DNA of 64,000 nucleotides from NCBI GenBank assembly GCA_004123355.1, contig SCHM01000003.1, forward strand, positions 3,491,058 to 3,555,057, read 5' to 3'. The stretch's first letter is position 1, and each line of letters begins with the position of its first letter. Source of the DNA: Amphirosellinia nigrospora. Lineage: Eukaryota > Ascomycota > Sordariomycetes > Xylariales > Xylariaceae. Below the pieces are notes generated by a model. It had not been told where the DNA came from, made no database searches, and was given only the letters and a program-made list of their open reading frames with translations. Of this stretch, positions 1-64,000 are shown piece after piece. The position numbers were made by a program, and so were the translations under genes.

Positions 1-498
1 CCATAGTCGGCCAGCGCGCTGTCAATCTCGGATAGGATCAACTGTCTTTCAGGGTTGTCATCGCGGCGGCTACTTCCTAGGTGAAGAGGTTGAGTCTCTT
101 CTTGGTCAACCTTCTGCAGCCGCAGCTCGAGCTGAGAAAGCCTGTCTTGCTTCAAGAGTAGGAGCCGAGCACGTAGCAATGAGAAGCGCCGGTAAATGTA
201 GAAGGAATCGTGGGACGCGATTAGTGCCGCGAACCGAGGATAGCCGGGGGGTGGTCTTCAACTACTATAATGTCAACAGTCTTCTCTTTTACCGCCCTTC
301 AAGAATACCGTACTGACTCTGCGTCACGGAATCGGTAGGCCCAGCCGGAACAACAGATAGAATGGTAGCTTGGAGGCGATTGGACCACCTGGCCAGGTTT
401 CTGCACAAAGCCGACAGCCCATTCACAGGACTGAGCTGCTGATGCAGAAGATGAAGGCCGATTCCGTCTGACCACGTCATCCTGACACGGCATAGCAC
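1..498 (-). CDS. DUF6594-family protein, N-terminal part (cut by left edge)
   Basis: Reading the minus strand from 255 down to 1 gives one open frame with the conserved N-terminal block of fungal DUF6594 proteins: GYPRFAALIASHDSF, then YIYRRFSLLRARLLLLKQD, a coiled-coil-like stretch, and LGSSRRDDNPERQLILSEI close to the window edge. Family members usually continue into C-terminal membrane helices, which would lie outside the window; their function is unknown. The 5' end is uncertain. A frame starting at 498 and ending at 293 can be joined to 255 through a 37-nt GT...AG intron (256-292), giving a join that reads EGRPPPGYPRF. That join is in frame and looks natural, but the intron is very short and the residues before it are not ones I recognise. 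The family call is firm, the first exon is not. Confidence 0.72.
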
Positions 499-1028
499 TC
501 AATCCCCGTTCGAAGAAATCTTTGGAGCTTCTCAATCTACATCAGCTACGAGGTTGATTCTTTTTATCATTCTCATCATCATGATCCATTGCGGCACTGC
601 CACTGGCATCGAAACCGTGAATCGTGACTCAGCCACTGTCTTCCGGCTTGACCGAGGTCGCTTAGGGCTTTTGAAAGGCTTTTGAAACAGTATGCGGTGG
701 TATTTGGTAGAAGCAGGCGACCTCCGAATGCATGCACTATGCCACTACAAGGAGTCGCATTCTCCACACCGCCATAAAAGAGTGTGCTGCCTTTTAGGTA
801 GGACATGTCGCTATATATATATATTGTATATATACACTAACCCTATGAGTTATGACTCAGGAGGATACCATGTGCTTTGACCAACTGCAAAATAGTCTCA
901 AAACCTAGCGAGCTGCCAGATGGATCCGGTTCACGAGTGCGTTCTTCCTCTTCCTAACTTGCTGAACCTCTTTTCCTCGCTCACAGTTTGTAGACACAAT
1001 CAAAAGCCCGACGTCATCGTCGCAGACG
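499..1028. other. Intergenic stretch between DUF6594 and SH3-like genes
   Basis: I see no convincing coding frame here. It lies between two divergently oriented genes, so it should hold both promoters. It contains a short (TA)n microsatellite at about 811-835. Upstream exons of the small SH3-like gene cannot be excluded. Confidence 0.4.
811..835. repeat. (TA)n microsatellite
   Basis: An alternating TA run interrupted once by TTG, about 25 nt long, lies in the promoter interval upstream of the small plus-strand gene. Such runs are prone to length variation; no function is claimed. Confidence 0.75.
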
Positions 1029-1296
1029 ATGGAGGGCGTCCCAAGATCCAAAAGTATCCTGCGGTACGAGGACCAACATGCGTATTCAACTGCTATAGCT
1101 GATCAAGAGACAGCAACCCAAGTTTCGGCCTAATGACGAGGTGTATATACAGAAAGGGAGCGCACCCGAAGGGCCTTACACTATTGCTTTGGTGGAGGGT
1201 ACGAAGTGTAAACTCTGTGACAGGAGCGGCAATCTGGTCAATAATGGAGCCTTTGTCGAGGAGAGCTGTTTACAGTTGAAAGATCCTTTTCAGTAA
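1029..1296 (+). CDS. Small SH3-like (KOW-like) fungal protein, one frameshift
   Basis: An ATG at 1029 opens a frame beginning MEGVPRSKSILRYEDQH. After one apparent single-base shift near 1117-1122 the protein continues PKFRPNDEVYIQKGS, GPYTIALVEG, KCKLCDRSGNLVNNG and ends LKDPFQ at the stop at 1294-1296. The pattern resembles a recurrent type of roughly 90-residue fungal hypothetical protein: a basic N-terminus, then 'KF..ND.VYI...GPY.IA.V....Y.LCD..G..V..G'. It looks like a small five-stranded beta barrel of the SH3/KOW kind; fold and type are inference from the hydrophobic pattern. The function is unknown. It is convergent with the caspase gene, its stop lying about 22 nt from the caspase stop, so the two transcripts probably overlap at their 3' ends. 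The track-length breakage comes from the frameshift, which I read as a sequence error. Confidence 0.6.
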
Positions 1297-1317
1297 TTAA
1301 GATGATCACTGCTTCTT

Positions 1318-3314
1318 CTATATCGATGTTTGAATAATGAATGTTTCAGTTTCCCATTCTTCTCCGTCCGACTCCGTGTCACCTCGGATGCTTTGCGATA
1401 ACTTAGAGAGCAGTTCAAGGATACTGTTGGTGCTATTAGTCCCGCGTTGACCGACTCCAGAATCGTCCACTGTGATTTTGTCTTGAACAATACCCGCAAA
1501 TAGAATGGGTCTGTTTGTGACGAACGTCTTCAAGATATCTTTGCAGTTGGGTTTGCCTTGCATGCGTACAGACCCAGGAACATCCATCTGCAAGGGCACT
1601 TCCCGCCAGCCAGCAGTATTTCCCTCCCGTGGTGGTACTACGTAGTAAGAACCACCGCCTGAGTCGGACACCAAGTTCGAGATTTCCCAAGAAGATGTAA
1701 GGTTGAATATATAGAAAAACAAAGGTTGGGATCGTGTGTTTCTTACGGTAAGATTCCAGGTTTCGCCATGAGTGGCCTTGAACGTGCCATCCTGCCCAAC
1801 AGAAGCGCTGCATGAAAGATCGTAAGAAGCTCGAAACGCCGCATTCGGAAGACGGTTCTCGATCCCTTCGAAGACCTTGAACGAACTCACATGTTGCAAG
1901 ACACGTAGAATCTTGGCTGCTGCTCCAGGGAGGTCCTTTGGTACTGTCGGGAGGTCATGAAGCTTGTCACCGAGCGCATCAAGTATCTCGTAATGGTTGT
2001 GCTCGTTGATCCGTACAACGAGACTGAATCTCTCAGCTCTACTTGAAAGAACAGGATAGACGAAAAGCAAATCTTTGATGGCAGCGTGATATTCGTGGTC
2101 TTCACTGAGCTCCTGTGGAACGCGGACACGAATGTTATTTGGAGACGCTCGTCCCACCAGTTTCGCGCTCCAGCCCGTTGTGTTAGTTACTTACTGTCTC
2201 AGTCTGACTGGCTGCAACAGCAACCATCTCGGATGTGAAAGTTCCCACGTCAGAAACTTTTAGAACCGTGTACATTGCCTGTTCACTGGTGTCAGATGAG
2301 ACAACCGCAAATTCGTCACCCGGTGAGATGCCGTGTGCTAGCCCTGCCTGTAAACGCAGTTGACCCCGCCGCCGCTCGGTAGATAGGGACGAGTTTGGGA
2401 TCTTCTCTCCGAATGAGGTCACTGAAGAATGTCCTGTACTTATTTCCATACAGCATTGGCGTTTGTTGAGGCCATAAGCAATGAAATCTAGCACAGAGAT
2501 GAGCATGCAAGGTCTCTTGAGCGACAGATCTCCCGCCCGCCGTTTGAGCATCTAGTATCTCAAAGTAAAGATGTGTCAAGGCTCCCATTCGTCCGTGCGC
2601 CCCAAGTCAACCTCAAACGCCCGTTCATACGGCCCACATGCAGAAAGAATTGTATACCCGTCGGGATTGATGATCCAGTCCTGCTGGGTGGAAACACTCC
2701 GTGGGGCTCTCTGCGAGATCAAGAACTCCTCGAACTCCTCATCAGCAGCCTCGGCAGCTAAGGCGGCGACATTCGATTTGTAATCGACAGTCGAAATAGC
2801 AAACGTAAGTTGGTTTTCATGACGTGGCACACTCCCGGAAAAACAACAGTCGAGTAGAACAGTAACGACGAGACCCTTGTCGACCATTGCTTGAGAGCGC
2901 TGGCTAGGTGGCGACCTCGGAAGTAGCTCTCCCCAATTCGTCGGCTTCGAAGAGGACAAGCGCCAGTTCCTCAACGGCTTGCGAACCCTGCCGTGCCTCA
3001 CTGAGGATCCGCGTGCCGTGGCCCGAGTAGTGAATATAGACCAAATCCCCATGATTTGCCTCTTTGATGACTCTTTTCAAGACTTGGATCACATTCAAGC
3101 GGTTGGGCCAAGACGAGGCTGCTTCCACCGGCACGCCCGAAGTAACATCGGACGGTGTAGTCGCAGTTAAAGTGAAAATGCGAACAGGTGTTTCTCTACT
3201 CTCCAGATAGCCCTTGACAGCATTCGCATCTTTGACGCTACCTCGAAGAGATCGGTCTGTGGGGTAGTAGTCTATGCCGATGATGATGGCCCAGTGATTG
3301 GTTGCCTCCACCAT
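1318..3314 (-). CDS. Caspase-fold peptidase C14 protein, several frameshifts
   Basis: The ATG at 3314 starts MVEATNHWAIIIGIDYYP, the first strand of a caspase p20 domain. The catalytic His lies in LVYIHYSGHGT and the catalytic Cys in VTVLLDCCFSGS, so the dyad is canonical. Further blocks follow: YTILSACGPYERAFEVDLG, then ALTHLYFEIL and PQQTPMLYGNKYR typical of the fungal p10-like part, then GLAHGISPGDEF and a long C-terminal region ending WETETFIIQTSI at 1318. That overall order and length (about 650 residues) match fungal 'caspase domain' proteins rather than canonical metacaspases, which carry a Pro/Gln-rich prodomain. I count about five small shifts (near 2908-2935 twice, 2583, 2355 and 2160-2200); the last could be a short intron. 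Because conserved residues flank every break I favour sequence errors, but true decay is possible. It is divergent from the TPR-CHAT gene, which suggests joint control. Confidence 0.75.
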
Positions 3315-3830
3315 GACCGTTGGGGGTATGTCAAAGTTGGATCTGACTTATTACGGTTGTCCAGAGCGTCTGGTGTTGGAGAGGGCAGCAAAATGGAATA
3401 TCGAGCAATCGGTCCGAATGCCTATGGCCGTGTGCTAATACCTAGGTGTAGTAGACGCAGTAGCGATACGGAACGCCGTGGCAAGGAGAGCCCCGCGGCA
3501 AGGAGAGCCCGAAGGTGCTGCGGCTCTCACCAATTTGTTGTGTTCTAAATGGGGTGGTATTCATGTTGCAGAAGGATTGGCTCGACCCCCTAGTAGGTTG
3601 CCTTGTGGGAGCCACCGTGAGAGGTAGACTTTACCTATACACTGTCCCTCGCATCTGCCTTACCCTCACCCCGGATTTATGAATATCCGGTCTGCAGGTG
3701 ATATCGAATCGGGTGGGCGAAGACCATGCTGTATTACATACTCCTCACGGTTCCGTACTCTGATTTGATTCCTACTTTTGCTCCTTGCACTTTCACGAAG
3801 ATAAAACGGTATCAATTGATCGACGCCACT
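3315..3830. promoter_or_regulatory. Shared divergent promoter, caspase / TPR-CHAT
   Basis: About 515 nt separate the two divergent start codons (3314 minus, 3831 plus). No conserved coding frame is visible. The interval holds a 14-nt direct repeat (GGCAAGGAGAGCCC at 3480-3493 and again at 3497-3510) and one CCTAGGTG word near 3440. A bidirectional promoter is inferred from the geometry alone. Confidence 0.5.
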
Positions 3831-6800
3831 ATGAACAACCCCCAGCAACTAAAGCAGCCTCCAAGAAACTCCTACAGAGAAGTAGATCTAGAAGACACGA
3901 TTGAACTCGACGAAGCCATTCAGCGACTTCAAGGAGCTGTCGACGTGACTACGGGCGACACGCCCAAAAATGCAAGTATTGAGTAATCTTGGATTGAAAC
4001 TCAAACAAAAGTTTGAGAAGACTCACAAGCTGTCCGATCTCGAAGATGCCGTACAGGCGACTAGAACCGCCAGTGTCATGGCAACAAGGATACATCAGAC
4101 CAGTGAGACGAACCAAGAGGCTGCGCAGGACAATGCAACCATTCTCTACAATCTGGCCCTTCTTCTCGAAACGAGATACGAAGAAGAGAAATATCTGACA
4201 GACATAGAAGAAGGTATTGGGATGATACGAACGGCTCTGAACATAGCAAGGAGCCTCGCCCCAAGGGCAATGTATTTGATCTTCCTTGGTAGACTTCTTT
4301 ACAAGAAAGCACAATTTTTTACACGAATTTGCACCCGCGAAAATCAAAATCAGTCCTGGAGGAAGCCATTCGCGTCACCCATGTTGGCTTCATGATGATC
4401 CCAGAAGGTTCATCCCAGGCAGAGCCCTTGGGTAACCTGGGAAAATATCTCTATGCCAGATACTCCAGGAGCACAAAGACGATCGATGACTTGAACGACG
4501 CTATTAGATTCACCCGAGCAGCCACCGAAGTGTCCTTGGAGACTAGTTCGAAAAAGTCGCTGTATATGTCCCGATTAGGACATTATCTTTCTAGATACTC
4601 ATTCACAGAAGACGATGCCGACCTTGAAGAATCCATTGAATGGATACGAACTGGTATTGACAACATGCCACAGCCTCTGGACTATTCAACCAGATCCCGG
4701 AGGCTCGCCGCTCTAGCAACGCAACTTAGACTCAAATATGTGAAAACCCAAGCCATGTCAGACCTTGATTTGGCGATTCAATTTTCGAGGGCAGCGGTTG
4801 ATGAAGCAACAATGGAAACCCAGATAGCCAGACTTAGTGATCTTCAAACACACGTTCTCAGGAAATATCTTGATACGGACGCGATCGCCGACTCAAATGA
4901 CCTGATCCAAGTAAGTTGGAAGCTCATCAATCTTGACGACTCGGAGCGAGCTAGCAGCTTCAGAATCCTTGCAACTCGTTTTAGAGCAAGGTATGGAAAG
5001 GCTGGAGAAATGTCCGATCTTCAAGAAGCGATACGCCTCACACGAAAAGGGATTGATGAATGCGATGGGGATGAGTGGGATAAAAAAACTCGTCGAGCAG
5101 TTAGAAGTCTTTCATCGTGATATAGTCCTCGGAGTTAGGTTGACATCAGACTTGAAAGAAGTCGTCATCCCGATTGCCCATGCAGCAATCAGGCCAGAGG
5201 CCACTCTGGTTGAGATGGAGAAGCTGACCAACTTCCTGGCTCATCTTGGCGATCTCTGCTTAATGATGGACACTGTTCGCTTTAGTGAGCAAGTTCTAGA
5301 AGCAGTGAGAGCGGTTTTCGAAGTCATCCCGACAAACCACCACGCTCGAGTCCCGGTTTGTAAGTATCTCGCAGACAGCCTCGTGGAGTTATTTGAACAA
5401 ACCTGGCACATTGAGCCTCTCAGTGAAGCCATTGCGATCTTGAAGGAGACAGTTAATATTGCGCCTGGGGCAGCTTCGGGAGAAGCTGAATCTATGCTGA
5501 ACACTCTCAGAGACTGTCTGGACCGTAGATATGAAGAGACCGAAGAGTTGGCCGACCTCCAGGATGCTATACATGTTTTGAAGTCGACTCTGCATTTAGA
5601 CGCAAACAATCGTCGAGCTCAGTTTAATGTTTTCCTCAAACTTGGATCCCACTTGGCCGATGAGTTCAAAACGACAGGGGTGTCGGATCGTCTCGACGAA
5701 GCAATCAATTTTACCAAATTGGCTATCGACAACGCTGAAGAACAGAGCCTTCTACGACAGGCCTCGATACAGCTCGGAGTTCTCCTCGGTGTGAGATATC
5801 AAACGAGTCACGTTATGGTTGACCTTGAAAACGCCATTCGACTGGTGCGAGCTGAAGCAGAAGTAACGAAAGGGTACTTGAAAAAAGCTCCTATTCTGAA
5901 CAATTTAGGAATGCTACTTAGTGAAAAATTTGCCGCTACAGATTCTATTTCCAACCTTGAGGAGGCCATCCAAGTCACTCGAGAAGCTGTAGAAGGTACC
6001 GTAGGAGGCGCCCGCCAGTCGCGGTACTTCAATAGTCTCTGCGTCCATTTGTACGCTCTGTTTCTGAGGAAAGGGTCAATGGCGCACCTGGAGGAAGCCA
6101 TCCGCATACAACGAGCCGCTATAGCTAGAGCTGTACAAGATGATCCTGAAAGGCCGCACTATTATCTTTACTCGCAAAATGTCTCTATCTCCGATACACG
6201 GAAATAGAGATCGAGCCAGATCTAGACGAAGCGATCCAACTATCGAAAATAGCAATGGATGAGATCTCAAAGGATTCACCCTTTACATCAGATAACCTGA
6301 TTACAGTTTGCAACTGTTTTACCAAGAAATTCGAGAGAACGGGCACAAAGGCCGCCTTGACGAAGCTTTGCGCCTCGCATATAATGCGCTCGAGGCAGCG
6401 CCAGACGGGAATCCGAATCGAGCACGTACGTTGCAAGTTATCGGTGATAAGCTGAGTGATCTGTATCGACTAACAGGGGAGCTTTCGTACCTTGATAAAG
6501 CCATTGGGTTCGCGGAAGACGCGGTTTCCATAACTTCAGGGGGGTGACCATGTGGACGCTCTAAACGATCTTGCGCTTCATCTTTCAGAGAGATACAAGA
6601 AAACCAAAAAAATAGTCGATGTTGAGGAAGCTCTTCGCCTAACGCGCATGGGACTTGAAGCTTCACCCATTCAGAAGAGAGTCATTAGTCTAAAAAATAT
6701 CGCGCTTTACCATCGCGATAAGTACGAGATAACCCGGACAATAGGCAGCCTAGACGAAGCCGTTCAAGCCGCCACGGCCGCTGTTAACGGCACACCTCAA

Positions 6801-8624
6801 GACCATCCAGGCTATGCCGAGGCCTTAGGAACCCTCGGACAGGCTTTGGAGGAGAGATATAAATGGACACATGAAGCCTCTCAACTCAAAAGAGCTATTG
6901 AAAACCACCAATTGGCCCTCCGACAGTCTAATGCGCACGTGCTTACTCGTATAGAAGCTGGAATTGATGTTCTAAGATGTTGTGCTTTGGTTTCAGACTG
7001 GGAACAAGCGTTCGAAGCTGTACTTATTGCCGTTAGTTTGGTTCCCACACTTACCTTACGGTCTCTGAAAACTTCCGACAAGCAGCATATTCTCAGTAGT
7101 GCAGCTGGCTTAGCCTCTGATGCTGCTGCAATCGCTTATAAGGCGGGCAAGGAGCCGTATGCCTCGCTGAGCTTACTTGAGCAGGGTCGGGGATTGCTCG
7201 CTACCTCCCTCGAAGAGATGAGAACAGATGTCCTAACCCTACGGGATAGATATCCAGATCTAGCAGAAGAGTTTGATCGTCTGCGAGGAGAACTGAGTCA
7301 CCCAACCACACAAGGCGAGAGGTTGCAAGTTCGCACAAGCCTGCCCTATGAAGCAGATAAAGCATTCGATCAGCTACTGAGCAAAATTCGTAGCTGTCCC
7401 GGTTTTGAGAGTTTCCTCCTAGCCCCAACCAAAAAGGACATAATGCAGACCGCGGCGAGCGGACCAATCATCGTGATTAATATCAGTGAGTACGGCAGCC
7501 ATGCCATCTTGGTGGAGCAGGACCAGATCCGAGCGCTGCCCTTGCCTAATCTTCACAGCAGCGACGTCGATAAAAGGAGTTCGGAGAACGAATTAGGGGC
7601 ATCCCATATACTTGCATGGCTTTGGGATGTCGTCGCCAGGCCGGTCATGGACGCACTTGAATATACAGCTTGCCCCCCGTCAAAACGCTGGCCGCGTGTG
7701 TGGTGGGTTCCTATCGGCTCTCTCAGCAGATTTCCTCTGCACGCTGCTGGACGTCACGCGCCAGGTTCAAACGAAACGGTAATAGACAGAGTAATGTCGT
7801 CATACAGTTCATCTATCAAGGCCATCATCCATGGCCGTCAACGACCTATGCAATCAAAGGCTGCGCCTTCGGTACCGCCGCGGGCGCTGCTAGTCGCCAT
7901 GCAGGAGACCCTGGCCACACCCCGCTACGCTTCGCGAACGACGAGTTGAGGATTCTACGTGATATCTGCAAGGATATCCCGTTCGACTGCACCGATCCAG
8001 GTCAACAGAAGAGCGACATCATCGCGCAGCTACCCTCCTGTAGCCTTTTCCACTTTGCCGGGCATGGGTGTACGAACGGCATAGATCCGTCCAAGAGCCA
8101 CCTCGTAGTGTCGGACGGCAAAATCACCGTGGCTGATCTGCTAGACATGAACATCCGGGAACGCTCCCCGTTTCTTGCTTATCTCTCAGCTTGCGGCACG
8201 GGTCGCGTCCGGGACGACCGGTTCCTCGATGAAAGCATTCACCTCATCAGCTCCTTCCAGCTCGCGGGTTTTAGGCATGTCATCGGCACTCTCTGGATGT
8301 AAATGACAAGTCTTGCACGGAGATGGCCAAGGTGACATACGGGGAATGCGAGAAGGAGGCTTGACTGACTACTCTGTTTGCCTCGGGCTGCATAATGCTT
8401 CCCGAAAGCTGAGGAAGAGTTGGCTGGAGAAAGAGGGGCAGGTGGGAGTAGAACACAGACATCAGCCTCGAGCGTGGGATGAGAACGGCGTCACAGAAAA
8501 TATAGCGAAGGAGCGAGGGGCAGATTTGGGACAGTCTAGGCATGTGTTTATTGTCGAAAGTGGCGAGGGGGTCAAAGATAGAGAATCCACATTCTGGATA
8601 CCATATGTTCACTTTGGAGTTTAG
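3831..8624 (+). CDS. TPR-CHAT protein (tetratricopeptide array plus caspase-like CHAT domain), many frameshifts
   Basis: From the ATG at 3831 the protein is an array of about 18-20 degenerate TPR units of some 45-50 residues, each with a core like DLEEAIRLTRAA followed by a Y/RY helix (examples: DLNDAIRFTRAA, RLDEAINFTKLA, NLEEAIQVTREA, DVEEALRLTRMG). The C-terminal third is a CHAT (Caspase HetF Associated with TPRs) domain: WVPIGSLSRFPLHAAG, then FANDELRILRDIC, the catalytic His in LFHFAGHG (about 8044) and the catalytic Cys in LAYLSACGTG (about 8180), then GFRHVIGTLW. The tail after a shift near 8297 continues DVNDKSC and ends FWIPYVHFGV at 8624, as expected for the family. I read about eight one- or two-base shifts (near 3965, 4335, 5085, 6178, 6344, 6540 in a G6 run, 7917, 8297). 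Both catalytic residues survive. Probable role: protease effector or scaffold triggered through the TPRs (inference). Confidence 0.85.
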
Positions 8625-9576
8625 CAGGTAGAAGTAGATGAACTTGATCCAATGGCCGAGACAAAAATAGAGTGATCCATATCACCCCCGGTATAATGCC
8701 TAGGTAGGTATCGTGATTGATTTTCCTCCTTTTAACACGATAAATGATGCACTGATCTGATATAATAATATTCGTAGATAGTGTTAGATGAACAGCAAAT
8801 TCATTTCTTAGAGTTACCTAGGTAGGTAATCAAAGGATCACTCAATTAATCACTCAATCAATCATCAGCGCGAGGAACCTCTGTAATGGTTGACAACCTT
8901 GTCCTGAAGATTGTCAGCCACGAAACCTGCGCTGCGCCCGTAGATCGTCCTAATCATTCGTTCGCTTGCCTTAGTTGACGGTTAAAATAGGCTGGAACCG
9001 GTTTGAAAGTACTAAGGACCTCCTTCCGTTTGAGATGCATTACTATCTGCATAATAGAATGCATAAATTTATTAGTACTACCTACCTAGCCTGTCACCTG
9101 ACTGATAACTGGCTCAGCCGAGCCTGAGCAAATGCGGCAAATGCGCTAAGCCCAATTTGTTGCGTGCTAGGAAATTGGTAAAACCTATAACCTAGAAGTA
9201 GAAGTAACTAGTACCTAGGTACAAACACTCCAACCATACATCGAGGCTTGCTACAACCTAGGTAGGCGAAGTAACTAGGTTAGTGATATTTCCTCAACAA
9301 ATATAAATTTATAGCTAGGTAAACACGAAAGCATTTGGAATCGACTTTCGACTTTTTAAAGGAAGCATCACTTTCGAAAACCATATAAACCTCCATCTCT
9401 AAGGGCATAGACTTGGCACTTAGGCTGTCAAGTTTTACGTTAAGCGGTTGCCGATTCGAACACGGTCGGGATGCAAGCCGCTACAGAAAAGGAGCAAGCC
9501 CCAGGAAACCAGTAAAGGTCCCAAACAGGGAAACAAAAGATACAAGATCAACCTTTCTCTACTAAGAAGTATACTA
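8625..9576. other. AT-rich intergenic with CCTAGGTAGGTA words
   Basis: No supported gene. The palindromic word CCTAGGTAGGTA or parts of it occur near 8700, 8816, 9082, 9211 and 9256. A near-tandem AATCACTCAATCAATCA stretch lies around 8840-8863. Confidence 0.5.
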
Positions 9577-9777
9577 ATGGATATCACATGTCTTAATATC
9601 AAGGACCATAAGCTCCAACATATCAACCAATCAAAGTTTCTCCGCCTCGTCCGCGACCAACTCGCGATACATCACAGCGAAGACGCAGACTACGTCCCGC
9701 TCTATTTGGCTGGCTTACCCGGGCGCTCTTCAAGGTACGGCTTTCCTTTCACGGGTATACTCTTGTCAAGGGCATGA
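9577..9777 (+). CDS. Unrecognised short ORF
   Basis: A 66-codon frame starts MDITCLNIKDHKLQHINQSK and contains an acidic patch HHSEDADYVPLYLAGLPG. The composition looks protein-like (amphipathic N-terminal half), and the frame is open upstream of the ATG as well. I do not recognise a family. It could be an exon of a larger gene or a relic; no splice partners are obvious. Confidence 0.2.
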   Translation: MDITCLNIKDHKLQHINQSKFLRLVRDQLAIHHSEDADYVPLYLAGLPGRSSRYGFPFTGILLSRA

Positions 9778-10152
9778 ACGGCCCGACATTTCTTCAGGGA
9801 AAAACATGTACCCGTCTGTCTCGGCAGGGACAGCACTCCCATCCTGATAATTTCCATTGATGCTTTTTTTTTTTTTTACATAGCTCGACTGTTAGGACTC
9901 GAGAGAGCGAGGGTCCTGGAATGATCATAACTTTTCTGGTTCGTATATCGAATAATATTTTATGTATAACTACCGTAGTCGTAATAGTATGAGTGGACAC
10001 TCTAATCAGGCTGGTTAAGCACGCTGATACAACTCGCAGGCTCTGCACATAGTATTCCTGCCAACTCCGCCCCATCGCTTCGATACAGCCCAATCGCCCT
10101 CTGTGGCTCTAATTCGTCGTGCTAAACGGATTGCAATAACCATTCTCGCCTG

Positions 10153-10338
10153 TTAATTCTCTACCGCGACCAAGAGACGCCCAAGAGCGCACTGGGCAGC
10201 GGCGCTATCCTGCTCGAATCGTTCCTTTAAGACGCGAACCTCGGTATTGGTCTTCGCAGGTGTAGCAGACATGGACAGGCCGGTGATAACGTGAAGAATT
10301 TCTACGTATGGACCAAATGTACCATCCTGGTTCTCCAC
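10153..10338 (-). CDS. Unrecognised ORF downstream of ARG1
   Basis: About 60 codons on the minus strand containing GPYVEILHVITGLSMS and TEVRVLKERFEQDSAAAQ, ending at a stop at 10153. The composition is protein-like, but it has no clear start and I recognise no family. It lies 3' of ARG1 on the same strand, so it may simply be ARG1 3' untranslated sequence or the last exon of an unresolved gene. Confidence 0.2.
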   Translation of the reverse strand: MENQDGTFGPYVEILHVITGLSMSATPAKTNTEVRVLKERFEQDSAAAQCALGRLLVAVEN

Positions 10339-10540
10339 TGCGTTAACTCGAGTATCGAATCAGGGCTACCCATCCTCTGTATCTCTTATGTAAGGACGTC
10401 GCATCGCGGAAGGTTGTGTTTTGTACAGAAGCTGTTAATATCCCACCATTTGTGCCATTTCTCATGTTTTCCCATGCCTGCCCTGACCCCGCAGAACCAA
10501 TCTTGCTGCGGATATGCCAAACCCGTCATATACATGGTAA

Positions 10541-12847
10541 TTAGGACTTGGCGAGGGGTTGACCATCTTGATCTTTTGCTCGCCGTACTTCTTGAGACGG
10601 ATAGCCTGGATGGCAATGAAGCCAGTGGTGTCCATGGGAGAGAATCCTTCGAGGGAGTCCATGGATGCATCCTCCTGGAGTACAGGTTGGAAGCGTCGCT
10701 AGATCGGCCGAGAACGTAGGCGTTGCCCTTGTAAGCGGATAGTCTGACGACACCAGTCACGTTGTGCTGGCAGAAAACAACAGAGTTCTCAATCTAGTAG
10801 TTTGTTAGCCCGCCAGCTTTAGATTTGAAGTCGAGATACTTACAAACTCGCGCTCAGGGCTGAAGAACATTCCATTGTACAAAAGACGAGACCAGGTCAG
10901 GCTGACAAACTGATCCCTGAGCTCACGGACGCGGCCGTCCATGACCAAGCCCTCAAGAGACAAGTGGGCCAGACGGGCGACTATACACAGTCAGTACTGT
11001 TTGCATGTCTAATTCTTTGGGCACAAGGGGCTGGCATACTGGTCAATCCTGGGGTACTATGACGCGAAAGTCTACATTAGCTACTATAATTACGTATAAA
11101 GGGAAGGGGAGTTTCAAGTTCAAGTCATCACATACTCGTAACAGCCACTATCCAAAGTTAGTAATAATGGTCTAAGAGTCCAAGGGAGGAGGGGTAAGAC
11201 TCACCGGCTCTTCAATCCGATGAAGCGATTCTCAACAATGTCAACTCGTCCAACGCCGTTTTCATAACCAATCTAAATTGTCATTAGGTAGCTGTTCCAC
11301 GCCAAATGCCAATTGTTCGCGATCAAACGTACCTGGTTGAGCAACTTGAAGGACTCAACGGAATCTGTGGCCTCCTTGTCACCGACAACAACCTTGGAGA
11401 TAAGACTGGTGTTTTCATAAGCATGGCTGTGTAAATTAACCTGGAAAACTAACATACCCCTTCTCGAAGTGGACAGAAAACTCGGTAGACTGGTCAGGAG
11501 CGTCCTTGGGATCCCTGAGAAGTGTGAGTTTAACAGACAACTAAACAGGCAAGATGAAATCTTACTTTGTTCGGTCCCAAAGTTCCTTGGGTGGTGTCTG
11601 GTCGGATCCTCAAGAATACCAGCCTCATACGACGAATGCACAATATTATCATCTTTAGACCATGGTGCCTTAGGGTCGATGAAACAGGGATGTTGTTCTC
11701 GCGGCGAACTTGAGAAGGTCCGCTCGGCCTTGAAATCGCTCAATGAACTCGGGGATCCGCCCTAGAACATGCTTATCAGCAATATTTATTGCAATATTTG
11801 GAAGCATTGCAAACATACAAGGAGCCAGTATCTTAATGGATGGTTTCAGCGCAAGAAAGGCGAGCTCGAATCGAACCTGATCATTTCCTTTGCCAGTCTG
11901 GAAATGGTGAGTAAGCACCCCAAATATCATCTTTCGCAAAGGGATTTACTTACTGCGCCGTGGGAGAGGTAGTCACAATTGTACCTATTAAACATATTAG
12001 ATTGAAAATCAAGAAGGCGAACATTAGTTATATCCAGTCGAAAGATATACATAACCAAATCTGTTGATTATGCCACATTCGCGCCTTTCCTAGCATCCTG
12101 TTGAGCCTCCCGCTTGTTCTTTTACCAGAGTAGATAAATTTATTTCCAGTGAAAAAGCAAGAGACAGGCTCAACTAGGTAATCCAGGAGCCGGGCATACA
12201 GATGGTGCGCAACCAATAGACAGTCGCAAATACCCTTTCCCTCTTAAAGACAAAACGAACAAGGTGAACTTCACGATACATACTTTTCAGCGACTCTGAT
12301 CATTGATTTCGCGATTATGGGCCTAGCTAGGGCAGTGCCGAGCAGGTATTGATCCTCAAAGATGGCGTTGCACATAATGGCACGGCTGACAACATCGTCG
12401 ATAAGCTCCTTCTGAAGGTTCTCAACGACGAACGCTTCAGCACCGAGCTAGAAAACAGTAAGCAAACATTCTTAGAGAATAAAAAATAAAGTAGACCGAT
12501 AAAGGAGTGGAAAGGGCAGAAAGTGGCAAGAGGAGAGTGTGGTGTTGGAGTCTGACCTTCAGAGCTTTAGCCTCAACGGCGGCGAAGTCCTCGATCTGGC
12601 CGACATCTCCGAGGTAACAAACAACTTGGTAGCCCTGCTGGAGAAGCCAGACCAAGATCTATTAAAAGCGATAATGTCAGCTTGCAAAACGGAGAAATCC
12701 AAGGCGTAATTGGAGAGTGAGGCTAACGGTGGAGGTGTCAAGGCCACCAGAGTAGGCGCTAGAGGAAACGGAATGTTAGCAAACATTATTGACGATGAAT
12801 TGAGGGATCGAGGAGGCACTGACAGACAGACACGGCCCCTTAGACAT
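10541..12847 (-). CDS. ARG1: Argininosuccinate synthase
   Basis: Catalyses ATP-dependent condensation of citrulline and aspartate to argininosuccinate, the penultimate step of arginine synthesis, in the cytosol. Exon 1 is tiny (MSKGPCL from the ATG at 12847) and splices into [10 protein letters not shown], the PP-loop ATP-binding motif. Next come [126 protein letters not shown] and a C-terminus GQPLAKS at the stop at 10541. The gene is split by about nine introns, all GT...AG. At least five single-base shifts interrupt otherwise perfect family sequence (two near 11700, one near 11610, one near 10685, one near 10560). I treat these as consensus errors. The 5' leader carries a tandem duplication immediately upstream of the ATG. 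Confidence 0.93.
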
Positions 12848-12855
12848 GATTGCGG

Positions 12856-12909
12856 GTGTCAATCAATCTGGATGTGTTCTTGGTGTCAATTAATCTGGAC
12901 GTGTTCTTG
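12856..12909 (-). repeat. Two 27-nt tandem repeats in the ARG1 5' leader
   Basis: Two head-to-tail 27-nt units (12856-12882 and 12883-12909) differ only by two C/T transitions. The first unit begins nine bases upstream of the ARG1 start codon. On the coding strand each unit contains AATTGACACC or GATTGACACC. A role in translation or transcription of ARG1 is possible but unproven. Confidence 0.8.
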
Positions 12910-13548
12910 GTGTGTGCGTGTGCGGTGATGTGGTTGAGTTGTGGTTGAGTCAAAGATTGGCACCGATTGCGCGGGGGTGGAAAAATCTTTGGCGGGGTGA
13001 GAGAGAGGTAGCATGTTGGAACGGACCCTCCCTGCACAGTATCTACCTAGGTAGGTAACGGGAGAGTCAACCTTGAAATTGATCGATTGGCCCCCGTTAT
13101 TTAGATTAATTACCTTAAGACATTTTGTCCTGCCGTTTAATAAGAACCTTGAAGATGCCGTAATCTCTAACAATCACATGCTTTGACCATCAAACTAGGT
13201 ATTGCTATCCGAAGTCCCGTATATCTCTAGGTAGGTAAGGTATCTACTCCCCCGTCACAAACGCCAGGAAGCAAGCAACCGAGCCAAGTCAGGGTGGCGT
13301 AGTTTAAAGTGACAGGTACCTAACAACTTAAATGGTCGGTTAGTACATACCACTTGTTTGCGTATTCTGAGGTTGATGTCCAACGAGTCTTCCCCCAATC
13401 TCATTATCCTGAAATGGATGCCTATGGTGCATAATTCTCATCTGTTAACAGCAAGAAATATTGGGCTCATGCGATTCAATATATTAGGCCAGTATCAACA
13501 GGACCCATCCACCAGGATACGAGTAAGATGTCTCATAACGACGATATG
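12910..13548. other. ARG1 upstream region
   Basis: No supported gene. It should contain the ARG1 promoter and the 3' region of the transporter gene. CCTAGGTAGGTA words occur at about 13046 and 13228. Confidence 0.45.
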
Positions 13549-15077
13549 CTACCCTGTCTTACCACTATCCGCCTTCGGCCGAGTAGGTACTTGTGTCTTC
13601 TTCTTCTTCGAGTCTAGAGAGTACAAGCCCCCAGCCGAGAACACCACCACGGCTCCCACCAATGTCCCTGTCGCAAGGCGATTGCCGAAAAGCCAAATGC
13701 TCAGCAGCAGACTCACCAACTTGCGTATATTTAACACGATTGTCACAGTCAGTGCCGAAGACTCTGCGGCCAGAAGATTGACGCCCCGGATACAAGCGTA
13801 CTGTGTGAGAACATTGAGTGCCAAATATGTTACCTGACTGGGAAAATAGACGCCCTCAGCAGCCTTTCGCCAGCCTTCTGGTAGAGTCATCAAGCTCGCT
13901 TGGTCTATTGGTAATCGCAACACCAGTGGCGGGCTATCCACAAGACGCGTGAATTGACGAACCAGGGACTTCGTGAACGGAAGAAACAACGGAAGTGAGA
14001 GTAAATGCGAATAGAATAGGTTCTCCTTCCATTGAGGTCCATATTGCCTATACGTCTCCTCCGTGTACAGGCCCATTACTGCTGACAGGGCTTGGGCAAC
14101 GAAGAGAATCCCGAGACCTGTGCTAAAGCTTGGCGTTGACATCTCGTGTGATGGCTCACTTGCGGATTGCTGTCGGTGGTGTTAGTGTACACGTCATCAA
14201 TCAGTGCAGGAAAAAGATTTAAACTTTACCTTGGTTTGTGCATCCGACCAAGCTGCCGTTATGACGCCTATTGTTAGTAACACCACGGCGGTGACCTGAA
14301 TTCGTGAGTATCTCTTGCCGTATAAGCTGCCGGCTACTATGGTAGTTATACTACCGCCAGAACGCAAGATGATATGGACAGGAACTGAGATATCATAACT
14401 AAAGGCGTGGTTGTTGAGCAGGTTGATGCCGAAAAAGAGCACAATGTTTATCAGCCAGCGTCGAATAGGAACCCGATTGGGCCTTATGAAAAATGGGGGC
14501 CTAGTAGCATCAAACTGCGAGACATATCCTGTGACTGCGACGAAGAGAAATTGCACAAAAGTCAAAAGCGTCCCTGTAAGAGCCATGTAGTGAGTGTCTA
14601 TCCGGATACGAATGAGAATCAAGACGAGGTTAGTGTCATGAACATCGTACCGCTCGCTGGTTCAACCCTATGGAACGGTCAGGAACATTTGATGTTGAAA
14701 GAGCGAGGCGGGTAGGGGCCGCGCTCACTTAACGATAGCCTCGAGGGCAAAAACCTGTATTGGCAGCCGTAATCAGCTACCGCCGAGCAAAGAATAAAGG
14801 ACGGGTTTGAACCCACATTAGAGCAACATCCACCAAAAATCAGTGCCAGCATAGCGCCGACGGTGAGCCACTGCGGGATAGTTTCGATGAAGATGCGGCC
14901 GGCAAGGCCCACGAGCTTGGAATGGGTCGATCGTTGGTCGTGTATGCCGTAGAGCTCGGCCTTCTCAAGGGAAGGCGCGGCATTGATAACCTTGGGCGTG
15001 ACGGTGGCGCCATTGCGGGCAACAGCGTGCGATTCACGCAGAGTCTGACGCCTTCGGGGAGCCGAGCGGCTCGTCAT
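13549..15077 (-). CDS. YEA4: UDP-N-acetylglucosamine transporter, UAA/YEA4 family
   Basis: A multi-spanning nucleotide-sugar transporter of the drug/metabolite superfamily, expected in the ER or Golgi to import UDP-GlcNAc. From the ATG at 15077 comes a polar N-terminus, then WLTVGAMLALIFGGCCSN, FALEAIVK after intron 1 (14755-14816), a short exon reading VEPASGTM, then LLTFVQFLFVAVTGY, the hallmark LLNNHAFSYDISVPVHIIL and RSGGSITTIVAG, GKRYSRIQVTAVVLL, and after another intron the second half with ILFVAQALSAVMGLYTEETY and YACIRGVNLLAAESSALTVT, RKLVSLLLSIWLFGN. It ends with a basic, lysine-rich tail at 13549. Length and motif order match the fungal family. I see no frameshift, so the gene looks intact. 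UDP-Glc/Gal specificity cannot be excluded from sequence alone. Confidence 0.88.
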
Positions 15078-16767
15078 TTTGGCGAGGCCGCAGTTTCGCA
15101 GCGCGTGACGGCGAGGGAGTTAGGTGGACAAGGTATTAGTTAAGCGGTAGGAATGCGATATGAGCTGTGCTAATGTCTAGTTAGCCAGGCTGCGTGGTCA
15201 AGTAAACATGCATCGGTTCACCTGGAAGAGGGGGGGGATATCTTGTTGTATCTGTTATAGGTAGCGTACCATGCCTCGAGGTGGTTATCGAAAGGTAAGG
15301 TAGGTTGTTTCTGCAACACCCTGTCAGCGCAATGTGTGTAAGTACGTGAAATCCCCAAACGCCCTCCCTAACCTTCGACCCTCGACCTGGTATCCTGGAA
15401 TCCTGGTATGCTGGTATCCTTCCTTGCGCTACACTTCTAGGGACATGGATTGCGAGTACCAGAATTTGAGCTCAGGGCTGCAGGACGAGATGGAGGATGA
15501 CCCGGAAACTTGAGGTTGCGGCAATGAGTGGGCGATGAGGTACCTGTCTATGTGGCTTGATCGCGCCCTGTTTAAATTTCCTACCCAGGTAGGTAATAGG
15601 TACATATGTTGGCTCAGCGGGTGCAGAGCGGGTACCTTGCCGACGGGATTTAAGACGCGACTACCTTGGTCAGGCTAGGGTGGCCAAGGTTTAAAAGACC
15701 GCGATCTAAATATACAGTACCTTGTGATACCTACTACCGACTTCTAAACCTTATCCACAAAACTAGCCCTTCATGGCTTTTCATAGCTGTTTAGGTACTG
15801 ATATTACTACTAACGCTGGGTAGATACATTCACCTATCAAGGAGGTAAGTACTAAATGATTGGTGCATGTACTGGTGGTTTAGCAAGTCGGGAATTAGCG
15901 GGCGTATCAATACCAGACGTATGTAAGCCCAGCCGGCTATCGAATAGTGCCAGATGTATGGCTATAGCTCTCTTTTTCGTGCCACGGACGCAAAGAAATC
16001 ATCAGGCGAGCTCTAGGTAGATTCATAGCAAGACTGTCAGGCACAGGAGAGTTATGTATTTTAATAGGGACCATATAATGACAATGCCATTTCAGCATAC
16101 CTAAGGCCCCAAAACGGCATCTACATAGTAGCATCAGAGGTAACAGCCTCTTTTCGTTCCTAGGGGACTACTATGTGAGACTGGGTAAAACAGGGAGCTT
16201 CTTTGCAGCGAACTGCTCAAAACATGACTAAGTCCATTCACAAAGTCTTTGGTAATCCTAGTACTTTATCTGTACTGCTGGTCTGTCTTATGTCTATGCT
16301 ATTGAGGTAAGGTAATGATGACAAGGTTGTGCCCTCTGTCCGGAGTTGTCCCCAAATGGAATCACTGTACCCCCCCATACGTCTGTTCTACCTCGGTTGC
16401 TATACGTCTTCCCTTTTTTAATTCCGCTACCCTCTTGGCACATGTGGCGTGAGAGGAGCCGAGCATCCCCATCTTATACGGCGCCTCAGCGTCATGGAAT
16501 AACATCATTTCAAATGCGACGTGACAGCTATCATTGGACAAGGTAGAATATTTGTCGCCGTATGGGCTAAAAAGTAGCTTAGGTTATCAAACGCTAGAGA
16601 CGGTTCCTTGTGGTAGTGGGTCGTGAATCGGTAGGAAGGGGCACGGCCGAGATTATTTCTACTGACACTTGCGAGGCAGACTGACACCATTCATCCTCTG
16701 ATGAGGTGGTAGCTGCAACGTCGCATGACGAGGGAAAGGGACGGGACAATACATCCATTTCTCGCTT
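15078..16767. other. Intergenic region, no supported gene
   Basis: About 1.7 kb between the transporter start and the CDC55 stop. Short open frames exist (for example 15937-16134 minus and 16346-16546 plus), but none has a conserved motif or plausible splice neighbours. A CCCAGGTAGGTA word lies near 15584. Confidence 0.5.
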
Positions 16768-18602
16768 CTACAGCGCAGAAAAGACAAACAGCTGTTTCTA
16801 GTTAGTTTCTTTCAAGTCCAACCAGAGCAGGAGACAGTGTTAGCCAAGACTTACGTTGTTGGTTGCAGCGATTGCGATGCTGTCTTCGAAAGGATGCCAG
16901 CTCATGTGCAGAATCTTCTTGTTGAAATCAATTTGGTCTGCGTCAGTCTCCTTTCGCATCCTCTGACCTTGACCTGCCCCAGCCGCCGGACTACCTGCAC
17001 GTGACCCCCCTTTTTTGCCACCATTTGTCGCCGTAGGGCTTGTTGATGAATTGATGGGCGTCGGTATGCCGACTTTCTTCGCTTTGAAAGCCGACTTATC
17101 GGCCTGTAGAACGACTTCTGTCTCTTTCTCCGGGTCCGAGGGATATATCATGAAGTTATTGTTATAACTTCCCGTCATGACATTCTTGGCATCACCGGAG
17201 AAGACAACTTCGAACTTGTCAAAGATGCTATCGTTTTCATAAGTATCGCATAGCCTTGGCCGAAGATGTTCGTGAATGGGTATCGTCTTCACCGGCTGCC
17301 GTTCCATGTTGACATCCCATATCTTCACGGTGAGGTAATCTCGAGATAGAATGTATCTACCATCATGAGAAAAGCGCACATCAGATATAGAAGATATGAT
17401 CTCTGAGAAGAACGATCTTGACGAGGGATCTTCTTCCTGTTCAAATACTAAATGTATATCAGCAAAGGTGATCGCCATTATCGGGGGAAAGTCTAGTCAT
17501 ATCATACACTTCGCGTGCTGGTCACAGAGGGCACTCTCTCGCATATCGGCGAGCTTGATAGTACCCTTCGAGCTGGCGTACATGAACCAATTGCAGCTAA
17601 CGGGGTGAAATTCAGCGGCAGTTATGACTTCAGTAAGCTCTTCCATGTTTGCAGGCTTGATGTCCACGATGTTGAAGCTCTGATCCTGGATGTTCAAATT
17701 CCACAGGTTGATGCGTAGATCATCACTACTTATAAAGGTTTCACCGTCACTGTTGACACTGATGCTATTGATATGATAGGCATGAGCGTTGGCGTAGGTG
17801 CGCCGAGGAACAGCAGCCACAACCGTATCATGGTGTGTTAGGCGTGGGAGCTTGAGTTCTCCGGGTTCTTGAACTGCATCGGTGGAAGCGGCCGAGGAGT
17901 TCCACCGCCTGCATTGGCTATGTTCCCTGGTGTGACATCTTGTGACAGGTTATTCTCGCTACCACCTTAAGCGACTTCTCGAAAACCTTCCAGAGTTTTA
18001 TCGTCTTGTCATTGGTAGATAGGAGGTAGTGTGATGCGTTTTGACGACGACACCAAATTTTGTTGATCTTCTCTTCGATCTCCAGGGACTTTAGATAATC
18101 GAATTCTGGCTCGTGTGACTGAAATTCCGTGTGGAATTTGTACTCGCAGGTTTTTTTCTACAGAAACGTTAGAATAGGATCGATCGTAAGAATCCACTAG
18201 GAGCGGTGAGGTGGTTCTAGAGCGACGTAAAACTCACGGTTTCGTTCCTCTCAAACAACACAACTCGCCCTCCTTTGTCTCCGGTTGCAAGGTAATTGCC
18301 TGTATGGTCGAACTCGACGGTCGATATGATATCAGCTGCAGGCGCAAGTGTCAGTTAAGGCACTGGATAAGAAATCAAAGTAGTGGACCATGCCGGATTG
18401 ATTCGAGTATCGAGGTTGTGGTGAGACGGAGGAGGTGGCACACCTTCTGTTATGTCCTCAACATCGCCCTTGTCACCGAAACACCTGTATGAGTTAGCGC
18501 ACGTAGTGCGAGGCTCGGCACGGAAACCTGGCGGGGAGTAGGCTGTAGAGGGAGGTGCACGAACTGGGTAAATTTCCACACTGTCGGATCGGCGTCGGCC
18601 AT
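16768..18602 (-). CDS. CDC55: Protein phosphatase 2A regulatory subunit B (PR55/CDC55)
   Basis: WD40 beta-propeller subunit that directs PP2A to substrates in mitosis and morphogenesis. The ATG at 18602 starts [13 protein letters not shown]; exon 2 follows with [13 protein letters not shown], then [77 protein letters not shown], the family signatures [19 protein letters not shown] and [65 protein letters not shown], and a final exon LFVFSAL ending at 16768. A Gly/Ser/Ala-rich insert (about 17040-16960) is typical of filamentous fungi. Two single-base deletions, near 17965 and 17870, break the frame in the least conserved loop; both look like consensus errors because strong homology resumes immediately. 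Confidence 0.93.
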
Positions 18603-20187
18603 GCTTGGTGTAGTGTTGAGCAAATAGGGTGGTAGGGTGGTGAGGTTGCGATCAGGTTGCTGCTAATGCGCCCTCATGGGGAAGACGGTTAGCACACGCA
18701 CCCCAAAGCGGCCGGTCGGGCGGACGTTGCAAGGAGAAAGCAGCAAGAAGATACCTGAATGCTGCTTATGCGGTAGAGAGTAGAGCGATGATGGTAGAGG
18801 GCACGGCGGGTTGGGGAGTTGAGGGGTAGTGGCGGGAACGATGATGATGATGATGGCGGCGGTGATAATGCGCGAGGGTTGGACACAAGGTAGGTAGATA
18901 GGTTTTTGGGGATGTGAGGTGGTACCTAAGCCGTATGCTGGAGTAGGAGACGTCCTGTAGGTCAAGTTTTAGGTACCTAAAGTACCTACCTAAAGGTAAG
19001 TGGTCGGCCGAGCGAGGCGGCAAGACGCTACGCACCTACCAAAGTTAGTACCGGACAGGTAGCCTGCTGGACGGGATTGATGTATGACTTGCTCAACCTC
19101 AAATATGCTTATTATTAGGTCCCAAAAACGCCATGCGAGATTAGGTAGGTAATTACCTATTCACCATGCTTTTAGGGACAACTACATATATGTACACAGA
19201 CACTACATGAATCGATTCTCAAGAAAGTTGAACAATAAATTGATCTCATATGCCCTATTACCGTCGCCTCATTTTGACAGCCTGAGAAAATACATAGTAC
19301 AACTTTAGAAGTACCTAGGTAGATACCTCGACTTTCATGTACCTTGTTGTTAGGGAGCAATGATGTCAAGAGGGGTTACCCAAGCAGCATCTTGCTCACC
19401 TACACAAACAACACACCAGCTTGCATTTTTGATGCCCTGGAAAGCTATGGATTCTGTGGGAAATACCATTATCACCTAGAAACCAATATGGATGGCAATA
19501 CGTGGCTACGTGTGTCAATACCGAACTACAAAAAGGGATTTGTTCGAAGGCTTGTGGATCTACGCCTATAGGTTAGAAGCAGATGGTGGGGTAAAGCTGG
19601 AGGGGATAAACCAGTGCGTTGATCTATTAGCGTAGGTAAGCTGAGACTACACAGGTGGAGTGCACTTTTACCTTTCTTTGGGAAAATCGCGTGATAAGCT
19701 GTGCAGCGTGATTCTATTCCATACCTAAGACAGATAACTTATCACAAGCATGAGCTGACGCGATTTCAGTGAAGAGGACAACATGGGGGCAAAAGGAAAA
19801 GGAAAAGAAAAGGCAAAAGGGAAGAAGTTCCGGACACATCTTCCTCGATATCAAGTGTTCCAACAATAGCAATTGTGACTTGCACGCTGGATCTGCCGTG
19901 TCCCGCCTGCAGCGTGCCAACTTTTTGCACTCTGACAAGGCCGAATCCTCTAGTATAACTCAGCACTCGAAAACGGTGCTTCGAGAGAGGGCACATCTCA
20001 CTGACGCAATTTTCCCGAATGCTCAGTCGCTCCTTAGTACTAGGTGCACTTAGGTCCACCGCCAGGCAAGGCACGGGAAGTACCGCGGCGAGCGGCTTCT
20101 CAGAATTCTCTATAACAACTGAAGACGTTTGTGGCAAATTGGGTGGGAATGGTCTGGATCTAAAGACCGCGCCTCTGCATATTCCTC
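18603..20187. other. Intergenic region with TAGGTACCTA words
   Basis: No supported gene in about 1.6 kb. It includes the CDC55 promoter, an (ATG)n run near 18841, and clustered TAGGTACCTA-type words at 18889, 18972-19000, 19143 and 19313. Short frames such as 19344-19571 plus are unrecognised. Confidence 0.45.
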
Positions 20188-20621
20188 ATGTCGTCCGCAA
20201 TGAACGATGGCTCTGAGGTGGTCGATCTTCTTGAGACAGCGTCAATGGCCAACGAGAACAGTGACGGGTTGTACATGACGGATGAGGAGCTCTTACAACT
20301 ATGTAGAGCATTATTTAAAGAAGGGACGTCAACGGGTACCAGTTGGGACAGCGCACTCAACTTTGTTCCCGAATTCGTACCAAATCGCCGAATGGGCGAT
20401 AGAAGCGGAGTCATCTAATACGGCTGATGCCCTGGAGGTCTGGTTTAGTCAATGGGACAATGTGCTGTCGTCGTATACGGACGACGATCTAAGTCCTCTG
20501 GTCGCAGCGGCACGTCAAGAATTACAAGCTATAACAACAACCCAAAAGGAACTACAAGCAACGGCTAACCGCTCTACGCAGACTTCAACAGATTCTAGCG
20601 CATACCCGGGGCCCTCCTTAA
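20188..20621 (+). CDS. Small conserved fungal protein of unknown function, frameshifted
   Basis: The ATG at 20188 opens MSSAMNDGSEVVDLLETASM, followed by DGLYMTDEELLQLCRALFKE and WDSALNFVPEF. After a shift near 20380 the protein continues IEAESSNTADALEVWFSQWD and DLSPLVAAARQELQ, and after a second shift near 20553 it ends LTALRRLQQILAHTRGPP at the stop 20619-20621. I recall this arrangement (LCRA.FKE, ALNFVPEFV, ALE.WFSQWD) from unnamed proteins of about 140-150 residues in filamentous ascomycetes, but know no function. It is predicted to be all-helical and soluble. Neither neighbour suggests a pathway. Both shifts are single-base and flanked by conserved-looking sequence, so the gene is probably intact in the organism. 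Confidence 0.6.
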
Positions 20622-21658
20622 CCAAGATATCAAGCTGTCGTGTATTTCACCTCGGATTCGGCAACAGTTGGGCATAACAATGGCAGGTTTGGGTTCGTTG
20701 AAACCTCCGATAAACAATCGCTATTGCTCACTCTAGTGGTCAATTACTACCAGGGCTGGATGGACATTTAATGAATGAACAATGCTTGAACTTCCAATGA
20801 TTACATCATACCCCTGTTGCTGCGACTGCGTACAGTTATGTACCGAATTTAGATACCGCCTGGAACAATATATACTTCTTCGAAGGTATTGAAGTGTGTA
20901 GGTATCTATCACAACACCTGGGCCTCTACCTACCGACCTTCGACGATGATGAATTTCCAACCCCAATTGATTCTACCTACCTGTTAGGTAGTAGCCGATG
21001 CCCCAATACAAATTATATGCATATATACGTATCCGCTATCAGCCCTGATGAATTGTGGCAGGTGCCGGACCTGACAACATTGCACATTCCAGGTTCCGGG
21101 CACCTAACCTACCTAAACCCTACCTACGGTAGGCCCATGCCTAAGGTATACATACCTACCTACGGTGGAATGGGGTGTCCCTAGCAAAGCAGCGGTCACT
21201 ACCTACCTACCCTGTACAGTACTAGTACACGCAAATGTCCGTAAATAAACCTGCATTGAGGTCAATTTTTTAGCAGCAAATCGCATTAATCGCAATCAAG
21301 ATAATCACCGGCTGCAGCAGACGCTGTTACGCCATACACTTTTTCCTACCTAACCTGTGCCCCAAAAACTAGCAACTCCTCGACTCGATCCTGTCACAAT
21401 ACCTTGGTGCACTGGTCCTCTCGCCGCCCATCCAGGGAGAGTCTTCTGCCCACATTCAATTTCTGTTGAGCTAGACTGTCTGTGCATCTGTCCCCGTCGT
21501 CTTGCGTTCGCTTGAGCCAATAGCCTCACGCCTAGCAAGGTAGGCTGCAAAAGACGTAGAGAGTTTTATATTGCCCCCTCTACGCAAACCGGATCGCTTT
21601 TTTTTTCCTGTTGAAATTGGGCCTGCACCTTCCTCTCTTGTCTCTTGTGTGACTTACC
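20622..21658. other. DNM1 upstream region
   Basis: No supported gene. It contains a dense cluster of CCTACCTA/TAGGTA words between about 20980 and 21210 and a T10 tract (about 21599-21606) just upstream of the DNM1 start, as often seen in fungal leaders. Confidence 0.45.
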
Positions 21659-24252
21659 ATGGCTGCTCTCGGCGATGACCTGTTGCGTGTTGTCAACCAG
21701 CTCCAGGATCTGGTTTTTAACACGATCGGCTCAGATTCGCTCGATCTACCGCAAATCGTATGTCATGCGCCCTCACCCTCGCCCTCGCCTTCGCCCGCTT
21801 CTAATGGCTCTTATGCTTACCATGTTGTCTGTGCTCTTAGGTTGTGGTCGGGTCCCAGTCCGCCGGCAAATCTTCCGTGCTCGAGAACATGTTGGCCGAG
21901 ATTTTCTCCCCAGAGGAAGTGGCATTGTAACAAGGCGGCCTCTGATTCTACAACTGATTAACGTCGAGGAGGATGAATCCGAACCAGATTCGCATGCGGC
22001 CTACCGAAATCCCACGCAGGCGCGCCGCGGGGAATGGGCCGAGTTTCACCATGTTCCCAGTCGACGCTTCACTGACTTTGCCGACGTGAAGCGCGAAATC
22101 GAAAACGAGACGTCCCGAGTCGCAGGTTCTAACAAAGGCATCAACAGACAGCCCATCAATCTCAAGATATACTCGCCTCATGTGTTGAATTTGACCCTCG
22201 TTGATCTCCCAGGTCTTACCAAGGTTCGCTCTGCCGACCCTCAACAGAGCTGCAGCGACTAATCATCGATGTCATAGGTTCCTATCGGCGACCAGCCGGC
22301 AGATATCGAAAAACAAACGCGAACGCTAATATCTGAGTATATTGCCAAACCAAACAGTATCATTCTAGCCGTCTCGCCAGCGAACGTCGACATCGTCAAT
22401 TCGGAAGCTCTGAAGCTTGCTAGACATGTAGATCCCTTAGGCCGCAGAACTATTGGAGTGCTTACGAAGGTCGACCTGATGGACCATGGAACAAATGCCC
22501 TGGATATTCTGTCTGGCCGGGTCTATCCTCTGAAGTTGGGCTTTGTTGGGTGGTCAACCGGTCACAGCAAGATATCCAAGGCAACAGACCAATGGAGGAT
22601 GCTCTCAAAGCGGAAACAGAATTCTTTCGCCATCACCCAGCATACCGAAACATTGCGGCACGATGCGGCACTCAGTTCCTAGCAAAAGCACTTAATCAGA
22701 CACTTATGGCTCATATTCGGGAGCGTCTGCCAGACATTAAAGCCCGCCTCAACACTCTGATGGGGCAGACGCAACAAGAGCTTGCGAGCTATGGGGATAT
22801 GCATTTCAGTGGGAAAGAACATCGCGGATCCATGATTCTCCAATTGATGACACGTTTCGCTACGTCCTTCATTTCATCTATAGATGGAACGTCAACAGAG
22901 ATTTCAACCAAGGAGCTCTCTGGTGGCGCAAGGATCTACTACATTTTCAACTCAGTGTTTGGCAGCTCTTTGGAATCGATTGATCCTACCTCTAACCTTT
23001 CTGCTCTAGATATCAGGACTGCCATCCGCAACTCTACTGGTCCACGACCTAGCTTGTTTGTTCCCGAGATGGCGTTTGATCTACTCGTGAAGCCCCAGAT
23101 CAAGCTACTAGAGATGCCGAGCCAGCGTTGTGTCGAGCTTGTGTATGAAGAACTTATCAAGATTTGCCATACTTGCGGATCAACTGAATTGTCACGTTTT
23201 CCAAGGCTCCAGGCCAAACTTATTGAAGTTGTTTCAGATTTATTAAGAGAAAGACTGGGCCCTGCGTCAAGCTACGTTGAATCTCTGATCTCTATTCAAC
23301 GTGCTTATATAAACACAAACCATCCAAACTTCCTAGGGGCAGCTGCTGCAATGAGTCATGTTGTTGGTGCAAAGCAGGAACGTGAGCGAAAGAGACTTGT
23401 TCAGGAAGAGAGAGAGAGGCGAGAAAAAAGACGAGTTAAAGAATTGGGTGCGAATGGTACTGATGTCCCGGAAGATGACGACGAAGCGACCCATGAGAAG
23501 ATCGACCTATCCCACCCTCGGAAACATTTACAAAAAGGCTCACGAAGCATGTCACCTGCTGTTCGAGAGAACGGAGCTGGTGTTATAACGACTATAAATG
23601 GTGTACGGTCGAGCTCACCGAGCCTCAGCGCTCAGTCGGTTGGCAATACACGAGACTCATTCCTAACGTACTTCTTTGGCAAGGATGGTGCGAATCAACC
23701 ATCAGGCGCCGGCGCTCCTTCGCCACTTCCACGCCACGTTAGCCAGGCAATGGAGCCAACCTTTAGCCAGAGCATTCGACGTGGCGAAGATAAACCGCCG
23801 TATCGGCCTGCGCCTCCTTTGATCCATGATGAAGAGAGCCCAAAAACCCTGGTTTGGCCCAACTTCTGGGTTTGGCTCACAGCTGGTAAGGCAACCTCTA
23901 TTCTTTGCATACTTGTACCAGATCTAACATGTAACTTTAGGGTGAAAATGTAGAACCAGCTCTAACTGATCGAGAAGCTATGGAAACTGAGCTCATCCGT
24001 GCGCTCATTTCGTCATACTTTAATATTGTCCGCGAGTCGATCGCTGATCAGGTTCCAAAGGCCGTTATGCATCTGCTTGTTAACCATTGCAAAGATGTTG
24101 TACAGAATCGGCTTGTGAGTGAACTGTACAAGGAGACTTTGTTCGAGGAATTGTTGTACGAAGACGATGCCGTTAAGAAGGAGCGCGAAAAGTGTGAAAA
24201 GATGTTGGATACATACAGAGAAGCGGCCAAGATCATTGGCGAGGTTATATAA
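21659..24252 (+). CDS. DNM1: Dynamin-related GTPase DNM1 (mitochondrial/peroxisomal fission)
   Basis: Large GTPase that constricts mitochondria and peroxisomes. Exon 1 (21659-21757) reads [19 protein letters not shown]. After intron 21758-21840 comes the P-loop [16 protein letters not shown], then [29 protein letters not shown] (G3), intron 22224-22277, [16 protein letters not shown] and [11 protein letters not shown] (G4). The middle/stalk domain follows, then a Ser/Gly-rich variable insert with [12 protein letters not shown] and [17 protein letters not shown], intron 23886-23940, and the GED domain [20 protein letters not shown] ... [20 protein letters not shown] ending at 24252. The [18 protein letters not shown] block marks the Dnm1 rather than the Vps1 subgroup. 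Three frame breaks (near 21889, 22548 in a G run, and about 23845 before the last intron) are read as sequence errors. Confidence 0.92.
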
Positions 24253-24660
24253 GTATGAAGACTCCTTGTTATTCGCCTCCCCATCAATTGGGAACCAGGA
24301 GAGAAAGGGGCGCTTACTGCTAGGCCTGCTACCAACAGCTTGTAATGACTACCGGAACTGTATAAATAAGCGGGCCAAAAACAGAAGAGCACATTGCTGC
24401 TGGGAGGAGAGTGGATTGTAAACGGAGGTATTAGATATTTTGTACATTTAGACCACGTACAGTGTACTGACGGAAAACCTAGCTCACAATCGCAACATGG
24501 ACTTCTCCCAACACATGCGTTGTGCAGGGTGTTTGTTCACTTATATCAAGAGCAGCGACCCTAGTGTATTTTGCTAATACAACGAACTGCAAATGCTTCA
24601 CGTCATATTCTACTGGCAGGTGAAATATCTCGGGTATCGTCTACGTTTACTGGCACCACT
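24253..24660. other. Convergent 3' intergenic of DNM1 and RNA1
   Basis: About 400 nt between two convergent stop codons. No gene is seen; it presumably holds both polyadenylation regions. Confidence 0.5.
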
Positions 24661-26022
24661 TCAGATGCTAGTCTTCTGGAGCCTGCTTGCTAAGTCGTCG
24701 ATCTCTTGGTCTTTGAGTTGGACAGTGGGCTCTTCTTGAGCTTCCTCTGCATCTTTGATCAGTTTTTCGGCGCGCTCTTCTGTGGTTATATCTTCCTCCT
24801 CCTCCTCCTCTCTTCTTCTTCGTCCGAGTCCAGTTCCTCGAGATCGCTAAGACTGTCTACGCCCCAAGCATCTTCATCCACAAAGTCGCCAGCATATTTC
24901 TCCTTGCGGGCTTCCAAGAGCTCCTGAAGAGCCAGAATCGACTCGTCGTCTTCAGAGAATTTGTTGCCATTCAACTCAATCCTCCGTAAAGCGGGTAGCG
25001 CATCCTGAGCCGCGGTTGACAGATGCTTAATGGCCGGTGCAGTTATGTCATTGTACTGGAGGCGAAGAGTCTCAAGCTTCCGGTTCTGACCTTTAGACAG
25101 TGCCTCGGCAAGCAGGACTCCTCCTTTAGCACTAAGAAGCGAGTCTCCAATGCCGAGGAGGATATCGCGCCACAGAGGGACGACCTTAGCAAGGGCTCTG
25201 GCACCCATGACGGTGAAAGTGTTGTCCTGCAGATCTAAAACCTTCAGCTCAGTGGTGTGGTTCAGACCCTCACTCAAAAACAATGAAATGCCTTCTTGCC
25301 GGATACCATTTTGGACCATCTTGATCTCCTTAACCTTATTATGAAGGTGGAAGGTCTCGGCCCATGCCATCATGCTTCCGTTCTCCAGACGGTTACGACC
25401 ACAGATTACCGTCTCCAGGTAGGGACATCCTGGCCCGCTTTCCGAGCCTCCTCTTCTTCGCGTGTAACGTTGAGAGGGCATTAGCAATGTTGATGCCGGC
25501 ATGGGGCCTAGCCCGTTGTTGAGAATAGGTGCTGCAGCGGAACGTGGCTTGACAAGAAAGCAATCAAGGGCTCCTGCGTGTTGAGGCCAAATGCGTTGTC
25601 GTTTAGATTGATAGTCCGAAGGTTGGGGAGATTTAGAATTGAGGTAAGCAGGTAGGAAAGCGCTTCGGGGATTTCGTTCAGCAGGCGCCCTGTGAATATG
25701 TCGGCTAGGTTGGCGACCTGGAGGGATAATCGAGTTAGCGCCAGGGCCGCGAAGAAGGGAAGACTTAGACTGCAATCGCAGACGAGGGGCGCTGCGACAA
25801 GAAGCGGAAGACACACTATGAACCTACCTTAAGCGTCTTCTTAGTAGCCAAAACCTCCCCGAGAAGCTTGCACGCGCCTACGCCAAGAGTGTTGCCCAGC
25901 ACGCGCACTTCCTCGACGTCTTGGATGTCGCGCAGAGGACCGATGTGAGCCTCCAGGTCTTCGGCAGTATCGAGTTTCAGGCCCTTCCCTTCGAGGGAAA
26001 AGACCTTCGAATCTGTCGCCAT
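24661..26022 (-). CDS. RNA1: Ran GTPase-activating protein (RNA1/RanGAP)
   Basis: Leucine-rich-repeat protein that stimulates GTP hydrolysis by Ran at the cytoplasmic side of the nuclear pore. The ATG at 26022 starts MATDSKVFSLEGKGLKLDTA; the conserved RVLGNTLGVGACKLLGEVL follows. After an intron (about 25719-25828) come ANLADIFTGRLLNEIPEAL, LRTINLNDNAFGLNTQEPL, then ILNNNGLGP, PYLETVICGRNRLENGSM, VKEIKMVQNGIRQEGI, LKVLDLQDNTFTVMGARAL, LETLRLQYNDITAPAIKHL and ALRRIELNGNKFSEDDE: a run of consecutive LRRs. An acidic segment with a poly-Glu tract and the tail EIDDLASRLQKTSI close the protein at 24661. Four frame breaks (about 25535, 25470, 25440, and in the GAG run near 24805) are likely consensus errors or repeat slippage. 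Confidence 0.92.
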
Positions 26023-27667
26023 TTTGCGACCTCAAGTCAATGTAGAGCGGGCGCAGATCAGGGACGGATACAACGTTAAGTATTTTCTATAGTTGTAGGG
26101 AGAACAAAGGAGCCAGAATAAATAGTAAGAAGACAGTATAACAAGTTATCCAGCTGTGCGAACGCCTAGCAACCTAGATACCTACTTCAGACACGGAAGA
26201 GAAGGGATGATAAAATCCAGGGATGTAGAATGTTCTATGAGTTCCTTTATGGTGGGGGAGGGGCAGTGCCTAAATAGTTGCATACCTTCATAGAATGATC
26301 ATATGTACTTAGTACCCGTAAGTACCTCTTACTTTCAGCAGGCGCCATGTATGTGGGGTACATACCGTAGGGCTTGACACATCCAAGATAGGTATCTATG
26401 TACTTTGTATTGCTGTCGATTACCTATACCTAAGTACTTAGTACCTAGGTACCTACCTCCAGGGCTGTTCAGTCTCCTCAACTCTCTCTTATATGTACGA
26501 TCAATTCCTCTCGAACTGGGTTTATTCACCAAACTAGCGATGATCAAGTAGATTGATCTTGGTTTGCTAGACCTTTACTCTTTACTCCTCTCCCGTATCA
26601 GATTTTCTACCCTGCAAAGCGAAATTGTAATCAAGTTAATCAAGTCTAGGACAAGACTGATTATCATTCTTTTTCTCCTTTCCGAATAAGTCAATGAGCT
26701 CTTTCTCCTACTCTCCAAAATATTCTCATTTCCTCTGCATTCAGAGGCTTCTTGTCAGTTCCCATCCAGTTCCTATCTCTATTATCTTCTCGCGCAAAGT
26801 TGAGAACCACAAGCTCCCAAGTATTTATGGGCGAGCTATGGCAATGTCCTGCTAGGCTGGGCAAGCAGCGACTCACGTCACTCAGCTCTCCTATGAAGAA
26901 GATTTTTTTTTTTTTTTAGGCTAGCAGTGTCAAGCCCGACTTGTCGTCCTCATCTTCTAATCCTAATCACATGAACAATCAAACCCGCTTTGAGGACAAC
27001 GACCGGAGAATTTGTCCAGTACACACCTATAAGTCGTGCCCAGGGCTCGATAGTTGTGTTGAAGCGAAGGTAGGCCAGGCTCTGATAAATTCCAAAAAGT
27101 TCAAATTCGACGAAGGTGTAGATAAGGGGTTAGGCCTTCAACAGGTTACCTACTGCCTACCGAAGTATGGCAATTAACTTTCACATTTCTTCCGCCTAAA
27201 CTGCCTGGTAGACTGTTGTCTGTCAATAAATATTTCAAATCACTTCTCAGCCCTTCATCCGGCTGTTCTTACGATGCAGGGCTTTCTCTCGTCACTAGTT
27301 CGCTCCCTATTTTAAAACCAGCAGTTGTCTGGCAACTTTCAAGAAGAAGGTTTCGGGCAATTATGCCTACTCCTCTTCGGGGCCATACTGAGCTTCAAAT
27401 GTGGCAGTTGGCTTGCCAGAGGGGATGTCAGTTTCATAGTAGAAAAAGCCAACTCCTCTGTCCTATTAACACACTATCAAATACCGAGTGTAAACACACG
27501 ACGCTTTGGCTTATATGGTCTTTTTCTCTCAGAATCTGTGAGATGTGTCTTGTAGATAAGACTACGAAAGCATGGCCTTAACTCCAGTCACTCTATTTAG
27601 CTCATCTAACTGTGTATAAGGAAGTTGATTTATTACTCTCATCATCGATTCCCGCCTGTCTAGTTCC
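26023..27667. other. Intergenic region with TAGGTACCTA palindromes
   Basis: No supported gene in about 1.6 kb. The RNA1 promoter lies at the left end. Palindromic words cluster at 26395-26458. A T15-type tract occurs at about 26905-26920. A frame at 26941-27177 and others up to 27581 are unrecognised; they may be further decayed parts of the pseudogene to the right. Confidence 0.4.
26441..26458. repeat. TAGGTACCTAGGTA-type palindromic word (representative copy)
   Basis: GTACCTAGGTACCTACCT is one of at least twenty related copies in this window, all in intergenic DNA or introns. The core CCTAGG / GGTACC is self-complementary. Other clear copies are at 32366-32382, 34681-34712, 38511-38523 and 44456-44470. 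Confidence 0.75.
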
Positions 27668-29884
27668 GGCCCTCCGTTCATATTCATCGGCGAGGACGTG
27701 AGTGTTATACCGTTAGCTATCCTCCAAAGTGGATACGCAGCTAAGTCACCAGTGACCAAAGTTTTCCTATCAAGTCATGTAGAAGCTATCCAGGAATATT
27801 TTACATCAGTCAGGTCAATAGGAGGAGCAACAGCCGAGGAGTGGCTCAAGGGGATTCAGGGACGTGGGAAAGAGCTCCGTGCTGATGCTCTTTGATGGGA
27901 GAAATTCGAGATGACTGGCGGACATGTACAGATGCGACGAGACATCTCTTCTGATTACACACCAATTAACGGGAAGTTTAAAGATATAACGACAGCGCCA
28001 ACACCCTCGTCACTAGCTTCTTCTGTAGAAAAACCACGGATACCTCTAAAGTTACCAGCGATTTCCGCTAATTCAGATACTGTCCCTAGTACCAGCTCTC
28101 ATGAGTAATATTACACGCAGCAAAACACGTGAAGGGCTAGAAGGAATAAAAGCTGCTTGTCGTGCAGAAATTGAAAAGAGAGCCTCGGAACTAGAACTAC
28201 CGATAACATCACATATTTGAGCTTTAATTCCTTCCTTCCAAGCAGCAATCCAAATCACGTCGCCTTTCGATGACTTAGCCTAAGAATTACTGAAGCCTCG
28301 TTTAGTAGCTCAGAGAAAATGTGTAGATCAGGAGCTGCACAAAAAACAAGGCATACATTCTCATTCTCCGGCTGCTGCCAAAAATTGTTCGCGGAGGCAA
28401 ACACTCGAAGGCAAATAGCAAATCTATAAAATTTAGAACAGTAGGTAATCTTTTTTTAAATCGTTATTTGGGACAATACTACGTCGGTTATTTTTCATGT
28501 TGTTGAATATTCAGACACGACATTTGACGTTTCCTAGCTTGTGGGTGTAGTTATAACTGGCACTAAATCGATCAGATGCTCAATGCCTCCTTCGAGCTCG
28601 GATGTCAATTCTAGCTGACCAGATCACCCGCGATGGTTGGGGCAACGGTTGCCAGGTCAACAAAGAATCTAGCCCACAATTTGCTGCTGGGGTCCTCTTG
28701 TATGTAAAAAGACAATTTTATGCAGACATTGAGGAAGATGGTAAGAGGAAGTTCGCCTTTATTTTTAATAGCTACCTTCAGCCTTTATCATATTATTCAT
28801 TTCCCTCGATTGACCTAGTATCATCCTCATAACCCAGTCAACTCACTCTATCATTTTGGAAAACTCACTGACCAGACTAGATACTGCTGCCTGTGCTGCT
28901 GGCCAACAGCCAGTTCTTGAAGCCCCAAATGGCCCATACACCCAGAAGCTTACGCTTGAAAACATGAGATGGCTTTTCGATGTCAAAGTGAAACCACTCA
29001 CAGGGACACAGGAAAAAGAACTCTTCTACTGCAATGGATGTGAGGCTGATGCTAAGTTGTGTGGGTTTAAAGGAGTTGTACAACATTACGCTGCCAAACA
29101 TACAAGTTGTCTAAGTCTTGGTAATGCCATAATTCATTTCGTGGACGGCCTATCTAACAATACCTAAGGAAATGCGCCCTATACGTGATGCCTTTGGGCT
29201 TCGGCGCAAAGCCTGCTGTTTTGAACTAGGCATAATAACAGCCGCAAATCAAGACAAGAAATCGTATTCTCTACCACAGCTCGTAAGCACATCTACTAAC
29301 AACACGTCAAGCAATTGTATGTTATGGGCACACCATTGCTCAATTGGTGTACTGACATGATACCTATCAGACCTTAGTATCTTATCCAATCTGTGTGGCC
29401 TGATGAATGTGGACAATCAAAGATTTGCCCTGGTCTATAGTGCTTTCTCGGGGACTGATTTCGGCAGTTCGCAATTTAAATCATAGTCGATTTCCTACCA
29501 CTCCTTCATATTTTGGCCACCAAACTTTGAGTCATAGTATTCAAATCAGCAATCACGCTCACAGCAACCCAAAATGCAACAAATGAACATTTTCAGGTAC
29601 AAACGGCAAGGCAACTCCGAAACATAAAAGAAGACGAAAGATATACCAAGCAATCAATCCGAGCTTATGTTCTGTAGAGCTAGAAGGCAGACCTTCTGAA
29701 CAAAGAGATGGCTATTAATGTATCAGTATACTTTCAATACGGAAGCTAGTACAAGAGTTGCTCTAGTTTCAGTCCAAAGCCCGGTCGGAAATTATCGGAG
29801 ACCGTCGAGAATGACGAAGAGGATGCGTTTGATCTGCTCGCCGGTTTGGAATCGCAGTTGGAACGGCAAGCGAAATTGCCTTGA
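27668..29884 (+). pseudogene. Degenerate copy of a conserved fungal gene of unknown function, RIP-like stops
   Basis: Fragments of one protein can be read in order: GPPFIFIGEDVSVIPLAIL and AEEWLKGIQGRGKELRADAL, a TGA at 27893 where the family has Arg-Trp, WEKFEMTGGHVQMRRDI, then SKTREGLEGIKAACRAEIEK, SFQAAIQITSPFDDLA with TAA at the expected Trp (AWELLKPRL pattern), ITRDGWGNGCQVNKESSPQF, an intron beginning GTAAGA (28741), LTLENMRWLFDVKVKPLT, KELFYCNGCE and GVVQHYAAKHTSCLSLG (a zinc-finger-like CxxC...HxxxxH block), and a C-terminus EEDAFDLLAGLESQLERQ ending at 29882. I recall the block pattern from long unnamed ascomycete proteins; the exact family is unsure. TGG-to-TAA and CGN-to-TGA changes are C-to-T / G-to-A transitions on both strands, as repeat-induced point mutation produces. 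The region is also richer in A/T than its surroundings by eye. Confidence 0.6.
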
Positions 29885-30927
29885 TTGTTCTGTGAGCCCG
29901 TCTAAATAGGCATAAGCCTGAAATGACGGCTACTCCTAGCTACCATCTATTCTTGCTTCGGCTTCACATTTAAGAGCGGCTCATTCGACACGACTACATC
30001 TTGAACCCTCCAACCAACTTACACGTATACATTAAGCTCGTTATTGTTATGCAACTTCCGCCTTTTATCAAGTGCGCATCTAAACAAGGAGCACTGTTTA
30101 AAATGCCGGAATTCTAAACTAATACGCAACCGCGTCTAGACCCTACGATTACGGCTATGGTAAAGAAACACGCAAGAATTCATGTTGTAATTCCCCACGC
30201 CTCACAAGAGTTAGGAAATCATGAAATCATCCATCTTTATAATATAATGGGTTCTACAATACTGCGTCTAATGCTACTTATTACATGTACTAATTCAAGC
30301 AACTGCTTGATAACTTCGTAGTTGGCATTTCGTAGCCTGAGAGTATATATTCTAGGTAATTAATACTGAAAACCTTTAAGCCGATACCCATGGTATTATT
30401 GGGTTACTACTACTACCTACATGCTTACAAAAAGGGAGACAATATACCGAAACCATCCTAGTTTCATAGTCTTACATTGTAGTAACATCTTCAAGTCGTA
30501 GTGCTTCGCATGCAGAACCAAATTACCTATTAAAAGGCATGACAAAGATTTGTAATAAAATACTTTGTTCTAATATCTCTAAAAGGGTCTACGTTGTAGT
30601 GCAATACAATAAGGAACATGGCCGAGTGTTCATCCACCACCATGGATTACAATTACACATTTGGAGGAAATCATTATGTCGTAAATTTCCGAGGCCCAGC
30701 TGCTCTTTGCCTTACGAGAGTAACTTGTGAACTAAAAACAATGATGCAACCATCATAGGCGAGAATAGAAATTGCGACTCTACAAATTCAATGGCTTTTT
30801 AACAGGGTAGTTTGAAGATTGTCTCATAGTATAGTTGGGGAATTGTGTGCACAAGTCGCACGACAAGACTAAAGTAGCTATGTTGTATAATTTCAAATAT
30901 AGCCCGTAGTAGGATCTTGAGCCGTTG
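29885..30927. other. AT-rich region, no supported gene
   Basis: About 1 kb of AT-rich sequence between the pseudogene and the ARC40 stop. No coding pattern is seen. It may be further mutated sequence of the same origin. Confidence 0.45.
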
Positions 30928-32136
30928 TTAAGTATTCCAAACAACTACTCTGCCGTCCACGCCGCTGGCTATATAACGTGTTAGCCGGTGGAATGAAGCT
31001 GTAAAGGTCCAGGGTGTGACTTACTGCTAAATTTACTAACGGATCCATTCTTCCCTTCATAGACACGGAGTGTCGTGATGGTGTTTTGGTGGACCGTCTT
31101 TAGTTGGGTGTCATCTTTGACTTTGCCCTTAAGGTCCATCTGCCTGAACATGTTCAACGCAGAATCTTCTCGAGCATCGTTGAGGCCGGGTCTCCCCTTG
31201 GCCTCCAAAGTGCCAGTCAGTTGCCATCCCGAAGGACCGCCCTGGAAACGGAAGGCTTCGCAGTCGTATCCGGCCGCAATGATCTCATCCTCACCGTTCC
31301 AGATCATGCTCATGAACGGTAGCAACTGCGTACTGATGCTGACCACAGCTTGGGGTGGCTGTTCCGGGCCAGAAGGGTAAACCACGGTTATGCTACTGTC
31401 GTGGGCGGCAAAGGCTAGGGCATTCCCGCTTGGAGAGAAAGCCACGAGTGCACCCAGCCAGCCGAGTTGTTCAAGAACTCGCCACAGACTGTGTTGAAGG
31501 GCAGGCGTTCGCCCCAGACGCTGGGCTCGGGACGGGCATCAACGCCTTTGACAAAGCTTGAGAAGACCCTAGCATGGGCATCGGTCGAACCGGCAGCTAG
31601 CAGAACAGAGTTCGGATGCCAGTTGACCGTCGTGATGGTGCTGCGGATAGGCTTCTTCAGATGCTTCGAAACCCACCAGTCGTTTTCCTCCTCAAAGTAG
31701 CAGATGGCGATGACGCGGTCGCCAGAGCCGACAGCGAATTTGGTCTCGGAGGGCGACCAGCGCACAAAGGTAGCAGCTCGGGCAATACGAAGGAGAACGA
31801 GAGTGGGCTTGTAGCCCGTGGGAGAGGGCTCCCAGACAAGGGCGTTTCGGTCTAACGTAGGAGTGTGAGAATCGGATGCCAGTAGACGATGAGGTAGCCG
31901 GGTGGATAGATACCTTGGGAGCATGTGACTATACGGCCACTTTCCGGGGCGATGTCAACACTAGTGACGGTTTTATCATGGCCCTTCAGTTCGTCCTTCA
32001 ATTTGAAGGCGTTGCCTGTTTTCCCATAGAGCTCGACGGTCGTATCCTTGGCTACGGCCAGCGTCTGGCGATCTGCCGAGAAGGAGTGGTCGGCAATGGG
32101 CCGGTGAAAAAGGTGGTGCACCTCGGGCGACGCCAT
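30928..32136 (-). CDS. ARC40: Arp2/3 complex subunit ARPC1 (WD40)
   Basis: Beta-propeller subunit of the Arp2/3 actin-nucleating complex. The ATG at 32136 starts [20 protein letters not shown], followed by [19 protein letters not shown] and [20 protein letters not shown]. An intron ends near 31856 and the next exon reads [99 protein letters not shown] and [12 protein letters not shown] short last exon, [12 protein letters not shown], closes the propeller at 30928. The order of repeats and the final W-N-T end match fungal ARPC1. A single-base deletion near 31450 (in GWVHA-VAFSP) breaks the frame. It is divergent from the RRM gene across a 414-nt promoter. Confidence 0.92.
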
Positions 32137-32550
32137 TTTCAGTAGAATGAGGAGGGGAGACCGGCGGTAGGAGTAGCTCTCAACTACCACAATCAATCTA
32201 TTTCTATTGACAAGAAATCGGAGTAGGTTAGGTATAGTACCTTATAACTACCTAAAAGGACGAGACAGCAGGGCGCCGGTGACGTGGTACAGTGGGGGGT
32301 TCATAGGCATTATAGGCATGTACCTGCATACCCCCGGTTAGAGGGAGTTTCTCCTTCATGAATATCTAGGTACCTAGGTACCTCTAGCTCAAGGTTTGTC
32401 GCAGCTCAGAAGATAGCCCTCTCTCACTCTGTGGAAATCAACTATACGTAGTTTGACTTGCAACCCACGCATTTCATCGCCATCCTCCACTGAGCCGAGC
32501 ACTACGTTGAGTGGCTACGAAATCCCAGCCTTTATTTCGTCGTTCTCGTC
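32137..32550. promoter_or_regulatory. Divergent promoter between ARC40 and the RRM gene
   Basis: 414 nt between two divergent start codons. It contains the palindromic word TCTAGGTACCTAGGTACC at about 32365-32382. Bidirectional promoter activity is inferred from geometry. Confidence 0.45.
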
Positions 32551-33297
32551 ATGTCCGCCGCTGTGGCTGCTCGCTCGGTGCCAGCCAAGCCTGCAATCAA
32601 AACACCACCTATTCCCTCGAACCAGACGTATGTTACGTGTAATGCAGTTTTATTGATAACGAGATAGCTAACATTGCCCCCTCTGCAGTCTGTATGTCAC
32701 AAATCTGCCGTCCGCAAAGATTAACAAAGGCGATCTGAAGACAGCCCTCTACCTCCTGTTTTCCACGTACGGCCCTATTCTCGATGTCATCGCCTTGAAA
32801 ACTGCAAAAATGCGTGGTCAAGCGCACATCGTCTTTCGTGATACGCATGCTGCCACACAAGCTATGAGGTCTCTGGATGGGTTCCAATTTCTGGGCAAAG
32901 AACTTGTATGTCTTCATCCTAACCCGAGTCGCGAGGAACCCAACACGGCTAACCGCAATTTTGCGTGCAGAAAATACAATATGCGAAGTCGAAGTCGGAT
33001 ACCATCGCGAAGCTTGACGGCACTTATAAATTGCCTGGCTCGGCTGCTGCCAATGTCGAGATGACCGAGATTCAACAAAGCATCTTCAATGCCCCTGCAC
33101 CTACATCATCCGCCGCCTCCGCCGCTCCCACACACACCCTACCACCAAAACCGCCTCAGGCAACGAACGTGCCTATAGCAAAAGCACCAAGCCCTGATAC
33201 TCGCGGTCAGAAACGGCCTCGTGACGAGGAAGAAGAAGAGGAAGAGGAGGAGAGTGACGAGGACGTGGCAATGGAAGAGGATAGTGACGATGAATGA
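32551..33297 (+). CDS. U1A/U2B''-like snRNP protein with one RRM
   Basis: Spliceosomal RNA-binding protein of the U1A/U2B''/SNF family. Exon 1 (32551-32627) reads MSAAVAARSVPAKPAIKTPP. Exon 2 (32689-32905) holds the RRM: RNP2 is LYVTNLPSAKINKGDLK and RNP1 is MRGQAHIVFRD, with SLDGFQFLGKEL after it. Exon 3 (32971-33297) begins KIQYAKSKSDTIAKLDGTY, a block diagnostic of the U1A/U2B'' family, then runs through an Ala/Pro-rich linker to an Asp/Glu tail ending EEDSDDE. Only one RRM is present, as in yeast Msl1 (U2B''), whereas metazoan U1A and U2B'' have two; this leans towards the U2B'' role but does not prove it. Splice sites and frame are clean, with no error. Confidence 0.88.
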
Positions 33298-33412
33298 GGG
33301 TCGCACCAATTATTACCTTGCGACTGGAGTCCAGTATTTCCATCTACTGGCCATCTAGTGGAATGCACCGCCACCACCGTTTGATGTATTGTCTGCGACT
33401 GTGAAGCTGAGT

Positions 33413-34384
33413 TCACGCTTGGTTCATTGCCATCTCCTTAGGTACCCACAGTCCTACACAACCTCCCACCAAACCGAGCCACACTGTGAGATAGTCTTCC
33501 TTGGAGCAGTCAAATTGATCCATGGCGTCACCGAGCATACATGGGTGTACGAAGAATGTCGGCACACCCGTGACAGGATGGTGCTGTAGACCTGATATTA
33601 GTCTGCGAGGTAGAGGCAATGGAAACCCCCATGAAGAGTGTGTCGTTGACTTATATAGTGCAGGTGAATTACTTACTTCGATGGAGATACCTCCTATGGC
33701 GCCCTGACCGCGGAGAGCTTGTTTGAACTGATCGGGCACCAAATGTCGGAAGACGGTATCGATATCGAGCGGCGATTCGTCGATTGGCAAATTGTGTAAA
33801 CTAAACCAGAGGCATGGTGCACGGTATGTTGGGTGAAGGTGAATCTCATACACGGCGTAGCTCGACTGGAAGCTCGCTCTTGACGAATATCGAAGGACCT
33901 CCTGGCAGAAAATGCGTGTTAGATGGACCATACAAAGCACAGGCACTAATGAACGCCGGATACCACGAACCTTGTCTGCTTCCTCGTAGTCTATCATCAT
34001 GCTGTCAGCTGTGGGCTGTCGCGTGGACTGTCGTTTGGACCGTCGAAGCGGCGCCGAAGGTTCGCCCAAAGCCACCTTACTAAGGTGGGACGCAAGTTGG
34101 CTGTCAACCTCACTAGCATCCAGCGGCTTGGTGACTTGTAAATAGGTGACTAGGTTGGCACGCGATGTTGCCGAGGTATCTAGGGCAGTGTGGAGGTTGA
34201 GACGCCATTGCTTGCGAAGGGGTCCCAGAGTGGCTTGGCAGTACTTGACTTCAAGATAGTGGCAGACCTCAGCGAATTCCTCGTTGGTGAGGAAAGGATA
34301 GCATCGATAGGTTGAGCGGTTGTGGACGCCTACTGCCGCCATGTGATGGGATAGCTCGGAATGCGACGGGACGAGGTTGGCCAT
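33413..34384 (-). CDS. ATG10: Autophagy E2-like enzyme Atg10
   Basis: E2-like enzyme that conjugates Atg12 to Atg5 in autophagosome formation. The start at 34384 reads MANLVPSHSELSHHMAAVG, then CYPFLTNEEFAEVCHYLEVK. The core has YAVYEIHLHPTYRAPCLWFS and the catalytic motif HHPVTGVPTFFVHPCMLGD, with the active Cys in HPC, followed by YLTVWLGLVGGCVGLWVP and the stop at 33413. Two introns are inferred from splice signals and family alignment: 33902-33970 (69 nt) and 33584-33676 (93 nt, GTAAGT...CTACAG). Both are multiples of three without in-frame stops, so the unspliced frame is fully open at 323 codons; the spliced product is about 269 residues. The spliced junction reads ISIE-HHPVTG, as expected for the family. 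The gene is intact. Confidence 0.88.
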   Translation of the reverse strand: MANLVPSHSELSHHMAAVGVHNRSTYRCYPFLTNEEFAEVCHYLEVKYCQATLGPLRKQWRLNLHTALDTSATSRANLVTYLQVTKPLDASEVDSQLASHLSKVALGEPSAPLRRSKRQSTRQPTADSMMIDYEEADKVRGIRRSLVPVLCMVHLTRIFCQEVLRYSSRASFQSSYAVYEIHLHPTYRAPCLWFSLHNLPIDESPLDIDTVFRHLVPDQFKQALRGQGAIGGISIEVSNSPALYKSTTHSSWGFPLPLPRRLISGLQHHPVTGVPTFFVHPCMLGDAMDQFDCSKEDYLTVWLGLVGGCVGLWVPKEMAMNQA

Positions 34385-35714
34385 GGTAACTTCTAGTATG
34401 TGACCGCAAACCTGGACGGATGTGATATCACGCTTGATAGCTGTCTAGAAGTGCAAACAGGAACCTTGGCGCTTGTGGAATACTTAGGCCTGGTGAGGTG
34501 TGAGTTGTGCGTATGGGTATATACAATATGCGCCGCGCTTGCACCTTTGTGCTGTGACTGGTTGACGACTTGGTAGACAATATGAACGGCCCAAAACTGC
34601 CCCTGCAAGACCTGATTGTTGAACGAGGGGCAACAATGTAGGCAAGGTTTGGAGCTTAAGTAATTACCTGGGGTAGCCATCTAGGTACCTAGGAGGTAGT
34701 TACCTAGGTAGGCACTGCGTTTTGAGTGCTTGCTTGCATGCACGCATGCGTACCTACCGTCCATGCGATCAGATAAAAAGTACATGTAGGTAGATATTAC
34801 ATACCTAACCTTAGGTACCTATGTCGCTATGATTTATCTATTAGAAGGTTGTAATATCATGGATGGTATTACCAGTCAAATGGTTTAGCTGTCCTTCTTG
34901 AATCGGGGAGCTAATGCCAAGCCGCCTTTTTCAGACTCAAGTCACTTTGATAAAAGGTACAACCTAGAATAATACCCCCAGGTAGGTATAGAGAAGCCTG
35001 CTAAATTTATTCTATCTTTAGGCGGTTGCTAGCCCCGGCCTACCGTATAAACCTTGTAAAGCAGACTGGGCCTTGGGTAGGTAATTGTCTACGTTAACTC
35101 GAGCTACCTTTGGCCTGGACTGCAACTCACTCGACAGTTGCCGTCACCAAGTACCTTATTCTTCGTTCTTCTTTGATTGTTGCAAAACACACAAACTGCG
35201 ACCTTTGAATACCCAGGCATGAAGGTAAAGGTGAGATGAAAGGGTAGCACGGGATGATCGTCGCATGTCCTTGTTCTTCCTCATAACCCTCTAGAGAGTC
35301 TAGAGAGGAATCTTCAATTGGATTCCTTCTAGAAGTTGGGTTGGCGCGATACTTGTGATACTGCTGTACTGTAGTACCGCTTTCATTTGACTCTGGGTGC
35401 CCAAGGTAGCTACGATAGCCGTGAATCTACACAATGAGATATCTAGACTCATAGATTAACAGTCAGACAGACGCTCTTCGGTTCGGCATCGCGCTTCCAC
35501 GTCGTCGTCGCTCGTCCTCGCCTGCCGCGTCTTCCATCTTTGGCGAACCAACATTCGCGTCCCATCCGTGGTCCCTCCGACGCCTCCCGAAACTGCGCCG
35601 CTGTTCATTCACCGTACGAGCCGTAGATTTCGGTGTTGGTGCTAGATCCGCCTTGCGAGCACCCGGGGCTGCTTAGGTATCGGAAAGCGCAGACCAACCG
35701 TCGGCACCTTCGAC
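34385..35714. other. Divergent intergenic between ATG10 and MNS1
   Basis: About 1.3 kb with no supported gene. It holds the promoters of both flanking genes and several palindromic TAGGTACCTA words (34681-34712, 34802, 34981). A frame at 34393-34680 minus has no recognisable content. Confidence 0.5.
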
Positions 35715-37742
<2,028 letters not shown>

Positions 37743-38902
37743 TACAACTGGTTTAGGGACTTTGGTTTAATCCACGACCAACTTCAGTCTTTTCTCACTA
37801 AACACGGCTGCTGAAGCGGCTATTGCCTTGCCGTTCTAGTATTGCCTACAGTTGCTTCCCGTCTTTCTTGAAAAAATAGAAGTGGGCAGAAACAAGTAAT
37901 ACTTGAACCCTTAAACCCTGAGCAATGTTGAGAGATGGGGGAAGGGGGGTTGATGAGGAAATAGAGATGCATGTATATATGTACAGATGGCATTATGATC
38001 TACTTTGGCATATTGTGTATATTGCTCGAGGTATATCGACAACGCCTAAGAATAAAGCATTAGATTCATGACACACAAAGTCTAGCTTTACTGTTGTAAG
38101 TTTTTGAATGGGTCGCCAGCTACTTACATTAGTAGGATGGCTCTCACTAAACCCATGCCGCTAGTATCCAGGCGTTGTATCTATCGGCCTCCAATATCCT
38201 AAAATGGAAGCAGTAACTACGCCCTCCTGAGACCACCTCATCCTTGCTCATCGAAGATGGAATAGGCACTAGTGTATAGTACCGAGGTAAGACATGTAGA
38301 CAGATCTGGAGATCTCTGTTCTGGAGATACCGCACGGTACCCCAGCATGTATATTTACAGGCCGCCAATCAGCTCAATCATTAACTGTCCAGCCGCAGAA
38401 TGAGACGAGATAATGGACGGTTCGGGTTTCCACAATAGATATCGGTGTCTTAGTGAGCTTACTACACTTAGGTACCTAAGTGATGCAACTGCAGTAGTGC
38501 AATATACTACTAGGTACCTAGGTAGTTGCTATGTATACTCACATGCATGCTGAGCCTGGACTCAAACGACTTAGACACACTCCACCACCATGACATGGCT
38601 GGCGACGGACGATATCATCTCTAAAGAAATACTATACAATACAATACAATAGTTTCAACCTAATACCGAGAATTACATGTTCTATCTTCTAATTGAATTT
38701 GAGACCAAAGAATATGATCCAGAGCAGTTTCAGAAGCTGTATACCATCTCTATAGCCCCTCCGTGCTGTCCGTTCCCACTCTTGCTCTGTTCCTCTCCCC
38801 GTCCTCCCATCCATCTCTCTCCTGCGATACAACGAATTCCCGCCCCAGCGGCGGTCGCCGCTCCTGATTTTCGTCGTCGTCGTTGTCGTCAGGTCGCCCA
38901 AC
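37743..38902. other. Intergenic region, no supported gene
   Basis: About 1.2 kb. TAGGTACCTAAG and TAGGTACCTAGGTAG words occur near 38470 and 38511, and a short ATACAATACAATA repeat near 38635-38650. No coding pattern is seen. Confidence 0.5.
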
Positions 38903-40922
38903 ATGCCGTCTTCTTATAGCAGTCGCGATATCGAGATGAACATGTTCCCCATCAAGGAGGACCCTCTGGTCCCCGTCAGCAGCTATACCATGCGGGAGCC
39001 TCTGTATGACGAAGTCGCTCCCAGCGCCTTCAGCCAACTCATCGACGGCTTTCGACGTGATCCGACCCAGCGCATCACGCCCAAGGACCCCCTGAACGAG
39101 ATTCACGCTGCCGAGGCCGCCCAGCTCTACCGACCCCTCTTCGCTAGGAACGGGTCGTATCCTCATTACTACGACTTGCGCCTGGCCACGCTACAGACCG
39201 CTCAGTCGCATCTCGCGCGCAAGCTGAAGGGCCGGCATCTACAGATGATCGCGATAGGTGGCTCTATAGGTATGGATGCTCGTCAATGGGGTGGAAATAA
39301 TATGCTGACTTGGTTGCGCCTATAGGAACGGGTCTGTTCGTCGCGTCCGGCCGCGCCCTCGAGAGCGGAGGCCCCGCCTCTGTGCTCCTCGCCTACTTCA
39401 TCATTGGTACTATGTTGTACTGTACTGTGCAGGCACTGGGCGAGCTTGCTGTCTCGTTTCCCGTCGCTGGCTCCTTTTCCTCCTACTCGACTCGGTTCCT
39501 CCATCCCTCCTGGGGATTTGCTATGGGTTGGAAGTGCGTTCTCCATCTCTTGTCTCGTCTCCTGTTGCTCGTTGGTCACTAATTGTGCCTCTATCTAGTT
39601 ATGCCTTGCAATGGCTTATTGCGCTTCCCTCGAAATCATATCAGCGTCTATTGTCACCACTTACTGGAATGATAACCTAAATAAAGCAATTTTTGTCACC
39701 ATTTTCCTCTTAGCTATTGTCTCTATCAACTTATGTGGCGTTAAGGGCTATGGTGAGGCTGAGTTTATATTTGCCATAGTCAAGGTTACTGCAGTTATTG
39801 GCTTCATGTTGGTGCTCCCCTTTTCAATTGACAATACCTCTGTTCTCTAACCTCTACCACAGCCTCCTGGGCGTTGTGCTCAACATTGGCGGTGCCCCTG
39901 GTGAGGGCTACATCGGAGGTCGCTACTGGCGAGAGCCCGGTGCCATTCATAACGGCTTTAAGGGTTTATGCAGCGTCTTCGTCACGGCCGCATTCGCCTT
40001 TGCGGGCACGGAACTTGTCGGTCTTGCCGCCGCCGAAACTGCTAACCCGCGCAAGTCGCTCCCTACGGCCATCAAGCAGGTCTTTTGGCGCATCACGCTA
40101 TTTTATATAGTCGCGCTAACGCTCATTGGTCTTCTTGTGCCATACAACGAGTCGCGGCTCCTCCTGAGCGAGGATATTCCAGCAATGGCATCGCCTTTCG
40201 TCATTGCCATTGAGAATGCCGGAATCGATGTACTTCCCTCGGTTATGAACGTGGTCATCCTGATCGCCGTGCTCTCCGTGGGAAATTCATCTGTTTTTGG
40301 GTCTTCCCGGACGCTTGCCGCGCTGGCCGATCAGAACCAAGCGCCTCGAATTCTATCCTATGTCGACCGCAAGGGACGACCATTGATCGCCATCATGGTT
40401 TCCTCTTCAGTGGGATTACTTTCCTACCTCGCCGATCTGAAGCAGGAAGGCGAGGTACTCGACTGGCTCGTCGCCATCTCCGGACTTTCATCCATCTTCA
40501 CGTGGGCCTCGATCTGTCTGGCGCACATCCGATTCCGGCGAGCGTGGGCGCTCAAGGGCCACAAGATCTCCGAGCTAGCCTTCCGGTCGCAAGTCGGCGT
40601 GTTCGGCTCGTATCTAGGCTTCATCATCAACATCCTCATTCTGATCGCCCAGTTCTGGATCGGCGCGTGGCCCGTCGGGTACGATAAGAAGTCGCCTACG
40701 GAGCTCGCCAAGAGCTTCTTCCTCGTCTACCTCGCCGCGCCCGTCGTCATCATCTTCTTCTTGGGCCATTACTTCTGGCACAAGACGTCGTTCGTCCGCG
40801 TGGCTGATATGGATGTAGATACAGGCCGCCGCGACTTTAACCTCCCCATACTAATTTCTCAGGAGATCGAGGAGAAGAAGGGTTGGCCCACGTGGAAGAA
40901 AGTGTATAAATACATGTGTTAG
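38903..40922 (+). CDS. Amino-acid permease (APC superfamily, fungal YAT family)
   Basis: Proton-coupled amino-acid importer of the plasma membrane. The polar N-terminus is about 110 residues; then RKLKGRHLQMIAIGGSIG joins across intron 39270-39325 to TGLFVASGRALESGGPASV, the family signature. Later blocks are YFIIGTMLYCTVQALGELAV, FSSYSTRFLHPSWGFAMGW, intron to 39598, YALQWLIALP, LEIISASIVTTYW, GEAEFIFAIVKVTAVIGF, intron 39808-39862 joining to ILLGVVLNIGG, then GTELVGLAAAETANPRKSLP, SVGNSSVFGSSRTLAALADQ and RFRRAWALKGHKISELAF, ending at 40922. About twelve membrane segments are visible. One single-base deletion near 39632 (after YALQWLIALP) breaks the frame. Substrate range is not predictable; general amino-acid permeases are the nearest type. 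Confidence 0.9.
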
Positions 40923-41806
40923 GAAGAGCTCGCTTTTTAGATTGTGACGTATCTTGATCGCCCGGCGACTCTTTGGATATGTGTTCTGCCTATTGATTTA
41001 CGTGTTTGTTTGGTCACATGATGTTTATGAGGGGAGATAGCGAAGATACCAAGAAAGCGAATTGTGGGGCGGAGGAAAGGAATACTTCAGGAAAGGCGTT
41101 GGGAGCGTGTAGTCTGTTTTGTCTTTAGTTGAGCGACGGGCTGAAATAGAAAGGGGTGCAACAAGAGTTCAGAAATCTAATATAGCTAGGAACTGAGTTG
41201 TGAATAACGCTTCGATGGTAGTTACTGAGTTTATTCATCTTAGAATAATAAGTTAAGATAACATATCAATGAGAACAAAACCATCCCCAACTATTAATAT
41301 GATATCTCTTTGTCCCCACGCCCTAGACTAGACAGACAGTACAATACATGAAAGCCAATTCCAATAGGATTGAACACCAGGGCTGCCATCTCCCTCGAAA
41401 CCATATAGAACAAACATGGCAGTTGGCTGCTCCTGGAACGGATTATATACCTAGAAAGAAAGGCTCACTGTACAATCCAGCAACAAGAAAGTCTCGCGGT
41501 GTGCGTCATTCCATCTTGTTTTATCCGACGCTTTAGGCGTATGATTGGAGCAAAATCCTGGCCCCTTTTTCATACATTCCCTAGTCAAACGACAAAAACA
41601 ACTCTTTTACAGTAGCCATGAGTTACATGGCAATTTAGGTCAAGGCCCATAGTAATTAACCTGGACAGGAAGAGAATCTCGAGACCCTGTCTTCATGGCT
41701 CGTGATTGGTATAGCGTTACTGGTCATTACAAGGAAAGCAGTTGTAGTTGGCATCTTTGAGATACCGTTCAAGCGTTTTTCAGCGCATCGAGGCGTCCCG
41801 GGTCGC
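40923..41806. other. Convergent 3' intergenic, no supported gene
   Basis: About 0.9 kb between the stop codons of the permease and the NTF2-like gene. Only short unrecognised frames are present. Confidence 0.5.
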
Positions 41807-43635
41807 CTAGAAATCCCAGTTGAAGCCACCAGATTTGGCAGCGGGAGGTTTTCTACCGGGGACAGGCTTGGTGGCAGTGTCATCCTCGTCGCTGAAAAGC
41901 CAGTTTCGCGTAGTGCCCTTGCCACCACCCATCCCATCACCTCCGATGGAGATGCCACGGTTGTCGGTCATCTTCGAACCATTCCTAGTAGTCGCTGGCT
42001 TGTTCTCCTTCTGTATAGGGGATTCATCATAGGCATCCCAATTGGATTCCATCATCTTGACAGCCTTCTTGCGATCGTCGCTTACAGTGGTTTTAGCCCC
42101 CGACTTGTCAGGGGATAGGTTATCAGTCATTCCCCAATGGGCATCAAAATCTCGGCCGCGGTCCTTTAGATTAGTAATAGTCCGAGAGGCTGCGCTCCTT
42201 CAATTGACTTGGCCGCAGTAGGTTCTTCATCATACAGGTTATTCTGGTATAGACCGAGTCCATTGTTGTGAGTAGACCCACGGGGACGTGCAGGGCGATT
42301 GTCAGGTGTTGCGTTTCCGTCATCCACAAACTCAAAATGGGTTTCGGCATCACGACGAGCCTTGCCTTGTTGCGGTATTTGTGAAGCCTCAGTCTGCTCT
42401 GGCTCCCATTGATGAGCTTCCTGATGACGTAGGACTTTGGCTGGCTTGACTTTGGCGGGAGTGACGAAATCATCGAAGGACCACTGGCTATTATGCTTGG
42501 TCTTCCGCGGAGTCGGGTCTGGCAGTGGGGTGTCCTGATCCTGGGGATCAGACCCATCCGCAAATTCGAAGTGGCTGTACTTCGCCGGGTGCGGGCGGTA
42601 GAAGCGATCTGGGGACTTAGCATCTTCGAGTGAATCGTTCTGATCCTCCGCTTCGTCCACTTCGAACAAACGACTGGGTTGGAAATTTTTGCCTGCGCCA
42701 ACCTTAGGCGCAATCGACTGGTCACGAATTGTCTCTTGGGACTCGGCGCCGCTGGCTGGCTCATCCCCCAAGATCTCAACGAAGTCGCGTTGTCGTGGTC
42801 GAGGACCCCCTCGAGGCGCAATGCCTTTGTTGGGGGAATCGGACCGCTGTCGTCCGGCACTTGGCGAAGGAGGGGCATCGTCAGGTTCATCGCCTAGAAT
42901 CTCGTCAAAGCCGCGCTGTCGCGGCCGAACTCCACCCCTAGGAGAGATGGCGGCCATCAAGGCCTTCTCCCGCTCCTCCCGTGACTCGAATAGTGAGAGA
43001 GAAGCGTGAGGATCCCGTAGAGCGTTTGTCGACTTGCCACGGGAGCGATCCGGACCTCAGTAGAGGGGTTTGTGCCGGCAGTAGACTTGACACAGTTTTC
43101 AATCATCCTAATCTGATCCTTGCTGTCGCGGATAGGCCAATTGCGGCCTGTCTTGCCAATGATATCGAGTTGCTTGAGTAGGGCACCTTGGTCCCAGCTT
43201 TGACGGATGTTTTGTATTTTGCCATCGCTGTCGAAGGTGACCACATGCATCTAATGACGAGGCGCCAAGTTAGCAATTGGAGCAGGGCTATACGCAATAC
43301 TGGCGCCATGAGTAAGGAAGACTAACGATGGGGACATGAACAGTGCGATCGGCGAGGAAGTTGTCGTCAAGATCTGGCAGGTAAGAAGCCCCCGAGGTGA
43401 CAAATTCTAAGACAGTCTCCATCTCAGCAGCAATAGCATTCTCGCCGTGAACAAGAGAGAGAACATTCTCCTTCTTCTTGTTGATCTGCTGTCGCAAGGT
43501 GTTGAGGTGTTGAACGATGTCGGAAGCGCCTCTGTAAGTGGTGGTGGTGGTGATATAGTTCAGAGTCGCGTCCTCAGCCAGATAGGAAGAGCCGGGAGCA
43601 GCGAGAAACTGGTGATACGCGGCTGCCAAAGCCAT
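41807..43635 (-). CDS. NTF2-like domain protein with long disordered C-terminus
   Basis: Exon 1 (43635 to about 43326) reads MALAAAYHQFLAAPGSSYLA and TYRGASDIVQHLNTLRQQ, then EMETVLEFVTSGASYLPDL and RTVHVPI; exon 2 from 43250 continues MHVVTFDSDGKIQNIRQSWD and GKTGRNWPIRDSKDQIRMI. This is an NTF2-like cone fold: paired helices, then a curved sheet. The rest is polar and repetitive. Two PRQRxFxEILGDEP copies (about 42910 and 42790) are followed by motifs that recur in fungal orthologues: KYSHFEFADGSD, SQWSFDDFVTPAK, ETHFEFVDDGN, NGLGLYQNNLYD, DFDAHWGMTDNLSP, MMESNWDAYDESP and a C-terminal GGFNWDF. No enzyme residue set is visible; the protein is often annotated only as NTF2-like. One break near 43040 and one near 42170 are single-base shifts. 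Function unknown. Confidence 0.75.
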
Positions 43636-46600
43636 GATGGAGGCTCAGACGGCGATCCGTCGACGTGACCAATGGTGATACCAAGAGATGACTTAGACAA
43701 CTGGCTCCAGAAGACGAGCAGCAAAACAAAAGAACAGAACAGGCGCGCAAAACAAGGTGAGGCTGGACTGGACTGTCTTGCGAGAGAAAAGTGACGAAGT
43801 GTTGTGATACAAATGCGCAATCGCGGGTGGAGGGAGGGAGAGGTTTTAGGAACGCGCTAGCAAATGGGATATATAAGTAGGTAAGCTGAAGTAAACAAAG
43901 AAGAGCAAGTACTGTAAGAAGTGTCAGAAGCGCACAACAAACACAGGCGGCCCAGCCCAGGCAGGAGAAGGAGCGAGACTTGGACATGGCAAGCAAGTCA
44001 GTGCTGTAAGTCTACACCACACTACTCTGCAGTGGTGACTTTGGCGAGCTCAGCATCAGGACCGCCTGCCCCACAACGCTACTGCGCTGCTTCATGCGCG
44101 TCACAGGGATCTAAGGCATCTAAGGCATCTAACTGTCACTAGGCTACCAGAAGGCCATCAGCGTCGGCATCGAAATGCGGGCTTGGGCCTACCTACTCCG
44201 TTCGTTCGGTACCTGCGCTATGGTATGGTATAGAGTGGATGTGTGTTTAACATGGCCCAGAAAGAGGTCCACGCGCAATTGCAGGTACGGTATCCCACCT
44301 ACACGTGCACGACAAAATCATATCAGTACGTCAAAAGCCAAAAGTTGCAGCCACTCATGTGTACAATACCTTAGCGTAACGTTAGAATCTCTGACATCGA
44401 TGCGCTATAGGGGCACACGCATTTAGCCTCTAATCAAGTCAGATCTCGCCAAACTACCTAGGTACCGAGGTACTCAGCCTGTAGCAATTACCTGGTATAG
44501 AGCAAAAGGTCGAAATACATTCCTAAGAAGCGAATACCGGAGCAGCGATTAAACTAGCGATTCAGCACGATTGCACAGTAACCTATTAGAACACATACTG
44601 TCTCTTATATTGTGTTTCCTCCATTTGGCTGAAGGATGACTGGAGTGTTTCACCATCGCGGGTAGGTTTGCTACTACGTAGGGGTGAGATCCATGTCAGG
44701 TTTTATCACGAACCACAAGTATGAAATACAGCGTTCATATAATATAGTGTATACCTTTCAGTATTTACTTCTATAAATACTGGACAGGTCGGCGAACAAA
44801 CGCCTCGCAAGCTATATCAGCAGTTCACTTTCATCTAAGAATCCTATTTAGGTGTCAATAAAACATGGTTTGAAGTGACAGGAGGCACCTGCTAAGTCAG
44901 TTTCCACTAGATAACCTCAAGACCTCGTTATTTAATTCCAAGTAAATACATAAGGTAGATAAGTCTAAAATACTTAGTTGGCAAAGTCCCTATAGGTATA
45001 CCTAATGTCTAACATCCGGAGAGCTACTTCCAGTATTAGGTAGGTAGGCACCCAAGATAGGCACCCAAGATAGACCTACCTACCTCTCTGGGCACTGGGG
45101 CCTGGAATAGCGTATTCACTTAGAGAGTATTATTAAGTTGTGATATTTAAGGTTATAACCTACCTTATTTACAACATGGATGTAGGTACTTAGGTACCTA
45201 AGGCTTTACCAAATGCCAAGCTGCAAGCAATTAGGTCTAGTGCATTCGCCGCTTTTGCTCAGGCTCCAACCTGTAGGTATCAGGCATGCGACCCCAGACC
45301 AGTACGGGGTCGTGCTGGTCCAAACCCGTGTTGGTGCGTAGTTCAGGTCGTCTCAGTCCGCAGTTTTAATCGTATAATTCCATCCATACTTGTCTATACT
45401 TAGTTTAACTCAGTCTTTCTATTCTCTCTACTACTTTTTAGTGCAGCATTTCTTTAGTTTTCTAAGGATGATTTACTACACAGTTAGATAACCAGATGCA
45501 AAGCGAGCCGCATTTGGTGAGCCAACGTTGGTTATGATGCATTATCATTTCGCTAATCGCTACGGGAGGTTTTATGGACGTCTCGCATCTTCCTGGTCTA
45601 GCTGCATAGTAGCGCCCTTGTCCTCGGATTCTCAAAAACCCAAAGGAAATGGAATATAGATGCAATTCATCCAACATGGTTATGAAATTGCCGAAAACAA
45701 ATCTTTTGATCTCACTTGATCTCACATCTTGTTGAGCTACGATTTGTTATGCTTCCAAACCCCCAAAAATCGTCGCGGCGTCGGCTCACCGTGGCGGATT
45801 CTAGACAAAGCTAAAAAGCTCCCTCGCGATCATGATCCAAATGATCCAAATCAAATTGGTTCGCAGAAAACCCAATTAAAAATTTTTTTTAAAAAAATAC
45901 CCTAAAAAACTATCACAGCTATTTCTTATATTCGAAACAGACATGTTGCTCTTCATCTTTGCGCTCTTAATTGTAGGAGCCCCATGTTTGGATATCTCGG
46001 CGGCAGGGTCCCTTAACATTCAAATCGGGCTCTACTTCTACCACTACTCCACATCATTATTGGATTCCAACGTCCTCGACTGCCACCCCGACGACCACCA
46101 GCCTCAATCCCTCACGCACCACATCTGATGCCGGGGGAGTTGGCAGCCATGCGAACACGGCTCTTCCCACGACCAAACTAGCGACCCAAATTGTCACCAA
46201 AACTACTCTTTATAGCAAGCCGTCCTCTCCTCGCTCGTACCGACTTCCTAGGAAGTCGTTAACCCCGCAGTTTATCCCCTAACCTATCGTCGCTATGCCT
46301 CTACTTGCTACCCAGAACGACACTCGTGATCTCTTGCAGTAACACATAGATGACCAACCTATCATCTTGTCGCCTCACATCTCCTGTGTGATGCGTGGCT
46401 TTGGCCTCGTGATTTGTCAGGGACCTTCTCAGTTGGTACGTGTCGGCCAAAAGGGGCATGTTAAGGACGTCATGCGTCACGAACAAGGAAGATTCTCGAA
46501 ACAGTATGCTCGACGATAGGACAGCTCGGTATGAATCAGGGGCGCCAACGTCAACTATCATGATTTGTTAGGATATCCTGGGCTGCCTCATAGCGCGCCT

Positions 46601-46714
46601 TGAGTCTCTACTATAATAAAGGCTCAACTATATTTGAAGGCTTGCTGCCGCTTCTTTTGTTGATCTAAGACACGCCTGGCTTGCCCTTGTTTGACCACAA
46701 CCTAGCTTCACCCC
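43636..46714. other. Long intergenic region with small tandem repeats
   Basis: About 3 kb without a supported gene. It contains a 13-nt tandem duplication TAGGCACCCAAGA (45045-45070), an AAGGCATCT duplication near 44111-44128, TAGGTACC words (44456, 45041-45085, 45188) and an A/T palindrome near 45878-45899. Hydrophobic minus-strand frames at 43560-43996 overlap the leader of the NTF2-like gene. A Thr/Ser-rich plus-strand stretch around 46060-46280 is open but unrecognised. Confidence 0.45.
45045..45070. repeat. 13-nt tandem duplication
   Basis: TAGGCACCCAAGA occurs twice head to tail, flanked on both sides by TAGGTAGG / CCTACCTACC words that together make an inverted repeat. No function is known. 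Confidence 0.8.
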
Positions 46715-47017
46715 TTGCCAGAGCCCCAATTACCGCCGCCCATCTCTCCTACTATGTCCGGGGCTCAAGTGTCTGAAGACTCGGTGGCGAGATATGAGCT
46801 AGCAGGACAGTGTATGTTACGCGAGGCCAACGAAAATATTCATATTGGCAATCAGATTCAAGTCGAGGAAGACGTTACGCAGGACACAGTAGAAACTGGC
46901 GGTATCAGCCGGAATGCGAGCAGTATAACCCTAGATAATAAAGACCGCGACAATGATAGCGAATCAGCGATAGGAGAGAGGAGCCGAATCGAAGAGGCGG
47001 CTGAATCTTTGCTATAA
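46715..47017 (+). CDS. Unrecognised acidic ORF
   Basis: A frame of 100 codons with an internal ATG at 46754 (MSGAQVSEDSVARYELAGQ), rich in Glu, Asp, Ser and Asn, ending EEAAESLL. Composition is protein-like and low in hydrophobics, suggesting a disordered product or a fragment. No family is recognised, and neighbouring frames are closed. It may be a relic of a mobile element; there is no direct evidence of that. Confidence 0.22.
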   Translation: MPEPQLPPPISPTMSGAQVSEDSVARYELAGQCMLREANENIHIGNQIQVEEDVTQDTVETGGISRNASSITLDNKDRDNDSESAIGERSRIEEAAESLL

Positions 47018-47612
47018 CTCTCTCGGGATAATACGTAGGCCGCAGCCAACCATTCCATAGGCGCTGGCCACGGCCTAGCCGGTGACAGCAGCCTTTATAA
47101 TAGCCCTGTGCCGCTTGTGAAGCTGTATCGACAAGGTGGTGGCCATGGTGAGGAGTGAGTTCTCGCGATACTATCTATGTTTTGACCGATCCTGGAGTTG
47201 GCTAACCAGCATCAGCTCTACCGGATTATAAGGCATGCCGGCCAAAAGACGCCGAGTCTAGGGTAACGATTCGCCGCCCAAGCGAAAAAAGAGATTAGAT
47301 AACCTGATTTTCACTGTTAGTGCGGTTCATATAAGAAGAGGAGGAGGAGGGGAGGTGAGGCTGAAGCATTAAGCTACAACAGTACGGTACTGCCGTGTAC
47401 AGTGCAGACTTCCATCCAGTACACCTAGTGCAGCTTACGATCAGGATGATAAAGGTATTAAGTCTTTTTGGAATCTATGTGCTGTGGTCAGGACTGTAGA
47501 ATTGTGATTGTACCGTTTTTTTTTAATGGTAGGCTGATTGATTGATTTATAATCTCGAGAACACTGTATGTTAGTTATATACCTATTTTGAGGTAATAGC
47601 ACTAAACTCAAT

Positions 47613-47690
47613 GGGCGTGTGTGATAATGGTAGCCACCGGGATCTCATTATTCGGTAACCGGGATGTCGGTTCGAATCCGACCACGTCCA
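47613..47690 (+). tRNA. tRNA-like gene with atypical anticodon loop (Glu-CTC or Met-CAT)
   Basis: GGGCGTG at 47613-47619 pairs over seven positions with CACGTCC at 47683-47689 (one G-T), followed by discriminator A. The T arm is GTCGG-TTCGAAT-CCGAC, with a perfect B box GGTTCGAATCC (47669-47679). A-box-like TGATAATGG lies in the D arm. A T6 tract (47693-47698), a Pol III terminator, follows three bases after the gene. The anticodon arm is odd: CCGGG and TTCGG enclose a nine-base loop ATCTCATTA instead of seven, so the anticodon could be CTC or CAT depending on where two extra bases sit. A consensus indel, a tRNA-derived relic, or a real unusual loop are all possible. Confidence 0.6.
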
Positions 47691-47692
47691 GA

Positions 47693-47698
47693 TTTTTT
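47693..47698 (+). terminator. Pol III terminator (T6)
   Basis: Six consecutive T residues start three bases after the discriminator base of the tRNA-like gene, the expected place for RNA polymerase III termination. This supports the tRNA call. Confidence 0.6.
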
Positions 47699-47700
47699 CT

Positions 47701-48417
47701 AGATTTCCTTTTTAGGTCAATTCTTCATGATCCCAGAGCACCACCCAAGCCATTTCTTCGGTATCAGATTCTATTATCATTGGTCACATACAATTATAAC
47801 AGAACGTGAATTAGTATAGGGGGTCTCCAAGCCAGGCTACGCTCAGGCTAAAAGCGGCGTGGCTCAGGTTAGATTCCCATTCCAATTCGGGATGGTAAAA
47901 CCTATCTGGTACCTGGTACTTGATTGGGCCAAGCCGTACCGACAGACCCGAACTGGGAGGCCCAATGAACATCGAATGAATGGCCCGTCCTAGATCCAAA
48001 AGCTACGGCAGGTACATACGCAACACAGTGATAGTGACGCGGCGCAAAAGCTGAGGACCTGCGACACTTGCAGTGCCAGCGCGTTGATCCAGTCTTCATC
48101 TTTCACCATCCTCGACGAAATTTAGGAAATTAATCGAGCAAAGCTACTTGCATACACACACATAGCACACACCATCCGCAGTGCTCTATCTTAGCGCAAT
48201 ACCTGCATCATTACCACCCATCACACATGCCAGCTCAGGTACCGTACTGCCGATAAGAGCTATTTCCCAGCTAGTTGTCGTCATCACCGTCAACATCCAC
48301 CCTACCTATCCTCAATATCGCCGCCGTCTCCCGGCTATTATCCAGCTATCCGCCCTCCTGCGTATCAACTAATCCTGCTATGCTTGCTCCATCTCCCCCG
48401 CCTACATTCGTAGCACC
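47701..48417. promoter_or_regulatory. VPS10 upstream region
   Basis: About 0.7 kb without a supported gene, rich in C/T near the VPS10 start. It presumably holds the VPS10 promoter and leader. Confidence 0.4.
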
Positions 48418-51400
48418 ATGAGGTCGTCCGGATCTATGGGTGCAGCCGCCTCGGCGTGGTGGTCCGCCCTTCTCCTCCTAGCCACCTTACTCTCGACCGC
48501 CTCGACCGTATACGCAAAAGACGAGCCCACAATCGCCGTCAACGAGTTCAAGAGCCTCCCGTTCCGCCCCAGCTACTTCCCAGGCTCCAATGTTGTACTA
48601 TTCCAAGAGGCTGAAAGCCCTCACACAGTTTGGCGATCCGCCGATGGCGGTGCCACATGGGACAAGGCTAAAGGCATCAACCATGACAAGAGTTTTGCTC
48701 TCATCATGCACAAGTACGACCCGGATCGCGCATACGTGTTGACGCTTGGGAATGTACACTGGAAGACGGCAGACAAAGGGAAAACATGGGAGGAATTCTC
48801 CACTAACGCCTACACCAGCGATTTTGACTATACCATCGGCAACTGGATGGTCTTCCATGCCGACGACCCGGACAAAATCTTGTTCACCGGCATGGAATGC
48901 GAGGGCTTCTTCTGTGAGGAACTCACCATGTATACAACTGACAACTTTAAAGAGAAGGCGAAATTGCTCCGCAGGCAAACGCAAGGCTGCTGGTGGGCCA
49001 AGTCATCTCCAATCTTTACTACGGGCGATTCTGACCTCGATGCCACTCGAACGCTGTGCATTGTAAGATCAGGCATGTTCTCGCCATCGGACGAGAACCG
49101 TCTCTATATGTCAGACAGCTATTTTAAGGCTCTTGACGGTGGCGATGCACTTGATGAAAAAGAGCCCAGCCTGAATGGAAATGGGCCGGTTCAGGGTGTC
49201 CTCAATCTCGTCGAAGTAAAGAAATATTTACTGGCGGCTACAACTTCTCCTAAAAGTGCTGAAATGGCCCTTTTTGTAACTGACGATACCAAAGTCTGGC
49301 ATCGCGCCATTTTCCCGCAGGATCACCCCCTCGTTCAGTCTGGATATACTGTGCTAGAAAGCACCAATTACAGCATTCAAATCGATGTTCGCTCGAGCAG
49401 GCGCACGTCCACACCCATGGGTACATTGCTCAGCAGCAATTCAAATGGCACTTATTTCACAAGGAATATAGAGCATACAAACCGTGATCAGCAGGAAGCC
49501 GTCGATTTCGAGAAGGTCACTGGAATTCAAGGTATATTTCTAGTCAACCGAGTTGACAACTGGGAGGAAGTCCAACAAAAAGAGGCGACAAAGAAAATCA
49601 AAACATCCATCACTTTTGATGATGGTAGAACATTCGAGCCGGTCAAAATAGACGGTGACGATATTCACCTCCACTCTATCACGGAAGCGAATAATGTCGG
49701 GCCAATCTTTTCGAGCCCAGCACCCGGCCTAGTGATGGGCAATGGCAATCGCGGCAAATCTCTGAAAGATTATTGGGACTCTAATCTTTATATCTCGGAT
49801 GATGCTGGGAAGACCTGGGCGGAAGGGCCTGAGCGCCCGCATAAATACGAATTTGGTGACCAGGGTTCCATCCTCTTAGCCGTCCAGGACAGTAAGAAAG
49901 CAGACGTAAAGGAAATCAAGTACTCGCTAGATCACGGCAAAGAGTGGAAAAAACAAGCTACCCGACGGCCTCAGTATCCTCCCACTGACTCTTACTACAA
50001 CTCCAGACTCGACCAGTCTAAAATTCATACTCGTCGCTAAGACAGACTCCAAAGACTCGGCCGGCTATTGCATAGTGTCCATCGATTTCGAAGGTTTACA
50101 CGAAAACACGTGCAAGGAGAGTGATATGGAAGAGTGGTACGCTCGAAAAGACAATGATACTTGTGTAATGGGACACACCCAGAAGTTCTCCCGGCGTAAG
50201 AAGGATGCGAATTTTTTATTAAAAAAGAGTTTAAAGAGCCGGTGCCAGAAACATCCAGTTGCGATTGTACACTTGTGGATTTTGAGTGCGATTTCAATTT
50301 TATTCCAGATGGCGATGAATGCAAACTCGAAGGTCCTGTGCTTGCTCCTAACAAGGCGTGTACAACGGATGACCCCGACGAAACGTTCAAGGATCATCTG
50401 GCTGGCGCCTTATTCCAGGAAATAGATGTAAGCGCACAAAGGGTGACCAAAAGGATGATGAGAAGGAGTGGAAATGCTCTGATGCCAAGCCACCTCCGAG
50501 CAACAGCAGTGGCGAAATCAGTGTCACTTACACCCCTTTTAAAGGTGATTTTGACAAGTTCGAAAAGCATTACCTCGAGCGTGGTGAGCTGAGCACTTTT
50601 GATGATGAGACAATCATCGCGCGGCCTGAAAAAATATTTGATGCGTCCGGTGAGATATTCATTACGCACGACCACGGCAAAACGTGGTCTACACCAAAGC
50701 AACTAAAGGACAAAGAAATATACGCTATCATCACCCATTCCTATGTCAAGGATATGGTCTTTTTCCTTACCACAAAAAAGAAGTATACTACACCACTGAT
50801 CGAGGCAAAAGCATTGATTCGTTCGAAGCGCCAGATCCAATAGATCGCCAGGGCAACGTGAACCCACTCTCATTTCACCCAGATCACCCTGAGTGGCTTA
50901 TATGGCGTGGCCAGAAATGCACTGGCGAGAAATGTTATACTGAGGCTTCACTTTCATTCGATCGGGGTGATGACTGGCATACCCTGAAGCGCTATGTGGA
51001 CCGGTGTGAGTTTACAGGCTCGAAGGCATATAGCTTTCGCCCTCAGTCACAAATCGTGTGTTCCGCTAGAGCACACGAAAATAACAATGTCGATGATAAC
51101 CCACTGCAGCTACTATACACAGATGAATATCCAAAACATGATTTTGAGGTGGCTGTGGAGCACATTACGAATTTTGCTACTATGGCCGAATTCATTGTAG
51201 TAGCAACCGAAAACCAAACAGAGGGTACACTAAGTGCTCTAGCAAGTGTGGACGGAAAGACATATGCTCACGCACACTTCCCACTTAATTTTCAGGTCTC
51301 TCATCAGAATGCATACACTGTCCTCGACAGCTCTACGCATGCCGTCAACCTTTTCGTTGCTACCGAGGTCGAGAAAAGCCGACGATATGGCTCGATTTTG

Positions 51401-53032
51401 AAAAGCAATTCCAACGGTACATCGTATGTCATGAGCATTGCTGGAGTCAACGCTGGTGATGACTGGTTCGTTGATTTTGAGAAGATGCTGGGATTAGAGG
51501 GTGTGGTACTCGTAAATACAGTCGGAAATCAGGACAGCGACTCGGAACCGAAAAACCTTCAAACGAGGATCAGTCACAGCGATGGCGCTCAGTGGTCTTT
51601 CCTACCACCTCCTCAGAAGGATGCCGAAGGTAAGCCGTACTCCTGTACCAGCCGCGAAGGTGATGCATTTTGTGCGCTCCATATCCACGGTTATACCGAG
51701 CGGCCAGACCGTGCGAAAACATACTCGTCTGAGTCCGCGATTGGGGTGATGTTCGGCACCGGAAACGTAGGACCCATTCTCGGCAATGCAAAAGATGCCG
51801 ATACTTTCATGACACAGGATGCTGGCTTGACTTGGAAGGAGGTTAAGAAGGGCAGTTGGACATGGTCATTCGGAGATCAAGGTTCAATCATTGTCCTCGC
51901 CCAGAGAAACGTGAAGACTAAATTAGTTTCTTACTCACTCGATCGTGGTGAAACGTGGCAAGACCAGGAATTTCATGAATCCGACGTGATTATCACCGAT
52001 ATCACGACCCTACGATCTGGATCTTCTCGAAATTTCATACTCTGGGGCCACAAGGGTAAAGAGCTATTCACAATCAACATTGATTTCTCCGGCTTGACCG
52101 ACAAGGCATGCGTACACGATGAGAACGACCCAGGCAAATCGGATTACGAGTTATGGTCTCCAGAGCATCCGTTGCAGCCGAATCACTGTCTATTCGGTCA
52201 CAAGAACTGGTATCTGCGCAAGAAAAAGGATAGGACATGCTACAACGACCGAAAGCTTCAGCAGGTGTACGATTTTGAGACCTGCGAGTGCACGCGACAG
52301 GATTATGAATGGTAAGCTAGCCGAGACCCTGATCCCCTGCCTCCCGGCCAAGCAGCAACATGAACTAATACAAAACCACTCAGTGACTATAATTACGAGC
52401 TGGACTCCCATAATTATTGCACTCTTGTTGATGGTCTTCGTCCTAAGGATCCATTACAAGTTTGTCGGGATGATCCAGAAGCAATCGAGTATCATGAGCC
52501 CACAGGTCTCCGTCGGATTCCTTTGACGACCTGCAAGGGCGGTACTTTTGATCCTGACAATGTTTTTAAAGTGCACCCTTGTCCTGGCCATGAGGAGGAA
52601 TTTGAGGAGAAACACGGCGCATCAGGCGTTGCCATTTTCTTTGCTGTGGTTATTCCTATCGCTGTCGCGGCGCTCGTAGGCTGGTGGGTTTACAACAACT
52701 GGCAAAGCAAGTTTGGTCAGATTCGTTTGGGTGAGCAGAGCAGTCTTGCCAACGATTCACCGTGGATCAAGTATCCTGTTATTGCCGTCTCAGCCGTCGT
52801 GGCCGTCATTGGCGCCTTGCCTTTATTGGCCTCCAGTGTATGGCGGACTATAAGTTCCACATTCCAAAAACTAAGCGGTAGAGATAGTGGCGGCCGTTAC
52901 AGCTGGTTACCATCGAGCGGCCCACGGAGGTTTACTACGAGAGACAGCTTTGCCCGTGGGAGAGGTGACTACGCGATTGTTGATGAGGACGAGGGTGAGC
53001 TTCTGGGCGACGACAGTGATGATGAAGTCTAA
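48418..53032 (+). CDS. VPS10: Vacuolar protein sorting receptor Vps10 (sortilin family)
   Basis: Type I membrane receptor that carries carboxypeptidase Y-like hydrolases from Golgi to endosome and returns through retromer. A signal peptide (about residues 10-33, WWSALLLLATLLSTASTVYA) is followed by KDEPTIAVNEFKSLPFRP. Two Vps10 lumenal domains follow, marked by Asp-box repeats: SADGGATWDK, SDDAGKTWAE, SLDHGKEWKK, THDHGKTWST, SFDRGDDWHT, TQDAGLTWKE, SLDRGETWQD. Cys-rich 10CC modules close each domain (CVMGHTQKFSRRKKDANF; CLFGHKNWYLRKKKDRTC). After one intron (about 52314-52382) come VCRDDPEAIEYHEPTGLRR, a TM segment (AIFFAVVIPIAVAALVGWWV), a second hydrophobic stretch and an acidic tail YAIVDEDEGELLGDDSDDEV. 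Four shifts (about 49990, 50220 in an A run, 50396, 50778 in an A run) are judged errors. Confidence 0.92.
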
Positions 53033-55015
53033 TAATGCAGTTTGAGGGAACAGCTCAATGTATGGTGCCTACGGCTTGTTTGCGATCTTGATTTCTGGGG
53101 AAACCCGGGAAACTTGAGCTGTACTGATACAGATAATGCGCTTGTCTATCTATTCTTTCTACAGATAGCAATGGTGAGGCGTATTCGGTTCATTCTTGAG
53201 ACAGGCGATTTGTACGTGGGTACTCTTGCAGCATTGGCGTCAATTGGAAACTTGGGACAGATCTTTTAGGCTAGATGTACATTGAACAGCACTAATTACA
53301 ACTCTATGAGACCGGGCTCGTTGCCGTGTATTTAGATATTACTTTCACATATTCCATGTTAGCGAGTGCTCGAACAGCGTAGAGTTACATAAATAAGGAC
53401 TAGTGTGTTTACAATTACGAATGCTTTGCCTTAGGAGGGTAAGAGAGTAAGAAACATTTTTTAGGACGACAGCCGGAGGAGAGATAAATTAACAAGGAAT
53501 TTAAGCTCCAGACAACGAATCGCGAGCGAAGGATGGTGAAACACAATTGTAATCGGGACTTTGAGAATGACGAGCCTTCCTCCATCTTCAATAAACTCGA
53601 ATCGTGTGAAGTGATCGTAGGCTCTGGGTAGACTATATCTAAGACCACCCGCCAGGTATGCTCTACTACACTTCTTTCCTCTCCAAACCAGCCGTCCACG
53701 CAGTAATAAGTCAAGTTCACATGATGCAATCGCAACAGAGAAATAAGTAGACGACTGACTACGCAGTCATTCATTCATACAACAACAACTTTTTCTTTTC
53801 TCGTCCCATCGCCATAAATTTACGGCCGGCCCTCTGCCGCCACACAGCAATTCAAAAGTTTCCTATCGAAAAAAATAAAAAAAATAAAAAATAAAAAACC
53901 GCATTTTCTTTTGCATAGCATTTTTATATCCTATAGCTAAATCGCGCAAACACCGCTAGTAGCAAGGATAAAATGGGAGGCTGTTCTGCCAGATGATCAG
54001 GGAAACGAACACAACCATGCAGCCCCTAATTGGATGCGTCGTCCCGTGTACAGGATATAAAAGAGGGGATGGATGGGATGGATGGGATGGGTAAAGAAGA
54101 AAGAGGGGGTATATAATTCATGTGATCGACTTAGTTATACCTATGGAGGGTCAAGCGGAACATCATCAACACCTGACAAGGAGGACCCGAGCGCTGCAAC
54201 GTTGAAGAACCATCCAATATTCGTGCATACATCACCCACGTCCCTACCAATCTATCTACCCCTGAAACCTCGTTCCCGCCTACTCACTTGCCACTCATAT
54301 GCTACCTACGGGGCGATATTTTTTGGAGCCAAACAAATGGGCGTGGTGTCCTATCGCAATTGTGGCGTGGCTTCAGGATCTAGAAAGGGGGTAGAAGAGA
54401 TCAAGAAAAAATCAATCGACCACCTCGTGTAGTACTCTCTCTTATGATACGATTCCAGTACACAGAGCACATAACAAGCGCAGAGAGAATGTATTGTTTG
54501 TCAAGGAAAGCAAGAATTGAGCTATATTATATAGACACCTTGGTAACCACATTCTGAAGCTACGAGCCATCGCACAGAAGAAATAGCTAAATACATGCCC
54601 CAATACTGCCATACAGGTTCATGATGTGTATCCGACAACACGACATATGTAAATCAATACAGCCACACCAGCCCAGTGAGTGTAACAAGTCAGGACCGTG
54701 TTCGGCCATCTCCCAACTCCACGCCATGATCGAATTCGCTGGATTTCCGGAACGCCGAGTGGAATGGCTTCCTTCCCATTCCTTTCTCCAATTCAAGTTG
54801 GTAATAACACGCTTAAAGGAGGGATATAATAACAGTGTGAGGAACGTGAACGTATCGCTCCTAGGGTATAGTACAAAAAACAAATGAGCAATTGCTCTAT
54901 GAATCAGGGATGCTAGCTAGGTGTTAAAAGGGACTTTAGAATTAGCATATCTATGTGTTGTTGGGAACCCCCATCTCCCGCGACGATGAGATCTGCATCT
55001 GATCAGCTGGCCTAG
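53033..55015. other. Intergenic region with low-complexity tracts
   Basis: About 2 kb, no supported gene. It contains an A-rich tract of repeated AAAAAAT units (about 53868-53898) and a (GGATG/GGATGGAT) tandem at about 54067-54091. Short open frames up to 119 codons are compositionally unremarkable. Confidence 0.45.
54067..54091. repeat. GGATG-type short tandem repeat
   Basis: GGATGGAT and GGATG units alternate over about 25 nt. It is likely length-variable; no function is claimed. Confidence 0.7.
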
Positions 55016-56039
55016 CTAGTTTCGACGTACTCGGTTCCAAAAACGTTTGACCACACCTTCCGATGATGAACTCAATTCTTTATCAATATCGGCAAATAAC
55101 TGGTTCATATTCTCCTTGGCACTGTCCTTCTCTGGGTCTGGCACGGGTGAGTCTACTCGGAAAGGGCGTGACAGAGGCCGCGATTGAGAACTACTCATTT
55201 GATATGGCCAGCCATATTGTTCCTCTTCCGAGATCGTAGATCAGGTCGCGTTAGGGTCATTCGCAGGGTCATCTCGCGAGAAGCAGTAAGGCCTTGCCCA
55301 CAACCCGCAGACAGATTTGAGGCCAAAACATCGCTGTGGCTTGGAGGGTTGAAAGGTTTGATACTATGTGGCTGGCTTTCTAGAGTATGAGGCGTCCTAG
55401 GTGACTCGGAGTCAGGGATCGATGTTTCTTCACTATAAATGGAAGAGCGGTCGTCGGTGAGAAACGTCTTCAGTTTCTCCGAAGATGCCATAAAGAGCCC
55501 TCGCGAGAAGCTTCTACTCCGTCGCGGGATAGTCCCTGATAGCATGGCGGAATGGTCATTGTCGGCAGGGAACCCGTACTCCAGTGCTTCGTCAAATTTC
55601 TGTGGTGAAGCCAAATAAGCGCGAAGTTTATGGCGTGCATCAGGATCCTGATAATGAGTGGCATCAATCGATGTGACGGATGGCTGTGTACCATGTTTCG
55701 GGGTGACAAGAGAAAGAGCTCGTGACTTTCGGCGCGAGGGGGCCGGGACGGATGCTTGCTCTGTGGAGGAATCTTTGGTGTCTGGGCGACTAGAGGAAGC
55801 CGAGGGACGGCCAAAGGACGAGAGCTTGTTGACGGAAAGGCGGCGGCGGAACAAGGATGGCGGGCCGGTGTGGTTACGGGCCTCGGTTTCGGATCGGCGT
55901 GGTAATCGTCGAGCGTCAAGCGAAGGTCGAGGCCGTCATCCTCATCTAACCAGCTGAAACTATCGACAAAAACATGGTGAGGTGGTTCGTGGTAGGCAGC
56001 CGCCTGCCTGCCAACAGTTGGCAATGGTTCCAAGTCCAT
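55016..56039 (-). CDS. Conserved Ser-rich fungal protein of unknown function ('mucin'-like annotation)
   Basis: The ATG at 56039 starts MDLEPLPTVGRQAAAYHEPP, then HHVFVDSFSWLDEDDGLDLR and LTLDDYHADP, a strongly conserved N-terminal block in this fungal family. After a shift near 55855 come FRRRLSVNKLSSFGRPSAS, RRKSRALSLVTPKHGTQ, ATHYQDPDARHKLRAYLASP, QKFDEALEYGFP, EKLKTFLTDDRSSIYSEE and TSREMTLRMTLTRPDLR (here ASREM...). After a second shift near 55215 the tail reads EEEQYGWPYQMSSSQSRPLS, NQLFADIDKELSSSSEG and VVKRFWNRVRRN at 55016. Most of the protein looks disordered and phosphorylatable. Orthologues are often labelled mucin, but there is no signal peptide or Thr/Pro repeat here to support a secreted glycoprotein. 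The role is unknown. Confidence 0.72.
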
Positions 56040-58971
56040 CCTGCCAATTAGCGGGTGCGACTGGGTGTGAATGCTGCTAGGCTGCTAGGTTGTCGAGTTG
56101 TCCAACGTTCAATATCGTTTATGATGTCGTTGGCGACATCCAAGCCAAGGCGGTTTTCCTCGAAAGTTTGGGAGTAGTGTTTTTTAGTGTTTTTGGTGTT
56201 TTGTTGGCGGGAGGCAGCAGACAATAGGCTAGCAACAAAGGTTCGCAACCTTGTGCCTTAGTGCCGTTGTTATAATGTGGTGTGCCTCGCTGCAATGGAT
56301 GGATGCGCGGGTATTGTTGTCTTTTGTCTTTGTCCTCGTCTTTGATATACTCCACTTCGAGATCCCTAGACTCGGATCCCAATGCAAAGCAAGAATGCCG
56401 AGGATTATTGTGGGAGAATGCTAGTCAGGTGTTGAAAGGGCGAAACTGTTTTGCCGAGGTGGACAAGGTCTGGTATTGTATCTGCATACAATGAATGATA
56501 GTAGTAGTAGAAAGGGGGAGTGATGAAAGGAGAGGGGATAAATTTGGCAAGCAAGGGTTAATTAAGCTAAGAAAGCGGCTTCTTTTTGTGTTGCGTTGTG
56601 ACATCAGGCACGCACGCATGCACGTCAGAAACAATACAGTACGTATAGGTAAAAGCTACGGCAGGTATATTTGCACAGATGCTGTTGCTGTTACAGTCTA
56701 ATTCAAGGCAAATCGATAAATGGCGATAAATGAGAAGGGGCCACGAACAGGATGTGGCCAAAATCAACGATAATGCAGGCACTTGAGCCAGTGAGGGAGG
56801 GTATAAGGTAGGTACTACGTAGCAGCCAGCTGTGCTTCAGTCACCGTTGCATGCCTGGGCGTACATACTATTGGGCTCGTGCTTGTGCCCCCGACGCAGT
56901 CTCGCTTACCGCTGTTTATGCCCATTGTACGTGCCTACCGAATACATATACTCTACGCGTTTCTATTCCAATTGCCTGGCGAGGATGGATGCTAGGGGGT
57001 ACAACACCCCCAACGTCTAAGCAATAGTTGGATGCAGTAATTTGGCCGGGAGAACACTTGAGGAGTGACAACCGAGCTAGAGACATCATGTAGCCAAATT
57101 ATTCTAGAAGCTATACTCTTTACTAGGAACATGGCTGATTCGTCGGCTTCTTTTGCCCAGCACTCGTGGCTGCAGGGGTGACAAAAAGAGTAAGATGTGC
57201 TGTGACGGGTGTACAAAAGCCAATTGTATCGCATCATTATCCTGCAGGTACGATCCTAACAATTGCCACGAACAGTTTGCGGGGAACAACTGGTCTGAAC
57301 TGGGTGTTGTTTGACTTCCAAAACGTCTATATTATCAATATTCAAAAATTACGCTAGTCTCGAATAGCATGCGCTAGCAGCCAGCCCACTGTAAACCTTT
57401 CTCTAATAGGAATAATCTGCTAAGGCTATGATAGTAGTACTGGAATTCTACTAGTATGCCTCATTGGGTTGGATTCTGCTCCCTACACTAGACTAAGACC
57501 AGCCTAGTCTACACAAGTACTGTTTTCTCACAGTCTGCCTCACAAATGGGGTAACTCGACCGTTTTATGTGGTGTTGACTCTCTACTCGAGTGATTGGTT
57601 AGGAAAGAAGGTCCGTGCTATGAATATAAGTCGTCATAGGTGAGCCTCCAAGAAGGGACGTGATTTGTTCAAAGGATACCTAAGTCCGTAGTGTACCAGA
57701 TTCCCTTTCGTACGTTTACTTTTCTAATTCGTACAGTCTGATAAAACTGTAGTGTACTGTAGAAATGGCTTGCACGTGCGCCGGAGATTTCCGAAGAAGG
57801 CACTTTATCAGTACCTAAACCTTGATATCCGGTGGCCGTTATATCCATGATCCCAGCTAGTCCTACTCTCACGACTCTCAAGGGTTCAGGGTTCCGACTA
57901 CACCGCCTAGGTACACATAACCGAGTAGATATCTACTACGGGCCCTAAGCTAAGCACATCCAAGAGTTTTGGGGGGGTTCAACGCAATGTGTATACTCAG
58001 TAATGCTCATGGAAGAGCAACAGTCGACAAGTTCAAGGTGAGCTCTTGGTGAGCTCTTTAATATCCCCAGGAAGCTACACTACAATAGAACCCGAGTTCC
58101 ACCGCTGAACATCCGGTCTGTGGCAGCCATGGCAGTATTACTACGTGCAAGTTGCGGTCAGCTAGCTCTTGAAATTTTGTGGTTGATAATGACGATATTG
58201 TGCGCAGATCAAATGTCTATTACTCGTCGATCATTGCAGGTCCAAATTCTTTCAGCCTCGCAATCTCACGACTTCCGGGCTGTTATCTTACTTTTTCATG
58301 ACCTAAGCGTCACGCATTACTCGGCAACCATCCGGCGCGCTACTAGACGATCCCTTTAGATCGCGACTAGGCAGCCGGGACTAAAAAAATATAGAGGATT
58401 CCTTATACAAAATTAAACCCGTTCTTGTCGGATTTGTTTAGTCGCCACCAGCACGTATCTTATAGTTTTGTGGTTTGTGAACTAAGCTCGGAACCGAGAC
58501 TAAACGGCCGTAATCTAAATACAAGTATGTGCTGGTTGTTTGTGTAACCGACTTGTAGGTTTCCATGGCCATAACATGCGTCCTACTGAGCATGGATGAC
58601 GAAAACTCAGGACTAGAGTTGATAATTCATATGTATACCTAATGAGTGGCGTCGTAAAGATAGTTCTACATACTACATACTCGTTAGATATGTCAAAACT
58701 TGCTGAAGCCTCGGCGGCTATTAAGGTGATCGGTACTGCACCCTCCAGAAAGTAAATGTGCAAGCATGTTCAGCGTAACATCCTCTATGGAGACAAAAAT
58801 GAGTGTTTCAATTGAAATGACATGTCAAACATCCTCTACAGCCACCGAGGCGAGGAAAAACAAAGGAGAAAAAAAAAACCCGCGCACGCTAATACTCTAT
58901 CCAGTGCAACTAAGGCAGCTTCCACGAGGGCAAAGACCGAAGCCTGCCCTCTCACAATTTTTCCAACGTTC
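56040..58971. other. Long intergenic region, no supported gene
   Basis: Almost 3 kb. Short frames occur on both strands but none has conserved motifs. Features seen: a CCTAGGTACAC word near 57907, a direct repeat GGTGAGCTCTT (about 58038-58059), and a G8 tract near 57970. The 3' end of the aminomutase lies at 58972. Confidence 0.45.
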
Positions 58972-61147
58972 TTATTCACCTCGAGAGCCTTCAAGTCCAC
59001 ACTCCTCCGAAGGTGGGAGAGGGTCATAGTATTTGTATATTTTTCCTGCCTTATCCCCGTTTGTGAGGACTGGCGATCGGAAGGTCGACACGCCCGTAGT
59101 TCGGTCGTACGAATCGAAGCTAAGAGCTAGCCGCTTGCCACCCCGCCTGGGAGGTCAACAACGAAGTTTGGCACTGTTATGGGGATGAATTAGTTGAGGG
59201 TTCTTATGCGTTGCTTCGGGAGCGATCTCTGGGTCAATTTGCGCCTAGGGCAAACGCAACACCCCCCTTCAAAGGGTAGGAAATAGCAGACAAGTTGTAG
59301 TATAACGTACTGAAGAATCCTGCGATTGACCCGCGGAGTTGGAATTCCAGGTCGAGCATTGTCTGAAGCGGTGTTCGGAAGTGTTCGATCTTGGGAACCA
59401 TATCGCATTGATAGACGTAGTACTACTCAGTTGATAATATTGTCAGGAGCCATTTCCTCGAGCGTTGCTCGGGACTACCTACTGGTTGAACGTCCATTTC
59501 AGCCAGCTTCCCAATTAGAGATGACATTGTAGCGACGTTGTCATTCACTCCGCGAAGTAGAACAGTCTGGTTGCGAATCACGACCCAGCCAGCTTTAACC
59601 TACGAACGGCTTGTTCGGTGATCCAGGAAATTTCATCGGGGTGATTAAAATGCGTATGTAAAGCAAAGTCTGCGGTGATCAACGTCAGCAATTATTAACT
59701 CAGCGGGGGTTTTGCAGTTAAGGAACATATTGAAATTTGTTCATGCCCGCGGAAGAAGACAAGCATGCAGCAACTGCTTTCTCATCCGCTTTACTTACGT
59801 TTACCAGCTATTCTTGCCTTGTCTGAGATTCGCAGTAGTGCTTCCACCCAAGGGTCGCCCATATCGAGGAATCGATTAGGAGCAACCGCCAGGCCTTTCG
59901 AGGCGATCCGGAACCGCTCGATATTCTTCATCTCAATCAAGCGGTCTCCAATCCACTCGAGGACACTATTTGGAGTTAAGCGTCAGTATTCATCGTAAGT
60001 AAATATGATTGATAGTAAAGTACTTAACGGGATCTATAATGTTACTGGTAGCAATTCCCGACAGTAAAGGAGTGTACATCACATACTTAGAGGGGATATA
60101 ATACGCATCGCCGCCAGAGACAACAATGTCTTTGAGACCCTCCTGGCTTTCAATGTAGGCAAGCGCGTTCTCAAGTCGCCGTCGTGAAAGCTTGAATGGC
60201 GCTTTAATAACAAGCTCGGTATCAGCACCCACCGAGTGCGACCTCGTACAACAGACACAGTTTACTGGGCAGACGGACGTCGCTAACTAATGTCAGTCTC
60301 GTTCCCATACATGGGAGTATGAATGGCTGATCTCACGAAGAAAGAGCGCCTTGTCAGGATACCGATGCACGACACCGTCGACCGGCATATCCTTCACTTC
60401 GTGCAGAGAGTCTAACTCTAGATTTGGGTGGTCTTTTATCATGATAGACCTTAGAGGCACAAATTGGCGAAATATTGGGCAGTTCGCGGGGTCCGTCCAG
60501 TTGATATTGCTTATTACGTACGGCCTATGTTGCTCAGCATCAAGTATCCCGCGAGACAACAAAGTATGACTTACATGAGGCGAACAGACATCGTGGATTT
60601 CCTCATACCCCCAGATATATCGCCCAGAAACTCGTCTCGGGTTTGTGTACCGGTTTTATCACCACCTCGTGGTATCTCCTTAGGGACTATGATGCTGAGC
60701 AACTCAAACAACTTTTCCTTCGTTTCCACCACATTCTGTACCACGGATCAACAAGGGGAACAGTAATTAACTAGACATGATCTACCTTCGTATGCCATTG
60801 CCAAGACAAGAACTCATCGCGAGATGTGTCCGTGTATGCCGGCACTTGACGCCAGAATTCCGGTTCTTCGAGGCGAAGCCGCGAGGGGATATGCGAAGTG
60901 TCTATCGACGGATGTTTGGGGACAGCGGGCTGCAAACTAGAAAAAAAAGATATACCGCCCACTGGAACACTGTGTGTTGGTTATATCTATCTTGCGCGTG
61001 GTTTATGGGTATTAAAGGGGTGCTCTAAAGGGCTGGTCTGAGAATGATTCGGGCTAGGACGGTATAGTTATGCTTTAAAATTTGCTATCGTGAAAAGAAA
61101 ATGGCTCTTACTATTTCCTGCTACGTGATGGAGAAAGGACGTAGCAT
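58972..61147 (-). CDS. kamA: L-lysine 2,3-aminomutase (radical SAM, KamA-type)
   Basis: A PLP- and radical-SAM-dependent enzyme converting L-lysine to beta-lysine. A tiny first exon from the ATG at 61147 (MLRPFSIT) splices in frame through a 188-nt intron ending TTTTTCTAG to LQPAVPKHPSIDTSHIPSRL, so the start is plausible. Next are EPEFWRQVPAYTDTSRDEFL, ISNINWTDPANCPIFRQFVP, VVHRYPDKALFL and the iron-sulfur motif TSVCPVNCVCCTRS (CxxxCxxC, about 60235-60275). Then VGADTELVIKAPF, LKDIVVSGGDAYYIP, NIERFRIASKGLAVAPNRFL, HTHFNHPDEISWITEQAVRR, IRNQTVLLRGVNDNVATMS, YYVYQCDMVPKIEHFRTPL and RGSIAGFF. The last exon reads PNFVVDLPGG, SFDSYDRTTGVSTF and KIYKYYDPLPPSE, ending at 58972. Shifts near 59622 and 59138 look like errors. 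The enzyme family is mainly bacterial; fungal members probably derive from an old transfer. Confidence 0.85.
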
Positions 61148-63688
61148 TCCGCACCGTTGTAGGCTGCCGAAGGATTTGCAGATGGCGACTTGTCAAGGGA
61201 AACATACTGGCTGATAGCGATAAATCTCAACGGAAATAACCTTCGTTGTATAGTGCTGTTAATCAGGGGTAGCCTGCTGATAGTAGAGGTGAAACTAGAA
61301 ATTTTGATGAGATGAAAGCGCTGCCAGAGTTCAGGGTGTCGCTAAGTGTCAGATTAAGAGATTCGAGTTTCCCGTAATTTTGGTCAGAGTTCTTGTAAAC
61401 CATGCTTAGAGATGTTGGGAGACGGCAAGAAAGGGGTATAGGATGTTTATGACAACTACAAGCATCCTATGATGCGACAATTTGCTATTAGTGCAAGGCT
61501 TACCATATACCTGTTAGCAACATGCAGCCGCCGCAGTAGTTTAAGGTCGATCAACGACCTATGTGGTCTCGCCTGGGCCGTTATCACGGCTCTGGCTTCT
61601 TACTGAATGGTTTCTCCTCGTATCTTGGCCAGTTACAAACACCGCAAACCATACCTTATCAATCACTGGGTTGGTCTCCTACCTGGTGTGGTTGCTAGTT
61701 GTTATGGTTATGTATCATTGGAGGGATCCGAGGTATCTACGGGCATACATCTAGCCCTACTCCTTGCTAGCATACATTGACCGCCAGGGGGCACTTGAAT
61801 GTCACTCCTATTCACTTGGAGTCGATTCCCCTGAGTTTACCCCTATACTACATAGACCTTGAGAGACAAGTTGTTGATACGGTATCTATAAAGTTAGACC
61901 ATGGACAAAGCATTCTACCTTCCATCATAATTGGGTATGGTTGTAAGGGGATATATAAGGTATTCTCATGGCTCTGTGGCGATTGTCAATATATCTAGTT
62001 GTTAGATACCTGAGCCAGGACACTATATCGCTAATGTCACATATAGACGAGTGACGAAAAGTCCCCGACATACACTAGAATAATAATCATGCATATGTGT
62101 GCCATCGGTTATCTCCGTTCTCGTTGGAGAGGTTTACTAGCGCCAACCAGCATGATCTTGATTGCATGCTCCTCGTATAGCCAGTGTCAATCTGCTCATA
62201 CCCAAACCTCCGAACGAGTAGGTGGGTTGGTATCCCGCAAAGGGGCTTTAGGGAGTAGACAACAAAAGTAGATCGCCGAGCACATGATCTGTTCGATGGC
62301 AAAGTTGCCGCCTTGCCTGTGCTTTCTTGTTCTCGTATTCTCCAGCGAGGCACGTAAGGATACCAATCAAGTTAGAAGCAAACAAGTCATAGGTCCGTCA
62401 CTACTAGACAAGCGAACAGCCGAACGTCATGATGTGTGATTGATACAGCCGCTTGGGATGTTGTTGGCTCTGATAGCATAGGTAACGATTGCATTCCGTA
62501 GGCCGTTGGAGCAATCCAGAGCTTGAGCCCAAAGTGCCACGCATGGGACCCGAACCACGCAAGTGATAACTGCTCCAGAGTACTGGGATCTGTCTCTGCA
62601 TCATGTGGCAGCCAGGGGGTGTGGCATATCAAGAAGCTGGAGTAGAGAAGCATCTTCACCACCTGGGGTTTACAACAGCAACCTGAGCTGATCTATGGGG
62701 GAAATAGCACAATTGTTACAGAGCGGTGCTAAGATAGCAGATCGGCAAGGTCGAATAGAGAAACACAGATAGGACGAGGGACGCAAATCTAAACGACCTT
62801 GGGCGGATGCTAGCAAGCTAGCTCAAATTGTGTGAAGTAGATGCGCCCTCTAGATTGGTAGAGCATCAGGGTCTTACTCATTGGCGGGGCTGGGGAGGTC
62901 TCGTCGACGTGTTCGTGACTAAAGAATTCTCGGAAGGGTATACCCTTCCAGCCCTACTAACGGCGAGGGCATACGCAAAGGTCTAGAATCACTACGATTT
63001 GATAGTGGGATCCCGCCCCATGCTGGCTACCGAGCGTTGCATCGCATGAAAAGTGATCCTTCTGCACCATCTGTAGCAGACTTGAGGTCGAGTTTGCTGA
63101 AGACTGCATCTGCATCATGGACACAAGGGTTTCACCGAACGGACGGACGGCCGATAGAAGTAAGTGCAGTAGAGGGTTTTGGAGTTGTATTTCTGATGCG
63201 TCTGATTCGCCAACTTTGATGTGCTTCCTTGGTGCTCATTGGACACCTGTTGCAGACCCTTGGGCTTTCCAAACTGTCGGGCTCGGTGGCTTGGCCCGAA
63301 TGGAAGTTCTTGATTTTATTTCCTTTATTATGTAGATAGTTTAGGTAGGTTGGTTGGTGTCGCGGGGGTCAGCCCGCCTTGGCGGATCCATGTGGCTCAA
63401 CCACCTGGACCTGCCCCTCACCGCCTACCTAGCCTAGTTGGGTACAGGCAGAGCAGATGCTCTCTTTTTAGCCCTAAATCCTAAACCGGAGTACATGCTA
63501 CACTGCACTTTGGTGGTGGCATAAGGTTCTCTACGGGTCTGTTTTCATGTTTAGGTTTGCGGGTGGGCGTAAAAGGCGTCGAAAAATTCTCACTCACATT
63601 GTCTGAATAGTTCTGGCTCTGCAGAGGACCCGAATTACCAGGACCTCTTTGTGGATAGCAGCCTCAACTCGACTCTACAAGCAAAATC
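61148..63688. other. Intergenic region, no supported gene
   Basis: About 2.5 kb between the aminomutase start and the ADE2 start. Unrecognised frames include 61563-61754 plus (hydrophobic), 62387-62662 minus and 63037-63219 plus (ALHRMKSDPSAPSVADLRSS). None has supporting motifs or clear splice partners. The ADE2 promoter is at the right end. Confidence 0.45.
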
Positions 63689-64000
63689 ATGACTAAGAAC
63701 CCTGTCATCGGCCTGCTAGGCGGAGGTAAAGGACACCCTATAACATGATTTGCCTGCATGGATAATTACTAACTTTCAAATGAAGGCCAACTTGGCCGCA
63801 TGCTGTGTCAAGCTGCTGCTCCCCTGGGTATCACTATCGCAGTCCTGGATGCTGAAGACTGCCCTGCCAAGCAGATCAACCACAACGATCTTCATGTCAC
63901 TGGATCATTTAAAGACCCGAGAAAATCAAACAACTGGCCTCACGCTGCGATGTATTGACTGTTGAGATTGAACATGTGGAATGTGATGTGCTGGAGGAAA
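63689..64000 (+). CDS. ADE2: Phosphoribosylaminoimidazole carboxylase, N-terminus (cut by right edge)
   Basis: Carboxylates AIR in purine synthesis; fungal Ade2 joins an N-terminal ATP-grasp PurK-like part to a C-terminal PurE-like part. Only the start is in the window. Exon 1 (63689-63725) reads [12 protein letters not shown], intron 63726-63785 has GTAAAG, an ACTAAC branch and an AAG end, and exon 2 continues [40 protein letters not shown] and SFKDP. After a one-base deletion near 63918 it reads [20 protein letters not shown] to the edge. GGGQLGRM across the splice site is the diagnostic PurK N-terminus. The break is probably a consensus error. Confidence 0.9.

Follow-up and report, generated by a model that had tools for sequence, protein, structure and literature searches.

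Results and discussion

Gene content of the locus

The stretch of DNA analysed here, referred to as the window, comprises 64,000 nucleotides of the Amphirosellinia nigrospora genome (C5:3491058-3555057; the genome totals 48.1 Mb in 11 contigs). The features at its left end are listed below in window coordinates, except for the last, which lies in the adjoining stretch L011.

1..257 (-): N-terminal end of a DUF6594 gene (Pfam), which extends left into L011, to about C5:3490450
1117..1296 (+): small gene, labelled SH3-like earlier, convergent with the caspase-like gene
1318..3314 (-): C14 caspase-like gene (Pfam, motifs, structure matches)
3315..3830: gap between the two start codons
3831..8624 (+): TPR-CHAT gene (profile matches, motifs, coding map, repeats by eye)
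8042..8299 (+): CHAT catalytic region
L011 8057..6447, just left of the window: second C14 gene (Pfam E 5.2e-8; its first exon, judged by eye, reaches about L011 8358)

The initial annotation placed a caspase-like gene and a TPR-CHAT gene head to head across about 0.5 kb, and the two genes are indeed divergent, with 516 bp from ATG to ATG. Taken as a whole that annotation stood in part, the main corrections being that the reading frames are broken in the assembly and that a second caspase-like gene lies left of the window. This second C14 gene is about 2.5 kb from the window caspase gene, with the DUF6594 gene and the small gene between the two, and the span from it to the end of the CHAT gene is about 12 kb. 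The group is flanked by AMP deaminase (Pfam E 4.4e-171) on one side and by pieces of argininosuccinate synthase (Pfam E 3.1e-6) on the other. The one unassigned open frame to the right of the CHAT gene (9424-9774) matched Pfam only below threshold (baeRF, E 0.046) and had no match in the PDB.

A caspase-like protein and a TPR-CHAT protein

The p20 part of the caspase-like gene matched the Pfam profile Peptidase_C14 over 3347..2907 on the minus strand (E 3.2e-11; 43.8 bits against a cut-off of 21.4), and the GHG histidine (3020..3018) and DCC cysteine (2845..2843) were read directly from that strand, which bears out the caspase fold and motifs first assigned to it. The closest solved structures are metacaspases, the best being MCA2 (E 3.4e-9), and the C14 p20 fold is likewise shared with type I metacaspases. 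The protein differs from the latter in that its caspase domain starts no more than about 10 residues from the first ATG, with no proline-rich prodomain seen downstream of that ATG, and in its low identity (27-29%) to the three metacaspase-like genes of the genome. Its C-terminal region, some 290 residues or more, has no Pfam match.

The CHAT domain (PF12770) was recovered at 7661-8299 on the plus strand with an E-value of 4.1e-14 (53.2 bits against a cut-off of 24; profile positions 101-231 of 289), and the N-terminal part of the domain, on 6534-7946, scored 20.5 bits, below the same cut-off. The catalytic dyad could again be read directly, as a GHG histidine (8063-8065) and an SAC cysteine (8192-8194), in agreement with the motifs described before. 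Both residues align with those of a solved bacterial TPR-CHAT protein, which we take to be Csx29, in an alignment whose overall score is weak (E 0.24). Craspase, in which Csx29 works with the type III-E effector, resembles the present protein in its TPR repeats, its CHAT domain and the aligned histidine and cysteine; it differs in that the similarity of the catalytic part is weak and in that a gRAMP/Cas7-11 partner is not expected in a fungus.

The gene spans 1,597 codons. The TPR array proposed for it is plain by eye, where about 22 TPR-like units can be made out (27 by a loose motif count, false hits included), and a protein search found an internal self-match that is consistent with a repeat array; in Pfam the array is represented only by TPR_10 matches of 19.3 and 17.3 bits, under the curated cut-off of 27.5. 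No SAVED-type Pfam match was found in six pieces of the gene, which cover all of it except roughly the first 120 nt and the last 320 nt. A search of prokaryote genomes and viral contigs for relatives of the CHAT piece (125 and 20 pattern-matching stretches) confirmed none; the first 86 or so residues of the query (window 7661-7918), the source of two of the six search peptides, were out of the CHAT frame, which weakened the scans. Structure prediction without relatives was uninformative (mean pLDDT 35.5 and 38.0). The protein is a fungal TPR-CHAT protein of a known kind and, judged by its family, probably acts in cell death or a non-self response as a triggered protease.

Broken reading frames in the assembly

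The initial annotation overlooked that neither gene is open in the assembly. A coding path forced along the strand, with a switch cost of 8, changes frame 9 times in the 4,791 nt of the CHAT gene and 4 times in the 1,996 nt of the caspase gene (5 times by eye in a three-frame print), and the second C14 gene has 3 switches in 1,854 nt. With so many switches and no evident intron, one might suppose that the CHAT and caspase genes are both decaying pseudogenes. The same method, however, also breaks conserved genes inside and beside the window, with 6 switches in 4,612 nt of VPS10, 5 in 2,597 nt of VPS1 and 8 in 2,711 nt of AMP deaminase. Further controls, named by eye, were a RanGAP-like gene (2 in 1,358 nt), a PP2A-B-like gene (3 in 1,498 nt, with one stop left), a WD40 gene (2 in 1,141 nt) and a mannosidase-like gene (0 in 1,851 nt). 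The antisense strands of the same ten stretches gave 4.85-7.34 switches per kb. Since some of the switches in the controls are introns (a pair in VPS10 is 55 nt apart), the true density of breaks in the controls is somewhat below that of the CHAT and caspase genes.

That the breaks in VPS10 and VPS1 are real follows from Pfam profile positions that run on through different frames: Sortilin_C continues across VPS10 as 1-84, 76-138 and 137-167, and Dynamin_N continues across VPS1 as 19-118 and then 115-168. Moreover, neither the CHAT gene nor the caspase gene retains a single in-frame stop at switch costs of 6, 8 or 10, the last of which makes dodging a stop by two switches dearer than keeping the stop. 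Because VPS10, VPS1 and AMP deaminase are broken too, indels in the assembly explain the frames better than decay does. An indel-prone assembly is thus the simplest reading, under which the genes would be intact, and we consider the pseudogene explanation highly improbable. By eye, several of the breaks coincide with homopolymers six or seven bases long.

Rarity of the two protease families

A profile search of the 48.1 Mb returned seven C14 matches at six loci, two of the matches falling in one gene. Three of the loci (L013, L014 and L016) are metacaspase-like, with 63.5-75% identity between pieces, and the other three are divergent: the window gene, the second gene to its left and L015, to which the p20 part of the window gene is 34.8% identical. 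Both C14 genes at the locus therefore belong to the divergent trio and not to the metacaspase-like one. CHAT-like loci number three, with two profile matches and one place found by protein search. The latter, on C8, is 47% identical over the N-terminal part of the CHAT domain (E 4.3e-5), and its open piece has no Pfam match.

The two divergent C14 genes and the CHAT gene lie within about 12 kb of each other. When six C14 and three CHAT loci were placed at random, the probability that any CHAT locus fell within 5 kb of any C14 locus was 0.0037, and a CHAT locus with at least two C14 loci within 15 kb arose in 3 of 200,000 trials (1.5e-5); the placement was uniform, and clustering of accessory genes and the post hoc choice of the pair make these figures too strong. 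The stretches that carry the remaining two CHAT-like loci contain no C14 match, and no CHAT gene is near the third divergent C14 gene (C4:5241803).

What the TPR-CHAT protease may do

When the locus was first described, fungal CHAT proteases were said to be largely unstudied, a view that is now outdated. The original work on the Podospora anserina CHAT-gasdermin system is reportedly that of Clave et al. 2022. A 2025 review describes a TPR-bearing CHAT protease that activates gasdermin in P. anserina (PMC12881547), and another review gives the share of fungal gasdermin genes within 10 kb of CHAT genes as 19% (PMC10197012). In Aspergillus fumigatus, one of two unlike alleles of hetB, a heterokaryon incompatibility gene, is reported to encode a CHAT protein of 1,327 residues (PMC11138114). 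By its own account the latter study is the first to prove that a CHAT protease acts in heterokaryon incompatibility; what it attributes to earlier authors is a serine protease and a survey of genomes, so the sources differ on how firm the earlier evidence for control of gasdermin by CHAT is.

These systems resemble the present locus in different ways. The P. anserina two-gene cluster, as reviewed (PMC12881547, PMC10197012), is also a small cluster with a CHAT protein bearing TPR repeats and a putative effector, and the joining of CHAT to superstructure-forming repeats, a trait of fungal gasdermin/CHAT clusters, is present here (by eye and self-match, with TPR_10 below its cut-off). The difference is that caspase-like genes adjoin the CHAT gene here and that neither L011 4300-9901 nor window 8500-17000 yielded a recognisable gasdermin-like gene, a weak negative obtained from open frames of at least 55-60 aa, Pfam on ten pieces and the coding map, without a fungal gasdermin model. 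The hetB product is likewise a large fungal CHAT protein; it differs in having an incompatibility role demonstrated by genetics, as one of two unlike alleles (PMC11138114).

One possibility is an ordinary role for the TPR-CHAT protein, as a fungal protease that activates a gasdermin or mediates incompatibility; its substrate would then be encoded elsewhere, and the C14 neighbours would have separate roles. The three fungal precedents above favour such a protease, and the failure to recognise a gasdermin-like gene nearby counts only weakly against it. It does, however, leave unexplained why two divergent C14 genes should occur together, and we regard it as possible if somewhat doubtful.

The reading that we tentatively prefer is that the locus is a small accessory gene group between AMP deaminase and argininosuccinate synthase, with a triggered TPR-CHAT protease for which the C14 proteins are the best local partner candidates. 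By analogy with known fungal CHAT systems, the TPR array would sense a non-self or stress cue and hold the C-terminal CHAT protease silent, and the triggered CHAT protease would cleave a partner, so that growth stops or regulated cell death begins. The adjoining C14 proteins, which among the proteins encoded locally are the best candidates for this role, may be proenzymes activated by CHAT or parallel effectors, and any action of CHAT on them is purely conjectural. This account draws on the domains with their aligned dyad, the second C14 gene, the rarity of the families and the closeness of their genes relative to uniform placement, the fungal precedents and a bacterial SAVED-CHAT precedent; against it stand the limits of uniform placement, the other CHAT-like loci that lack C14 genes, the third divergent C14 gene that lacks a CHAT gene, the absence of NACHT and listed HET matches within 200 kb and the broken frames.

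The initial annotation proposed a candidate cell-death or conflict module. The families, the fungal CHAT literature as far as cited (PMC12881547, PMC10197012, PMC11138114) and a CHAT-C14 proximity beyond uniform random placement fit that proposal; the wider surroundings count against it. None of the 35 NACHT matches in the genome is at the locus or within 200 kb, and NB-ARC gave no Pfam match in the window gene pieces scanned. HET has at least 151 matches in the genome (150 of 240 candidates were scored), with none within 200 kb among the matches listed, the nearest of which are at C5:3225317 and C5:3787003. The absence of NACHT and listed HET matches within 200 kb places the locus outside a recognised NLR or HET cluster.

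A bolder mechanism is a two-step eukaryotic cascade in which a TPR-sensing CHAT protease switches on one or two adjoining divergent caspase-like proteases. The target of bacterial SAVED-CHAT is reportedly the caspase PCaspase (Steens et al. 2024). SAVED-CHAT immunity is reported to work via a proteolytic cascade (PMC11229360), and it shares with the present locus a caspase-like gene beside the CHAT gene. It differs in being bacterial, in having SAVED as its sensor where TPR repeats are found here, and in that cleavage was demonstrated there. Bacterial caspase-nuclease (canu) loci offer a second comparison. A caspase there activates another gene partner; its gene too belongs to a small cluster of defence genes, and TPR domains are found in such loci (PMC12799240). 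No nuclease partner was recognised here, and no CHAT is described there. A fungal CHAT-C14 pair was not found in a literature search of titles and abstract openings. The gene order at the locus is suggestive of a CHAT-to-caspase cascade and the precedent is bacterial; we consider such a cascade quite improbable. If CHAT does activate the adjoining C14 proteins, fungi would have an initiator-effector caspase pathway arranged like a bacterial one, a death pathway separate from metacaspases and gasdermins, and a eukaryote amenable to genetics would then be available for testing how caspase cascades arose.

An accompanying DUF6594 and small-gene pair

The DUF6594 gene that had been placed beyond the small gene was verified (Pfam E 3.1e-30), and a literature search on DUF6594 found nothing. 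The small gene is convergent with the caspase gene, as first described; its SH3-like label did not hold, since it has no Pfam match and its two PDB matches were read as unrelated (the best, E 6.6e-4, is to a bacterial grappling-hook protein of 5,898 residues, with no stretch passing alone). The search detected a single further copy, 42% identical and located on C1, a copy count that is a lower bound. In both copies the small gene lies head to head with a DUF6594 gene at about 1 kb (875 and 1,083 bp). DUF6594 occurs at 16 loci in the genome, merged from 24 matches, and the second copy would lie beside one by chance with a probability of about 9e-4, falling to 2e-4 once orientation is counted. 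Because the pairing recurs at two loci, the small gene seems to be a companion of DUF6594 and not of the proteases, and the suggestion that it is a substrate of the CHAT protease found no support.

This pair bears on whether the proteases are linked at all. It is conceivable that chance, or a gathering of accessory genes in a tolerant gap between housekeeping genes, brought CHAT and C14 together with no functional link. The same gap holds the DUF6594/small-gene pair, apparently an independent unit, so unrelated genes do appear to gather there; the CHAT-C14 pair was moreover picked post hoc, and C14 genes are missing from the other two CHAT-like loci. Uniform placement speaks against coincidence, both for the CHAT-C14 distance and for the two C14 genes, and we judge this explanation unlikely. 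Even if there is no cascade, the locus offers a CHAT protein with adjoining candidate partners and a DUF6594/small-gene pair that occurs at two loci. The C1 locus also carries one piece each of kinase, ankyrin and DUF7580 type.

Recurrence of the small gene and further features

The small gene convergent with the C14 caspase-like gene has a second copy on contig C1 of the same genome, which, like the first, is head-to-head with a DUF6594 gene. It is possible that the two genes form a unit that recurs. Close to the C1 pair there are ankyrin repeats, along with one piece each of a protein kinase and of DUF7580.

C1:13311142-13311300 (8143-8301 of stretch L023), small gene, second copy
C1:13312383-13313235, DUF6594 gene

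A third CHAT-like gene has a low coding signal, and its open piece had no Pfam match; it is possibly decayed. A PUF gene adjoins it.

L025 8205-9542 (contig C8, around 664095), CHAT-like gene

Assembly quality and minor features

Conserved genes, including VPS10, VPS1 and AMP deaminase, required frame switches at approximately 1-3 per kb, a figure that also counts introns. The assembly thus appears prone to indels, and pseudogene or fusion claims drawn from it require care.

Window 21653-24249, 24664-26021 and 48418-53029, conserved genes with frame breaks
L011 (directly left of the window) 2010-4720, likewise

Argininosuccinate synthase is fragmented, reflecting either a degraded copy or assembly errors; another match, C-terminal, lies at C1:547229. 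A tRNA-like call with a two-base anticodon is perhaps false or an intron-bearing tRNA.

Window 10156-12700 (-), argininosuccinate synthase, numerous short pieces across ~2.5 kb
Window 47612-47691 (+), tRNA-like call

In stretch L013, a putative nucleoside phosphorylase-type gene, judged by eye, follows a metacaspase-like gene within approximately 4 kb.

L013 4132-9717, metacaspase-like gene and putative neighbour
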